64,000 nt of DNA, from contig VCJN01003222.1 in the NCBI GenBank assembly GCA_006384855.1, forward strand, positions 589,192 through 653,191. The letters run 5' to 3'. The DNA comes from Tetraselmis striata (Eukaryota > Chlorophyta > Chlorodendrophyceae > Chlorodendrales > Chlorodendraceae). How positions within the stretch are numbered: the stretch's first letter is position 1; each line of letters starts with the position of its first letter. Shown here one piece after another: positions 1 to 64,000 of the stretch. The notes under the pieces were generated by a model, which did not search any database, was not told the origin of the DNA, and worked only from the letters and a program-made list of their open reading frames with translations. Made by a program: the position numbers and the translations under genes.

Positions 1-80
1 TAAGTAGTCAAATTCATTTCAAATCTCCAGTTCTCTGAATTGCGTGTAATTTGCACCCGCAATTCTTCGTACGCCCTTAA

Positions 81-486
81 CCTGACACCATGCATCACAC
101 GGCAGGTAGTGGTTGTTGCAGTCGCGGTGAAAATGATACTGCTGCTGCGCATCTCCGTATCATGGGGTGGTGGGGAACCTGACACCATGCATCACACGGC
201 AGATAGTGGTTGTTGCAGTCGCGGTGAAAATGATACTGCTGCTGCGCATCTCCGTATCATGGGGTGGTGGGGAACCTGACACCATGCATCACACGGCAGA
301 TAGTGGTTGTTGCAGTCGCGGTGAAAATGATACTGCTGCTGCGCATCTCCGTATCATGGGGTGGTGGGGAACCTGACACCATGCATCACACGGCAGATAG
401 TGGTTGTTGCAGTCGCGGTGAAAAATGATTCCATTACAGATACTGCTGCTACGCATCTACATATCATGGGGTGGTGGGGGGCTTGA
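81..486. repeat. 97-bp tandem repeat, about four copies
   Basis: The phrase CCTGACACCATGCATC recurs at 81, 178, 275 and 372, a spacing of exactly 97 bp. The last copy is altered by a short insertion after the GGTGAAAA segment and ends near 486. Short open frames in it only mirror the repeat, so I call no gene. The array may continue left of the window. Confidence 0.95.
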
Positions 487-1370
487 CGGAACCCCAGTAA
501 CGTCAAAAGAACTCTTCGCCATCCTCCTCATTCGCCATGTTGGCGCCATCATCCTGGCCATCATCCTGGCCATCGCCAGCGCCAGCTCCTGAACAACGAT
601 CAGCAGGCCAAGGTTGAATATGTGTGAATTCATTGCGAAATGCAGAGATGTCAGGGAAGGCCGGGTGGCACCTGAGGGAGCAGGACTGACGCCAGCAGCA
701 GCGCCACCGGGCGAACCGGAGGGAGCGCTAGAGACAACGCCAGAAGCAGCGCCATCAGGCGAGCCGGCCGCAGGAGCAGCGCCATCAGGCGAGCCGGCGA
801 CGGCACGAGCGACAACGCAAGCAGCAACGCCGGTCGAACCGGCAGCAGCATGAGCGCCATCAGGCGAGCCGGCGACGGCAGCAGGAGCGATGCCAGCAGC
901 GCCGCCAGGGGCCCCGGCGGAAGGGGGGGTGGCGGCAGCAAGCAAGACGTCAGCAGCTGTAACAGGGGGCCCGGCGCCATGAGCAGAGACGCCAGCAGCT
1001 GGACCATGAGATCCGGTGGGAGCTTGAGGAGGCTCAGCAGTCGCAGCGCCGTCGGGGACGGTATGAAACGGGTTGGCGGTGTCCGGAGCGCTTTCTGGAC
1101 TTGACGCAGCATTGAGAGCAGTGGCGACACTGAAGCCGGTGGCTTGCGTGCCGGGACCAGGAACGCCGTTGCCGCCTGCGCCAGCAACCGGAGCGGAAGG
1201 GTCAGGGGCGACACGAGCAAAGCAGCGATACCGCGGACACGATGCATGCGGGAGCGGTGACCATGAAAGGGAAAGCTGTACACCTCCTGTGGCGGCAAGG
1301 GCAAGTGCATGCGCAGCTCCGGCGCCAGAGCTTGTGCCGGCACCTGTGTATTGGGCAGAGATTACACCGT
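487..1370. other. GC-rich low-complexity stretch, no supported gene
   Basis: This stretch is built from imperfect repeats around GCCATCAGGCGAGCCGGC. It is open in several frames on both strands, giving Ala/Pro/Gly- or Leu/Pro-rich translations, which is what low-complexity GC-rich DNA does by chance. It lies just downstream of the coiled-coil gene on the minus strand and may be its 3' flank or a decayed repetitive gene. I see no domain. Confidence 0.5.
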
Positions 1371-2436
1371 TCAGAGGGGCGTGACGAGTGGGCGGTGGAC
1401 ACGAGGTGGGAGGGATGCATTACCGTCATATCCAGGCATGAGGCTTGGCTTCTTCGTGTCGGGAAGCAGGTAGCGGTCCAATATGTACTGGTAGGTATCC
1501 CTCGCGTGAGATGCGTATTCAATCTGGCGCTTGAGGGACTTCACCGTCTCCGATTCGCCGCGCTTGAGCTCCTCGATCTCTTGATTTTTGGCAGAGAGCT
1601 CTGCATTTTTGATGTCCAGCTCCAGACATTTATCAGCGAGCTCCGCCTTCATATCCACGACTATCTTCATGAATTTAGCCACCAAGTCGTGGGGCTCCTG
1701 CTGGGGCTGGTCCTGCTGTGGTTGGTGCTGCTGGGATTGGTCCTGCTGGGGTTGGGGGTCCTGCTGTGGTTGGTGCTGCTGGGATTGGTCCTGCTGGGGT
1801 TGGGGGTCCTGCTGGGGCTGGGGCTCCTGCTGGGGTTGGGATAGTGGCTCCTGCTGGGGCTGGGGCTCCTGCTGGGGTTGGGATAGTGGCTCCTGCTGGG
1901 GTTGGGATAGTGGCTCCTGCTGGGGCTGGGGCTCCTGCTGGGGTTGGGATAGTGGCTCCTGCTGAGGGCGGTCCTGGCCCTGACGAGGGCGGTCCAGCAT
2001 TTCCAACAGGTGACTGCAGAACTGCTTCTTGCTGTGGATGGCAGGCTGGCTGCTGTCCCGAAGACGGAAAATCCAGCGGCACCTGTAGTCGTTGCAATAG
2101 TAGATGCTGACATTCCAGGTGCCAACCAAGTTGTGCCTGGCCATGAGCAGGTTGGCAGCGGCAGACGCCCTATCGTCCGCAGAGTGCATGGTTCTACTCG
2201 TGCCTCTGATACTCGCACGGTACTCGGTGGTGACACCCTGGGAGGACGTGGCGGGGGATTCGTGTCAGAAGCGCGTGTCAGAGAAGCGCGTGTCAGCCTG
2301 TGACTCGGTACACGACGTGAAGGGCAGCGGCAGCTGGGCGCAGAGAACAAGGCTGCCTGCCCTCCTTAGTGCCTGCACACACCTGAGTGGTAAGCATTTC
2401 CTCGAACTCCGTCATCAAGGCTGCCAAGTTTGCCAT
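1371..2436 (-). CDS. Two-exon coiled-coil protein with a Pro-Gln-Gln repeat
   Basis: Function unknown. Exon 1 (2436 to 2383) encodes MANLAALMTEFEEMLTTQ and ends in a CAG|GTGTGT donor. Exon 2 (2237 to 1371) follows a CTCCCAG acceptor, and the phases match (0/0), giving about 306 residues. The protein has a globular N-terminal part with aromatic and cysteine residues (NVSIYYCNDYRCRW), then roughly 90 residues of PQQ/PQQEPLSQ repeats, then a charged heptad-type segment with many Leu, Glu and Lys residues that should form a coiled coil, and a short basic-proline tail. Splice sites and codon pattern favour a real gene. The repeat tract (about 1693-1966) is a hypervariable microsatellite-like region. 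A structural or scaffold protein is possible but is only inference. Confidence 0.6.
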
Positions 2437-3028
2437 GGCGCAGGGCGATGGATGGGCTTGCGACGATGCGACACCTGACGACCGTTGGTATGAGAGGTTG
2501 GAGAGGGGGGCGGTGTTTGGGGCGAGGCGCTGGTTCTGTTTGTGATGGCGGGTGCGGTCGGCTAGCTGTATACCAACGAGCCGCCAGCGGTTGGCCGCGG
2601 GTAGTTGCCGCGTCGACTGGGTGGTACTCTGTTGCAGTACAGTAGTAATCTACTAGCAACTCTGTAGATTAATGTACCTAGAATAATGTACCCACCCGAG
2701 AATAATGTACCTACCCGAGTAATGTACCTAGAGCATACCTACGATATAAGCACGATGTCATAACGCAGAAGCATGTCACGGTGGTGCCCCTCCGACAGGG
2801 CGGTTGAATAGCTGCAAAAGGCGATGAGGAAATAACCCGAAATATGGGCAGAAATATGTACCATCCATTACATTGATTTCGCAGCAGCAACGGAAGCAGT
2901 TGTCCTACACCGCGTGCCTTGCTGGCCGCCATTGATATATCCGCATCTCTCCTCCGCGCAGCGCAGCGGAGTCCGCCTCTCTCCTCCGCGCAGCGCAGCG
3001 GAGTCCGCCGCGTGCTGCGACCCCTGCG
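2437..3028. other. Intergenic, with a duplicated 32-bp unit
   Basis: No convincing gene. An AT-rich patch (2640-2760) repeats the phrase AATGTACC several times. Two head-to-tail copies of a 32-bp unit starting CTCTCCTCCGCG lie at 2947-2978 and 2979-3010, immediately upstream of the MYND gene and possibly in its 5' leader. Confidence 0.6.
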
Positions 3029-3571
3029 ATGCTGGACTGCCGCGACTGCTGGAGCTGCGAGGCCCCAGAGGCCAGGCTGCGATGCTCCAGCTGCCGCGCG
3101 GCCCGCTACTGTGACAGGCAGTGCCAGCGGGCGCACTGGGCGGTGCACAAGGGGCGCTGCGGTAGGAGGCTGTGCGATGCGGGGCACACAGAGGGGTGCT
3201 GCGGCTGGACAGGCTGGGACACGAGCACATTCAGGGTGCAGTCCATGAAGCTGTACATGGTTGATGACGGCTTCCCGAGCTTCCGCTCGGGTGAAAAGGA
3301 CGACGTTCTGCTGCGCCACATGAGGGCTCTGGGCGTGGCCCCGCGCCTGCGCCCTGGGTCCGCCGTCGTCACGGCGGCGGAGCTGCGAGCCATGGGCGTC
3401 CAGCACGACGCGGACATGAGCGCGCACTCGCTGTGGCTGTACACCGCCTTGAGGACGAGCGAGGCCGACCTCGTGCGCACGCGAGGGGGGTTCTGCCCCC
3501 TGCTGCACTACCTGCGGCTGTTTGCCCCCCTGGTGATGACCGTGGACGAGTGGAAGAACCTGATAGACTAG
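3029..3571 (+). CDS. MYND-type zinc-finger protein
   Basis: The 180-residue product opens with a MYND finger at about residues 8-45. The Cys and His pattern is CWSC, then CSSC, then RYCDRQCQ, then HW, then HKGRC, which is the usual C2-C2-C2-HC zinc ligand set. MYND fingers are protein-protein interaction modules binding proline-rich peptides, common in transcriptional regulators and in many small algal proteins. The rest (46-180) has no domain I recognise but is open, has a sharp stop (TAG at 3569) and shows consistent GC-rich third positions. The ATG at 3029 is the first one ahead of the finger. No intron is needed. It could be the last exon of a larger gene. Confidence 0.7.
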   Translation: MLDCRDCWSCEAPEARLRCSSCRAARYCDRQCQRAHWAVHKGRCGRRLCDAGHTEGCCGWTGWDTSTFRVQSMKLYMVDDGFPSFRSGEKDDVLLRHMRALGVAPRLRPGSAVVTAAELRAMGVQHDADMSAHSLWLYTALRTSEADLVRTRGGFCPLLHYLRLFAPLVMTVDEWKNLID

Positions 3572-3760
3572 CGGCGCAGCTGCTGTAACAACATCCGTGT
3601 CAAGCACCAGCATGCATGTGTCGCCGCCGCAGCAACCATTTGCAGCACCATCCGTGCCCCGCTTTTGACAAAGAAAAAAAGTGAGGTGTGCAGTCCAAGT
3701 CGTCGGGTCCCTAAAGAGCCAGGACCGCCAGCCGAAGGTAGCTGTAGCTTAGCTTACAAC

Positions 3761-4102
3761 ATGGTTGACAGTAAATTCTCCCCGTGGTCGTTCGTGCTGG
3801 AAGGGGCGGCCGTCTGCGGGGCCATCATCGTTGCGCGCATCATGCGGTGCGCCGTGACTCTGTGTGTGGATATATGGAACCGCCGTATCGCTGTCCAGCG
3901 CCACCCCCCTGCCGAGTACGCCTTGCTGCGCCACCCCCCTGTCCGCCGAGGCTCCTGCTGCATATGCCTGGACAGCTGCACGCTAGTGATAAATCTCTGC
4001 GGCCTGCCGCACCCGGGCGAGGGCGCCTGCCTTCTCTGCGCGCATCGTTACATTGCCGAGGGTTTCACCAAGTGCCCGGTGTGCACCCGCCCTATCGTGT
4101 AG
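3761..4102 (+). CDS. Small RING-finger protein with one membrane segment
   Basis: The predicted 113-residue protein starts at ATG 3761; the frame is open further upstream but has no ATG there. A hydrophobic stretch at about residues 6-35 (FVLEGAAVCGAIIV and onward) should be a membrane anchor. The C-terminal half has a RING-like zinc arrangement: CCICLDSC, then a spaced Cys, CLLCAHRY and CPVC. This fold usually gives E3 ubiquitin ligase activity. The layout of an N-terminal anchor plus a C-terminal RING resembles small membrane E3 proteins of algae and large DNA viruses. Spacing between ligand pairs is not perfectly canonical, so function is inferred. Confidence 0.55.
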   Translation: MVDSKFSPWSFVLEGAAVCGAIIVARIMRCAVTLCVDIWNRRIAVQRHPPAEYALLRHPPVRRGSCCICLDSCTLVINLCGLPHPGEGACLLCAHRYIAEGFTKCPVCTRPIV

Positions 4103-5061
4103 TTGGTCAGTCAGGTTGGGGCGAGGCATCGCGGGCTACAGGTGCCGCGCATCCGCAAAACCAGCAGAGAGGTGCGACCGAGTGGCCTACAATTCGCCGC
4201 AATATAGCCCCCCAAGTGTGCTGCACGCGACGGCAGTGCTTTCCCCAGTACTTTGCGTGCATTCTCTGGACGCTCTCCCTGTAACCAAAAAGATACGTGA
4301 TTTTCGGTCGTTGCAGGCCGTTACGGGTGCCATGGCGGAGCGCGCCCCGTCTGCGGCGGTGCGCTTCTGCGAAGCGATTACTCGACATGAAATTCCGCGA
4401 CTAAAAGCGGTATTCGACCCCATAGACGGCGCCGTCTATGAGCCGAGGATGCCTTAAGTTCGAATCCCTCCAGTAACCCGTACCGCCATTGCGGGACGAT
4501 CAAAAACTCGACCGCGCAGGGCGGGTAATCGGTGTGGCGCGAGATCGCAGTAATTCGATCCTCCTAGCGACTGTATCAGTACAGAGCACAGGTACCGTAG
4601 TAATTCACACCAGTACAGAGTGCAGATAATACTATTAATGGCGGCGGGGGTTGTTGCAGCGGGTCTCTGCTTGCGTGCATGGTACCTCGGGCGGCATTCT
4701 CTGCCGGAGTGCAGAGGACCAAGTGTGCCAGTGCTCATTCCGCATCCTCTTCTGTTGCTGTTCCTGCCTCGCAGCAGCAGTTGCTGTAGTGGACGTTTCC
4801 TATTGCGTTTTCGGGTGATTCCTGATCGCCTTTTCCAGCTAGCTCATGTTTCAAAGGAAGGTAGGTAGGGAAGATTAGCCGACTAAGCGGCGCTTCGCGC
4901 CGGGGATTTGTGGAGGTGCCCCTACCTCTTGGGTTGAGCCTGGTGCGGGATTTCGGACGCGGCTCTCCTTTTCCTCCGCTCAACCCAAGAGGTAGGGGAA
5001 CATGAAAAGGGCGGGATACTTGCAGCGAAGAGCCACAAAAGAGGGAGGGAGGGCGGGTTGT
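4103..5061. other. Intergenic region, no gene recognised
   Basis: Short open frames only. The stretch holds a perfect 21-bp inverted repeat (listed separately) and a short phrase, TTTCAAAGGAAGGTAGG, at about 4850 that recurs at about 5343 at the inner edge of the recombinase-element repeat. Confidence 0.6.
4919..4998. repeat. Perfect 21-bp inverted repeat with 38-bp loop
   Basis: Arms 4919-4939 (beginning CCCCTACCTCTTGGG) and 4978-4998 are exact reverse complements. It lies 60 bp outside the recombinase element and could be a small foldback element or a hairpin at a transcript end. Confidence 0.9.
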
Positions 5062-5343
5062 GCGGGCAGGAGGCCAGCACAAAAAATAAGAGCGTGGTCC
5101 AGTCTAGCGGACGATGATGGTTTATAAGATTTGATGGGTACGGGCGTGACCGATGTTTTCGCCGTGGGCAGCACACAAAGCGCTGTACATCGGCTTCTCA
5201 TTGCCGAAGCACCAGCGCTGCAAGACTGCCCGTGTCGATTACTGGGGTGGCACAGAGATATCGCGGGCAACTGGTGTCGACACCCACATACCCTAGGTGC
5301 AGGGAAGGAAAAAAGGAGACCCCAAGAGCACAGCTCTAAACAT
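5062..5343. repeat. Terminal direct repeat, left copy
   Basis: It begins GCGGGCAGGAGGCCAGC and ends CTCTAAACAT. It aligns along its length with 8164-8436, with several small insertions, for example a 12-16-bp difference around the TACATCGGC phrase. Identity looks like about 80-85 per cent by eye. Confidence 0.8.
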
Positions 5344-5344
5344 T

Positions 5345-6496
5345 TCAAAGGAAGGTAGGCATGAGAGTTTTGGCACACTCGGTCTTCATGACTGCGAAGG
5401 GGGCAGGGCGGCGTCCGACGGAGCGGGGGCGTCGTCGAGAAGGCCGCGAAGGACCACCGGGGGGGGGGGGGGGGGGGACCAGACGAACATATATAAGCGC
5501 GGCGGCGCGGGTAGGAAGCCTTGTGGGGTCGATGTAGTCGTTGATTACAACAGTATTGCGGGCCCAACCGCTCCAGTGGCGGATTTTGTCGAGGGGCACG
5601 CATGCTGCGTTTGCGCTAGACGCCGCGCCCTTACGTAAGGAGTGCGAGGTCCACAAGAAGACTTCGGGGGGGGGGAGGGGGGTCGATGGATGCGGCCGAC
5701 GGCCCGCTTGAGCCAGTCGCCGAGGGTGGAGGCGTTCCGCGTAAGGGGCGGGGTAACTCTGACGCCAGTGAGCGTCCGGAATCGGTTAGGTTGCTTGGCG
5801 GTGGGGGCTGCCCGGAACGCCGCGTCGCGGTAGGCGATGAAGCGGCGGATAAGGGTTGTCCACGCGGGCACGGCGGTGGCAGGGATTTGGAGTAGGGGCT
5901 TGAATGCGTCTCGACGCTTGCGATGTCTCCCCTTCTCGAGGTTGACGAAGAGGGTGATTTTGTGGGTGTCCACAACCATGTCGCGGAGTCCGCAGGAGAC
6001 GCTGGACTCACCATGGGAGCAAAACGTAAATGTTGAACACACTGCGGCGCCATCGCGGAGGATGGTGCCGTAGCCGGGGGTGGTCATGGGATGTCGGTGA
6101 CGACGTCGCATGGAAGCAAGGGGGCGCGCCGCAACTCCTCACTAGTCTTGAGCTGACGGATTTGAAGCGCGCGCGCTTCATGTCGCCATGGCTGGGCTGG
6201 TAGCCGGGGCGTCATCCCGACCGGTGTGACGCAGGAAGGTGTAGATGGCCGAGAGGTAGGGTTGCAGAGAGCCGGCGCCGATGGTGCCGCGCTCCGCAAT
6301 CCATGCGAGGTAGCGGACGCAGGTAGACTCGGTACAATCCAAGAGGGAGATGCCTTCTTCGTCGATGCAAAACTCGGCGGAGGCAAATCTTGCCTTCGTA
6401 ATAGTTGGAGTAGGTGCTGACCGTGAGCGAGGTACTCAGCAAGTCGAGCACCCCAATCGCCCGTGCCATAGAGGGTCTCGATGATGCCTCGCACGA
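5345..6496 (-). pseudogene. Tyrosine recombinase/integrase, frameshifted
   Basis: Reading down the minus strand, a core-binding-type segment (VSTYSNYYEGK, then RYLAWIAERG, then LQPYLSAIYTFLRHTG) spans about 6430-6210 across two frames. A middle part lies in the frame covering 6111-5640. The catalytic C-terminus is in a third frame at 5656-5540: HSLRKG (the H-x-x-R box), then HWSGWA and the nucleophile region DYIDP. Such enzymes cut and rejoin DNA through the tyrosine. At least two shifts are needed; one falls in the G9-A-G7 run near 5670. A G20 run at 5459-5478 interrupts the tail. Not functional as read. Confidence 0.65.
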
Positions 6497-8005
6497 GCTC
6501 GCTCTGTGGGGCCTTCGCTTCGGCGTCGGCGATGAAGTAGGTGTCTTCGTAGAGCGGCGGGCGCGGCGGAACGTTCCGTACGCCGCTGCCGGGTTTGAGG
6601 GTGGTGCCCGCCGGGTGATGACTACAATAGAGCCAGGTGTAGCACCAAGGTGATGCCAGGAGAGCAGTGCACTTTAGCCGCTGACCTCATCGCGAGCGTC
6701 GGGTGAGTACCTGGCCCGTCTGGCCGTCTGCGAGAGGCCGCTGCGCGGTCGACGGACAAAGAGGGTTAGCGCGGTTGGTCGAGGGGGCCGCGCCAACATA
6801 GGGAGTCGATGTAGACTCGCGACGTGGAAGAACCGAGTATAGCCGGAGGGTTTGACCCCGGTGAGGGTAGGGGGAGGTTGACGGCTCGCACAAAAGGGTC
6901 AGCGGTGAGGGAGTCCCGCTCATGCCGACGACTCCATTGCCGCGTTGCTTGCTTGGAAGGCGCGCTCGGAGGCGTGTCCTCGAAACGTAGCTCCATGGGG
7001 TCGGCACGGCGGAGCACCCCATTATTTGGCCCTATCGACCGCAAGGGCTTCAGCTTTCGTCTTGCCCTTAGGGGTTTACGAGTCCTTGGTGCCGCGCTTT
7101 GCGAAGGTGGCTCGTGGCGCCACCGCCTCGCGCCCTAGGCGCGTAGATTTGAAGTTTTCGCGGCTGCCGCCGCCGCCGTCCCGGTCGCGGTCGTTGCGCC
7201 GGAGGGCGCCGCCGAAGCGCTGACGGGCGGTGGTTTTCGCGGCGCTAGCGATGTTGGCGTCGTAGACGCGGTCCTTATAAAGCTCCAGTAGCTTGGTGAC
7301 CCTAGGTTCTCAGTATTGGGGCGGAGGTAGCGCTCATGTACGACGTCGAGAGCGAAGGTGTCGCCGTGGCGAAGCTGCGTATCCCGGTACTTGCGGAGGT
7401 AGGCCAGGCGGAACCGATGCTTGTCGTCGATGGCTTCCATACTGTGGACGATGGGCTCGAGCCGCTGCCCAAAAGCATGCGTGATGCCGTCGGTGACGCA
7501 TGCCGCCGCCAGCAGCATACGCAGCTCGACAGCCGAGCCGGCGATGAAAGCCATGTAGCACTCGGCATGGTATAGTACTCATCCGCTGCCGGCTGACGAC
7601 GAGGGTTACCAAGCAGTAGGTACTCGAGCACGCGGTCGAGGGCGATGAGAAAGAGCCCCGGGCGCCGCAGAGGCATCCCGTTCTCGAAACCGGGCAGAGC
7701 CGTAGAGAGGGCGGTTTTCCAAGGTAATGTGGTTCGCTCGAAGAGGCGAATGGCGCACGGACTTTCCCACCCGGAATGGCGTCCTCTTCATCGGCGTCAG
7801 CTTGCGGCATAGGAGTCTCTTGAGTGGTGAAGAAATTAGAGAGCTGCTCCTGGATGGGTTGCTTCATTCGTCTTGTGTCTTCCGCCTCACGACGCGCCGC
7901 CTCGATGGAGTCTTGCGCAGTACCCGCCGTCGCGACGCCTCCGACAGCCGCCGCCTTGCCAGCGTCGACCATCTTGGGCCCGGTGGGTGAGCCATCGCAA
8001 GACAT
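6497..8005 (-). pseudogene. N-terminal ORF of the recombinase element, broken
   Basis: It starts with ATG 8005 (MSCDGSPTGPKMVDAGKAA), then an Ala/Glu-rich, probably helical segment. After a frame change near 7800-7600 a sensible frame continues to about 7135 (VHSMEAIDDKHRFRLAYLR, then ALDVVHERYL). The part between 7130 and 6500 is readable only in pieces. I do not recognise a domain; position argues for a Gag-like or accessory protein fused to, or preceding, the recombinase. Confidence 0.4.
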
Positions 8006-8163
8006 AGGGAAGGGGTCGTCGGACAGTGAGCCGTGTGGAGAAGAGAGAAAAGAAGAGCACGGCTCGGCTTGAGCTCGTCATGCTATAGCATCAGTGAGGG
8101 CGGAGGGTGGAAGGTTTAGTACCGTTTCCTAGGGCCTGAGCATTGTGCACGGTCCGAAACCGC

Positions 8164-8436
8164 GCGGGCAGGAGGCCAGCGCAAATCTAAGAGAGTGGTC
8201 GAGTCGAGCGGACGATGATGGTTTTATAAGATTTGATGTGTACGGGGGTGATCGCTGTTTTCGCCGTGGGCGGCCTGCAGTGTTGTATAGTACATCGGCT
8301 CCTCAGTGATGAAGCACCATGACTCCCGGTGTCGATCACTGGCGTGGCGTAGAGATCGCGGGCAACCGGTGTCGACACCCGCATACCCTAGGTGCAGGGA
8401 AGGGAAAGGAAACCCCAAGAACACCGCTCTAAACAT
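8164..8436. repeat. Terminal direct repeat, right copy
   Basis: This is the counterpart of 5062-5343. Shared landmarks include GGACGATGATGG, TTTTCGCCGTGGGC, GTGTCGACACCC and CATACCCTAGGTGCAGGG. Confidence 0.8.
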
Positions 8437-9905
8437 AATTAATGATCTAAACTAGTTTATGGGGTTTCCTCCCTTGCCCTAACCGCTTTTCGGCTACAAG
8501 TGTTGCTAAGCTGTACGAGAACTAGGCACCTGTCGTCGCGCCCTTTTTGGGTGCAGCACGAGTAGACATAACAGCAGCCACAACGGCTGAGCCTGCCATC
8601 TTCCAGTTTTCGCTGCGTTACACGCAGCGCCCCCCTGACTGTTTTCCCTCCACGCTTTCACTTTGCCTTCCAGCCAATTTCGGCTCTTGCGCGTGTAGAA
8701 TTGCCTGCGCGACCTTTGTGGCAAAACCAGACTCAACTTTGAAATAGTACAATCTCATTTAATATTTGTACGCACAGTACGTCGTCGGTGCCGGTAGTAT
8801 ACTAGTACCCCTGCCAGCACTATGTATCGGAGATACGAGTACTACCACTGCCGTACCGTACTGGTACAGTATACATACCATACGGCGGCCATGTGATCTG
8901 CTGGCGCACCGCTGCGCTGCGCACTGCAGGCCAACTGCCGGCGCGGGCGGCGCGGGTGGGCGGCGGGCGGGCGACTGTTCCCGATCGCGGGGATACACAT
9001 CGGGGCGACTACAGGCGGCACAGGTGTGAATTACAAAAAGGGCAGTTCCCCATAATTAGGGCAGTTCCCACAGGCGGCACAGGTATGGGATTCTCATACC
9101 GGTACGGGGATGACGGTACTCGTACAGGTAGCGACCGAGTACGGGTAGTTCATTCGGGCGCGGCGGTATGTAACCCCCATGACTGCTGGTACCTGTACCA
9201 GTACACGGTCGGCGTATAGCGACTACCGCTTGGTTCGGCAGAAGATAAAATCATTAGGTCATTATTTTACACTAGCTGGTGGCCGCTAGCTACTACAATC
9301 TCATAAAGTCTCATCGCTAGTACAGGTACAGGTACCCTGTACCAGCAGTAGCATCGTCACGCGCGTGAATGCTTGCCTATTCGCGGTGCGACACAGATCG
9401 CCGCACTTCCACACTACTCGCTGCAACAACTCTCAAGCAGCACGCACCTACAGTGGCGGGGCTCGCAAGCCTATCTCGCACGCGTTACTCGTTGCCATAC
9501 TCTCGTTCAGGCACACCCTCTTCACCCGAGGTGCGATCCGGCCAGGTGGCCAAAAGCTCTGTGGCGGAACCGGTCGCAGCGCTACATTCGCCCTCGCACC
9601 CTCCCCCGGCGCGTCGTGGCGGCTCGTCACCGCTCCTCTGCCGACCAGCCGGTGCTACAGCCGAGAGACGCTTGCCGCTCGCGCTTGACGTCGAACCCAC
9701 GCGCACACAGCAAAATCTAGCGGCAAGGCTGACCTGTGGACAGATCACACCCACCCTGCTTCTGGCCGAAACAGCTCCGCTGCTGTGAATGTGCCGGGCG
9801 TATCTCCTGCGACGCACGTTTTGACCCTGTTACGCGGGAAACGCGTTCCCGTATTTATTGTTCACATACCTGCGCCGGCCGAGTACGCCCGGACCGATCC
9901 CCGCG
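8437..9905. other. Intergenic, no gene recognised
   Basis: Only short, mutually exclusive frames. The segment around 9024-9063 (GTGTGAATTACAAAAA, then GGCAGTTCCCC) recurs at 22599-22630 just outside the virus-like element. Many GGTACC/GTACC-type short palindromes occur at 8790-9340. Confidence 0.55.
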
Positions 9906-10721
9906 ATGGAGCAGCCCACAAGTGGTAGCAGCCGCCGCGCTGCCGGTGTACTGCAGGTCGTGCCCCGCACGAGCTCGGGAAATCGCAGAGGCGGGCTGTC
10001 GAGTAGCGGGAAGGCCGCTTCGTCGCGCGGGCTGTTGGACGCAGCGTGCGTCTTGCCGGTCGACATTCCTCTCAGCGGACCCGCCAGCGCCAGCACGGAC
10101 ACATCACTCCAGCGTGGAGCGGACGGCAGCGCTCCCAGGCAGCTTCCCTTCCTCAAGCGCTCCTTCAGCCATGGCTCCAAGCGCGGCGTGGAGCCACGCC
10201 GCTTCCATCACCAAGCGGATATCAGCGAGCCTCCGGCGCAGGTCAGCGAGCCCGCGGACGCGACTCCTTCATACACGACTGATATAGCCTCGATATGCCG
10301 CCGCATGCTGTCGGTGCTGGTGTCCGAGGGAGCGCCCGCACGAGCCGCACAGCAGGGACCCGCCCGTGCGGCCAGCGACAAGTTCACCGAGGATCACTCC
10401 AGCGAGCCAACCCTGCGGAGGATTGCGAGCGCCCGCGTCTCCGGTGTTCTATCGCTGGCGAAGGAATCGACCGGGCTCAATGACGGGCCTCACCCTCTGC
10501 GCGCAGCGCTGTCGGCTCCCGTCGCGAAGCCCGCCGTGGCCGCGCCGGCTGGTGGAGACGCCGACGAGCCGGAGTCGCCCGCGGAGCTGATGGCCCTGGA
10601 GGCTTTGTACACCCCCGCGGCGCCCCTCAAGTCCCTGCGTCCCAGCTCCAAGCAGTTTAACTGCCACCCCATTCCGTTCGGGCTGACCTTCGCCGAGCAG
10701 CCGCTCTGTGCTGAGACCTAA
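9906..10721 (+). CDS. Unknown Ser/Ala/Pro-rich protein
   Basis: 271 residues from ATG 9906 (MEQPTSGSSRRAAG). I recognise no domain. The composition is Ser-, Ala-, Pro- and Arg-rich with short conserved-looking islands (DIASICRRMLSVLVSEG and ELMALEALYTPAAPLKSLRP). It is therefore probably largely disordered, with a couple of helices, as in many algal regulatory or kinase-substrate proteins. The frame extends upstream without an ATG. The stop is at 10719. It stands alone, with no neighbour in the same direction. Confidence 0.5.
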   Translation: MEQPTSGSSRRAAGVLQVVPRTSSGNRRGGLSSSGKAASSRGLLDAACVLPVDIPLSGPASASTDTSLQRGADGSAPRQLPFLKRSFSHGSKRGVEPRRFHHQADISEPPAQVSEPADATPSYTTDIASICRRMLSVLVSEGAPARAAQQGPARAASDKFTEDHSSEPTLRRIASARVSGVLSLAKESTGLNDGPHPLRAALSAPVAKPAVAAPAGGDADEPESPAELMALEALYTPAAPLKSLRPSSKQFNCHPIPFGLTFAEQPLCAET

Positions 10722-12728
10722 ACCGCGTGAGCCGCATTTCGGTAAACGGCTCGCCGGCCCGGCAGTAGGCGTCTCGACTCGTGGAGCAACTCGTCTGTTG
10801 GTAGCAGACAGACAACCGCCATGGAAGATGGGGGCAACTCGTCCCGTCGAGCTACTCGTCTGTTGGTAGTCTGTTGGTCGAGCTAGTCTTCCGATACACA
10901 ACCACAGAAGATGTGTATGCGTTCTGACCTTGTCCCTGATGGAGACTAAAATCCTTACTTATCCCTAAGAGGGCGCTAGAGTCGAGCCCTCCAGTAGCCC
11001 CCCCCCCCCCCCCCCCTCCCACCCCCGCCAGCCGCTCTTTCCGACAACACCTTGTATTGCAAGTGTGTCCACCTATCCGACGAGTATTCTCCAGCGCGAC
11101 AGGCATTATCGTTTCGCACCATATTTGGGGCACGCACTGTGTCCCGTCAGTTTCCTTCTGCATTTGTCAGCCAAAGTCAGCAAACTCTACACCCATACAC
11201 CATTCAAATCTCACGTCGTTTGGGTCGTGTCCATGGGCATGCCTGTATCTCTTTATTTAGTGATTTTATTCGCAAGCTTGCAAACTAGCGCTGTTTGGCG
11301 TTGCCGGTGTGGAGTAGCGAGCATGCCTGCCCCAACGATCGCGATTTACAACCATACCAGACGCACCCTTTTTATAATTGATTTCCTTTGATCACACAGT
11401 TTGTGATATCAGCGTCCCATCCTAGTAGCTCTTGTATGGCAGTGGCAGCGTGGTTGCTCACTCTTTTGGTCACAGCCTGATGGAAATTTCAACTGCTGAA
11501 TATGGAGGAACGACGCATGCTGCATGCAGACGCTCTGGACATGGGTGCACTTTGGTTTGTATGTATTGTAGCGACCACCGATGCACCACGATACCCATCG
11601 CATGAAGCGCAGCATTATGCACATAACTGCTGTGCGTTCTGACAAGAGTTCTATTTCTCAGTTATCACAATGGAGAGCCAGCCCGGGGTCGTATATCTCC
11701 ATACATCCGTCCAGGATGGCCGGATCTGCTTATGGCAAGCTGGTTGGTCATGATTGGCCTCATTCACACTTTGAACAGCGCTGCCTCGATGCTGTGAGCA
11801 ATCACCAAATACCCAGAAATCATCGGGCAGCTGCAAATGTATCTTCTGGAGCATTTGCCAGCGCACGCTCTCCAACACTGAACATAAAGGCCAGAGTATC
11901 AACCAACCAAACTGCATACCTCATCCGACCAGGTTTTTTCACTTGTTGTCACTTGTCATGTGCGTTCGTTAGTACCGGTTTATGCTACTGCTGCATTCAC
12001 AGCAGTCACGTAAGCAGTCTATCGCTGCTTCGGATGGCGCGTAGCCCCAGCTAGTGACTATTGCTCGCATGGATGGCTGCTCGGGGAAGATCACACCTGT
12101 TCTTGAGCGCAGGGAGTCATGCCTGAAAGAAAAGATCACGCCTTCCAAAAAAGTGGCGCAGGGAGTCTGTGCAGATGTCATATAATCCGTCGTCCTTGCT
12201 TCTCATTCCCTTGTCTTTGGCGCCGTATGTTGCTTGCCATGCTATTTGGATACAACAGTGTGAGATCGATGCTGATAACAGATGTTGCACAGTCATTGTA
12301 TTTGTAGGCAACTTCAACAATCAGTGTACAGTTCCATGGATGCTGTTACCACACATTATGCATTTCATATCAGGATACGCTTAACAGCAGCAGTACTTGC
12401 ATCCATAAGTCTGAGTATGAAATTCGTTGTTTCAGTCCTCAGCTACGAGGCACTATCATCACTCTCACTGCCTGCACTCGAATATTAAAACCGCCGCAGA
12501 CGGTCGTATACTCGTATTTGTGTATCATGGTGGCATAATCTATATGATGTACTATCCGTAGTATTTCCAGCAGCAGTCGTCGAATATTTCGTTGTGGTTT
12601 AGTTTAGGTAGGGGTGTCAACTAATTCACGACCGGTTATATCCCCAATTCAATTTATTTCAAACTGACGCAGTACGCGTACCAATCGTACAAGTTTGGCT
12701 GTATGCGTATGGGCCTCAGGATAATAGA
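10722..12728. other. Long stretch without a recognisable gene
   Basis: It contains a C19 run (10998-11016) preceded by GTAG, then moderately AT-rich sequence to 12728. Open frames up to about 157 codons exist but none shows a domain, sensible composition or splice context. Exons of an unrecognised host gene cannot be excluded. Confidence 0.5.
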
Positions 12729-13212
12729 AGACGCGGGGGTGACGCGTGATGCGGAAAATACTGCGATTTGATTGGCTATTCCCTTGTTGTGGAAGATGAG
12801 ATATACGGGAAATTGTATAAACCACAAATGGCAAATTTTATAGTAGCGCGGCGAGGATAGAAGACGGTCGACTGTCACGCACCACGCGTCACGCGCGCGG
12901 CATCAGGCGGACAGGCGCCGCCCGCCGTCGCGCTGTCACGAACGGCGGCAAGCGCTGCACCCCGCGGCGCCGGTACCCGTAGCAGACAGTTTCAAAAACC
13001 CCACTCACGCAACCCAGTACCAGCCGGCGACCCCGTCTGGGGTGCACCACCGCGCCTGCCGATCTGCCGTCTGGGAGTGTGAAATCCGATCGTCCTGACC
13101 AGTACCAACGGCGATCGGCAGAGGAGGGGCGCGCGTCGGCCTCCGTCAGCGCTGATCACCTCGTCCGCGCACACGGCATAGCAGGCATAGAGCAGTACGG
13201 ACGTGGAACCTC
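12729..13212. repeat. Large inverted repeat, left arm
   Basis: The reverse complement of this stretch aligns with 20820-21273. Shared phrases include GCGGACGAGGTGATCAGCGC, CTACGGGTACCGGCGCCGCG, AATCAAATCGCAGTATTTTC and GTCACGCGTCACCCCCGCG. There are indels, including about 45 bp present only on this side. The two arms face each other across 7.6 kb that includes the MULE. Confidence 0.85.
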
Positions 13213-13614
13213 GTCAACCCACGGTGGTGATACATGCGTGCCGCCATGGCGTCGAAATATAGCTTCCGGGGCGGCGGCGGTGGCGGCGGGGCTGACGGAT
13301 CGGCACTCGAGAATTACGCCAGCCACCTGATCTGCAGCGTCACCTGTCACTCTTGGCGGGGGAGAATTCGAAACCAAAATCTCCCCAAAAGCGCACCCGT
13401 GACGTTTATTTGTGATTACATATACCCATCATTATTCGGGGAAATGACGCTGCGGTTGGCCGATCATTGACGTGGCACTTTTCAGTGTGAGTATTTCGCA
13501 TCACGCGTCACCCTCACTGAAGCGTCTTGCTGTATCCCGAGGCCCTGATACCAGGGCCAGCCAGGTGAGGGTCACGAGTTACCCCTGCTAATACCAGCAG
13601 CCATCTGCTCGAAT

Positions 13615-13662
13615 ATATCCCTATGGAACATTCTACCCCGATCCTGGGGATCTTCATCCTCT
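13615..13662. repeat. MULE terminal inverted repeat, left
   Basis: The inner part CGATCCTGGGGATCTTCATC is identical, in inverted orientation, to the right end; the outer part has scattered mismatches. The core itself contains the palindrome GATCCTGGGGATC. Confidence 0.75.
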
Positions 13663-13941
13663 TGCCTATTTTGGAAACATTTGCATTTTTACATGATGCT
13701 CGTACACGTACCCGTGCACATCCTAAAATTTTGACAATTGCATAATCGCGAGTGCGCCTGTAACACAACTGTAACAATAACTGCTGACTAATTAGTCGCT
13801 AGTACCTGTAGTCGCTACCTGTTGCAGCCAAGTGCGCGCCTACGAGTACGCGGGCGACCGCCCGGTACCTGTAGCGACTACTCGTCGTAGTCGCAACATC
13901 GCTGCTGCTCAGCAGCAGCATCGCCGCGGCGGCGTTGTCGA

Positions 13942-16900
13942 CTACTGGCGCATTATTGTGGAAGCGGCTTCCTGCGGGCACGTACGCGCATTGTGGCCCA
14001 TCTCCTGGCATACGCCACAATTCCGGGCCCTCTTGAGAGTCTGAAAACCAGCCCCACCATCTCCAGGCTCCCTTTCCGCCGCCTCGCGCGGACGCGTCCC
14101 CGGCTGCGGGACTTCCAGTAGTCCAGGGCGAGAGCTTGGCGCCATTCCGCCAGATACAGGTGCACCCGCTCTCTCGGAGCTACCAACCGGGGTCGGCGTG
14201 CTGTGGGAGGTTCTCTCGCGGCTGGTGGTGTGGTCGACTTGTTGCAGGGGCTGACGCTGGGCTGCAGGTCGGTTACGGACACCGAGTCGGTTAGCACCCT
14301 GAGGGCGCCCCTTCCCACGCACAACGTCAGGGTTCAACACAACAGAAGCGGAAGCGCGACTCAGCACGTGGCCTGACGCGTGCATCGAACCGCCGCCCAT
14401 CTCCTCAGTCGGTGCAGATGCGAAGCCCTTCAGGGCTGAGTACAACCCCTCGTGTGCGTTGGTGTCGATAGCTCGCTCGATTGCCTTCTTAGCCTCGCCT
14501 AGCAAGGTACCCCATAGCCGCTTGAGTGTGAGATCCTTAGCGAGCTGCGTGTTGCTCTCCTCGTCAGTGCCGGAGGCCGTCTGTGGACAATCGGTAGGAC
14601 TGGGGTAGAGTAGACGCTGGCAGGTGAAATGCGCTTGGGGGGCAGCAGGGTTGTCGAAGGTGTGCAGCCGTACCGACGAGGGACTGAGTGGTTGTGCTTG
14701 CTTGAACCAGAGGTCGTTCACCAAGCCCCTGTGGAAGGTGGCCGCTGTGCTGCAGCACAGCACTGCCCAGTAGTGCCGGCAAGGTACTCCACAGCGCACG
14801 CCGGACCCGCAAGTGCAAGTGTGCGCCAGGTAAGCATCCCGGCCCTGAAGCTTGTCGTGTAGCATAACGAAGTGGGGGTTGGTGGGCTTGTCCGTCACAG
14901 TGTGCAAGATGCCAACCTTGAAGCATCTCAGGTCAGCATGGTGCTGCGCAGGCACAGGTCCTCGAAGGTCTGCTGCGGTCTGGAACCGAGGGTGGTCAGC
15001 GAGATCTGGGTCAATGGACGGAAATGGCCGGAGGTCGGCCGTAGTAGTAGTAGACGGATCATCCACCAAGGTGAGGGGCACCTCTGTAGCCCTGTAGTTT
15101 GCACCCGCCATCATTTGCTTCTGCATCATCGCCATCCCGTAGCCTGTGAGTGTCTCCTTCATCTCCTCTGTGATTGCTGGGTAGCAACTAGCCGCGTATG
15201 TTCTCGCGCTCGTTGCATGCACCTGCACACCGCCATTGTTCATCAAATGAAAACAAAATAGGTTACACGAGTGTCGTGTCAATCAAAATCAAGCACTTCT
15301 GGTATACAGCATATGTGCGGGGTATACCTCATCCTTGGCTGAAGCAACAACTAACTTCGCTTCTTCTCGCGCCTCCTTCAGTAGCACTTGATCAAACAAC
15401 TTGGAGAGTGGACTCTGGCCGGACAAATGTGCCTTGAAGTGGCGGTTCAGACCCTCGCCACGTTGTGTTGACACAGCGCCGGTGGAAAACCTGGTGTGCC
15501 TGAAGCCTGCCCAGTACCTGACATTGGGAGTAAGGTGGTTGTCAAGGTACGGCGCTGCCTTAGGCCAACGTTGCTTGAGGGCATTGTACTCCTCCCAAAA
15601 AACTGTCTCCGACATGTATTGCTGGCACTGCTTGAATTCTGAAGAGAAGTCATGGTAACTGCCGGCCAGCGCGGACATGAGATGCTTCCGAAGATTCTGG
15701 TGGAGATGCCATAAGCACCACAAGTGCAAAGCCAGCGGTAAGATAGATGCCACAGCCGCACAGACTCCTGGATCCGCATCTGTTAGGAGTAGCTGCGGAG
15801 GAATTCCAACTGCTTCAAGGTAACACTGTAGCTGCCACTCATAGTCTGTTGTGGCCTCCTTTGAGGAAAGAGCAATAGCAAGCAACACTGTTTGACCATG
15901 CCTGCACACACACAAAATCACAAAAGAGGGCGTAACTTGCCAAATTGTGGCGCAGCGCGAAAAGCGGGGATGGATGGAGCTGAGCGGCGACGGCAGAGCT
16001 GCTGGGTGTGGGCGGCGGGAGGGCTGGCTCGACACAAGGGTAGCGCCATATACCACCGCGTATTGGGGTTGGAGAGGGGGGGGGGGGGGAGGGGGGGGGG
16101 GGGGGGGGGGGGTAAAGGTGACACATGACATGGGGCAGCGCCAACATGAAACGTGGCTGGAGGAAGGGTGCACACCGGTTAGGAGCTGAGAACAACCCGC
16201 ATGGTAGCTTGAAGCGGTTGGTCTTGTAGGTGTTGTCATGGATGATAACTTGATAAAGGTCATAGGCCATGTCTCGTTGCCTCGGGCTCATCCAGAAGAG
16301 ATGGGTGAGTCGATTCGTCACGGGGTCGACTTTGAACTGGCATGAATGAGCATGTTGGATTAGTTTGCGCACATCATCATATTTGTGTGATCATTTGTTG
16401 GCGCGATTACCTCACAAACCATCTGCTATCCTCTTGCTGCAAACGCAGGAGCTCCTGCAGCAGCAGACTAGCATCCATACTCCCCCCGCCTGTTGGAGTT
16501 CTTATGTTGACAACGTCTTTCACAGTGATAAGCGGGGCGTTGGGAAACTTTTTCCTGAAGCATGTAAGGACGTCCTCCGGGGCAATTCCTGCGTTAGCTA
16601 GAGAAGTGATGAATTCCTGCATGTCTACGGTAAGGTTGGCCACCCGGTTTTGGTAGGACTGGACCAACTCTGAAAGTGGTCGGTGGTTGTGCTTCATGTT
16701 TGTTGTAGCCAGCTTCCACAAGCCATCAACCTGCCGCCGGACGTTCAATCTGGACAGCACAAACATATAAGTCGCATGTTGTAAAAAACACAATTTGCTA
16801 AGCATTTGGTATGATTTGAAGCCTGGCTGGACACGCACAAATAGTTGGGGGGGGGGGGGGGGGGGGGGGGGGGTTTCCCACCTGAATGGGCACATATCTT

Positions 16901-17594
16901 CCCCGGGAAGAGCATACTGGTTGCCCTTAGCGCGTCGCTGGGATGGGTTGAGAGAGTCGTCTCCCGCTTTTCCGGATGCCTTCCTCCCTTTCCGCCTGCA
17001 CACGAAGGTGGCCTTCCCTTGCTTGAGGTCGGCACTTTTTTGAACGAGGTTGAACCCGCAGGCTTTGGCCCACTCTTGGCACTCTCCTCTGCAGATTTCG
17101 AGCGTGGTGGCGCGGGAAAGGTCTGGCGCATCGGGGCAACTAGGCCCATACCACTCGTTCGCAATGTCATTCGTTTCAGTTTGGGGATATTGATCGGTCC
17201 TTGGGGGGCACTCGTCTCGACGCTGGGGAGCCGAGTCGTCAACGGGTGCACAGATGACCGGCGTTGTGCGAGGGTCCGTCCCGTCGACGAGTGCGTCGTG
17301 CGCCGCCTCCCTTGTTTGCTGGTCAATGACGAGATTCTTGTTGCAACCACAGTCATTGACGTCCTCGCTGCCGTTGACAGTCGCGGCGCACATAGCGTGG
17401 AAGTGGCCGCCGCAAGAACGACAACGGTGCTGAGAGGTGCCCACCTCGATCAGACGCCTCACCCCGCAGGGCCGGACACAGCAGCGCTGCTGGCCTTCAA
17501 ACGGCGGGACCCCGTCCACGTCCTTGTCGTCCCAAAATTTATCCTCCTCATGTTGCCCGGGGTCGTATGGTTGCGTCGTCGGCAGTGCCTCCAT
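13942..17594 (-). CDS. MULE transposase, five exons
   Basis: Exons on the minus strand are 17594-16882, 16749-16416, 16336-16176, 15901-15328 and 15222-13942. All junctions are GT-AG, phases agree, and the total is 3063 nt (1020 residues). Domains in order: an N-terminal Cys/His zinc module (RCRSCGGHFHAMC, about residues 55-68); a FAR1-like DNA-binding region ending WKLATTNMKHNH; a MULE transposase core with the likely catalytic Asp in IIHDNTYKTN, a second in LLTDADPGV and a Glu in TQRGEGLNRH; a SWIM zinc finger (CTCGSG, then CGVPCRH); and a C-terminal CCHC knuckle (CGVCQEMGHNARTC). It binds the element ends and catalyses excision and insertion. Introns 1 and 3 contain very long C-runs. Weak point: the start Met is simply the first in frame. 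Confidence 0.85.
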
Positions 17595-17783
17595 GGTGAG
17601 TGAGGAAGAGCGTGGTGGTGGTGGTTTCGGGGGGGGGGATCTGGGGATTGGTCAAAGCGCATCTCAGTCACTGGTGCTGTGTATGGTACTCGGCCGGGCG
17701 CGGGCACGACGCGCCGGCGGTAGCCGCGCGTACTCGTACGCGTACGGCCGTACGTACCGCACAGGGGGGATGCACATCCTGGG

Positions 17784-17831
17784 ATGAAGATCCCCAGGAT
17801 CGGGATAGACAATTCCATCCCTATATGTTAT
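17784..17831. repeat. MULE terminal inverted repeat, right
   Basis: Contains GGATGAAGATCCCCAGGATC, the exact inverse of the left core. It lies 190 bp upstream of the transposase start codon, so the promoter must be within this short 5' region. Confidence 0.75.
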
Positions 17832-19230
17832 AATTAAAATAATATTCACGCGACGACTACTACGCGATATAGATTTCAAAATATGAAATTAGGTTCGCCC
17901 CGCCCGGGTCATCGGCAGAAGCCACCCCAGGACTTGACCTCGTGCGCCAACTGCAGTTGTAGATCTGGCATAGCCATCAGACCGTTGTCTCATTCGAAGC
18001 CCGAAGGGCTAATGCATTAACCGGGTAAACCCGGGGCACGGGCATGGACGAAATTACCCTGATTGGAAATGACATAGCCGGGATTCGATGTGGGTTCCTG
18101 CTGAGTAGGACACCACCGCTCTACCGAGCGGACAGACAACGAGGCATGTGGTAAAATATTATATATGCTCGCATGACTACTGCCCGCCTGCCGTACTCGT
18201 ACTCGTATTCATGTGCTATACTGCTGCTGCGTGCGAGTCGTAGCGCGCGCGGCGACGACGACAGTATACATTTCGACTGTGCCCGACCTACACGCCAACG
18301 TCGTAGCGGGCGGTAGAGACCACCGAGAGATGGGGTAGGTGGGGTGGTTGTAGCGGGGTGGGAGCAAAATAGGTGGGTTGAGCGGGCTCGCGTTTTTGAT
18401 GCGGCGGAAGTTCTGCGACCGGCGGAAAGAACGGCCGTTTCTGCTGCGATTCGCGGCGGCCGTGTCCCTCGCATATTATAATTTTGGTCCCGGAGAGGCG
18501 GAGACCAATTTTTCATAATGTCTTGAGTCTTGAGTGGTGCTTTCGTACAACACCCGGCTGACGAGGTGGCCTTCGCTGAGGTCGCCGCTGTCTTGAGGCA
18601 CCAACTTATTCCGTGCCTCAAGACAGCGGCAGCTCTGGATTTCTCTTCGGGAATATTTGCGGGGTATCCGCACTACAAATGGTATTACCAACTTCAACCT
18701 AAATAAACCCAGCATCATCGACATTATTCTATGACGCATTTTGTAGGCGTCATCGGGGCGCCTCGCACTAGCCTCCCGGACTGTCGCATAATTATACCGT
18801 AATGGTAAGTGATCGCGATTTCCCAGGGAATGGGCGTATAATCCCCTTATCTACCGTGTAATTGCCACTTCAATGCTAGATAGGCTCCGTAGTCGCAATG
18901 ACCTGCCCGGCTCGCCGCGTTCCGTAATATGCGACCATTAGCATGCTATGCCATCCCCATAGTACATTGGACCCACATTGCGCCTCGCGCGTGTACCCGT
19001 AATTGCTCCGGGTTTCGCCACACTGTACTTTAACGCCTCACAAGTTCCGTGACGACGCAACGGCCAACGGTGCTGATCATTGAACACTCAATACGATCGG
19101 CTTACCGCCAAACGTAGGCACTGGGCGGGGGTTTGACACATCAACCGCGAAAGTAAGTATGCGTGTTGGTTGCTTGTCGCGGCGGCGGTGGCTGTGTAAT
19201 CGAACAAGTGCGAAAACAAACGCGACTCAC
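17832..19230. other. Non-coding stretch between MULE and 19-kb exons
   Basis: Contains short tRNA-like phrases at 17990-18130 that do not fold into a complete tRNA, a strong 18-bp hairpin at 18584-18630, and AT-rich sequence. No gene is supported. Confidence 0.5.
18584..18630. repeat. Perfect 18-bp hairpin, 11-nt loop
   Basis: Arms 18584-18601 (GCCGCTGTCTTGAGGCAC) and 18613-18630 are exact reverse complements. A transcript of either strand would form a very stable stem-loop. Confidence 0.9.
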
Positions 19231-19405
19231 CTGCGGCTTCCGAGTGCGGCGTCACCTCGCAGACCTCCTCTTCGCCCTTGAACATCACGTTAGAAGAAGG
19301 GCACTTGCCGGCTTGGTAGTACCTCCCGAGCTCGCTCTGCTGCCATGCCTCTGCAAGATCGAGGGCTTCGCGCGTGGGTCCTCGCTCGGCAATGGTCGCT
19401 TCTTC
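19231..19405 (-). CDS. Candidate internal exon, unknown gene
   Basis: On the minus strand a frame opens after an acceptor-like TAG at 19406 and reads about 58 codons (including EALDLAEAWQQSELGRYYQ and KGEEEVCEVTP) before a strong donor, GCAG|GTGAGT, at 19231/19230. The composition is protein-like and acidic, and the donor is near-consensus. I found no partner exons with confidence and recognise no domain. It lies inside the larger inverted repeat pair, so it may belong to a mobile element or to a captured gene. Confidence 0.3.
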
Positions 19406-19681
19406 CTACCTTGGGCGTCCTTGTCCTCATCATGTAAGAAGTACCAAGCGAGGTATTTCCTCACGTTCCCTTGCTTCCTGGATCGCACAAGGTGCACCGT
19501 CAGCACAAGTATCGTAAACCAAGACACAAGGACGGAAGCGCGACTTCTGGATAAAGGCGCCCACCCCCATCTACGCCCGACTCCAAACTGCCTACTTAGT
19601 GTTGCCGTGCTGCTAAGTTCAAGTACACACACACATGCAGGTTGTGCATGAGAATCCGAGACAGGGAGTCATGTGTTGTTC

Positions 19682-19996
19682 ATGCACAAGACATGGGACG
19701 AGCAGTGGGTGCCCACTGATGAGTACGGCAAGCATGTTATACTGCGAGACATGTGTGCCGAGGTGGAGCAGCACAACAACCACGTGTATGTTGGGAAAGT
19801 GCAGTACTTCTTTGAGGCGACCCACACCAACCCTTCGGTGCCGGACCTCACCCTCGCTGTGCGACGAATGCACGCAGCTGGGCGCATGGTGATAGGCGGG
19901 CGCCCCCTTGACACTGATGTGTGGCAGAGCAAGGCGCCCCTTCAGCCAAACATTCGCAGGGGGCATCACGCCTTGCCGCCTTCGTTGTCGCGCTGA
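19682..19996 (+). CDS. Unknown 104-residue protein or exon
   Basis: From ATG 19682 the frame reads MHKTWDEQWVPTDEYGKH and continues through KVQYFFEATHTN and LTLAVRRMHAAGRMVIGG to a stop at 19994. Composition and amphipathic pattern look like a real folded segment, whereas the C-terminal tail (RRGHHALPPSLSR) looks like read-through past a splice donor. The true 3' boundary may therefore be near 19960. No family recognised. It is in the interior of the 12.7-21.3 kb inverted-repeat pair. Confidence 0.35.
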   Translation: MHKTWDEQWVPTDEYGKHVILRDMCAEVEQHNNHVYVGKVQYFFEATHTNPSVPDLTLAVRRMHAAGRMVIGGRPLDTDVWQSKAPLQPNIRRGHHALPPSLSR

Positions 19997-20713
19997 AGCA
20001 CATCGAGGAGAAACTGTGCTGCTTCTATGCTGATCCGGACACAGTGACAGACCAGCACTCATCCCGGTTTGGCATGTCTTCACAGTATGTGGGGCAATAT
20101 GTGTAATGCACATACAACACAATGACCCGGCCTGCACTACTAGTTGAATTTCCGTATAGCTAGTAAATGTAATCGATCAAAATTAGCTGCCCAACAATAC
20201 CGCGCAGCGCCCCGGCCGCCGCTGCTCAGCGCACCCAACGCCCACCGACCGAAACCTGGACCCCTAGCGGTTTTGGTCAGCGGCAGCTGTGAGGCATCCA
20301 CCATCTGAATCGACGGCGGTTTAAAACCGCCCATGTTGGCGGCCAGCTCGGTACGTGGGACTGCCACGGGAGGTGACACAGTTTGGACAGTCATAGGGGT
20401 AAGTGTCATGCGCAACCTCCCCGCAACCGACGTGCTGGTCCATGTCGCACGTCCCGGCATGAGCCGGGGCTGGGAGGCGGGAGCCCATAGCCGGGAGAAA
20501 GTCTGGCTATAGAGGAGTGAGCAGGCCCGGAGCGCCGAACGCCTACATGGCTGGCGCGATGCGGTGCCCGCGGCGCGTGCGTAGCGCGGTGCTAGTACCA
20601 CTCAGATATGTGCTAAAGTACTAATACGCATACCCTAGCTACATTGTCTGGTGTACAGCAGGTGCAGCAGCACTGGTGTCAATAGTAAGGCTTGCCAGGC
20701 TGTTACACATTCA

Positions 20714-21034
20714 ATGGTAAAACTACACTTCTGCGTGCTGCTACTCGCTACTTTACTAGCAATGGGCAACTATGCCTCATCTGTACGTTTAACCTCTTTG
20801 GCTCGTGGCCCAACTTATAGGTTTCCACGTCCGTATGGCTCTATACCTGCTAATTATGCCGTGGGCGCGGACGAGGTGATCAGCGCTGACGGAGGCCGAC
20901 GAGCGCCCCTCCTCTGCCGACCGCCGCCGGGACCGGTCAAGACGAGGATAATTAGAGCTCCTAGACGGCATAATTATCGGCAGGCGCGGTGGTGCACTCC
21001 AGACGGGGTGGCCGGCTGGTACTGGATTGCGTGA
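20714..21034 (+). CDS. Small putative secreted protein, partly within the inverted repeat
   Basis: From ATG 20714 the product (106 residues) starts with a textbook signal-peptide-like sequence, MVKLHFCVLLLATLLAMGNY. The rest is Arg/Pro-rich (ADGGRRAPLLCRPPPGPV). From about residue 36 on the sequence lies in the right arm of the large inverted repeat. The left arm has the same peptide for about 20 residues and then diverges in frame. So the open frame could be chance translation of the repeat with a hydrophobic start. Confidence 0.3.
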   Translation: MVKLHFCVLLLATLLAMGNYASSVRLTSLARGPTYRFPRPYGSIPANYAVGADEVISADGGRRAPLLCRPPPGPVKTRIIRAPRRHNYRQARWCTPDGVAGWYWIA

Positions 21035-21273
21035 GTGGCTTGGGGTTTTAGAAGCCGTCTGCTACGGGTACCGGCGCCGCGGGATGCAGCGCTTGCCGCC
21101 TGTCGTGACAGCGCGCCGCCGGCGGGCGGCGCGGAATGCCGCGAGCGTGACGCGTGCGGGCGCGTGACATTCGAGCGTTTTCTGTCCTCTCCACGCTACT
21201 ATGACGGAATAGTGTTAAACTCGCAGCCAATCAAATCGCAGTATTTTCGGCGTCACGCGTCACCCCCGCGCGT
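20820..21273. repeat. Large inverted repeat, right arm
   Basis: Inverse counterpart of 12729-13212. Outer ends of both arms carry GTCACGCGTCACCCCCGCG. Confidence 0.85.
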
Positions 21274-21792
21274 CTGAAGCCCTTAAAAGGATGACACGTG
21301 GGGTGTCCGCATACTTGAAGCACCATTTGTGTGGCGATATGTGAAACACATGGCACGCTCTCGTGCGTGTATCGTAACTCATGACACGACTAACCGGTGA
21401 GCGTTATGGAGGGTGAGCATTATGGAGGTGCGCGGGCGTTTGGGTGATCACTTCGTGGCTCTGCTCCGCGAGCTAGCTGAACGCCGCGTATCATCATGCC
21501 GAATGCGCTCGCCCCCGTCGTATAAACCTCTGCGCCCGGCTGCTGTCGTCGCGCTTTTTGGGTACGCCGCTGGACTGCCCGACTGTCCGTCGCCATGCAG
21601 CACATGTTCTTCGCGAAGTATTACGTACCTCCTAAAGAACACCGCCGGCCCTTCGTCTGCCGGGGGACGCCACGCGCGCTCCGCCGGCCCTAGTACTTAG
21701 CGTATGTAGTGCCTTGCCCCCGCGCCCCCTGCGGCCCTGCCTGCCGCCCGTACCAGTAGCGACTAGTACATTAACTTCTTCCGCCCGCCAGT

Positions 21793-22487
21793 ATGACCAC
21801 TTCCTCAACGATGCTCATGGGTCGGACAGCTACGCCGCGGAGATGCGCGAGGCGTGGGGCCGCCTCCAAGCGGCTACTGCTGGCCATCTCGGCGACGTAG
21901 ATGCGCGCCAGATGGAGCGGGAAGTGGAGGATGCGTCGGGCTCGCAAAAGGAGCTGACGGCATTTCTAGACCAGGGCAACAACTCTCGGCTTCGAAATGA
22001 GGTGTGCGCTCTCCCTGCCACATGTAGGGAACGGATCTTGTTCAACCAGCTCGACGCGGCGTCATGCACGTTTACAGTGGCCATCCCCACCGCGCGGACA
22101 GCCATGACTCCGCATGAGCTGCGGGAGGTCGCTGCCGGGTACTTCCTTCTGCCTAGCCCGTGCTTGGCCCCGGTGGTTGGGAGCCAGATCATTCTGCCCT
22201 CGACGGAGCACAACTCCGTCATTGTTGACCTATACGGCGACGCGCGCATGAACCTCCCAGCGCCTGGAGACGCTCACTGGCGTGTACAACACGACGCTAT
22301 CGCAGATGCCTTCCGCGATCACTGTGTTCACGACCTAGGTATCGCGGTACGGCGGGAGGTGGATGACTTGTTCCAGCAGGCAGTGCCTCTCGGCAACACC
22401 GTACCAAGGGATGAACTCAAGGACCTAGTGCCGGACGCAGAGCACTCCCTTCCGGCGTTCAACGTCGTGACCGGCCGGGAGTTATGA
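21793..22487 (+). CDS. Partial ORF, probable 3' exon of an unknown (transposon-type) protein
   Basis: A frame opens after an acceptor-like TTCTTCCGCCCGCCAG at 21792 and reads 231 codons to a stop at 22485; the first ATG is at 21843. The C-terminal part has the spacing H-D-A-I-A-D-A-F, then G-I-A-V-R-R-E-V, then DLVPDAEHSLP. This resembles the HD-A then PD-type segment seen downstream of reverse transcriptases in algal and giant-virus elements. That resemblance is from memory and weak. The gene ends about 190 bp before the virus-like element, so insertion of that element may have truncated it. Confidence 0.4.
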
Positions 22488-22680
22488 TCCCCGGAGCTTG
22501 AAGTCCACGCTGGCTAGTGTGTGTTGGTTTACACTAGTTGGTGCTGAAGTGCTGATACAGCAGCAGCGCATCGAACTGAATGTAGATAGCGACTACTGGT
22601 GTGAATTACAAAAAAGGCAGTTCCCCAGAATTAGCGACTACTGGTACCGACTTCTCGGCGCGTATGTGGGGGTATGAGTA

Positions 22681-23068
22681 TGTGGGGGTGTTTTGGGTCA
22701 AGAATTCGCTTCGCTCATTCCCGACCACAAAACGCCCCCACAAGGCCGCCGACCAGTACAAAAACAATTAAGCCGGGGCTCCTGCTTGCCGGGGCGGGAA
22801 ATGAAGTGATCGGTAGTTCTGGTACCTCCGGTAGTTCTACAGGTAGCTTCGGTAGTTCGGCGGGTAGATCCGGTAGCTCGGTAGTTCTCGGTAGTTCCCA
22901 GTACTTATTGCAGTACTCTATTCGGTAGTTCTCGGTAGTTCTGGTACCTCCGGTAGTTCTACAGGTAGCTTCGGTAGTTCGGCGGGTAGATCCGGTAGCT
23001 CGGTAGTTCTCGGTAGTTCCCAGTACTTATTGCAGTACTCTATTCGGTAGTTCTCGGTAGTTCTGGTA
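22681..23068. repeat. Left terminal inverted repeat of the virus-like element
   Basis: It matches the reverse complement of 43211-43608. It is made of a unique outer ~130 bp followed by two copies of a 122-bp unit rich in CGGTAGTTC (unit starts near 22812 and 22934) and a partial third. Each unit ends in AGTACTTATTGCAGTACT. Confidence 0.9.
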
Positions 23069-23393
23069 GCTCGGTAGTTCCGGTAGTTCGCAGTACTTAT
23101 GCCAGTACTCTATTTGGGTAGTTCTGGTTAATCGATATGCCAATGGCCGCGCAACGCTTCCTGTGCTGTGCTTGCCCTGTGCTGTGCTGGCCTGCGGCTA
23201 CAAGCTAGTGTACTATACTCGGTGCCGTTTCATGACTAGTCGCGCCTAATAGCAAAACGACTATTTCCGTACACTAGTAGCTGCTGTTGGTACCGTTTCA
23301 TAAATAGTCGCACCTACTCGCAAAAACGATTATTAATTTTGGCGGATTGCGTGCCCGCGCGCGGCGGCGCCCATACGCTAAAAGATTCCCGGG

Positions 23394-23400
23394 TATAAAT
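23394..23400 (+). promoter_or_regulatory. TATA-like element before the zinc-finger gene
   Basis: TATAAAT 80 bp upstream of ATG 23481, in the context CCCGGGTATAAATGGC. Spacing fits a TATA box with a short leader. Confidence 0.5.
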
Positions 23401-23480
23401 GGCGGCAGCCACTGGCGTTTTCATCATTCTTGCATTCTCAACAGCCCAAGCGCTCCCTACCATAAATTAGCGAGCCCACA

Positions 23481-24094
23481 ATGAAAAGCGATCTGGCCGA
23501 GGGGTTCCGGTGTTGCACGGAGCTTCATCAAAGCCTTGTGGGCTTTTACGGAGATAAGATGACTGAAGTTAAGCGTATGGTTCCCAAGGCTTCGTGGAAG
23601 AAGTACAAGGAGATGGTGAAGAGCTTTACTGACTTCCTTCAGGACGAGTTGTTTAAGGTTCTTATGAAGTATGACGAGGAGAAGGAGGAGGAGGAGAAGG
23701 AGGAGGAGGAGGAGGAGGAGGAGGAGGAGGAGGAGGAGGAGGAGGAGGAGGAGGAGGAGGAGGAGGAGGAGGAGAGGAGGAGGAGGAGGAGGAGGAGGAG
23801 GAGGAGGAGGAGGAGGAGGACAACGAACAACAACCGCCGGTCGACGAAAAACTGAATGAGATTGGTGAGGATGCAGATGAAGTCGTTACTCATATCAACA
23901 ACGCCGTCACACACTTGGAGCAGGCTAAGGAGAAAAGCATCGGTATTAAGAGGAAGGCCAATCACGCCCGTGGAATGTGGGCAGACGGTCAGCCAAAGAA
24001 GTGCCCTAAGTGCGAGTTTACTAACGTGTACAGATCAGCCTACAACAAGCATGTAAAACAGACTTGCCCTAGTTTGGCAAATGCCGCGTCGTAG
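23481..24094 (+). pseudogene. C-terminal zinc-finger protein with an expanded GAG/Glu tract, one frameshift
   Basis: The first frame reads MKSDLAEGFRCCTELHQ and an amphipathic helical domain, then a run of (GAG)n coding poly-Glu from about 23680. One base is missing inside the repeat near 23774 (GAGGAGGAGAGG), shifting to poly-Arg. If the shift is ignored, the downstream frame continues sensibly (VVTHINNAVTHLEQAKEK) to a CCHC/C2H2-like finger (KKCPKCEF, then HVKQTC) and a stop at 24092. About 204 residues in all. It is the first gene of the left arm and is probably a DNA-binding regulator. The slip is in a microsatellite, so sequencing error is a real alternative to decay. Confidence 0.6.
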
Positions 24095-24221
24095 GGCGGC
24101 GGGGCATAGAGCCTTCAACAGCGAGACGATAGCTGCGCTTTGCCTTTGGCGACCCCAAACTATTGTAAATCAAAATGAGTCTCGCCACACAAAAAAACAA
24201 TTCTCGACGGCATTGAGAAAT

Positions 24222-24288
24222 TACGGTAGTTAGGGTAGTTCGCAGTACTTATGCCAGTACTCTATTTTGGTAGTTCCGGTAGTTCTCG
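24222..24288. repeat. Internal copy of the terminal-repeat motif
   Basis: GGTAGTT phrases and GCAGTACTTATGCCAGTACT recur here as in the inner edge of the left terminal repeat (about 23085-23125). It lies between the first two genes and just upstream of the GCGTCTGAT motif. Confidence 0.75.
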
Positions 24289-24290
24289 CG

Positions 24291-24301
24291 CGCGTCTGAT
24301 A
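24291..24301 (+). promoter_or_regulatory. Shared upstream motif GCGTCTGAT, gene at 24342
   Basis: GCGTCTGATATCAG followed by an AT-rich run (ATTTTTTTTATC), about 40-50 bp before ATG 24342. The same motif precedes the 24780 and polymerase genes. Confidence 0.55.
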
Positions 24302-24341
24302 TCAGATTTTTTTTATCTGGCGCAAAATACAATTAGCTAGA

Positions 24342-24614
24342 ATGCCCGTCCTTATTCGAGTAATCACTGAAGAGCAGCAGGAGCGGAAGCGCGCCACCGA
24401 TAAAGCGTACCGTGAGCGTAACCGTGAAAAACGCCGCGCTTATAACCGAGAGTATTACGAAAGACATAAAGAGTCCTTACAAAAGGCGAACGCCGAAAGG
24501 CAAAAAATGAACCCTGAGAGCCATCGCGAGTACTCGCGGCGGTATTACAGAAAACGAGCGGCTGCTACTTCAACCGAGAACACTGAAAGCAGTTCTCAAA
24601 ACGAGGATTACTAA
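24342..24614 (+). CDS. Small highly basic protein with YREYYxxHK-type repeats
   Basis: 90 residues, about one third Arg/Lys, with repeated motifs of the form AYRERNREKRRAYNREYYERHK. Such short basic helical proteins occur in Polinton-like viruses and virophages and probably bind nucleic acid. The C-terminus (SSSQNEDY) is acidic. It overlaps the 3' end of the convergent zinc-ribbon gene by about 50 bp. A similar motif (YKVYRSIYTKQYYMENK) occurs in the ORF at 43620-43895 beyond the right end. Confidence 0.65.
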   Translation: MPVLIRVITEEQQERKRATDKAYRERNREKRRAYNREYYERHKESLQKANAERQKMNPESHREYSRRYYRKRAAATSTENTESSSQNEDY

Positions 24615-24780
24615 TCATACGCATACATTTCGTACAGCGTGGGGCACATGAGTAACAAAGCCCCCACGGCCCATACACAGTACTATGACACGTGTCACAC
24701 GGGTGGGCCAAAATTTGCCGACACGGGTAGCAAAAACGCCCATTGACTTCCGGGGTACCACAATTCCTACAACTTTCCAT
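24565..24780 (-). CDS. Small cysteine-rich zinc-ribbon protein
   Basis: 71 residues from ATG 24780 with seven CxxC-type pairs: CRNCG, FCYPC, CDTC, LCYSC, CTKC and CFQC. This is typical of tandem zinc ribbons or knuckles. The role is unknown; comparable small zinc proteins in DNA viruses act in transcription or redox control. Its own copy of the GCGTCTGATCTC motif sits at 24820-24809 on the minus strand, 29 bp before the start, followed by TTTATAT. Confidence 0.65.
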   Translation of the reverse strand: MESCRNCGTPEVNGRFCYPCRQILAHPCDTCHSTVYGPWGLCYSCAPRCTKCMRMISNPRFENCFQCSRLK

Positions 24781-24808
24781 TTTGAGTAAAAAGCGACATA
24801 TAAATTAC

Positions 24809-24820
24809 GAGATCAGACGC
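24809..24820 (-). promoter_or_regulatory. Shared upstream motif, minus-strand copy
   Basis: On the minus strand reads GCGTCTGATCTC and then AATTTATATG, directly before the zinc-ribbon gene. Confidence 0.55.
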
Positions 24821-24863
24821 GCGACTCCTGGGGGTCGATGCAATGGGGTTGCGCCAAACGCGC

Positions 24864-24931
24864 GCGTTTGATTTCAGATTTATTTTCCCGGGGCCTCTAT
24901 CAAAACCCCCGGGGCGTCCGCGTCTGATCTC
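24864..24931 (+). promoter_or_regulatory. Two tandem copies of the shared motif before the DNA polymerase
   Basis: GCGTTTGATTTCAG at 24864 and GCGTCTGATCTCAAG at 24920, each followed by an A/T-rich stretch and TATTTTCC. Their presence argues that the polymerase starts at ATG 24969 and not at the upstream in-frame ATG 24843. Confidence 0.55.
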
Positions 24932-24968
24932 AAGAATTATTTTCCCCGGCCTTATCAACAACAACAAG

Positions 24969-27900
24969 ATGATCGAAGTCCCACTCCCCGCTCGTAGGAC
25001 CGTGGCGTCGGCGAATGCCTTTTTGCAGGCCCAATATGCGGAAGCCGCTCGTGACAACACCCTAAGGGGCGCCGTAGGCCTCCCGCCTCTCACGGGGCGC
25101 GAGAGACAACTTGCGGCACTACGCAGTAGCAACGAGGCTCGCCGGGCCGCGGCCGCCGCTCGCCGGGCGGCAAACCCCGGGGCCTTCACTCCCTCAGGCC
25201 GCCGCTCCCGGGCGCGCTTGACCCCCGAGGCCCGGGCCGCCGGGCGCCGGCGTACCCTCGCGAGAAACACGGTGGCGCAACGCCCCCAAACAAGAAACGC
25301 CGTCCGCACCATTGAAGCCGCGTACCGGCGGGCCCAAGAGCGCCGGGCGGCGCTAAGGTTTATGCCTTTGCAACGCACCACGTGGAACAATGGAGTCGCG
25401 AACGACTACACCATGACCATTGAAAATTTCACTCCCACCCTTGCCAACCGTCGGGCCATAGCCTCGGCGGCCGTGAGCCTCCAAGAGAGCATGATGATGC
25501 CTGGTATGCGGTCTAACATAGTGATAACCACGGAGGACGACGATGAGAATGTGAGGCATGTGAGCACCAAATTTGTAACCAATTCAGCCTCAACGGAGCT
25601 AATTGAGGACTTGGTTGAGGGGCTCGAGGAATCGTGGTTTGTAGGCTCAACCCTCCAAGTCGTTGTCAAGACCCGGGCCGCCGGAGGAGGGAGTGGAGGG
25701 TTGTTTGTGCCCGCGTTCCTCAAAAAGACAGGAGTGACTATCATCACTAACGAGGACAACTCGTGCGGCTTACGGTGCCTTTTGCTAGGCGAGGCGACCG
25801 ACGCTCAGCGCCGAAACATGTTGAAGCCCGCACGTGTTAAGCAATTGGACAAGGCGTTGGCCAAGCTAGCGACCCGTCTAGGACGCCGAGTTGACGAGGC
25901 AATGCAACTAACCGATTTTGACTCGTATACCACGCTAACTGGTATCAAGGTGGAAGTATACACGCGCTCAACAAACATAAGCCTTGTCTACGAGACTGAG
26001 TGTGACGCACCGACAAATAAGATAACAATCTTTTGGGACGCCCAACAAGCGCATTACCACCTCATTCACAAGCCGGAGACGTTTTTGAACAACGATGGAG
26101 GCAAGCACCACATGTGGTGCGGAAAATGCCGTAACTCGATTCGCCGTGAGTACTTCGCCAATCACAAGTGCATTGATTTCAAATGCAAGTGTTGCCAGAC
26201 TCGTTTTGACACGCCCGAGGGCGCCGAGGCGCACTTCATCAAACCGATATGGCGTAAATGCCCCGATTGCAACATGAATCTCCCGTCGGACGAATGCCAA
26301 GCCGCACACAAGTGCCACAAGGATGCATGGCGGTGCGAAAAATGCAAGAAGTGGATCGGCAAAGACCACCGCGAGTCGCACAAGTGCGGCGAGACTAAGT
26401 GCTCGGCATGCGGCGAACATTACACAGGCTCACACCGGTGCTTCATCAAGCCGCTCGAGAACAAAGAAGACGCCGTGCCCGGTGTGAAACCTGAAAAGGG
26501 CCGGTATTGGGTCTATGACTTCGAGAGCCGCATGGTAGATGGCAACAAGCACCATGTAGACACGGTGTGCGCAGCCGAGCTCTACACCGAAGAGACGAGG
26601 GAGTTCGAAAGCCTAGCGGCCTTCATGGAGTGGGTGCTCAAGCAAAAGAGTTCTACATTCATCGCTCACAACGCGAGGTCGTACGACGGTTGGATGATAT
26701 GGAAATGGCTTCTCGACAACACGGCCGAGCGGCCAAAGGACCTCGTGCTTGCGGGCAACAAGGTGATGTACATGGCTATGAAATCTAACCGCTTCATCGA
26801 CAGCCTCAACCACGTCGCATCGGCTCTAGACGGTCTCCCAAAAATGTTTGGGCTGGACGCCACCCGCTACAAAAAAGGCTTCTTTCCTTACACGTTCAAC
26901 ACCGAGGCGAACAAAGGGTATGTCGGCCCCATCCCCGCAATCGAGTATTTCTCGCCGGGAATGATGAAAGACAAAAAGCGGGATGAGTTTTTCAAGTGGT
27001 ATGCCGACGCAAAGGACACGGTGTACAACCTAGAAAACGAGCGGCTGGAGTATTGCCGGTCGGATGTGCAAATCCTCAAGCATGCCATGGAGAGGTACCG
27101 AGACGCGGGCATCGAGATGTTTAAGCTCGACCCACTCAAGTGCCCAACGATAGCCTCTTTTTGCATGAAAAACTATCGCACCAACTTCATGCCCGAGGAC
27201 CAAATTGCGGTTTTGAAGAAGGACGAGTACAATTTCGTAAAACGCCAATTTGCGGGAGGGCGCACAAACGCCACTCGCTTGTACCGCAAGTGGTCACCCG
27301 AGGAGATAGCCGAGGGCAATATGGGTCACAAGGTCGACGTGCAAAGCCTCTACCCCAGCGTGCAATTCTACGATGAGCTACCGGCAGGGGTGCCAACATG
27401 GGATACCGAAGAGCGAGTATTCGACAACGTTGAAGCCATGATGGAGTATGCGAGGACGCACTTCGGCTTCATCAACTGCGATCTCGACTGCCCTAATGAC
27501 CTCTTCCACCCGGTCATCCCGGAAAAGAAAGATGGCAAGCTGATTTTCGACTTGCTGCCCAAGCGTGATGTTGTTGTTAGCTCAACTGAGCTTGAGGAGG
27601 CGCTAAAGCAAGGGTACACGCTTTTGAAGGTGTACAAAGCACTAGTGTTTGATAGGTCTGACACTCTTTTTAGGAAGTACGTTTCGGCCAATCTCAAAAC
27701 CAAGGTTGAGGCGAGCGGCGCACCAAAGGGCGACATCGACGAATTCATCGATGAGCACGAGAAGAGGTTTGGGTTCCGGCTAGAGCGCGAGAAGCTTGAG
27801 GCCAACCCGGGTATGCGCGCCCTAGCCAAAATAAGCTTGAACTCGCTATGGGGAAAATTCGGGCAGAAAAACGACCAAACATCGGACATGTATTGCACGG

Positions 27901-28520
27901 AGGTCAAGCATTGGGCTTCTATCGTGGCGCGCCATACGAAGGGCGAGGTGGAAATCAAGGACTCGATCATTATCGGCGACAGCCTCCATGTCAAGTATAT
28001 GGAGCTAAGCGAAGACAAGACATGCTTGGCTCGTACCAACCTCGCGGTGGCCGCCATGGTTACCTCGCAAGCGCGTTTGCGGTTGTACCGTGAAATGGCC
28101 AAGCTGGGCCCGCGCGTGTTGTATTTCGATACCGACAGCATCTTGTACGAATACGAGCCGGGCAAGTACAATGTGGCGGAAGGGAAGTACCTTGGCGAAT
28201 GGGAGTCGGAGGAGTGGGTGAGCGAATACGCGGGGATTGGCCCCAAATCGTATGCGACTATCTCTATCTCTATCGAGGGAAAGGAGGTCACAAAGATGAA
28301 GGGATTCACGCTAAACCACGAGAATGCGCAACGAGTTAACCTCGCAAGCATGAAAAAGCTAATCGACGGCGAGAGCGATTTCCTAGAGGCCAGGCACCTT
28401 GATTTCGTACGGAAGGGGAGCGACATCAGCACCGTGGTTCAGCCTAAGCAGGCAAGCTTCAACTACACGAAGCGACGGTTGGTCGGCAAGTACCACACGG
28501 TGCCTCACGGTTATCAATGA
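24969..28520 (+). CDS. polB: Protein-primed family B DNA polymerase (pPolB)
   Basis: 1183 residues from ATG 24969 (MIEVPLPARR). Layout: a basic Arg/Ala-rich N-terminus; a region with NSCGLRCLLLG, then AHYHLIHKPETF, as in other Polinton polymerases; an array of CxxC/H zinc motifs (CGKCR, CKCCQ, CPDCN, CEKCK, CSACG); exonuclease motifs DFESRMVDG (Exo I, about residue 517), AHNARSYDGW (Exo II) and YCRSDVQIL (Exo III, about 695); and polymerase motifs DVQSLYPS (A, about 790), KISLNSLWGKFGQ (B, about 954) and YFDTDSILY (C, about 1053). All catalytic acidic residues are present. It would replicate the linear genome from a terminal protein bound to the inverted repeats. The N-terminal basic region might supply the terminal protein, which is not otherwise seen. 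Confidence 0.95.
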   Translation: MIEVPLPARRTVASANAFLQAQYAEAARDNTLRGAVGLPPLTGRERQLAALRSSNEARRAAAAARRAANPGAFTPSGRRSRARLTPEARAAGRRRTLARNTVAQRPQTRNAVRTIEAAYRRAQERRAALRFMPLQRTTWNNGVANDYTMTIENFTPTLANRRAIASAAVSLQESMMMPGMRSNIVITTEDDDENVRHVSTKFVTNSASTELIEDLVEGLEESWFVGSTLQVVVKTRAAGGGSGGLFVPAFLKKTGVTIITNEDNSCGLRCLLLGEATDAQRRNMLKPARVKQLDKALAKLATRLGRRVDEAMQLTDFDSYTTLTGIKVEVYTRSTNISLVYETECDAPTNKITIFWDAQQAHYHLIHKPETFLNNDGGKHHMWCGKCRNSIRREYFANHKCIDFKCKCCQTRFDTPEGAEAHFIKPIWRKCPDCNMNLPSDECQAAHKCHKDAWRCEKCKKWIGKDHRESHKCGETKCSACGEHYTGSHRCFIKPLENKEDAVPGVKPEKGRYWVYDFESRMVDGNKHHVDTVCAAELYTEETREFESLAAFMEWVLKQKSSTFIAHNARSYDGWMIWKWLLDNTAERPKDLVLAGNKVMYMAMKSNRFIDSLNHVASALDGLPKMFGLDATRYKKGFFPYTFNTEANKGYVGPIPAIEYFSPGMMKDKKRDEFFKWYADAKDTVYNLENERLEYCRSDVQILKHAMERYRDAGIEMFKLDPLKCPTIASFCMKNYRTNFMPEDQIAVLKKDEYNFVKRQFAGGRTNATRLYRKWSPEEIAEGNMGHKVDVQSLYPSVQFYDELPAGVPTWDTEERVFDNVEAMMEYARTHFGFINCDLDCPNDLFHPVIPEKKDGKLIFDLLPKRDVVVSSTELEEALKQGYTLLKVYKALVFDRSDTLFRKYVSANLKTKVEASGAPKGDIDEFIDEHEKRFGFRLEREKLEANPGMRALAKISLNSLWGKFGQKNDQTSDMYCTEVKHWASIVARHTKGEVEIKDSIIIGDSLHVKYMELSEDKTCLARTNLAVAAMVTSQARLRLYREMAKLGPRVLYFDTDSILYEYEPGKYNVAEGKYLGEWESEEWVSEYAGIGPKSYATISISIEGKEVTKMKGFTLNHENAQRVNLASMKKLIDGESDFLEARHLDFVRKGSDISTVVQPKQASFNYTKRRLVGKYHTVPHGYQ

Positions 28521-28556
28521 AGCGAGCTATCGACCAAACGGGCCCATGGTTGATGC

Positions 28557-29591
28557 TTAAACAGCATTCATTGAGCGTAACTTAGCAGCGCGTTGCGCTT
28601 GCGTTAGTTGAGCCGTACGCTTTTGTCCCAATCCGTCTTCCGTGACACCGAGTTGAGGTAACACTCGTTGGCCGGTCTCGTCCTTCATGAATTTACGTGT
28701 GTATCCAGAGCGCTTGCGCGCCAACACACTTCTAGCTTTGGAGAGCTTTGCTTTGAGGGCCGGAACGTCTAGTTGGGCTAGCGGCTTGCTATGCGGTCTT
28801 AATAGACCCGATATATTAGTAACACCAAGCAAGCTATTGTCTATCTTAGAATTGAATGGGCGCGGGGTGGTACCGTTGAGAAACGAGGTAATGACGTCTA
28901 GCCTAACCTGGTCCTCACGTACGCTTGCATCTATCGCGTTTGAAGCTTCTAGGCCGTGTCCATGATCGGCGCGACCTAGCACCTCTTCAGTCCAAAATTC
29001 ATCGAATTTGAAATCGGTCCCATGAGTCAACCCAGCGCCAAGCAACAACCGAGTTAGTTCGACCAGACCGTTTGCGGAGCGCGTACGGCGCCGAGCATCG
29101 GATATTCGTACCCTTTCTCTAACAACCGCCGAGTCCCGACGATGGCCTATGTATATCATAGGCGCTAAGAGAGGTATTAGTGAATTCGAGGCTACGGCGG
29201 CACGCGCAGCGGCCGACAACATCCTAACGCGCACTTTGTATACGACCGCCCATATCCACTCGGGCATCCGGGTTGAGGCGGGCTTGCCAAGGAGGAACTG
29301 GATCTTTGTTCGTGCACCGGCGGCCAGCCCAATAACATCCTTTATGGCGCGGTTGGTACGCCGCGGCTTAGCCCGGCGTCCAAGAGAAAGATATTGAGCA
29401 AACCGCCTCTCGGCTTTTGTAGGGTCTTCTGTTCGGGACATAAATTTGGCTTCCCACACCTCTCCTAAAGCATCTTTGACATCCGCATTGCCATTGTCAT
29501 ACTCGTCAGCAAACACGCGTACGGGGTCTTCGGCAGCCTCGATGTGCCCGCGAATGCGCGCTAGGCGGATGGCGTTGGCCGATGCTTGCAT
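28557..29591 (-). CDS. Unknown Arg/Ala-rich protein of the virus-like element
   Basis: 344 residues from ATG 29591 (MQASANAIRLARIRGH), converging tail-to-tail with the polymerase 36 bp away. Helical and basic, with conserved-looking segments EWIWAVVYKVRVRMLSAAAR, FDEFWTEEVLGRADHGHGLE and RSGYTRKFMKDE. No domain recognised. By position, between polymerase and virion genes, it could be the terminal protein, a maturation factor or a scaffold, but nothing in the sequence decides this. Intact, which stands out beside the broken capsid and fibre genes. Confidence 0.75.
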   Translation of the reverse strand: MQASANAIRLARIRGHIEAAEDPVRVFADEYDNGNADVKDALGEVWEAKFMSRTEDPTKAERRFAQYLSLGRRAKPRRTNRAIKDVIGLAAGARTKIQFLLGKPASTRMPEWIWAVVYKVRVRMLSAAARAAVASNSLIPLLAPMIYIGHRRDSAVVRERVRISDARRRTRSANGLVELTRLLLGAGLTHGTDFKFDEFWTEEVLGRADHGHGLEASNAIDASVREDQVRLDVITSFLNGTTPRPFNSKIDNSLLGVTNISGLLRPHSKPLAQLDVPALKAKLSKARSVLARKRSGYTRKFMKDETGQRVLPQLGVTEDGLGQKRTAQLTQAQRAAKLRSMNAV

Positions 29592-31031
29592 TTGCTTTAA
29601 CTACTAAAACTGTAACGTAGTAGTGCCAAGTCATGCCGGCATGACAAATTTAGTACCTAAACGGGAGCTTTGCTTTCCCATCGCAAACACTACAAATTAG
29701 TGGTATTTCTGCGTTTATAGATCCAGCCTGATCACCGACGGGGAGGACCATTCTCCTTGGGCGTTTGCGGTCATGACGGGTCGCCTGTATCCTGCAATTT
29801 TTGCGTCGATGACAACTTTGATGCTCAGATCCCCAACCAGCGTGGTGGACGCCCCGAAGGATAGCGAACCGGTCTGCGAGGCGAGAATCGTGTTTGTGGC
29901 CTGGTCGAACGACAGGCTTAGTTCCTGGTCGGCGCTCGTTATGTAAACTCCCGTGGCGGAGTGGAACACCCTCACCGTGAGACTGACGGAGTCCACGGTC
30001 TGGACGTTTTGCGCGAGGAGGGTGGCGCTTATTTTGAACCTGATCGTGTTGGGTATGTCGAACGATGCGGTGGCGAAGGTGCCGTCGGAGGATGCGGATA
30101 GGTTCCCGTGGGCGGTGGCCGCGGCCATTTCCGCGAGGAATTCGCTGATCCAGTTCAGGACCGTGAGTTCGGCGTACACCCCGTCGTGGTCGTGAGTTTT
30201 CCTGGAGTATCTGTCTTCCGTGATTTTTTTCGTGACGAGCTGGTTCGCCGTGGGGTGGGTGGGGTTGGTTTCCACCACGCTCTGGGAGGGGACGGTGATG
30301 TTGGTGTTGATCGTGCCTGAGAGGCTGAGATAGTTGGCGTCCGCGTACCCCTTCGTCATGGCGTCGCTGGAGGCGGTGGGCGAGGCGACGCCGGTGAGCG
30401 TGTTGTTGCCGAAGTCCGCGGCCCCCAGGACGGAGAGCGAGTTGACGGTGGCGGAGACGGTGGCGTATACGTGCTGCGAGTACGACTGGGCCGAGTCGAT
30501 GGTAGTGGCGTACGTGTTTTTGCTGTAAATCTTGTCCCAGACCTTGTCGATTTTCCCGAGCGAAAACGTTTCCGTCCCGTCGGGGAACATGTCCCCGTCG
30601 ACTTCGCACCCGTCGGGGTGGGTTTTGAGGCGGCACACGTTGGCGCCGTCCACCATAAAGCGGACGTCGTTCCTGACCTTGACGTCGTCCGATACTTCAA
30701 CGTCTTTCACGTATATGTGGTCCCATTCGAGGGACTCGCTTCCGAGGTCGTGGGATTGGTTGTTGTTGGGGACGATGTTTCCGGATACTTCCACCCCACC
30801 CGTGACGAACTTCAGGTCGGTGAACTCCGAGGCGGTGATCCCGAGGAGGCTTCCGAGCCTAATTTTGTCCTCCGTGCCGATGTACGACGACTGGAGCGTT
30901 TCGCACCACACCTCGGGCCATCTGAGCGAGCGGTCCTCCTCGCCGGTGTCGGCGGAGTAGTTTCCCCCGAAGATGATGTTTGCGAATCCGGACGAGTCGA
31001 CGGTGGCCAGGTAATCGTAGTTGGGCGCAAG

Positions 31032-33000
31032 CACTGTGAGATTCAGATGTGACGTAAATGTGCCCTACTGGTGACGAACGACGACATACGGGGACGATAC
31101 GGGACGGACGAGGGACGTGGATTTCATACCCAGTAGCGACGACTATCGCGCGCGACCTGTAAAGTACTATATGAATTTCTCGTTTCCATAATTTCATCAA
31201 ATTGATATGCGCACGCGGGCTCGCGTGTCGCCCGCCGACGCGGAGCACCCGGGCTAAGTACAGGCGGATGTACGCACTCATTGCACATCGCCGCACATCG
31301 CTGACCGCACATCGCTGACCGCTGACCCCGCGGTGTGCCGCGATGTGCGGCACGACGGGCGGAGGTGTGGGCGGATGTAGGTGGTACGGTAGGTGGTAGG
31401 CGGTAGGTGGTGTTCGTAGGTGCGCGTTTTAATGCAGCCGCCCTAACTGCTGATGATTGTGTAACGCCCCAGCACGCGCATGAAGTACGGGGTCGCCTCA
31501 CGGTCACCGCCGCTCACCGTTGAATCAAGCGCGGACAGCCGCGCACTCGCATCTGTGTTGCCTGCCGGTGGTGGGTTACATCCACCCCAACTCTCAACCC
31601 CCCCCCCGCCCCCCGCGCGCGGCAGCAGGCATGCCGGCAAAGGGATGGATAGCGAGTGTGTCGAAGGATGGCGTGTACACATGCAAGCACTGCCACGGCA
31701 TCGTGACGGGTAGTAGTGAAAGGACGGCGCGAGAGCGGCACTTCCGGAAATACCCGAACTGTAGCCACTCGTTGAAGCGTGCGGCTAAGTTGCGCCGCAA
31801 GGCCGCCTTATCACAACCAGCAGCAGCAGGGGCGGCAGCAGCAGCAGCAGCAACAGCAGCAACAAGCGCGGCAGCAGGAGTAGCTGCAGCCGTCGGAAAC
31901 GGCCCGCCGGCGCCGGTCTCGGACGACGGCGGCTCGAAGGTGGACGATGTGATGGGCGTGGGGGAGGACCCCGTTGGCGAAGACGGTATGGACATCGACG
32001 CGCCTGCGTGGCCGCCGGCGGGCGTCGAACCCGCGATGAGGGCGTGATATGGAAAGGCGATCCCGGCGACTTCTACATGAAGGTCATCGCCAAGAAGTTC
32101 CGGGGAGTATGGCACTACGGCGTGATAACCGGCGTCGTTACCGAGTGGGTGTTGGAGGACTACGGCGGGGCGACCCAGTGGCGCGCTGTTTTCGAGGACG
32201 GTGACATTGTGGACCTTCTGCGTTCAGAGGTGAGTGGGCCCGGCCTGTGTGCTGGTGGCACCACTCACCTGCGGTTGTATGGAATCACACGCACCCGCCC
32301 GGTCGGCGTGGCAGGTTGTGGAGGCTATGGCGGCTGCCCAGGAGCACCCCACTGTGGATGCGGACGGGGAGGCTCGCTTGGTAACCGTCCATCAAGGCGA
32401 TGACTTGTCCAGTGAATCACGCACCTTGCCCGGCGTGCGTTCAACACAACCCGGCTGGCGGAGGCCAAGCAGAACACTGGCTGCCATGGCGTGTGCCATG
32501 TGCATGTGGTCCTGGGCTATGTCAACATGATCAACCTCTTCCCCCTCGCGCCGTTCCACCTGTTTTTTTTTGGCTTGGGAAGGGACTTCTGGAGGAAATT
32601 TGTCACCGTGCAGGGCCACATTGGATTCCGAGCTATGAAGCAGGAAGACCGGCGCCAGGCTTTAGTCCCGATACCCAGCAACTTTGAACGCGGGTTGCGC
32701 CCTTCGTTTGCAGTGTCCAAGAATCGAAAGGTAACCCCCCCCCCCCCCCCCCCCCCCCCCCGGGCGTGGGCGTGGGCGTGGGCGTGGGCGTGACGGCATT
32801 CCCCTCCATGACTGCAGGGTCAGGCAAGGTGACGGTGCAGTCCGGCTGGGTCATGGAGGACTGCTTGCCGGCAATAACGCCGGATGTACTCGCACGGAAC
32901 TAAATGGACGTGCCGCCACCAGCAGCAGCCTTCACGGATAAATAATAGTCGCTAGTAGTAGTGCTTCGTCACCTGTATGTCACATCTGAATCTCACAGTG
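31032..33000. mobile_element. CACTA-like (EnSpm-type) non-autonomous DNA transposon in the fibre gene
   Basis: Both ends carry a perfect 22-bp inverted repeat starting CACTGTGAGATTCAG. It is flanked by a 3-bp direct repeat AAG (29-31 bases after 31000, and 33001-33003). CACT(A/G) termini with 3-bp duplications are the signature of the CACTA superfamily. The 1969-bp body holds one spliced gene but no transposase I recognise, so it should depend on a transposase elsewhere. It inserted after the virus-like element was already integrated, or during its life as a virus. Confidence 0.85.
31631..32903 (+). CDS. BED-finger plus Tudor-like gene carried by the transposon
   Basis: ATG 31631 opens MPAKGWIASVSKDGVYTC, with a BED/C2H2-like finger (CKHC, then RHFRKYPNCSH), then an Ala-rich linker and an acidic stretch. 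Near 32047 the reading must change frame (splice or shift) to a Tudor/chromo-like segment (KKFRGVWHYGVITG, then WRAVFEDGDIVDLL) ending in a donor GAG|GTGAGT at 32229. Later exons: from 32315 (VVEAMAAAQEHPTVDADGE); a segment ending SFAVSKNRK|GTAAC at 32730, whose intron starts with a C27 run; and a last exon to the stop at 32903. BED fingers bind DNA and occur in transposon proteins; Tudor folds read methylated histones. Exact exon limits are uncertain, and one frame break may be decay. Confidence 0.45.
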
Positions 33001-35428
33001 AAGGGAATACTCGCCGTAGTTGTTTACAACCCGAATGAACTTTGCGGCCTCGACTTCGGAAAGGTCGGAAGCGCCGCCGGCGTTCGACACGGCCGCGACC
33101 GCGTTGTCGACGTAGGATTTGTTAACGGCGTCCGTGCCTGTGGTGGGCGCCCCCACCTGCGTGATCTTGTTCCCGTTTATGGACATCACCGAGTTCACGG
33201 TGAGAAGCGCGCACTCGAGGGAGCCGACGTACGCCCCGGTGCTCGCCGTGAGGAACTGGGTGTAGATATCACGCCACCTGGTGTTCGGCTTGCCCAGGTC
33301 CCACGTTTGGTTCAGGGTTGGAACGGCGCTTTCGCCGAAAAGCATATCGGAGCCGTCGTAGTTTATGAGCGGTTTCGAGGCCCCCGTTACTAAGGCCCAG
33401 TCCGTCGCGGGGGTGACGCCGGCGACCGCGGTATCGACGTAGGCCTTGGTCGCGGCCTCGGAGTCCAGTTCTGGCGTTCGCGAGAGTGTGAGGGGGCGGT
33501 CGAGCGTCATGAGGTTCGAGGCGGTGTCGTAGGCCAGCCGTACGCGGTCGGCGATGGTTCCGATTTCGACGACGTCGGAGAAGCGGCCGGTGCCGGCGTA
33601 GAGGAAAAGCCATCTCAGCTGATCCTGGCCCAGGTTGTACCCCATGTTGGAGGTGGGCGTGACGCTGTCGAGCGCGACGATGTCGTAGTTGGTGGTTTCG
33701 GTGGGGTACATCTGGGGGCCGACATTTTGCGTGTATATGAAATTGTCCGTCCAAGACGGGCGGTTCGTCAGATCGGTATAGCTCCCGCTAAAAAGAGTCG
33801 GTTTGTTTAGGACGTCCACCCACTCGACACTATCCGCCGTGAGCACAAGGTCGTTGTTGAATCCGCTTAGTGGGATTGAGCCTTGTGCACTAGTCACCCA
33901 CGAGGGCACAGTTGGGATTGTCGGTTTATCCGCCAAATCGGTGTAGCTTCCGCTAAAAAGCGTCGGCTTATTGAGCACATCCGCCCACTCAACGCTATCG
34001 GCCGTGAACACTAGATCATTGTTGAATCCGCTTAGTGGGATTGAGCCTTGTGCACTAGTCACCCACGAGGGCACAGTTGGGATTGTCGGTTTATCCGCCA
34101 AATCGATGTAGCTTCCGCTAAAAAGCGTCGGCTTATTTAGCACATCCGCCCACTCGACACTATCGGCCGTGAGCACGAGGTCATTGTTAAATCCGCTGAG
34201 CGATACATTGTTTTGTGAGGTGGTAACCCAAGCATGTGTATTTGTGAGATCAGTGTAGCTCCCGCTGAACAACACGGGTTTGTTTAGAACGTTCGCCCAC
34301 TCCACACTATCCGCAGTTAAAACAAGGTCATTGTTAAATCCGCTTAATGACACATTGTTTTGTAAGCTATCCACCCAAGCTGGCACAACGGGTATGTCTG
34401 GTGTATTTGTGAGATCGGTGTAGCTTCCACTAAAAATATTAGGTTTGTTGAGGACGTCCTCCCAATTGACAGACCCTGAAACCGTGGCGCCCTCCAGCAG
34501 AACGCGGCGCGTTGTTCCGCCGGAATCGTTCGCGAAGAGGTTGCCGGCGTAGAGGTTGCCGAAATGCCCTTCGAAAAACGGGAAGGTGGAGTTCCCCACG
34601 CGGCTCAGAGGCGGGAACCCCGGATTGTTGTCGAATGGTATAAGATCACCTTTCACCGTAATACCCTGGTTCCATATCTTCTCCTGGAGCCGGGGCGTTG
34701 TTACTGAAACATACGCCGTTAGCTCATCGGCGATGATTTCCCGCCATGGGAAGTTAAATGTGCCGAGGTCTCGAGTATCAGCGGCGGTGCCCACAACTGC
34801 GTTTCCCCCCTCAACCGGCAGGAGCTTTACTACGGAGCCAAGCGACGTGGAGTACTCAATGAGGTCCGATAAACCGTAATCGCCTTCAACGCCTTGAAAG
34901 GTAAATCATAAATGTTCTGGATTTGATAGTGTAGCTTCCTCGGCATATACATGGCGCCAAGGCTTTGCGGGTTCACCGAGATCATGTAGTCCTCCGATCG
35001 GGTCGCGGAGGTGCCCGTACACATCTATGATACCGATTTCGGGGTCTGGTGTGATAGCCAAGGGCTGAACGATATCGACCTTGAACCACTCTTTTTCGCT
35101 TTGTGGTATGTAGCTGGTCACGTCTATAGCGGCAACATCGTTGCGCAGCGTCGCAATGGCTAAGTCCTGCCGCTCTTGATCGCCCCAAAGCTCATTACAA
35201 GCCGTCTCGAGCTCCAAATCTTGTCTAGCCTGGCCCAACCAAAGCTCATTACAAGCCGTCTCGAGCTCCAAATCTTGTCTAGCCTGGCCCAACCAAAGCT
35301 CATTACAAGCCGTCTCAAGCTCCAAATCTTGTCTAGCCTGGCCCAACCAAAGCTCATTGCTGAGAGAAGCGACATCCCCTTCTAGATCATTCAGATTTTC
35401 GCCTGTCTTTGCGATCTCGTTGCTTAGA

Positions 35429-36256
35429 CTAGCTATCTCCACTTGCAGGTCTCTGTTGTCTACCTCGAGCGTCCGCCGCCCGTTCACTTTCAATTGCGCG
35501 GACGCTATCCGGGATCGGTTCATCGCTTTTGGTTATTCGTAGTTTAATTGTCGTTGTCCATCGCCCCCCGTTTAGATCAAGAAATCTGCCGTTATCATCT
35601 TCTAGCCTACACACAATGTAAGAGAGGTTGATGTTTTTGCATTCCACCCATGCATCGGTTGAGTAGTGCTCTAGTTCGTTGAATTGCGACGTAACTGGGA
35701 TTTTTGCGAGGACGTCCGATGTTCGCCGAGTGATGGGATCGCGGTTGGAGGTGTGTAGCGACGTCCGCATGAAAATTGATGAGGTCCTTGTGAGGTCGAC
35801 GCCCCCTGACGCCACCAGCTGCCCATCAACACTTACCTCGCCCGCTGTTAAGCCAAGCAAAGAGCCGCAAGTAGTGGCTGGTTCTATGACAATTTCGGCT
35901 AGGTGGTCGGATACGAACGTGATCTTGTTTGTCGCCTGTGAATACACCATTTCGAACGTGTACTGGAGTTGTGGGTTGATTATCTCAATCAGCTCGTCTA
36001 TCGATCTGTTTCCGTGGGGCAACTTGATTTCCTCGTATCGGCCGCTTGGATCACCAGGGGGGAAGAAATTCACCGCGAGCGTATCGTTGTGTTCGAAAAC
36101 ACTGTAGAAGGTGTGTGGGATCCAGACATTTAGAAGCCGGGCCTCTAAATAATGCCGTTCTGGGGCGATAATCGAGTCGGGGAGCCAAAACACATGGCTA
36201 CCGTCTTGAAGAACGAAGTCCGAATGTTGGGTGTCTAGGAACAACTGCTGCAACAT
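35429..36256 (-). CDS. Penton-like (minor capsid) protein
   Basis: 275 residues. The opening (LFLDTQHSDFVLQDGS, then ARLLNVWIPHTFYSVF and DTLAVNFF) and the later LPHGNRSIDELIEIINPQL and ATNKITFVSDH match the pattern of single-jelly-roll penton proteins of Polintons and adintoviruses. In those, an N-terminal strand is followed by the A-x-x-P-x-x-F-Y-N/S box. It would occupy the five-fold vertices. The core fold ends around IKLRITKSDE; the last ~30 residues are disordered and overlap, in another frame, the start of the fibre gene. That overlap is consistent with vertex and fibre being co-transcribed leftward. Confidence 0.8.
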   Translation of the reverse strand: MLQQLFLDTQHSDFVLQDGSHVFWLPDSIIAPERHYLEARLLNVWIPHTFYSVFEHNDTLAVNFFPPGDPSGRYEEIKLPHGNRSIDELIEIINPQLQYTFEMVYSQATNKITFVSDHLAEIVIEPATTCGSLLGLTAGEVSVDGQLVASGGVDLTRTSSIFMRTSLHTSNRDPITRRTSDVLAKIPVTSQFNELEHYSTDAWVECKNINLSYIVCRLEDDNGRFLDLNGGRWTTTIKLRITKSDEPIPDSVRAIESERAADARGRQQRPASGDS

Positions 36257-36260
36257 TTAA

Positions 36261-36656
36261 TTAGTATATCACGAATTGAAACTGATCAGTAGCCTTGGAC
36301 TCTTCTACTTCCTCTACCGGGGGAGCCGCAAGCTTGTGCGCTCTAGCACGCTTCGGCTTTGTCACAGCCCCAGTAGCGAAACGCTCGCCGAAGGCTGCTG
36401 AAGGCTCGCTGCGCTTTGCCTTTGGCTGTGGTTTGGGAGCCATGTGCTCGGCATAAAGCTTTTCCATTAACAATCGTTTTTCACTCTTTGCGCGACGAGC
36501 TTGTTGCAAATGTTTGGACTGCCGGCTGCTTGGTGGTCGCTTGGTTACTCCTCTTTCTGGTTCGGGGTTTTGCTCATCACTCGAGCCTTCACCAGACAGT
36601 CGCTCAAGTACGTCACCATTCCGAGGGCTACCAGGCTGTTCCATGCTATCGTCCAT
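36261..36656 (-). CDS. Small charged protein upstream of penton
   Basis: 131 residues (MDDSMEQPGSPRNGD, then RRAKSEKRLLMEKLYAEHM, PKAKRSEPSAAFGERF and DQFQFVIY). Acidic N-terminus, basic lysine/arginine-rich middle with nuclear-localisation-like clusters, hydrophobic last residues. It ends 5 bp before the penton start, so it heads the leftward unit. No domain recognised; a DNA-condensing or scaffold protein is possible. Divergent from the 36690 gene across 33 bp containing TATCTATAATAGAAA, which must hold both promoters. Confidence 0.65.
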   Translation of the reverse strand: MDDSMEQPGSPRNGDVLERLSGEGSSDEQNPEPERGVTKRPPSSRQSKHLQQARRAKSEKRLLMEKLYAEHMAPKPQPKAKRSEPSAAFGERFATGAVTKPKRARAHKLAAPPVEEVEESKATDQFQFVIY

Positions 36657-36689
36657 GGGTTCATGCTTTTTCTATCTATAATAGAAAAA

Positions 36690-36905
36690 ATGAATGACAA
36701 ACAGACCAAGCCTGAGATTAGCGCCATCGATTTTTTGCTGCTACGCGAACCGAATTACGGTAAGCGTGATTGGTGGGCGGCAAACTACCCGGGATTTACG
36801 CCTGAGCAATGTGAGCTTCTCGAGATTCAGTGTTGGGCGGAGGCTGGTGCTAAGGAAATCAAAAGTAAGATCAAAAAGCAATGCCGAAAAAAGAATTCGA
36901 AATAG
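36690..36905 (+). CDS. Small protein at the head of the morphogenesis arm
   Basis: 71 residues from ATG 36690 (MNDKQTKPEISAIDFLLLRE, then YPGFTPEQCELLEIQCWAEA), ending in a Lys-rich tail. It overlaps the ATPase start by 25 bp in a different frame. The central segment looks like a short helical domain. Function unknown. Confidence 0.6.
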   Translation: MNDKQTKPEISAIDFLLLREPNYGKRDWWAANYPGFTPEQCELLEIQCWAEAGAKEIKSKIKKQCRKKNSK

Positions 36906-37603
36906 CCGAGAGGTCTGCGTTCAAGCTTAATCCCCCGGTATTTCTTTGCGACAAACCGATATCGAAGCAAATCGAGAAACCACTTCCGTGCCGGCCATTT
37001 TTCATGGCGATCATTGGATCGGCCGGGAGCGGTAAAACGTCGCTCATGATCAACCTCCTCACGAGCAGGAATGCATATTGCAAGGCGTTTCATCATGTAC
37101 ACGTCGTCATGCCATCTCACTCCGTGGCTAGCCTAAAAAACAACCCATTTGAAGGTCATGAGCGTATGCATGACGAGCTAGACTATAATAGTCTAGAAAA
37201 CATAACCGCTTCTGTTAAGGACGCGGCGGCGGACAAGAAGAGCTCTCTACTTATTTTAGACGACGTAACCGTAGCGTTAAAAGACGCCGATATTCAACTT
37301 GAGCTCAAGGATCTTATTTACAACCGCCGGCACTACCGCCTTTCTATAATAGTTCTAGTACAGTCGTATATCGCAATGCCTCTTTCCATACGCAAAACGT
37401 TGTCTCATTTCGCCATGTTCAAACCGAGAAACAAAAAGGAATATACCGCAATTTTCGAAGAGCTGATATCTATGGACAAATCAGAGGCGGAGCGGCTCAT
37501 GCGCTTTGTTTTTGACTCCCAATACTCTTTCCTTTTTGCAGACGTCGAGCAAACAAAATTTTATAAGCGGTTTGATTTAATAAAGAGCCATGCCGAGGAC
37601 TAA
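36881..37603 (+). CDS. A32/FtsK-HerA-type genome-packaging ATPase
   Basis: 240 residues with Walker A GSAGSGKTS (about residues 46-54), Walker B LLILDDVT (about 124-131) and a downstream sensor-like VQSYIAMPLSIRKTLSHF. This is the compact packaging ATPase shared by Polintons, virophages, adintoviruses and NCLDVs, which pumps the genome into preformed capsids. It begins inside the upstream small gene and ends overlapping the next gene by 14 bp, so the units are tightly coupled. No defect seen. Confidence 0.92.
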   Translation: MPKKEFEIAERSAFKLNPPVFLCDKPISKQIEKPLPCRPFFMAIIGSAGSGKTSLMINLLTSRNAYCKAFHHVHVVMPSHSVASLKNNPFEGHERMHDELDYNSLENITASVKDAAADKKSSLLILDDVTVALKDADIQLELKDLIYNRRHYRLSIIVLVQSYIAMPLSIRKTLSHFAMFKPRNKKEYTAIFEELISMDKSEAERLMRFVFDSQYSFLFADVEQTKFYKRFDLIKSHAED

Positions 37604-38099
37604 TAAAGAATCGAAGAAACCTGCAAAGAAAGCTTCCAAGAAGAAGCCGGCCGCACGCAGACCCCGGGCGCGTAGAGGTAATACAACGCAGACCGTGCGA
37701 GTAAACGTGGTTCAATCAGGAATAAGAGGCAGTGGGGAGGCATCATCTATGCCGCCGTTCATCCCGTTCGAAAAGGGGTACTCAAGCTATTCACCCGTCA
37801 GCATTAATAACGGCTTCGGAACGAGGCCGCTGGAGCCAATATCGACACCGCAAAATACTGGGGTTCCCTTGGGACTCAGTACGGACGGACATACCCTAGG
37901 CGGGTCGGCCGAGCGGTCGCGGCTGGCGCGAGAATCTCAAGCACAGACAGTTCCGGTTATGACTGAAAGTGGAACACAATTGGCTCAGCTAAATAAAGCG
38001 ACAAGAGACGATTTGCGTGACCGTCTCAAGGCTATGGGACTTTCTATGGGGGGAAATAAAAAGGAACTCCTTGAGCGGCTCAAGGAAGCGATGGCTTGA
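37590..38099 (+). CDS. Basic SAP-domain virion/DNA-binding protein
   Basis: 169 residues. The first ~35 are Lys/Arg-rich (KKPAKKASKKKPAARRPRAR), resembling core or protamine-like proteins. The middle is Gly/Ser/Pro-rich. The C-terminal ~35 residues (KATRDDLRDRLKAMGL, then NKKELLERLKEA) form a SAP motif, a helix-extension-helix DNA-binding fold. It probably condenses or tethers DNA during packaging. Overlap with the ATPase gene supports this. Confidence 0.8.
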   Translation: MPRTNKESKKPAKKASKKKPAARRPRARRGNTTQTVRVNVVQSGIRGSGEASSMPPFIPFEKGYSSYSPVSINNGFGTRPLEPISTPQNTGVPLGLSTDGHTLGGSAERSRLARESQAQTVPVMTESGTQLAQLNKATRDDLRDRLKAMGLSMGGNKKELLERLKEAMA

Positions 38100-38126
38100 T
38101 CATATTTTGTGATCTCGTATCAAAAC

Positions 38127-38459
38127 ATGAGCTTCTTCTCAAAATTCGGTCGCTCTCTCCGCAGCTTCGGGACCAAAGTCTCTCACGGAATACGCACAGC
38201 CGGAATTAAGGTGGGCGATTTCCTGCTTGGAGCAACCCCAGTCTTATCCGCCATCCCAGGTATCGGCCCCGAGGCCGCCGCTCTAGCTGGTTCCGTGGGT
38301 GCCGCGGCAAAAGGTGTCGGAACACTCGCGGGCGTGGCCGAAAATGCTATCGCTGGGAGGGGCCTCGATTTCGCCGGCGCTAAAGCCGGGGCCGGTGCTG
38401 TAAAGGATGCCTATCGATCGATCAAGGGGCGAGGTTCCCCTCTGGAGCGAGGCAGTTAA
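38127..38459 (+). CDS. pVI-like hydrophobic virion protein
   Basis: 110 residues from ATG 38127 (MSFFSKFGRSLRSFGTKVSH). An amphipathic N-terminal helix is followed by an Ala/Gly-rich hydrophobic part (IPGIGPEAAALAGSVGAAAK), ending in a basic tail. This resembles the membrane-active cement protein pVI of adenoviruses and its counterparts in adintoviruses, which lie beside the major capsid gene. Assignment rests on composition and position, not on a firm motif. Confidence 0.55.
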   Translation: MSFFSKFGRSLRSFGTKVSHGIRTAGIKVGDFLLGATPVLSAIPGIGPEAAALAGSVGAAAKGVGTLAGVAENAIAGRGLDFAGAKAGAGAVKDAYRSIKGRGSPLERGS

Positions 38460-38486
38460 AACTTTTTGTAAGTATGAATCAAAACC

Positions 38487-39721
38487 ATGAGCGGCCTTTC
38501 GGACTCTTTCGTGTACGCAGCAAAACCTCGGGCCGTTTCGGCCATGAAGTACCGCCACAACATTCCTCCTATTAACGGGCGCGATTTCAAACCTGGCAAT
38601 ACCATCCAGATTGCTGTCCCGTGCGGCAACAAGGGGGAGTATCTCAACACGAAGCAGTCGTACCTCAAATTCAAGATCCGCAATAAGGATGAAACTGCCG
38701 CTAATACCATGGTCTTGGACAACTCCGCCCACTCGGTTATCCGTCTGCTGGAGATTGTTTATGGTAGCAACGTGTTGGAATACATTGACCAATATCCGGC
38801 GCTGGTGGCCCTGCTAGAGGACTCTCAGGGTGACACCCTGCAAGCCGCATGTGGAGGAAGTGCTGCTGAAGGCAGGAATAGTTCCACTCCACGTACTGGC
38901 GCGACAATTGCCGGAAGCGCTGAGATAACAGTGTGTCTCCCCCTTTGTGTCTGGCGTACTCGGAACTATGCAGAATAAGTACCTCCCCGTCGGTGATATG
39001 GTACGGAACCATCTTCGTTTGAATCTTACCCTCGCTTCGGAGGAGGACGCCCAGGTTTCAACCGCATCACGCGCATGGGATGTGATTGACGTCGAGTTTT
39101 GCGCGGAAATGATCAAACTGGATGGATCTGTGGCCAACGCAATTTCCCAGGCGAATGCGCGTGGCTATCGTATCCCCATGACCACCTTTAGCAACCACGC
39201 CTCGAGCGTCGAGACCGGCTCTACGCTAATCAATACACTTATCTCTGGCAATTACCGTTCATTGAAGACGATATTCAGTATGTTCCGTTTGCAAGATAAT
39301 GTAGCTAAAGGAACTAAGAAATACGTCTCCACACGCACCAATCCCTTCGGGGATGCGGGTCGTTGGCATTATGACGTTGGTGGTCAACTGAGTCCTCAGA
39401 AACCTGTTGATTCAAATGCTGAGGCGTTCGCTGAGCTTCAGAAGGCTTTCCATGCTTTCGGCTCTCTAGACCACCACGGGCAGATCCGCAGAGACAGTTG
39501 GGTGGCGAGTGAGGGGAACCTACATTGTGGCCCAGGACCTCGAGACCCAGTCCCACAAGAGCATGGTTTCCGAGAGCGGTGTAGATGTGAGCACATCCAC
39601 CATTTACCTAAAGGCTCAGTTCGCGGCAGCTCTTACTGCACCTCTCCGTATCGATACTTTCACTCATCAGGACGCGGTCCTCTTCATTGACCCTAGCGGT
39701 ATGGCCCAGACGGTTTTTTAG
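38487..39721 (+). pseudogene. Major capsid protein (double jelly-roll hexon), two frameshifts
   Basis: The first frame opens MSGLSDSFVYAAKPRAVSAM and contains the hallmark N-terminus MKYRHNIPPINGRDF, then GEYLNTKQSYLKF. After CLPLC (about 38945, in CTCCCCCTTTGTG) the sense continues in the next frame (SGVLGTM, then KYLPVGD) up to about 39505. There a second single-base shift leads to a third frame (GTYIVAQDLETQ, then VDVSTSTIYLKAQF and a FTHQDAVLFIDPSG terminus). Total about 411 codons. Both breaks sit at homopolymers. It would form the pseudo-hexameric capsomers. As read, no intact capsid can be made; sequencing error must be excluded first. Confidence 0.85.
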
Positions 39722-39734
39722 GTGGAATACATAA

Positions 39735-40724
39735 ATGATAAGCCGGATCCTTGTAAATTCAGCGGACAGATCTCGCGGGGAGATGTACGACTTTGCGTTT
39801 GATATGGGGCGGGGTCGTCTCAACGAGTTTGCCGGTAAACTGGTGCGCTTCGGTGTTGAATGGATAACGCCAGTCGTGGGGTCATCAATTGGAGCCTCTT
39901 ATGAACAAAACACTCAGCGGTCGCTATCACTCCTTCTGACGTGCTTGTCGTTTCCGACGATCAACACACACAAGGCTTGGAATCAGGGTAACAAGGACCC
40001 CATCCTGGCGCTCCTGCCCTCGGCTCGCCAGACGGCTTATTACGGGGTAATGGCCGACACGCCATACCTCCAATCGAGTTGTTGCGGAGGTATAACCCTG
40101 GGCGACCAACTGGCGACCCTGGGAGAGCTCCAGTTCAGACTTTTCCAAACACATACCCCCACGTCCCGCGAGATATTCCTTTTCAGACCGTTTGATAACG
40201 AGGATTTCAGTTTCAGCCTTGTGTTTTGGACAGATGAACCGGAGAGGCCAATCGCCCAAAGCTTCTATCATTTGTGGGTCAATAGCGGCGACAATCTAGC
40301 GACTCTTGTCAACAACGACTCGAGCGTTGTGAGCATCCCGTTCGATTTCAAAACCTTCGACATGGATCGCACGACCCCCTGGAACGTGGCGGTGAGCTAT
40401 TGCTCACCTGTATATGTGGACATGGCAATAGGCTCCTTGCCCGCCGGGCTTGTGATATCGACCCCAAGCTTTGTTATCGATCCGCACCAAAACCGAAGCG
40501 TTTTGGCGTGCCTACCTGGGAGCAACGATGACTCGGGCGAAAAGTACTTCGGGTACAAGCAAACCATCAAACCAGTTTGCAGCGACACTGTGGGGATTCC
40601 TATTAGGCCTCCTTTGGACCATATGGGGTTTCTAACATTGGAGCTCCGTGATGCTGTGTCATACGCGCTCATGAACGATGCATCACACTACGTAGTTTGT
40701 ATAACATTCTACCGAGCGGATTGA
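39735..40724 (+). CDS. Second virion-type protein after the capsid gene
   Basis: 329 residues from ATG 39735 (MISRILVNSADRSRGEMYDF). The start, with an ILVNSADR-type strand followed by FAGKLVRFGVEWITP, follows the same scheme as single-jelly-roll minor capsid proteins. The C-terminal LTLELRDAVSYAL, then YVVCITFYRAD looks like closing beta strands. It begins 14 bp after the capsid gene. It is probably a second minor capsid protein or a penton paralogue; I cannot exclude a virus-specific structural protein. Confidence 0.6.
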   Translation: MISRILVNSADRSRGEMYDFAFDMGRGRLNEFAGKLVRFGVEWITPVVGSSIGASYEQNTQRSLSLLLTCLSFPTINTHKAWNQGNKDPILALLPSARQTAYYGVMADTPYLQSSCCGGITLGDQLATLGELQFRLFQTHTPTSREIFLFRPFDNEDFSFSLVFWTDEPERPIAQSFYHLWVNSGDNLATLVNNDSSVVSIPFDFKTFDMDRTTPWNVAVSYCSPVYVDMAIGSLPAGLVISTPSFVIDPHQNRSVLACLPGSNDDSGEKYFGYKQTIKPVCSDTVGIPIRPPLDHMGFLTLELRDAVSYALMNDASHYVVCITFYRAD

Positions 40725-40750
40725 GGAAATTTACTGACCTCGTCATTAAA

Positions 40751-41596
40751 ATGAACCGCCACACCTTCGGGACTTCAGAACAGAGTATCGAGTTCCCCGG
40801 CCCGCTTATCGGGTTTGGTATGGATAAAGTTAGGATGGCGTTCGTCGAGCTCTTCGGGAAAGGCTTTTCGATCGACCCGGGTCTTCTTTCTGCGCTTCTA
40901 ACGTCGGTCGAGACAACGTTGTCAGAATCAGACATTGCTTTTCTCTTTGAATTTGAACAAACAATGGTCGTCTCTCAAGCACACCTCGGCGTGAACACAG
41001 TCAACGATATGGGTACGCGCACAGAAACGGACGTTAGTGCAAACATCTCGGGATCGAGTCTCTCCTATACATACGATGTGGGTGCCCCAAACGCTCTCCG
41101 GTACTACTGGATTAGGCTCATCGATGGCAGCGGAAACGAGAGCATCACCCCTCTTGGCGCTTATACAACACAAGACAACACCGACCCGGTCATCTCCACC
41201 TTCACACTGGCCGCCGGTACCCCAGCTACCTCGGAGATCGCAGTCACGATCTCGGCTACCGACAATGACGCGGTACAGTCTTTGTACCTATGGGTCTCAG
41301 ACACACAAACCACCGCCCCTACTGCCGCCGAAATCAAGGCTTCGGGAACAGCTCTCGCTGGTAATGTCACGTCTCACACGGTTACGGGGCTATCGCCGGG
41401 GACCTCATACTACGGATGGCTACTGGCGCGAGATCAGGTAGGGAACGAGAGCGCAGTCGCAGCTTCAACTCCTACTACGCTCACAACCGCTGCTGATACA
41501 ACTCCCCCGACACTGGACTCGTCTACGCTGACGGCTACGGCTGGATCTGAGGAGACGGCCGTCGATATAGGCCTCTCCTTTTCCGACACGGCATGA
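40751..41596 (+). CDS. FN3-like repeat protein, putative attachment factor
   Basis: 281 residues from ATG 40751 (MNRHTFGTSEQSIEFPGP); an upstream TTG frame extension is ignored. The N-terminal ~85 residues look like a virion-anchoring domain (PLIGFGMDKVRMAFVELFGK). Then come beta-sandwich repeats with fibronectin-III features (YYWIRLIDGSGNES, ITPLGAYTT, and TVTGLSPGTSYYGWLLARD). The last repeat stops abruptly after LSFSDTA, so the C-terminus may be truncated. The middle repeat is similar to the protein at 42337. Probably a spike or receptor-binding component. Confidence 0.6.
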   Translation: MNRHTFGTSEQSIEFPGPLIGFGMDKVRMAFVELFGKGFSIDPGLLSALLTSVETTLSESDIAFLFEFEQTMVVSQAHLGVNTVNDMGTRTETDVSANISGSSLSYTYDVGAPNALRYYWIRLIDGSGNESITPLGAYTTQDNTDPVISTFTLAAGTPATSEIAVTISATDNDAVQSLYLWVSDTQTTAPTAAEIKASGTALAGNVTSHTVTGLSPGTSYYGWLLARDQVGNESAVAASTPTTLTTAADTTPPTLDSSTLTATAGSEETAVDIGLSFSDTA

Positions 41597-41614
41597 TCTC
41601 TTCGCCTCTAGATA

Positions 41615-41830
41615 ATGAGCAACTCTGTGGTTACCGTTAACATCAGCCAGTTCAGAAGCAACACTCCAACCATTGCAACCTTCGTGGGGCGAAACACTTT
41701 GCTTGGGTTTACGACTTCGATCAAAACCAACTCGTTGGGGTACGAAATATCCGATATTGCAAGCCGTCAAAATCTTGAGATTGGGTTTAGCGATCCTTCG
41801 ATACATGGCCAAATTGTATTCCGAAACTAA
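41615..41830 (+). CDS. Small beta-rich protein
   Basis: 71 residues (MSNSVVTVNISQFRSNTPTI, then LGYEISDIASRQNLEIGFSD, then QIVFRN). The alternating hydrophobic pattern suggests a small beta structure. It lies 18 bp after the FN3 gene and 3 bp before the two-TM gene, all in one direction. Function unknown. Confidence 0.6.
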   Translation: MSNSVVTVNISQFRSNTPTIATFVGRNTLLGFTTSIKTNSLGYEISDIASRQNLEIGFSDPSIHGQIVFRN

Positions 41831-41833
41831 AAA

Positions 41834-42331
41834 ATGAGCGCCGGCTCCGACTCAGTCAGTATCGACATCGAAAATCCGTTATTGCTTCGGTGGCGCGAGT
41901 TATCCAGAAAACAACGAAAGATTCATGGGGACGCTTACCGGTATTTCAAGAAACGGTACGATGCGGTGATATACAGCAACATTATGATCAGTTTGGCGGT
42001 CGGATGCGTTAACATTGTTTTCGGTATTAGGCATACCGGCGAAATCGGTATAGCCGTGACCGTATCCGGCTGCCTTTCGCTCCTCGCGGGAGCCGTTTCG
42101 AGCCTGTCCAGTACAATGGGATGGTCGGAACGTTATAACAAACACGATGAGGTATCCACGAGATACTCCGAGCTGGTCCGGGAGATCAATATGGAATCAT
42201 TTTTAAGTTCGGTGGACGACGGGGCGTACCGTAATATTTCTGATTTCATAAGGCACGTCGCGTCGGACATCACGAGACTGGAGGAAAGGGCACCCCAGAT
42301 CCCGAAATCGCTGGAAAATTGCTCTTCATAA
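41834..42331 (+). CDS. SLATT-like two-transmembrane protein
   Basis: 165 residues. An N-terminal basic helix (RWRELSRKQRKIHGDAYRYF) is followed by TM1 (about 44-64, YSNIMISLAVGCVNIVF), TM2 (about 72-92, GIAVTVSGCLSLLAGAVSSL) and then a long amphipathic helix (GWSERYNKHDEVSTRYSEL, then REINMESF). This order is the layout of SLATT domains, known as predicted membrane effectors in prokaryotic immune systems and also found in algal large DNA viruses. In a virus-like element it may permeabilise membranes at exit or entry, or act against competing viruses; these are inferences. Confidence 0.55.
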   Translation: MSAGSDSVSIDIENPLLLRWRELSRKQRKIHGDAYRYFKKRYDAVIYSNIMISLAVGCVNIVFGIRHTGEIGIAVTVSGCLSLLAGAVSSLSSTMGWSERYNKHDEVSTRYSELVREINMESFLSSVDDGAYRNISDFIRHVASDITRLEERAPQIPKSLENCSS

Positions 42332-42336
42332 GCAAA

Positions 42337-43119
42337 ATGAGCGGCTTCTCGGAGATACGTTTGTATCAGAACACCACAAACAACATCCCAGTCGGGTCGT
42401 TTACAACGGTGACATCGGATTTCATAGGCACCGCGACCAGCACTATCGACCCCGGTGTGAGCTACGATTACGATAACGGTTTGAAAACGGTAACAGGTCT
42501 ATCACCCGGAACTCAATATTGGTTTTGGGTAGAACTCATCGATGGCGAAGGGAACTCGTCGGGAATTCAGCCCCTAGGTAGCCATACAACCAGTGTACCA
42601 GCTGTTCCGGTCCCAGCACTTAGTGGTTATAGCGACCAGGGATACACAGTGACCGAGTCGGGTAATGCTGCTGTGAACTATGTCGGTTGGCGAGCGTTTG
42701 ACCGGATCTTCGGTGCGTCGTTCGAGGCGTGGGTAGCCGATCCTAACATGGACCCACCTCACTTCCTCGCCATCCAGCTTCCGGCACCCGCCACGGTTAC
42801 CGGCGTACGGCTGTGGAATACGGAATCATGGATCCACCTGGTAGGCGAGTTTTCAACTCTTCAGGGATCTAATGACGGGTTAAACTGGACCGAGCTCGCC
42901 GATTACACAAACATGGCTTACACCGTTATCCCCTCCGCAGACAAGGCTACGAATGCTTTCTTTCAAGAGGACTTTGATTCCGATGACATCCCCGCTGACA
43001 ACGCATACCTGTTTCAGGGTAGTGTCACAACCCCAGCTTCGTACACGCACTACCGACTTCTTATGACGGTTGACGAAGGGCCTCCACCGCGATTTAGCGA
43101 GGTCGTTTTGGTGGTGTGA
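42337..43119 (+). CDS. FN3 plus discoidin-like (F5/8 type C) attachment protein
   Basis: 260 residues from ATG 42337 (MSGFSEIRLYQNTTNN). An FN3-like domain (to about residue 90: TVTGLSPGTQYWFWVELIDG, then IQPLGSHTT) repeats the module seen at 40751. The C-terminal ~150 residues have the discoidin layout: WRAFDRIFGASFEAWVAD, then HFLAIQLPAPATVTGVRLW, then LQGSNDGLNWTEL and a final YTHYRLLMTVDEG, then FSEVVL. Discoidin folds bind sugars or lipids on cell surfaces. It is the last gene of the arm, about 90 bp from the right repeat, and is a good candidate host-recognition protein. Confidence 0.75.
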   Translation: MSGFSEIRLYQNTTNNIPVGSFTTVTSDFIGTATSTIDPGVSYDYDNGLKTVTGLSPGTQYWFWVELIDGEGNSSGIQPLGSHTTSVPAVPVPALSGYSDQGYTVTESGNAAVNYVGWRAFDRIFGASFEAWVADPNMDPPHFLAIQLPAPATVTGVRLWNTESWIHLVGEFSTLQGSNDGLNWTELADYTNMAYTVIPSADKATNAFFQEDFDSDDIPADNAYLFQGSVTTPASYTHYRLLMTVDEGPPPRFSEVVLVV

Positions 43120-43210
43120 GTGTGAGCCCCGCACTTGACCCAAAAATCCCCAAGTAGGGACCCGGCTTAATTATTTTTAATACTGGTCGGGTTTTTAGGG
43201 TTTTAGGAAC

Positions 43211-43608
43211 TACCAGAACTACCGAGAACTACCGAATAGAGTACTGCAATAAGTACTAGGAACCACCGAGAACTACCGAGCTACCGGATCTACCCGCCGA
43301 ACTACCGAAGCTACCTGTAGAACTACCGGAGGTACCAGAACTACCGAGAACTACCGAATAGAGTACTGCAATAAGTACTGGGAACTACCGAGAACTACAG
43401 AGCTACCGGATCTACCCGCCGAACTACCGAAGCTACCTGTAGAACTACGGGTACCGGAGGTACCAGAACTACCGATCACTTCATTTCCCGCCCCGGCAAG
43501 CAGGAGCCCCGGCTTGATTATTTTTTGTACTGGTCGGCGGCTTTGTGGGGGCGTTTGGTGGTCGGGAATGAGCGAAGCGAATTCTTGACCCAAAACACCC
43601 CCTCATAC
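43211..43608. repeat. Right terminal inverted repeat of the virus-like element
   Basis: Inverse of 22681-23068, with two 122-bp-type units and the tip TTGACCCAAAACACCCCC. There are a few mismatches and one small insertion relative to the left copy. Confidence 0.9.
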
Positions 43609-43619
43609 TCTCTCTACAT

Positions 43620-43895
43620 CTAGACCCATCTCCCACATACTCTCTCTAGCTCAATAAGGAAGACCGCCATGTCGTGATTTTGATATGGCACTCTCCAATA
43701 CCGTGGGTTTTCATGTTGCCATCTCTTTATTGACGCCTTGCGGTTATCCTTATTCTCCATGTAGTATTGCTTCGTGTATATGCTCCTATATACCTTGTAG
43801 TCAAGCACGATGTCGCCCCTTTTTACGGATTTGAAGTAATCCGCCACCATTCCCTCCTGCTTGTACCCCCCAGTGACCTCGTCGTAGATACACAT
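43620..43895 (-). CDS. Small basic ORF outside the right terminus
   Basis: 91 residues from ATG 43895 (MCIYDEVTGGYKQEGMVADY, then YKVYRSIYTKQYYMENKDNR, then KRWQHENPRYWRV). The Y-x-x-x-Y-Y-x-E-N-K/H-K pattern resembles the small basic protein at 24342. It sits between the right terminal repeat and a second terminus-like sequence (43955-44075). It is likely a remnant of another related element into or next to which this one inserted. Confidence 0.5.
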   Translation of the reverse strand: MCIYDEVTGGYKQEGMVADYFKSVKRGDIVLDYKVYRSIYTKQYYMENKDNRKASIKRWQHENPRYWRVPYQNHDMAVFLIELERVCGRWV

Positions 43896-43954
43896 TTTGC
43901 TGTTGTATGAGACCCACTAAAACAAAAAGCTGCTTCAAACGCGCTCATTTAGTC

Positions 43955-44075
43955 TGCGGCTTGGTGGGGGCGTTTTGTGGTCGAGAATCTCAGAAAACGA
44001 GCGCAGCGAGTTGTATGAGAATTCTTGACCCAAAACACCCCCACATCCTCTCTCATCGAGGATGAGAGGATGAGA
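43955..44075. repeat. Extra copy of the virus-element terminus
   Basis: GCGGCTTGGTGGGGGCGTTT, then TGTGGTCGAGAAT, then GAATTCTTGACCCAAAACACC repeat the tip of the right terminal repeat (43540-43608) in the same orientation, but with an extra ~30 bp (CTCAGAAAACGAGCGCAGCG) in the middle. Confidence 0.8.
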
Positions 44076-44239
44076 GGCGCTACTAGCCGCCTGTCCGCGG
44101 TGCCCAGTCGGACCGCTATAGGATAAATATCCAATGCCACCAGCATGTTGTAAGAGATTACATCCTGCAACCAACTCAATTCGCCAAAATACTACGAGTA
44201 AGAGCCCTGTTTCACTAAGTACTGCCACAAGTACTTACA

Positions 44240-44860
44240 TGTATAGTATCGCCGAGGCTATATGCGCTTTCATAATCCTTGTATGTTAAATAAAGTCTAA
44301 TAGCGACTATATAGTAAAAGGTCTGCAGCCATCTCGGCAGTTACGGTACGCTCAAAGTCGGGAATATGCGGTGCGGCGCTGCAGATTGCGTGTCAATCTG
44401 CGGCGTATAGTGCCGCGAATATCAGGTATGATAAGCGGTTCTGCCTAGCAATCTATTTAGTATCGCCAAGGCCATGCGCTTCATAATCCTTGTATGTTAT
44501 ACAAAGCCGAATTGTAGAAGGTCAGCAGTCATCTAGGCAGTTACGGCACGCGTACGTCGACAATCTACGTGCGGCGCTGCAGATTGCGTGTCAATCTGCG
44601 GCGTATAGTGCCGCAAATATCAGGTATAAGCGGTACTGCCCAGCAATCTGTATAGTATAGCCGAGGCTATGCGCTTTCATAATCCTTGCTGTATGTCGAA
44701 TAAAGTTTAAGAGTAAACGGTATGCGGCAGCCATATAGGCAGTTACGGCACGCGTAGAGTCGGGAATCTGCGGTGCGACGCTGTACATTGCGTGTCAGTC
44801 TGCGGTGTAGTGCCACGAATATCAGGTATAAGCGGTACTGCGCATTCACAATCCTTTTGT
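44240..44860. repeat. Degenerate tandem repeat, about 200-bp unit, three copies
   Basis: The phrases TAGTATCGCCGAGG, CATAATCCTTG, GGCAGTTACGG and GCGTGTCAATCTGCGGCGTA recur with a spacing of roughly 195-215 bp from 44242, 44455 and 44651. No gene. Confidence 0.8.
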
Positions 44861-45229
44861 GCCATGACGAATGCTTGAGAAAAGGCCAAAACGCGAGCAA
44901 AAATGTACTGTACCGCGAGGTCCTAGTTTTGCTGCTGTTCTTCGAGCCAAATAATCACGTTGCCCGATTAGGGTTTACTGTTCTGCCTTAATATACTATT
45001 TTCCCCGCCGATTGTGCGGGAATATGAGGCACGAAGATATGCACGACGGCTGCCGCGTAACGAGCTACAACCACCTCCCCCTCGGCACCCACCCACACTC
45101 CTCGGCACGCCACTCAGTCAGTGGTCACCCTTGCTAGCCGTGCTAGCCGTCGGAGTGAAGCGCGGGCCACTAGACACCCTTATGACCGAGCCGTACCTAC
45201 GACGTTCAAAGCGCAATGTCGCTTGTGGG

Positions 45230-45265
<36 letters not shown>

Positions 45266-45628
45266 GCCACCGGATTTAGGGCCGATGAAGGACCCCCCAG
45301 ACGCTCGGCGGCGGCGGACGCCTACTCCGCAGGCCGAAGGCACGGCTCCTACCCCAGTACCATAGTCATAGCCAGCCGCACCGACTTAGCGATCCTTGCG
45401 GTGGGTGCGGCGGCAGCCGCCCGCTTTGTACCGTCCTTAACTGGGGTTTCTTGCCGAGCCGGATGTGGATATATCCGGTACAGCTCGGCGCCCGTCCGGC
45501 TGACAGACGTGGCGTAGGCGTCGTCTACGGGTAGGCTGCGATCTGACCGCAACCTGACTACAATCTCGGGGCGCAGTACAGGCAGATTGCTATTCGCGAT
45601 GTTGCTGCCAGTGGGTTTTCGCTACGGT
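44861..45628. other. Intergenic with a G30 run
   Basis: No gene supported. A run of 30 G lies at 45232-45261. The last ~70 bp (AATCTCGGGGCGCAGTACAG, then CGATGTTGCTGCC) are a host repeat also found at 59320-59420, which serves as the empty-site reference for the retrotransposon insertion. Confidence 0.55.
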
Positions 45629-46579
45629 TGCCGCAGCATCCGTCATATCCGCGTGCGCGTGAAGAACGGGACAGCCAAGCCCTTACGGGTCGGCTAGGGT
45701 TAAAGCTAGGGTTCCATACCCGGTTGAGACCACAGGCAGGGCACCTGATTGGTTAGGGTTCCATGCCCTGGCCATAGCCCTGAGCGAGGCGCAAGGAGAC
45801 ATACATACCGGAGATCAGAGACCCGCCCAAGCACACCTAGGCGGGACTTCTAAGGGAACTCAGATAGTACCTCTAATCGGGACCTGTAACAAGGACCCCT
45901 AAGGTAGACTACCTGCAGAAGACGAAGTACTGTACTGCTGCTGGTACAAGGCGCAAGACTCACTGTAGCCGCGGCCGAGTAGTAGTATAGGACTTAATGA
46001 GTACAATTAGACAAAGGCAGTGCGTAATGCGTCTGGCGCGCGGTGCGCGCACGGCGCGCGTGCTATTAGCACTTAGCGTGACGTGCGGCCGCCTTGCCAT
46101 GGCCGCGATCGCGTGCTTATAGAGGGCCTCCGCCTTCTGGCGGTCCCTCTTCCCCCTTGTCTTGCCTGTGTGTGCCTGTGTTTGCCTATGACAGGCATAG
46201 GCAAGAGCCTGTGTACGGGACGGAGACGGTGTAAGAGACGGAGATCGGCTTGAGGAACGAGGGCCAAAGGTAATCACGGTAGCCTGCGTGCTTGTCGTAC
46301 GGTCGCACGCGTGCTGCTCGCTGCATCGTGCGCGCGCGCTGCTGGTGGTGCTGGGTTGTCACCATTCGACCCGGTACCGACGTAAAGTACTGTAGGAACG
46401 GTTGATAGCCGCGACCAGCACTGCATAAAGTACTGCATTGCGTGGCAGTGACCTGTGGAGAGAGGCTTCATTGCCACTGGCATTCACCCCCCTGAGTACG
46501 GGCAAGACCAGCAACGCTGGTCTGAACTAAAGCCCTATAGGCGTCTGAGAGGTGCCTGTAGTGACTTAGGTTCGCGTTC
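45629..46579. repeat. Left LTR (matching part)
   Basis: 951 bp nearly identical to 55580-56530. It lacks the first ~60 bp of the inferred full LTR (present at 55519-55579). The base following is A, so the LTR end would read GTTCA. Confidence 0.9.
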
Positions 46580-47473
46580 AGACAAGGGGGAAGAGCACTC
46601 GTGGGTGAGAGTGAGTGCTAGAGGTGAGGAAAGGTCTAAGGGGTGTTGGAGACAAACCTATATGGGAACTGCTCGTAAGAGTACATAAGACTCGAAGGGT
46701 GAGGGGACAAAACCCACTAGAGGGTGGGCCAGGAAGGCCCTCGGACTAGTGAGGTGACGAGGTGTGGAGTGGTTCGAGTTTCCTTTTGGGTTTGGTGACG
46801 AGCGAGAGGCAAAGGGTTTGCCACCTCTGGGGACATTTTGTGTTTGTGCCTGAGCGAGCCGTGAACAACGGGGCATTGAGTGGACGAAGGGCACTAACGC
46901 CAAGCTAAGTGTGTTGCTGAGTGGCTCTTTCACCCAGCGCGGCCTCTGAGTGAGAGCCACGGCGTGCCGACGCTCTTTCACCATCCCGCGGGAGGTGAGA
47001 GAGCGGCGTGTTCCTTTGGGTACCAATTGGCCTGCTCCGGTTCTTTTGGCCTGCTCCGGTTCTTTTGGCATGCTCCAGTTCAACGACCTGCTCCAGTTTA
47101 ACGGTTCAACGACGACAGGTGGTAGGAGGGAGGCAGGGCGTGAGCCCGGGAGTGGGAGGGCGCCGGCTTCACAGTCGTGTGTCAGTGCCGGAGTGCACTT
47201 GGAGGGAGCGGCATCGCCGCCTGAGGGCCCCGGCGAGGGTGACGGCTGGCGGGTGCGTGGCTCAGCTCGGTGCCAACCTCTTCGTGGCGGTGGTGTGGAT
47301 CTGAGGTTCATCGGCACTGAGTTATACCGGACGTTGGAACTGTTCGTGTAGCGGCTTGAGACGGGTGTGCGCCAACACCGGCGAGGCGACGCGGCAGCGG
47401 CCCTCAGATTTCTGAGGCCGCGTGGACGCAGCCCCACTTCTGAGCTTGAGGGCCCCGGCGTGGGCGACAGCCA
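46580..47473 (+). other. Retrotransposon 5' leader
   Basis: About 0.9 kb between LTR and gag. Includes a short tandem run of GGCCTGCTCCGGTTCTTTTG at about 47029-47090. I do not see a clear tRNA-complementary primer-binding site directly after the LTR. Confidence 0.6.
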
Positions 47474-49928
47474 GTGGACGCGCTGGAAAGCGCAGAGGGC
47501 GGCTTTGCCCTGGGCGACCTGTGGGCAGCACTGGACGAGCTGGAGGAAGACCAGCTGATCGAGGAGGTCGTGGAGGGGCTGCTGAACGACGTAGACGCAT
47601 CCAACCAGGAGGGTGAGGAGTGCGATCACGAAAACGCGTACGCATACAACAGCAGCGAAGCAGAGGACAGCGGAGACGACGAGGACGAGCTCTACTTTTC
47701 CCCGCTGCCAACACGCAACCCTAGGCGAGACACTTTGTACGGACACGCGTACTTTGTGGACGACGCAATGAGCGACGATGAGATGGAGCCGCGGAGGGGC
47801 AAGGGCTCCAGCGGGAGGTTGTGGGCGGGTCACGAGAAGGCGACCTCAGAGCACACGTTTGAGACGTGGAAGAACTCTACGGACTGTGCCATGGAGAAGG
47901 AGCAACAACAGGCATTTGACCGCAACAGACCGTTCAACGAGATCCACGAGGTTCACGTGCTGCGGAGCCGCATTCAGCCAAAGTACTTGGAGTCGCTAGA
48001 GACTACACTCATCAGCCGGGGCATCAAGTACGAGGACTCGAGGATCGTACGGAGGCTGGAAGGCGCAGAACGGCTCGACTACTACCGCCGGTTGTTGGAC
48101 GGCATGTGGGAGGAGCTCGTCAACATCACCAAGCAGATCGAGCTGCATTCGGAGCGGTACAGCAAGTGCCATCGCTCGCCTGGTGAGACTGTGCGCGATT
48201 TCCGCAATCTGTTGCTAACGCACATCAGGGTCAAGAACCTGGTCACCGAGGAGACGACACGCATTGTGGAGATATTGCGCGTCAACGTGGAGTTCATCGA
48301 GCGGGCCTGGGGCAAGACGCGTTTCAGCCCCCGCATCAACTTCGCACAACAACAACTCGTGGACTACACGATGGACACCCAGGTGGACAGGACCTGGGAG
48401 ATGGCTGAGTGGCTCGACAAACAGGAGCGCGGCAGCATTCACATGCGCGCTCACTCGCGCGTCCAGAGCGGAGGCGGCAGGCGGGGTTTTGACCACGAGG
48501 AGCACAACAGTCGCGGTGGCGGTCGCGGCAGCAACAGCCGTGGTCGTGGAGGCAGCCACGGAGAGGGTGGCAACTACCATCGACGTGGAGGTGGAGGAGG
48601 TGATCGTGGAGGCGGGCGCACGGAGAGGAGCGCTTACGCCCGTGATGGAGATGATGGTGGGCGAGGCAGCCACGTCAATGAGGCAGGTTGCTATGGTTGT
48701 GGGTCGAAAGATCACTACAAGAGCGACTGCCCTCTGTGGAGCAAGACGTGCTCTGAGTGTGGCAAGAAGGGCCACATTGCCAAGCGGTGCTGGAAGGCCA
48801 ACCCTGATCTCCGCCCGGAGACCGCCATGGCAGCAACCAATCCCAGGGAGCACATCAGAGTGCGCGAGGAGCCCAAGAAGCCGGACCGCAAGTCGTGCAT
48901 GATGTGTGGCAAGGATGCGGACCATACAACTGAGGAGTGCGGGAAGCTGCGCAAGTTCGTTGCGAACTTGCAGGCGACAGACGGCCACGAACCCAAGTAC
49001 CCGCCGCTCAACGGCTATGCTCAAGTCGTCGGCAGCGAGGAGGGCGAGGTGGTGGGGCTGGCAGCAGCCAGCCAGTTGCGCCCACAGCGTAAGAGCACGG
49101 AGGCTCAACGCCATGGCGTCAACACGGTGCGCATGGAGGACGGAGAACGTGAGGCCAGGCAGCGGAGGGCTGCCTCGCGGCTTCACCACCCCATCGATGG
49201 AGATGGCGCAGCAAATGCACAGCCGTACAGAGCTGACGGCGAAGCTCACCAGCGCAGCTCAGAGCGTCACGGTGCCTGTGTCACTGGCCAACGGCGGTGG
49301 ACAGCCGCGCATGCCACTGATGGAGATCGCCAAGCGGCTGGTCAAGCACGAGCCCGTGGAGGATGGCTGGGAGAAGCATGCTGTCATGCGTGCTCTGGAG
49401 AGCAAGCGAGTCTCCATCAGCTTGATGGAGGCTTACCAGCTCGAGCGCAGCGGCGGCGGGATGATGGAGAGCGTCATGGCAACAGCATGGGGCGGCGGTG
49501 CCCTGAGTACCGAGCCGATCAGCAGCCACGCTCACTCAGCCAGGACCTCGAGCGGGGAGCGCGCCTTCGAGGCAGCGCTGATGATGGTGGAGGAGGTCGC
49601 TGACCAACAAAGCGGCGGCAAGTCTACCGCGGAGGAGAATACCGCTGGCGGAGAGGCTGAGACTGAACGGTCTTTTGCCATTTACCGGCCAGGTCAACTC
49701 GCGAGACAACGCGAGGAGGAGGAAGATCGCAAGCGTGCAAATGCGCAGCGCAATGCCAGCACGGCGGTTGAGGAGGCATCACTATGTCGCCGCAGCGGCA
49801 AGTGGGAACCCGCCACTGACTATCGACGCAGTGCCACTGAGGCAGACATCAGTGAGCAAGCACTACGGCTGCCCAAAGGGTCTGAGACCCGACGCTGCCT
49901 GGAGCAGCAGGCGGAAGTCGCCAACTAG
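47474..49928 (+). pseudogene. gag: Gag with three CCHC zinc knuckles, one frameshift
   Basis: ATG 47474 (MDALESAEGGFALGDLWAAL). Acidic N-terminus, then a helical capsid-like region (about residues 120-310: LDYYRRLLDGMWEELVN, then RDFRNLLLTHIRVKNL), then an RGG-rich basic linker and three knuckles: CYGCGSKDHYKSDC, CSECGKKGHIAKRC and CMMCGKDADHTTEEC. Sense then moves to the +1 frame between about 49150 and 49200 (QQMHSRTELTAKLTSAAQ) and runs to a TAG at 49926. Gag packages RNA and forms particles. The third knuckle has an altered spacing. Confidence 0.8.
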
Positions 49929-50680
49929 GGCATTTTTGCCCTTCAGCCCACGGGGGCTGAGGCGAAGGAGCAGCCGGAGACGGCTCGGCTTGACACCATC
50001 ACGTGCGAGTTGCACGCCAACAATACCCTGCTGCAGTGCGAGACCATTTCCGACGGCGGGAGCAGCCACACCCGCATGAACGCATGAGCGATGGAACCAA
50101 GCGCGGCGGAGGCCGTGGTGAAGGGCGCTGGCGGGTGGGTAGACGTCGACATGGTGGTGGTGCTCGCCAATGGCAAGCGCTCATGCGAGCAGCAACGACG
50201 ATTGCGGGATGGCGTGGTCTTCACGCTTCGGGACCCCGTCACCTCAATCATGGCAGCTCATCACGCACCGCGCGTGTACGAGAATGGAGGCGAGGCACCG
50301 GGCTTGCTGCTCGGTGGACCCACCATCACAGCCCTCGGGCTGCGACCGGACCCGGCGACCAGAATCTGCACTTTCCGCGCACCCAACCGACCGGCCGGCA
50401 GAGTGCCACTGCTCAGTCAAACGGCGTGGGAGCGGCGGGTACGCGAGCACCAACCTATGGTGCGCGTGGAGAGAGCGAGCTACTGCCATGGGGTGGAGCT
50501 CGGCGATGATGAGATGGGGGAGGAGAGTGGGGGGGGCAGTGACGTGTCTCACAGCCACGCCGCCCACGAACCCTCACGGCGTGACGTGCAAGAGTCCAAG
50601 ACCTGCGAGCCGGCAGACCTACCGCCTTTGCGGGAGGTGCAGAGCCTGCAGCGTCACGGGTTGGCGAGGCTGAGCACCCG
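49929..50680 (+). pseudogene. Retroviral-type aspartic protease region
   Basis: Same frame as the end of Gag, directly after the TAG. LLQCETISDGGSSHTRM would be the active-site loop (D-G-G instead of the usual D-T/S-G). A TGA follows at 50085-50087, then the frame goes on (VDVDMVVVLANGKR, and PGLLLGGPTITALGLRPD, which matches the ILG-type C-terminal protease motif). The unusual active-site triad and the stop make activity doubtful. Confidence 0.5.
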
Positions 50681-50684
50681 CGAA

Positions 50685-51300
50685 GAGGGCATCAGCCTGT
50701 ACGAGCCATGTGGCGGAGGCTACGTTGCCGTGCTGAATGCCATGCTGGCCAACGGTCAGAAGGTGGCCATATACCGGCATTCGGACATCGACCCGGCAGC
50801 CCGCAAGGCCGCTGGGCAGCGTGTTCAAGGAGCTCAGTAGGAGATATCCGGATCTATTACCAGCTAGCGCGATCAAGGGGTGGGACTCGTTCCCACAGGA
50901 CATCACGGCGATCACAGCGGAGGACGTGAGGCGCCTGCCATACATAGACATAGTGGGGTGTGGATGGCCTTGCCCAGGCATGAGCAGAGCCAATCGCAAC
51001 GCGCTGGGATTGCGCGACCGGAGGTCACGTTTGCTCTTTCATGTGGCCGCGTTCATCGATAAGCTCGAGGAGAAGCAGCCCACCGGCGTGGGGTGGCTGC
51101 TGGAGAACGTGGAACGAGAGAGACGAGATCAACGCAGGATGCAGAAATCCTGCGGAAGAGCATGGCAGCAGCTGTGTCAACGGGCGCTATGCTGCTGGCT
51201 GCTGCTCATTTGGTTGGGCGGCACGTCAATGCACTTCAGCGAGGCGAGTCGTCTCAGCAACACCACGGTGTTAGCCATGTTCGTGGCAGTGATGGTGCGC
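50685..51300 (+). pseudogene. C5-cytosine DNA methyltransferase-like domain inside Pol
   Basis: Motif I-like SLYEPCGGGYVAVLNAML is followed by the cofactor-acid segment IYRHSDIDPAARKA in the protease frame. A +1 shift at about 50810-50835 leads to RRYPDLLPASAIKGWDSFPQ, DIDIVGCGWPCPGMSRAN-type motif IV with the catalytic Pro-Cys (50952-50978), and motif VI LLENV (51097-51111). The order and spacing are those of DNMT-type enzymes, which methylate cytosine in DNA. The later motifs and target-recognition part are not readable in one frame (possibly AMLLAAAHLVGRHVNALQRG in another). DNMT domains in retrotransposons are known from some charophytes and dinoflagellates; here the domain lies between protease and RT. 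Confidence 0.75.
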
Positions 51301-51379
51301 GCGAGCGCGCGCTACCGCCGCGAGGTGACGGCGACAAGCATGGCGGGGCGCCGAGCTTTCGGCGCCAACGCCGTGTCGG

Positions 51380-52938
51380 ACGGCGGCGGGACTGCGCAAC
51401 GGAGTAGCGCTGCTGCGTGGGCCAATCGTGGCTACACGCAGGCAAGTATGAATGATCACGTGGAGGATGTTCGCAGCCTGAAGGATCCTGAGAAACACTG
51501 GCGGTGCGGGCGCGAGTGCGAGGCTTCACAGCAACGACAGCTAGTGGAGCTCTGCGACAGCTTTTGGGATGACGTGTGGGTGTGGTCCGTCAGCGACCTA
51601 CCGGCCGTCAACCACTGGGAGTTCAGGATACCGACGACCAACACGCAGCCCATCAAGCGACCCAAGTACCGATTGAGGAAGACTGAGTGGGACTTCGTGG
51701 ACAGCTGGTGCAAGGAGCTGTTGGCAGCTGGGGCGATACTCGAGAGCCAATCTCCCTACAGCATCCCAGTAGTGTGTCCACCGAAGAAGGACGACGACGG
51801 CAACTGGACCGGGATCCGGGTGTGTTTGGACGCTCGCCCGTTGAACAGTGTCACTGAGTCGTGGGCGTATTGTATGCCCAAGACAGACGAGCTACTCAGC
51901 AAGGTCGCAGGCGCGCGCATGTACAGCGGGTTTGACGCCAAGTCGGCGTTTCATCAGCTGCCCCTCGCAGAGGAGGACAGACACAAGACTGCCTTTTGGG
52001 GCAGCGACCGGCAGTATGAGTGGTGCCGGATGGCGATGGGCTTCAAGAACGCCAGCCAAGCATGGCAGCGTGTCACGGATGAGGCCCTTGGCGATCTGCC
52101 GTTCGTGGCGGTTTACGCCGATGACATCTGTGTCTTTTCAGGCGCAGCCGAGATGAGCGACGCTGAGGTGTTTCAGCAGCACCTTCAGCATTTGGAGACG
52201 GTGTTTCAGAGGCTCGCAAAGGCGGGCATCAGACTGGCGCCCGGCAAGGGGCGCATGGCCGTGAGGCAGATTGCTTTCTTAGGCCATTGGGTCGACGGCG
52301 AAGGCGTGTTCCCGCAGCACTCCAAGGTGGAGGCTGTGGTGAAGATGCCGCCGCCAACTGACGTTGCGGGGCTTCGGCGCTTCCTCGGCATGGTGGGCTA
52401 CTACGGCAAGTTCATCGAGCAAGTTGCAGTCAAGCGCAAGCCGCTGACCAAGCTCACCGGCAAGGTGCCGTGGGAGTGGGGATCGGAGCAGCAACGAGCC
52501 TTCGAGCAGCTCAAGGCAGACCTGGTTTCAGCTCCCGTGCTGAGAAATCCGGATTGGAGCCGCCCTTTCATCCTGCACACCGATTTCAGCGGAGCTGGAT
52601 TGGGCGCGGTGCTGGCGCAGGAGGACGACGAAGGACAGGAGTATGTGGTGGAGTTTGCGAGCCGCACCTGCCAAGGCGCGGAGCCAAACTATGCCAGCTA
52701 TGAGGGTGAGTGTCTTGCCATGTTGTATGGCATGGACAAGTTCAGATAATATATGTTTGGCAGGCAGTTTGTGGTGGTGACATATCATCGGCCTTTGGAA
52801 TGGCTGATGAACACCGCTCAGCTTCGTGGGAAGTTGGCGCGGTGGGCGATGAGGCTCAGCGAGTACGACTTCGTGGTTCGCTATCGGAAGGGCGTTCACC
52901 ACGTCAACGCAGATTGTCTGAGTCGGGGGCCCGTGTAG
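51380..52938 (+). pseudogene. pol: Reverse transcriptase and RNase H
   Basis: One long frame. RT: PIKRPKYRLRKTEWDF, then PYSIPVVCPPKK, RVCLDARPLN, MYSGFDAKSAFHQLPL and the catalytic VYADDICVFS (about 52107-52136), then KAGIRLAPGKG and AFLGHWVDGEGV. RNase H: FILHTDFSGAGLGAVLAQ and YEGECLAMLYG. A TAA at 52747-52749 interrupts, and the frame continues FGRQFVVVTYHRPLEWL, where the usual T-D-H is T-Y-H, a likely loss of an active-site Asp. A TAG at 52936 ends it. RT copies the RNA genome; RNase H degrades it. Confidence 0.9.
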
Positions 52939-52989
52939 GGCGACCCAACGGAGCTGGATGGGCGCGGTGAGTTTTCACCGGAGGGCACC

Positions 52990-55452
52990 GTGCGACATGC
53001 GGCAGCCTTTTGGTGCGCATCGGCTCAGAGCAGCCGGCAGCCGGAGCTGTCAGCATGGGCGCGACGCCGCGTGCTGGACACCGCCCATGAGGGCACGTCC
53101 GACGGCGACTTGGTGGCGGTTACCGGCGAGCTGACGGCGGGACCGCGGAGAGGCGATCCGTGGATGGACGCGGAGGCGATGGCGGAGCTGCATGCGGGCA
53201 ACGTCAACATGCCGCAACCTTATGCCCGCTATACATGGAGAAACAACATCTTGTGGTATTTACACAAGGACGGCACGTACCGCGAGGTACCGCCACCCAG
53301 TGAGCGAGACACCGTGATTATGGATGTGCATGTCAAGATGGGCCATTTGGGGCGGGATCGGCTGCGCAGTGTTATCGCCGCTTCATATTTCTGGCCAGGG
53401 ATGGTGGAGGATGTAGCCCGAGTCAAGAAGGCGTGTCCGGACTGCGATCGGCTGCAACATCGACCCGGCGGCACCAGCGGTCGCCCAAAGGCAGCCTCAC
53501 CGCTGGACATGCAGCCGCTGCCGCACTTCGGCATGTTCTACCGCTGGCACTTGGACTTGGCGGGGCCTTTTGAGGCCACCCGCAGTCGCAACGTCTGGGT
53601 ATTGGTGATGGTGGAAGCGGCGAGCAAGTGGATGGAGTTGGTGCCGCTGCGCACCAGGGAGGCAGCCAACATACGACAAGCCTTTCAAGAGAGAGTGCTG
53701 GCGCGTTTCGCGGCGCCCGGCGAGGTGTGTACCGACGGCGGTACCGAGTTCAGCGGCGAGTTCCACGAACTTCTCGTGGAGCATGACATCGATCATCCGA
53801 AGCCGCTGCCCTATCATCCGCAGCCCAATGGGTTGGCGGAAGGGATGGTGAAAACAGTCAAGGAGGCACTGATGCGCTATGTAATTCAGCCCGGCAAGCG
53901 CGTCGTGTGGGACTTTTTTCTGCCTTCCATCGAGCTGGGCTACCGTTGCAGCAAGCAAGCAAGCACCAGGTACAGCCCATACGAGTTGGTGTACGGCAGG
54001 GCGCCCGTGTTTCCCGCGCAGGCGAGAGCGCTCTTTGAGGAGAGCGCCGTTGACTTCAACAGCCCGGAGGGCATGTGGGAGCTGATGACAGTGCGCGCGG
54101 AGCGTTTGGCGCTCATGGTGCCGACGGCGATGCACAACGTGGAGGCGGCGCAGCATCGTGAAGTGATGCGCTATCGCAGGAGGCGCGCGGGGTTGGTGGC
54201 GCCCGGAGTGCAGCGCTTCAGCCCCGGCGACTTCGTCTACGTGCAACAGCGGCAGCAAGACGCGCTCGATCCACGAGTGCGACCGGCTGTTTACAAGGTT
54301 TACGAGGTGAACGACAACGGAGTGGTGGTCATCCAAGGAGCTGACGGCGACACGGCGCGCGTGCGCGTTGAGGAGCTGGCGCGGTGCACCGTTCCATACG
54401 TGGTGTTGCCGGCAGGATTTGAAGACCCAAATATGGCGTGCGAGGAGTGCGACGGGCGCGTCAGCACCCAGCGCAACCCGATCATCATCTGCGAAGACTG
54501 TGAACGAGGCTGGCACAAGTTGTGTCATCAGCCACCTGTGGCGCGTGTGCCGCGGGGGGCATGGCGGTGTGCGGAGTGCAGCGCTGATGACGCAGCGTTG
54601 CCAGCACATTGGACATCGGTGGCTTTAGCCGCCACAACAATCAGTGACAACGACGACAGCGACGAGGAGATTCAAGACCCTGCCCCGCCTTTGCAGCCGA
54701 CAAGAGCAGCGGTGGCAGCAAGACTGAACTGGGGCATGCCTGGCGCCTGGCACCCAGCAACTGTGACAAGAACGATGAACAACCTTCAAGCAGCCAATGA
54801 CTATCTACCGGCAATCAGTAACCAAGTGAGCGAGTACGCTGCGCTAGCCAACGTGATCAAGTGGCGTGGCCGAGTAATCTTTGATCCGTGGGCGGAACAT
54901 GGCAGCACCGCTGAGGCCTTGCGGCCGTGCGGTGCGACAGTGATCAACAACGACTTCAATCCGATGTCCCAAACTGAGATGTGCGAGGACGCGCTGGAGT
55001 CCTTTGTGTACCAGTGCGCTCGCGATGTAACCGCAACCGTGGCGACGACGACGATGACGACGACGACGATGACGACAACGATGATGACAACACAGCCGCG
55101 GTTAGAGGCCCCTTTCATAGTGGTGACCTCCCCGTGTTTCCAACTACTTGATCTGGCGCTGCCAATCATGGCGTCATGCGCGGACATCCTTTTCGTGCAA
55201 GTACCGATCTTCTACATCGCGCAGGGACCTTCCCCGCGCATGCAGTGGCTACGGCATCTAGGCGACTGTGGGCGGCTCCACATTATTGCCGGCGACATGC
55301 AGCGTAACCGCACTACGCGCCGATCAACCCTGTGGCTCGCGGTCTTCCGCAACAACGAGCTGCGAGAGCGAGAACTGCGAGCTGAGTGGCGTCACTCCGT
55401 GGCGCCAATTCACTTCCACACCGAGGCGTGCGCTGGCGACCAGCATCACTGA
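52990..55452 (+). CDS. Integrase, PHD finger and C-terminal methyltransferase-like domain
   Basis: Same frame as RT; sense actually resumes after the TAG at 52936, and the first ATG is 52990. 820 residues. Integrase: HHCC zinc finger (HVKMGHLGRDRL, then ACPDC), DDE core WHLDLAGPF, VCTDGGTEF and NGLAEGMVKT. PHD finger at 54436-54579 (CEECDG, then CEDCERGWHKLC, then WRCAEC), a histone-tail reader that could direct integration. C-terminal domain (about 54830-55420): VIFDPWAEHGSTAEALRP, NNDFNP, then VTSPCFQLLDLALP, resembling motif I and the S/D-P-P-Y/F box of amino-methyltransferases, with the second Pro replaced by Cys. A (ACG/ATG)n Thr/Met tract lies between these motifs. Confidence 0.85.
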   Translation: MRHAAAFWCASAQSSRQPELSAWARRRVLDTAHEGTSDGDLVAVTGELTAGPRRGDPWMDAEAMAELHAGNVNMPQPYARYTWRNNILWYLHKDGTYREVPPPSERDTVIMDVHVKMGHLGRDRLRSVIAASYFWPGMVEDVARVKKACPDCDRLQHRPGGTSGRPKAASPLDMQPLPHFGMFYRWHLDLAGPFEATRSRNVWVLVMVEAASKWMELVPLRTREAANIRQAFQERVLARFAAPGEVCTDGGTEFSGEFHELLVEHDIDHPKPLPYHPQPNGLAEGMVKTVKEALMRYVIQPGKRVVWDFFLPSIELGYRCSKQASTRYSPYELVYGRAPVFPAQARALFEESAVDFNSPEGMWELMTVRAERLALMVPTAMHNVEAAQHREVMRYRRRRAGLVAPGVQRFSPGDFVYVQQRQQDALDPRVRPAVYKVYEVNDNGVVVIQGADGDTARVRVEELARCTVPYVVLPAGFEDPNMACEECDGRVSTQRNPIIICEDCERGWHKLCHQPPVARVPRGAWRCAECSADDAALPAHWTSVALAATTISDNDDSDEEIQDPAPPLQPTRAAVAARLNWGMPGAWHPATVTRTMNNLQAANDYLPAISNQVSEYAALANVIKWRGRVIFDPWAEHGSTAEALRPCGATVINNDFNPMSQTEMCEDALESFVYQCARDVTATVATTTMTTTTMTTTMMTTQPRLEAPFIVVTSPCFQLLDLALPIMASCADILFVQVPIFYIAQGPSPRMQWLRHLGDCGRLHIIAGDMQRNRTTRRSTLWLAVFRNNELRERELRAEWRHSVAPIHFHTEACAGDQHH

Positions 55453-55502
55453 GCGTCAATTGGCGCCCAGCGGCCGCTCACCCTTCTGGCGACCAACCGT
55501 CT

Positions 55503-55518
55503 GGGGGGGGGGGGGGGG
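55503..55518 (+). promoter_or_regulatory. G16 run, probable polypurine tract
   Basis: Sixteen G directly followed by TGGGCCGCC. A purine run right before a TG is where plus-strand priming defines the U3 start, so the full LTR probably begins at 55519. Confidence 0.6.
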
Positions 55519-55579
55519 TGGGCCGCCCATTGAGCTGGTGACAGCGCCCCACGCGGGAATGCAAGCATGCGACGGCAGC

Positions 55580-56530
55580 TGCCGCAGCATCCGTCATATC
55601 CGCGTGCGCGTGAAGAACGGGACAGCCAAGCCCTTACGGGTCGGCTAGGGTTAAAGCTAGGGTTCCATACCCGGTTGAGACCACAGGCAGGGCACCTGAT
55701 TGGTTAGGGTTCCATGCCCTGGCCATAGCCCTGAGCGAGGCGCAAGGAGACATACATACCGGAGATCAGAGACCCGCCCAAGCACACCTAGGCGGGACTT
55801 CTAAGGGAACTCAGATAGTACCTCTAATCGGGACCTGTAACAGGGACCCCTAAGGTAGACTACCTGCAGAAGACGAAGTACTGTACTGCTGCTGGTACAA
55901 GGCGCAAGACTCACTGTAGCCGCGGCCGAGTAGTAGTATAGGACTTAATGAGTACAATTAGACAAGGGCAGTGCGTAATGCGTCTGGCGCGCGGTGCGCG
56001 CACGGCGCGCGTGCTATTAGCACTTAGCGTGACGTGCGGCCGCCTTGCCATGGCCGCGATCGCGTGCTTATAGAGGGCCTCCGCCTTCTGGCGGTCCCTC
56101 TTCCCCCTTGTCTTGCCTGTGTGTGCCTGTGTTTGCCTATGACAGGCATAGGCAAGAGCCTGTGTACGGGACGGAGACGGTGTAAGAGACGGAGATCGGC
56201 TTGAGGAACGAGGGCCAAAGGTAATCACGGTAGCCTGCGTGCTTGTCGTACGGTCGCACGCGTGCTGCTCGCTGCATCGTGTGCGCGCGCTGCTAGTGGT
56301 GCTGGGTTGTCACCATTCGACCCGGTACCGACGTAAAGTACTGTAGGAACGGTTGATAGCCGCGACCAGCACTGCATAAAGTACTGCATTGCGTGGCAGT
56401 GACCTGTGGAGAGAGGCTTCATTGCCACTGGCATTCACCCCCCTGAGTACGGGCAAGACCAGCAACGCTGGTCTGAACTAAAGCCCTATAGGCGTCTGAG
56501 AGGTGCCTGTAGTGACTTAGGTTCGCGTTC
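55580..56530. repeat. Right LTR (matching part)
   Basis: 951 bp, about four differences from the left LTR. It is followed by 18 bp of filler (56531-56548) and then 58 bp (56549-56606) that copy 55520-55577 with one mismatch. Confidence 0.9.
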
Positions 56531-56610
56531 TGAGGAATTAGTGACTTAGGGCCGCCCATTGAGCTGATGACAGCGCCCCACGCGGGAATGCAAGCATGCG
56601 ACGGCACGGT

Positions 56611-57189
56611 TGACGGCGCCGCGGCTGCGTGAACGGCGGCGGGCAACCCCGCGCGCGTTCAGCCGTGGCGCCGTCGCCGGCGGTTATCTAGCAGTGGCTA
56701 GGGCCGGCCTGTACGCGGGTTCCCGTATTCTGCAGGGGACGGCAAGCCGAAGGGAAATCGTGTGCAATGAGCAGGGCTGATTTATTCTTTTCAGCCGCCG
56801 ACCTTGTGCGCGAGCCCGGTCGCGACTCGTCGATTGTCGGCGGGTGTAGCGTGCAAATCCAGTAGGTCCAGTACCGGTATTGGTATAGCGACTGCTTGCA
56901 GCTCTACAATCTCCCCGGTACTAGCCACTACATTCTTGGGGCGCGGCACTGGCAGACCTGTGAGTTTGCTAGTATTCTAAGTTATACTACGCCACGATTG
57001 ATGGCGCCACGAGGTGAGCGGGTGTAGGGTGCATATATGAGATGTGATATGCAGGTAGGCTACTACGATCTGACTATACAACAGCGAGTAAGGACAGTTG
57101 CGATAGGCATGCGGTAACTGCCTACCTGGCTGAAACACCTTCCTTGTCCGGGTATTGGTTGCATACTTGCATGACAAAAGCGCATATGC
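56611..57189. other. Host repeat flank, no gene
   Basis: Continues the host repeat interrupted by the retrotransposon (TGACGGCGCCGCGGCTGCGTG, matching 59393 onward). No coding evidence. Confidence 0.55.
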
Positions 57190-59330
57190 TTGACGAGAAA
57201 GTACGATTGCTAGCGAGGCGCTCGCCCGAGAACTTCAGTTTGGCTTACTGAAAGCCCTAGGCTGTTGCGCCCCGCCGCAGATTGTTGCCTTAGGCAGATT
57301 TTGAATCCATGCACGGCTGCACGCCTTGCAGTACCCGAATAATGCCGCATACAGAAGTATTATGCATGCGCATGGGCTCGACGACAAGAAACTGGTGAAT
57401 AATTACACCCCTATCATAGGTACATCATATTGGCGACGGCGAGCCCTAGATTGTTGCGCTGCGCCGCAAATTGTTGTTCTCTCGGCAGGCGGAAACTGCC
57501 TACGTGGCTGAAACGCTTTCCTTGTCTGGGTATTTGTTGCATACTTGTATGACAAAAGCGCATAGGCTTGACGAGAAAGTACGACTGCTAGCGAGGCGCT
57601 CGCCCAAGAACTTCACTTTGGCTTAGGATTGAACGCCCTAGATTGTTGCTCCCCGCCGCAGATTGTTGCCTTAGGCATATTTTGAATCCATACACGGCTG
57701 CACGCCTTGCAGTACCCGGATAATGCGGCATAGAGGTATTATGTATGCGCATGGGCTCGACGACACGACACAGGTAGATAGCCTCGCCCTCATGTACATC
57801 ATATTGGCGACGGCGAGCCCTATATTGTTGCACTGCACAACAGATTGTTGTTCTCTCGGCAGGCGGAAACTGCCTACGTGGCTGAAACGCTTTCCTTGTC
57901 TGGGTATTTGTTGCATACTTGTATGACAAAAGCGCATAGGCTTGACGAGAAAGTACGATTGCTAGCGAGGCGCTCGCCCGAGAACTTCACTTTGGCTTAG
58001 TACTGAACGCCCTATCCTAGATTGGGGCGCCCCGCCGCAGATTGTTGCCTTAGGCAGATTTTGAATCCATACACGGCTGCAAATTACCCGGATATGCGGC
58101 ATACAGAAGTATTATGCATGCGCATGGGCTCGACGACAAGAAACTGGTGACTAGCCATACCCCTAGGTACATCATATTGGCGACGGCGAGCCCTAGATTG
58201 TTGCGCTGCGCCGTAGATTGTTGCCTTCGGCAGGCGGTAACTGCCTACACGGCTGAAACACCTTCCATGTCTGGGTATTTGTTGCATACTTGTATGACAA
58301 AAGCGCATAGGCTTGACGAGAAAGTACGACTGCTAGCGAGGCGCTCGCCCAAGAACTTCACTTTGGCTTAGGATTGAACGCCCTAGACTGTTGCGCCCCG
58401 CCGCAGATTGTTGCCTTGGGCATGTTCTAAATCCATACACGGCTGCAAGCCTTGCAGTACCCGGATAATGCGGCATAGAGAGGTATTATGTATGCGCATG
58501 GGCTCGACGACACGACACAGGTAGATAGCCTCGCCCTCATGTACATCATATTCGCGACGGCGAGCCCTAGATTGTTGCGCTGCACAACAGATTGTTGCCT
58601 TCGGCAGGCGGAAACTGCCTACCTAGCTGAAACACTTTCCTTGTTCGTGTTTTTGTTGCATAATTGTATGACAAAATCCAATATTGTACGACTGCTAGCG
58701 AGGTGCTCGCCTGAGAACTTCACATTGGCTTACGTAAAGCCCCAGATTGTTGCGCCCCGCCGTAGATTGTTGCGTTAGGGATGTTTTATTAAATCCATAC
58801 ACGGCTGCTTACATTACCCGGATAATGCGGCATATAGAAGTAGTATGCACGCGCATGGGCTCGGCGACAAGACGCAGGTGGATAGTTACACTCCTAGGTA
58901 CACCATATTCGCGACGGCGAGCCTTATATTGCTGCGCTGGGATTGTTGTTGCCTTCGGCAGGCGGTAAATGTCAACATGGCTGAAATACTTTCCATGTCT
59001 GGGTATTTGTTGCATACTTGTATGACAAAATCCGATTGCTAGCAAGGTGCTCGCCTGAGAACTTCACTTTGGCTTGCGGAAAGCCCTAGATTGTTGCGCC
59101 CCGCCGCATATTGTTGCCTTAGGCATATTTTGAATCCATACACGGCTGCAAGCCTTACAGTACCCGGATAATGCGACATAGAAGTATTATGCATGCGCAT
59201 GGGCTCGACGGCAAGACACATGTAGATAGATACACCCCCAGGTACACCATATTCGCGACAGCGAGCCCTAGATTGTTGCGCTTCACAACAGATTGTTGGC
59301 TTCGGCAGGCGGGAACGGCCTAATCTCGGG
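57190..59330. repeat. Satellite-like tandem array, about 345-380-bp unit, six copies
   Basis: The phrase GCTAGCGAGGCGCTCGCC marks successive units near 57208, 57588, 57959, 58328, 58692 and 59038. Each unit also has GATTGTTGC-type phrases, CATACACGGCTGCA, GCATGCGCATGGGCTCGACG and TTGTTGCATACTTGTATGAC. Short frames inside it are repeat translations. Confidence 0.9.
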
Positions 59331-59834
59331 GCGCGGTACCGACATATTGGTATTTGCGATGTTGATGCCCGAAGTATGACGCTACGATTGACGGCGCCGT
59401 GGCTGCGTGAGTAGCAGCGGTGGACACTCCCGCGCGCGTGCATACAGCCATAAGGCCGTCAATTACAGCGTAATACCACTGGCAGCATCGCAAATAACAA
59501 TTATCTCCCGGTACCGCGCCCCGAGTTTGTAGTCAGATTGTAGCCAGATTGTAGCCATCCCGTATATCTCAGACCATATATGCACGCTACACCCACTCAC
59601 CTCATGGCGCCATCAATTGTAGCGTAGTAGTAATTGTTAAGAAAACTAGCAATCTCGCTATAGTCTGCCGGTAACGCGACCCAAAATTGTAGTGAGCAAC
59701 GGGCGGGGAGTTTGTAGATGCAAAAACCCCGCGCATGCAACCGTGGCGCAGTCGCGAGCGGCCATCAAGCAGTGGCTAGGGCCGGGGTAATACGCGGGTA
59801 CCCGTATCAACTGGGGACGGCAAGCTTGGAATTT
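59331..59834. other. Host repeat, no gene
   Basis: Contains the uninterrupted copy of the host repeat around the retrotransposon target (GCTACGATTGACGGCGCCG at about 59390) and several TTGTAG/CAGATTGTAG phrases. Confidence 0.55.
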
Positions 59835-61600
59835 AGTCATCGGCCATAGAAAATTGTTGTGTGCGGGCTCGGCAACTCGCAATCTAGCCGCGCGGGTGTG
59901 GTATACGCTCCGTATGTGCTTTACGACTGCGGCATTTCCACATACACCGCAGAAACTTCATCGAAAACGCGTGATGCCCTTGCCGGTGCCGGCTTGTGGC
60001 GCTTACACTTGCGGCTTCGCGGACCATCTCTCTATGTCAAACGACTCCTCCGCTTTTATGTTGCAAGCTGCGCACCATGGCTGTCGGCCGTGTAATTAAA
60101 GCATATTTGGGGGTCGGCATATTTCAGAATTTGGTCGTCGGCCATAGAAGATTGTTATATACGGGCTCGGCAACTCGCAATCTAGCCGCACGGGTGTGGC
60201 ATTCGGCTCCGTATGTGCTTTACGACTGCGGCATTTCCACATAGACCGCAGTAACTTCATTTAAAATGCATGAATACTTTTGGCGGTGCCGGCCCGCGGC
60301 CCTCATACTTGCGGCTTTGCGGATCCCCTCTCTGTGTCACACGACGCATCGTCCGCTTTTATGTTGCAAGCTCCGCACCATAGCCGTCGGCCATTCACTT
60401 TTCAGGTCAGGAGCTGAGAATATGATCGTAGGCCATAAAAGATTTCTGTATACGGGCTCGGCAACTCGAAATCTAGCCGCACGGTTTGGCGGGATTCGGC
60501 TCCGTATGTGCTTTGAGAATGCGGCACTACCATAGACCCCGCACTAACTTTCTCTAAAACGCATGATGCCCTGGGTGGTGCCGGCTTCCCGTAACGTGCT
60601 ATGGCGTTGTATCTGGACTGCGATGGTAAGTGCGTCGCACTCTGCACGGTGCGCAAGATTGTTCAACCCTGACTAGGGTATACTTCTTGCCCTAATTCGG
60701 TTTGTAATAATGAGCCAAATCCCGAGGTCCCGCAGACCCACGCTGCTTGGTGCCGGACTCAAGGGAGGCTGCAGTAGGCACTTGGATGCGCAACTCCCGT
60801 AGAGGCTCGGAGCTATACTTCTTGTATATATGCGAGGTCGGCAACTGACAATCTAGCCGAACGGGTATAGTATTCGGCTCCATATATGCTTTACGACTGC
60901 GGCACTTCCACATTATAAACGCAATATGCTCTTATTTGTGCCGGCCCGCGGCGCTTATTATATACTCGCGGTTTTGCGGACCTCTTCTGTATCACACTAT
61001 TTTTACGTCTCCGCTTTTATTTTACAAGTGGCGTATGATGCCTGTCGGTGGTGTAATATTTATATATAAACATATATGGGGGTCGGCAGCTGAGAATCTC
61101 GTCGCCGACGACCATCTAAGTTTGTTGTATGAGGGGTCGATAGCTGACAATCTAGGTGCCACACCGGTGTGGTATACGGCTCTCAATATAGTTTATACGA
61201 CTGCGGCACTGCCACATACACCGCAGTAACTTTGTCGTAAGGGAATACACAGCACTACTGCATACATTGCAGTGACTGCATATGAAATAACGCATGACGC
61301 GCTTGGTGGTGCCGGCCCGCCGCTGCTCATCATACTCGCGGCTTTGCGGAACCCCTCTCTGTCACACGACTCCCCAGCCTGCTTTTATTTTGGAAGTCGC
61401 GCATCACGGGACCTCGTCGCCCGTGTAATCTTGCCATGTATAAGCGCATATGTTGGGGAGGGGGTGGCAGCTGAGAATATGGTCGGCCAGGAGATAAGAT
61501 TTATATATACTAGGCCGGCAGTTTACAATCTAGCCGAACGGCTATGTTATTCGGCTCCGTATATGCATTGAGACTGCGACACTACCACAGAGACCGTAGC
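59835..61600. repeat. Second degenerate tandem array, about 290-380-bp unit
   Basis: GTCGGCCATAGAA, GGCTCGGCAACTCGCAATCT, GTATGTGCTTTACGACTGCGG and CGGCTTTGCGGA recur near 59840, 60134, 60425, 60820, 61100 and 61480 with decreasing similarity. It lies between the first satellite array and its inverted copies. Confidence 0.8.
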
Positions 61601-62255
61601 AACTTCATGAGAACGCATGATGGTGCCGGCCCGCGGCGCTTGTAAACTCGCGGCTTTATTTGCGGACATCCTCTATGTATCACACGACTTCTCCGCGTGT
61701 ATTTCAAGTCACGCAGAAAAGGCCAAAACCGGGCTCGCGCACAATCTCGGCGGCTAGATAGAGAAAAACTGCCCACTGATTGCACCCCCCGACTTCGTGC
61801 CGGCTTGCCGCCCCCGGTACATACGGGTACCCGTATGTAGTACCTCGGTCGTAGCCACTGCTTGATGATATTTGGCGGGATTGCGCCACTACGGCTGGGC
61901 GAGCGCGGCGACTTGCCCGCCGCAGCTCGCGCAGCCGTGGCGCCGCAAATCGTAGGGTAGTATTGTTTTATTTAAGACTACGTGTCAGCCACCGTCTCGC
62001 ATTGGTCTGCCGGTACCGGTACCACACCCCGACGGAGATTTAGCGAGTACAGGGGAGATTGTAGAGTAATTAGCGACGATTAGCGCTACTCGCTACGAAT
62101 AGTCGCTACCGGTACTGGTAGTCGCTACCCCACAAGATATGCACGCTGCTACACCCGCCGGCATACATACAACGAGTCGTCGCGACAGGGCTTGCGCACA
62201 ATCTCGGCGGCTCAAGAAGAAGAATAGTTTAAGTGCTCTGGGACTGATGTCTACC
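61601..62255. other. No gene recognised
   Basis: Two copies of TAGTCGCTA (62100 and 62120) and short repeats related to the flanking arrays (CGCGCACAATCTCGGCGGCT at about 61735 and again at 62193). Confidence 0.5.
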
Positions 62256-62880
62256 TTTGTCTTGATGTCGTCGAGCCCATGCGCATGCATAATACTTCTA
62301 TGCCGCATTATCCGGGTACTATAAGGCGTGCGGCCGTGTATGGATTTAAAACATGCCTAGGGCAACAATCTGCGGCGGGGCGCAACAATCTGGGGCTTTA
62401 CGTAAGCCAATGTGAAGTTCTCAGGCCAGCACCTTGCTAGCAATCGGATTTTGTCATACAAGTATGCAACAAATACTTGGACAAGGAAAGTGTTTCAGCC
62501 GTGTAGGCATTTACTCCTGCCGAAGGCAACAATCTCCGGTGGAGCACATCAATCTAGGGCTCGTCGTTGCGAATATGATGTTAGTACATGAGGGTGTGGC
62601 TATTTATCTGTGTCTTATCGTCGAGCCCATGCGCATGCATAATACTTCTGTATGCCGCATTATCCGGGTACTGCAAGGCGTGCAGCCGTGTATGGATTCA
62701 AAATATGCCTAAGGCAACAATATGCGGTGGGGAGCAACAATCTAGGGCGTTCAGTCCTAAGCCAAAGTGAAGTTCTCGGGCGAGCACCTCCCTAGCAGTC
62801 GTACTTTCTCGTCAAGCCTATGCGATTTTGCCATACAAGTATGCAACGAATACCCGGACATGGAAGGTGTTTCAGCCGTG
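62256..62880. repeat. Two inverted copies of the 57-59 kb satellite unit
   Basis: The reverse complement matches the array at 57190-59330 (GTCGAGCCCATGCGCATGCA, CAGCCGTGTATGGATT, CATACAAGTATGCAAC). Copies begin near 62260 and 62620. Confidence 0.85.
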
Positions 62881-63457
62881 TAGGCAGTTTCCGCCTGTGT
62901 GACAGTTATACTGTATTGTGACTTGTCATGCGCTATCTTTGGCATAATACAGTACGAGAGCCGGTACCACTACTGAATGATGTACATTCTACGGGTACTA
63001 GAGTACGAGTGCGCGCATGTCACGCGCACGAGTACTCGTATATCGGCCTGCTGTATTAATATAATTATGTCTGCCTGTCTGTCAGATATATTCTATCCTT
63101 GACAGTGCAGGGGATATGTTATGTATTGCCGTACAATGACGGGGCTGACGTTCTGCCTACTGTCTGATTCTCCATGGTGACGCCCTTGGCAGTGGGCGTG
63201 CTGCTAGTGGTCGGCATGGCCTGATGGCCAGTGCCGACGATAGCTAGTCTATTATTAGCAGCGGGTGGTGACAACTTGTAACAATGATTGTATTCCAAAA
63301 ACACTGTAGCCTCTCGCCTGAGCACCACCACTGCACACCCACCTTTGTTTGACCCTGCAGTATCTATCCTGTTGAGACTGCCGCACTGGCTTCGGAGCGA
63401 GTGTTAGCTCCAGAATCTTCAAGTCTTCCACTGCAAGTACTCCTCGTTTGTTGTATA
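62881..63457. other. No gene recognised
   Basis: AT-richer sequence with only short frames. Possible promoter region for the exons that follow, but no element is clear. Confidence 0.45.
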
Positions 63458-63905
63458 ATGAGTGACGTGATGAGGCGCAAGTTTTCGCGCGCACAACTGG
63501 CGGCTCGAGAGCGGGACGCAGACACTAAGCTACCCTTCGACTGCGGTGTCACAGCGACTGTGATTGTTACTTCAGGTTATACACTCGGCAGTCGTCGATA
63601 AGTGGTCGAACGTGTATAAGGCCGTGTCGACTTCTGGTATATGGACCAACAAGAGTTACCCTGGCGTACCTGTTACTGTACCGTTCCGTTTTGGCTTCGA
63701 CGAGTCACCTTTGTGGGAGGTCGTCGACGACTACATGGCTGTCGACATAGCGACCGAGTTCTACCGTATGGAGCTGAAAGAACGACTACCTGCTACTGCG
63801 ACCGAGTTCGTCATAGCCGTTCGTATATCGGCTCAAGTATACATGACCTTCAACGAGAAGACTGCATCTATAGACTCATATGCATATGAATGGATGCATC
63901 TATAG
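63458..63905 (+). CDS. Candidate host exons at the right edge, unknown
   Basis: ATG 63458 opens MSDVMRRKFSRAQLAARERD and runs to 63601. From 63572 a second frame, after an acceptor-like TTACTTCAG, reads VIHSAVVDKWSNVYKAVSTS, then FDESPLWEVVDDYMAVDIAT and ATEFVIAVRISAQVYMTFNE to a stop at 63903. The second part has a convincing folded-protein pattern. A single-base slip or a short intron could join the two. No family recognised. Confidence 0.35.
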
Positions 63906-64000
63906 ACTCACATGCATCTGCATCTGCATCTATAGCCTGCAGGTGGTGATCGCATGGCGTGCTGGAGCAACCGCGACTTCTGCCGAGTACGCGCCAAGAA

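Follow-up and report, generated by a model that had tools for sequence, protein, structure and literature searches.

The window analyzed here, a 64,000-nucleotide stretch of Tetraselmis striata DNA, contains a Ty3/gypsy-type retrotransposon (45629-56606, + strand, as are all of its parts) that is a dead copy from a family which is otherwise young and in part still intact. The layout of that family comprises two ORFs, the first for Gag and DNMT motifs I-II and the second, in the +1 frame, for the rest of the DNMT, RT, RNase H, integrase, a PHD finger, and a second methyltransferase. Identical domain order in sibling copies and in P0001, a protein encoded in a different assembly and 60% identical, is, judged by these comparisons, a recurrence beyond chance. 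The explanation toward which we cautiously lean for the whole is that of a dead copy of a two-ORF family in which a DNMT3-type enzyme would be completed by +1 recoding, with a PHD finger and an amino-methyltransferase tail, and in which cDNA or target DNA would be marked.

Element Ends and Coding Layout

The element is flanked by target-site duplications (CGGT, 45625-45628 and 56607-56610), and all 5 copies in which both flanks could be read have 4-bp duplications. Its ends are arranged A-coding-B-A-B, with 951-bp A repeats and an extra B repeat at the 3' end. The 5' LTR, A1 (45629-46579), pairs with A2 (55580-56530) at 99.6% identity (4 mismatches), and the short repeat B1 (55520-55577), followed by GC and then A2, is 98.3% identical to B2 (56549-56606), which forms the 3' end of the element (...GGCA). 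Among the 20 siblings fetched, 13 likewise have B2 after A2, although in one the match is partial and covers 22 nt.

Between these repeats, the remains of ORF1 (47450-50840) hold Gag with two zinc knuckles, an unrecognized protease region, and DNMT motifs I-II. The first part of ORF2 (50737-52749; PF00145, PF00078, PF17919, PF17917) holds DNMT motifs IV and VI, RT (51781-52290), and RNase H (from 52477), and its second part (52939-55452), beyond a TAG, carries the C-terminal domains and an integrase with its zinc finger (PF17921, 53290-53457) and DDE core (PF00665, 53539-53796). The Pfam order of Gag zinc knuckle, RT, RNase H, and DDE integrase is that of Ty3/gypsy, and among solved proteins Ty3 Gag-Pol is the best relative of a Pol from a sibling copy (E 2.3e-75). 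The first-pass annotation had set the DNMT motifs between protease and RT; RT does follow them, but no Pfam protease match is found in the ORF1 of a sibling, even at E ≤ 10. A DGGSS motif in ORF1 was spotted by eye only. Split direct repeats, a DIRS trait, are present, but the tyrosine recombinase that is the hallmark of DIRS was not found in the ORFs scanned, which carry the integrase instead.

A Dead Copy in a Young Family

Compared with sibling L025, the window copy has suffered a 600-nt in-frame deletion (at 51110-51112) that took out the DNMT segment running from immediately behind ENV as far as the linker. Motifs VIII and X, present in 19 of 20 siblings, are thus absent, leaving it without a complete DNMT catalytic domain. 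In addition, the gag frame is broken near 49.1 kb, and in-frame stops lie at 49926-49928, 50085-50087, 52747-52749 (TAA), and 52936-52938 (TAG). Both key motifs of the second methyltransferase are also altered, to FDPWAEHG and TSPCF, where siblings have FDPWAGHG (20/20) and TSPWF (19/20). With half of its DNMT lost and both key motifs of its second enzyme changed, the window copy is unable to mark its own DNA, contrary to what had been proposed from its sequence. CpG observed/expected is 0.97 in the element, compared with 1.05 over the initial 45 kb of the window; CpG is therefore undepleted, and the sequence bears no trace of heavy CpG methylation over the long term. Only this ratio is quoted, and the singleton spectrum of the 20 siblings and the window copy was set aside given that 391 of its 585 singletons come from one misaligned locus.

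The siblings are better preserved. A 1771-codon ORF2 is open by the standard code in 11 of 20, on which ground an alternative genetic code was rejected as the source of the in-frame stops, and in one sibling (L041) ORF1 is open over 1129 codons, with its stop position shared with the window copy. The siblings carry both methyltransferase domains, with DNMT motif I in the other ORF, and PF00145 is matched above its cut-off (below), so that neither refuting condition set in the first-pass annotation came true. One diverged copy (L050) is too decayed for reading. Three gene models of T. striata (P0004, P0006, and P0008) start beyond motif IV and lose half of the PHD to predicted splicing; at E ≤ 1 they match neither DNA_methylase nor PHD.

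A DNMT3-Type Domain Divided Between Two Frames

The DNMT motifs noticed at the outset are where they had been placed, with EPCGGGY (motif I) at 50703-50723, GCGWPCPGMS (motif IV) at 50956-50985, and ENV (motif VI) at 51103-51111. PF00145 matches above its cut-off over 50737-52746 (E 4.3e-5, 23.5 bits; cut-off 22), and the best solved relatives of a DNMT profile are DNMT3A, DNMT3B, and DNMT3C (DNMT3A at 3e-14), with DNMT2, HaeIII, HhaI, and DNMT1 matching more weakly; the gypsy DNMT domain alone finds its solved relatives, also of DNMT3 type, at E 0.001. The family enzyme has the motifs of a C5 methyltransferase of DNMT3 type (I, IV with PC, VI with ENV, VIII, and X). The original view of a DNMT-like domain holds as to kind, but not as to continuity, since motif I lies in another frame and motifs VIII-X are deleted here. 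The N-terminal part (50685-50840), with motif I and motif II (SDID), belongs to the ORF1 frame and ends with the TAG at 50838-50840, out of frame with motifs IV and VI in the window copy and siblings alike. Pfam matches stop short of motif I, the usual form of which in DNMTs differs from EPCGGGY.

Given that the Gag ORF encodes motifs I-II and Pol, at +1, the remainder, a complete DNMT would probably need recoding, for which the ORF1/ORF2 overlap (50737-50840) is the proposed region on the basis of offset counts and sibling conservation. The offset from ORF1 to ORF2 is +1 in 57 of 69 loci; among the 12 others, 9 have a stop in a matched part and 3 do not, and among 20 diverged loci 10 are +1. 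A 70-nt stretch from motif II to past the ORF1 stop is identical in 16 of 20 siblings, and any frameshift must fall between motif II and that stop. An assembly error was rejected as the cause of the split, which is the same in copies on many contigs and agrees with the start of P0001.

The split might instead be an old fixed lesion, in which case production of whole DNMT would have ceased and the element would spread in its absence; we regard this as improbable. In its favor, the split is present in 10 of 10 siblings displayed and, by coordinates, in most loci, and the window copy has lost half of its DNMT yet has near-identical terminal repeats, so that a defective DNMT may not have blocked mobilization (possibly in trans). 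Against this, 18-19 of 20 siblings retain the DNMT motifs, and P0001, which begins at this very break, has not lost motifs IV-X. Likewise, pN/pS among siblings is lower for the DNMT (0.19) than for integrase (0.25) or RT (0.42), values that derive from small counts in best-scoring siblings picked for an open ORF2. Splicing of a small intron, rather than frameshifting, might also join ORF1 to ORF2, and T. striata gene models do place introns here (P0009) and in the PHD region. We consider this quite unlikely, as the residues at the break match across the +1 frame between the family and P0001 (GSAFKDLSE/GSVFKELSR) and motif II is kept in ORF1 just before it, leaving little room for an intron. 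Moreover, retrotransposons require unspliced genomic RNA.

The PHD Finger and the Second Methyltransferase

After the integrase, as the first reading had it, a Cys4-His-Cys3 PHD finger follows (54439-54579; PF00628, E 1.8e-6), above cut-off in the window copy and in P0001. Its best solved relatives are the PHDs of DPF3, ATXR5, ubi-d4, and MLL3 (E 4.5e-12 to 1e-10), and membership in this family suggests that it may read histone tails. Chromoviruses are gypsy elements with a chromodomain, a chromatin reader, after the integrase; in the Tetraselmis element no chromodomain match is found there at E ≤ 1, a PHD finger replaces it, and a methyltransferase-like domain comes next.

That second domain spans 54694-55449, with the motif I position at 54880-54903, NNDFNP at 54946-54963, and the motif IV position at 55126-55140. 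The FDPWAEHGST/NNDFNP/TSPCF domain of the first-pass annotation thus lies at 54880-55140, although FDPWAEHG and TSPCF are not its family forms. AlphaFold2, applied to a sibling with a 22-sequence input, predicts a class I SAM methyltransferase fold (pTM 0.87). An earlier 8-sequence model (pLDDT 56) was too weak, and its structural matches were discarded. With a DNMT3-like domain and a predicted class I SAM fold, two distinct methyltransferase folds do occur in one gypsy element, and the arrangement is non-standard, as had been suspected.

In the fold, motif I lies ahead of motif IV, as amino (N6-adenine/N4-cytosine) methyltransferases require, and the model is structurally near N6-adenine enzymes; the amino type is the most likely assignment. 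Foldseek returns mixed class I methyltransferases (TM by query 0.28-0.46) with MnmM, a tRNA methyltransferase, and Rv0187 on top, and a viral structure library returns phage and other methyltransferases and unnamed proteins (best E 3.4e-7). Because these matches are mixed, only a fold is claimed and no substrate. Motif IV, expected as (D/N/S)PP(Y/F/W), reads SPWF in 20 of 22 members, SPPF in 1, and SPHY in 1, so that catalysis is not assured. The domain might instead be a methyltransferase fold with RNA or protein as its substrate, or it might have lost catalysis and assist integrase by binding nucleic acid, a possibility we hold to be real but the weaker one. It sits poorly with the invariance of S-P, L-D, P171, R182, and W214 in 22 of 22 members, with motif I D-P and G nearly so, a pattern resembling an active site. 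It is also opposed by one relative with SSPPF and by members that match DNA methyltransferase profiles, the best solved-sequence match, a weak one, being a cytosine-N4 DNA methyltransferase (E 0.017). PHD and second domain are paired in 4 of 28 relatives found. Narrow-pattern searches of viral contigs (second domain and P0001) and of prokaryote genome contigs (second domain) yielded no relatives, indicating no source.

Proposed Mechanism and Its Implications

Under the recoding explanation, +1 ribosomal frameshifting would yield Gag-Pol. Because the frame changes inside the DNMT, a SAM-binding enzyme would be limited to this frameshifted, particle-packaged product, where it would most likely methylate cytosines in new cDNA. 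The C-terminal enzyme, beside integrase, may mark cDNA or target a second time, and a particular state of the histone H3 tail may serve as the anchor to which the PHD finger tethers the integration complex, much as chromodomains do in chromoviruses. The family may mark its own DNA with 5mC and with a second base modification. The most specific form, in which the family would write two DNA marks (a recoding-gated 5mC, active only in packaged Gag-Pol, and 6mA or 4mC behind an integrase with a PHD) and would thereby pre-mark cDNA and choose or mark the insertion site, is speculative, and we do not expect it to hold in full.

DNMT-bearing retrotransposons are already known, and they raise the question of why an element would carry a silencing enzyme of the host. 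Tying the DNMT to the Gag-Pol switch predicts action inside the particle on cDNA rather than in the host cell at large, and is a direct test of the self-methylation idea. Likewise, the recurrence of PHD and second methyltransferase in relatives may point to a wider, unnamed retroelement tail module. Tetraselmis striata is culturable, and its open-frame copies make both DNMT gating and the tail module testable.

Relation to Known Elements

The closest known system is KnitGypsy-Dnmt3 of Klebsormidium nitens (de Mendoza et al., 2018; PMC5890265), as its main text presents it: a Gypsy element whose Pol ORF includes a Dnmt3 domain under purifying selection, and terminal repeats described as DIRS-like and A-coding-B-A-B. 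The Tetraselmis element resembles it in Gypsy Pol, Dnmt3, and repeat arrangement, a likeness at the level of description. They differ in that the main text of PMC5890265 mentions no PHD and the sections consulted describe neither a second methyltransferase nor a frame split, and in their hosts, a charophyte and a chlorodendrophyte. In yeast, no signal was obtained from the gypsy DNMT of K. nitens, a result its authors there call inconclusive.

Other retroelements are more distant. Dinoflagellate SymbioDIRS-Dnmt3 and SymbioLINE-Dnmt carry DNMTs, the DIRS type with split repeats and an active DNMT3 in the account of the same main text; however, DIRS use a tyrosine recombinase and SymbioLINEs are LINE elements, whereas in the Tetraselmis element the integrase is of DDE type and the target duplications are 4 bp long. 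DIRS elements with a Dam-like adenine methyltransferase (cited in passages of PMC5890265 and PMC6338049) share an amino-methyltransferase-type domain in a retrotransposon polyprotein, but are of another class and are described in those passages without an accompanying DNMT. In the searchable literature, which excluded supplements, RepBase, and most subscription papers, we found neither a PHD and second-methyltransferase tail nor a frame-split DNMT, nor any Tetraselmis retrotransposon with DNMT, PHD, or methyltransferase domains. Tetraselmis is reported to have DNMT5a and DNMT6 (available portion of PMC9998398) and is not mentioned in the available portion of PMC12695648. LTR Copia elements with DNMT3 domains have been described (Sarre et al., 2025; PMC12344493, in the part available), and copia-type DNMT elements are present in the Tetraselmis striata genome as well (L045 and L046). 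These differ from the gypsy family in having a one-frame DNMT between zinc knuckle and protease and no PHD found by Pfam.

Domain content and conservation

The motifs from which the first-pass annotation had read a DNMT-like domain, a PHD finger and a second methyltransferase-like domain in this element lie in the window sequence where it had placed them, and HMM searches bear out the first two domains, with Pfam DNA_methylase matching on 50737-52746 (E 4.3e-5) and PHD on 52939-55449 (E 1.8e-6), both above cut-off. The former stretch also matches RVT_1, RT_RNaseH_2 and RT_RNaseH, the latter Integrase_H2C2 and rve, and the Gag ORF has zinc knuckles by Pfam; the C-terminal 250 residues match no Pfam family above cut-off. 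A profile built from this genome's gypsy and copia DNMTs together with the DNMT part of P0001 (a related protein from another assembly) matches DNMT3A first (3e-14), followed by 3C and 3B, and thereafter DNMT2 (2e-7), HaeIII and HhaI; the gypsy domain alone again has DNMT3A as its top match, weakly (E 0.001).

Twenty siblings, drawn from the best-scoring copies, were fetched from the genome to which the window belongs, of 224 Mb in 2903 contigs. DNMT motifs I, II, VI, VIII, IX and X are present in 19 of them and motif IV in 18. Among the 11 with an open ORF2, pN/pS is 0.19 for the DNMT motif IV-X part, 0.42 for RT, 0.34 for RNase H, 0.25 for integrase, 0.09 for PHD (from 4 variants only), 0.40 for the second methyltransferase and 1.10 (from 9 variants) between DNMT and RT, all values reflecting small counts, author-set domain bounds and copies picked for open frames.

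A DNMT divided between two reading frames

In the window copy, motifs I (EPCGGGY) and II (SDID) are in frame 3, within an ORF at 50088-50840, and motifs IV and VI are in frame 1, within an ORF beginning at 50737. Given that all 10 displayable siblings show the identical split (the anchor string was not found in the other 10), it is not damage of the window copy. ORF1 is open for 1129 codons in sibling L041, from Gag through motif II to a stop following RVQGAQ; ORF2 runs uninterrupted for 1771 codons in 11/20 fetched siblings and for 1767 and 1753 codons in two others. Genome-wide, match coordinates give an ORF1-ORF2 offset of +1 in 57 of the 69 loci with both parts side by side. Ten of the other 12 are diverged copies (<90% identity in either part) and 9 have a stop in a matched part; among diverged loci the offset is +1 in 10/20. 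The 70-nt stretch from motif II to beyond the ORF1 stop is identical in 16/20 siblings. P0001 (1732 residues, 60% identical), whose single frame holds DNMT, RT, RNase H, integrase and PHD, begins MRLLGSAFKDLSE, and its alignment with the sibling DNMT starts right at the frame break; motif I is absent from its protein sequence and may lie in another frame. It is concluded from the reading frames that a predicted +1 recoding step falls inside the DNMT domain, and the putative shift codon has to fall after motif II and before the TAG at 50838-50840. Ty elements use +1 recoding between Gag and Pol.

The +1-recoded Gag-Pol would then be the sole product having a DNMT with its SAM-binding end, and in the particle this enzyme could methylate cDNA cytosines. 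The role would be the one proposed for SymbioDIRS-Dnmt3, a dinoflagellate DIRS element whose DNMT methylated CG in yeast; the Klebsormidium nitens DNMT gave no signal there, a result termed inconclusive (PMC5890265). For the PHD finger beside the integrase, the probable ligand is a histone tail at the target; the second enzyme would place an amino-methyl group on the cDNA or on the target. Counting against the methylation mechanism, CpG o/e is 0.97 in the element vs 1.05 across the window's first 45 kb, and hence the element shows no sequence trace of densely methylated CpG.

Known systems and other carriers in the genome

DNMT3 has already been published in gypsy elements of K. nitens and DIRS elements of dinoflagellates (PMC5890265) and in LTR copia elements (PMC12344493); Dam-like enzymes in DIRS elements are also described (PMC5890265, PMC6338049). 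A literature search turned up no gypsy element with a PHD and a second methyltransferase after its integrase, no DNMT divided by a Gag-Pol frame change and no such element in Tetraselmis.

In two Ty1/copia-type elements of the same genome, L045 (G000:C2518:35800-44300) and L046 (G000:C1430:144400-152900), the DNMT occupies a single frame and lies after the Gag zinc knuckle and before the protease/integrase part. Both elements match DNA_methylase (above cut-off only in L045), Pol_BBD and rve, and L046 matches RVT_2; they are the two read of 33 weak DNMT matches of this sort (24-31% identity). The second methyltransferase-like domain also occurs elsewhere in short ORFs of 232-273 aa, 30-38% identical (L047, 501-1196; L048, 463-1281, minus strand; L049, 409-1170), with neither integrase nor RT seen by eye within the 2.1 kb read, and the genome holds many more matches to it.

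Eight of the 9 closest proteins at E <= 1e-3 are T. striata gene models, the ninth being P0001; six models, with about half of the query aligned, are 85-96% identical across the aligned part. A Pfam scan at E <= 1 finds neither DNA_methylase nor a PHD in P0004, P0006 and P0008, because these models begin past motif IV and omit half of the PHD. In P0002-P0006, P0008, P0009, P0013 and P0016, IIICED is fused straight to LINN(D/N)FNP, the predicted splicing removing the second PHD half together with the second methyltransferase's motif I, a region that fetched siblings carry as open frame; both domains are therefore hidden from domain databases.

Element ends and state of the window copy

Two 951-bp A repeats flank the coding part, and a 58-bp B repeat precedes A2 and recurs behind it in the window and in 13/20 fetched siblings (one by a 22-nt partial match); of the remainder, five lack a second B, one has a second match elsewhere and inverted, and one contig stops inside A2. 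Since 4-bp target duplications directly border A1 and B2 in 5/5 copies, the window's and four siblings with both flanks readable (CGGT, GGTG, GTGT, GGAG, GCCC; a fifth sibling flank, without the start of A1, is outside this count), the element is 45629-56606, starting TG and finishing CA. Its A-coding-B-A-B order is shared with KnitGypsy-Dnmt3, which PMC5890265 calls DIRS-like, with a gypsy domain set. The internal B1-A2 junction (55570-55590) is a GGCA-GC-TGCC palindrome joining the two termini through 2 nt; its resemblance to a circle junction suggests replication through joined ends with 2-nt end processing. A G-run just before B1 (55503-55518), seen again before B2 in 2/4 sibling A2-B2 spacers printed, may be a polypurine tract.

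The window copy is dead. It differs from sibling L025 by 81 substitutions and by a single in-frame deletion of 600 nt following ENV. It is also interrupted by four in-frame stops and a frame break in gag, and each of the second enzyme's two key motifs has altered residues. Despite this damage its A repeats differ at only 4/951 sites; either the damaged copy may have been moved in trans, or some of the damage may stem from misassembly.

Beside the element lies a tandem array of ~370-bp units (57100-59320), which has an inverted copy at 62250-62900. AT skew reaches 0.23 within the element (48-50 kb) and 0.15-0.18 at 24000-28000, exceeding other 2-kb steps outside it.
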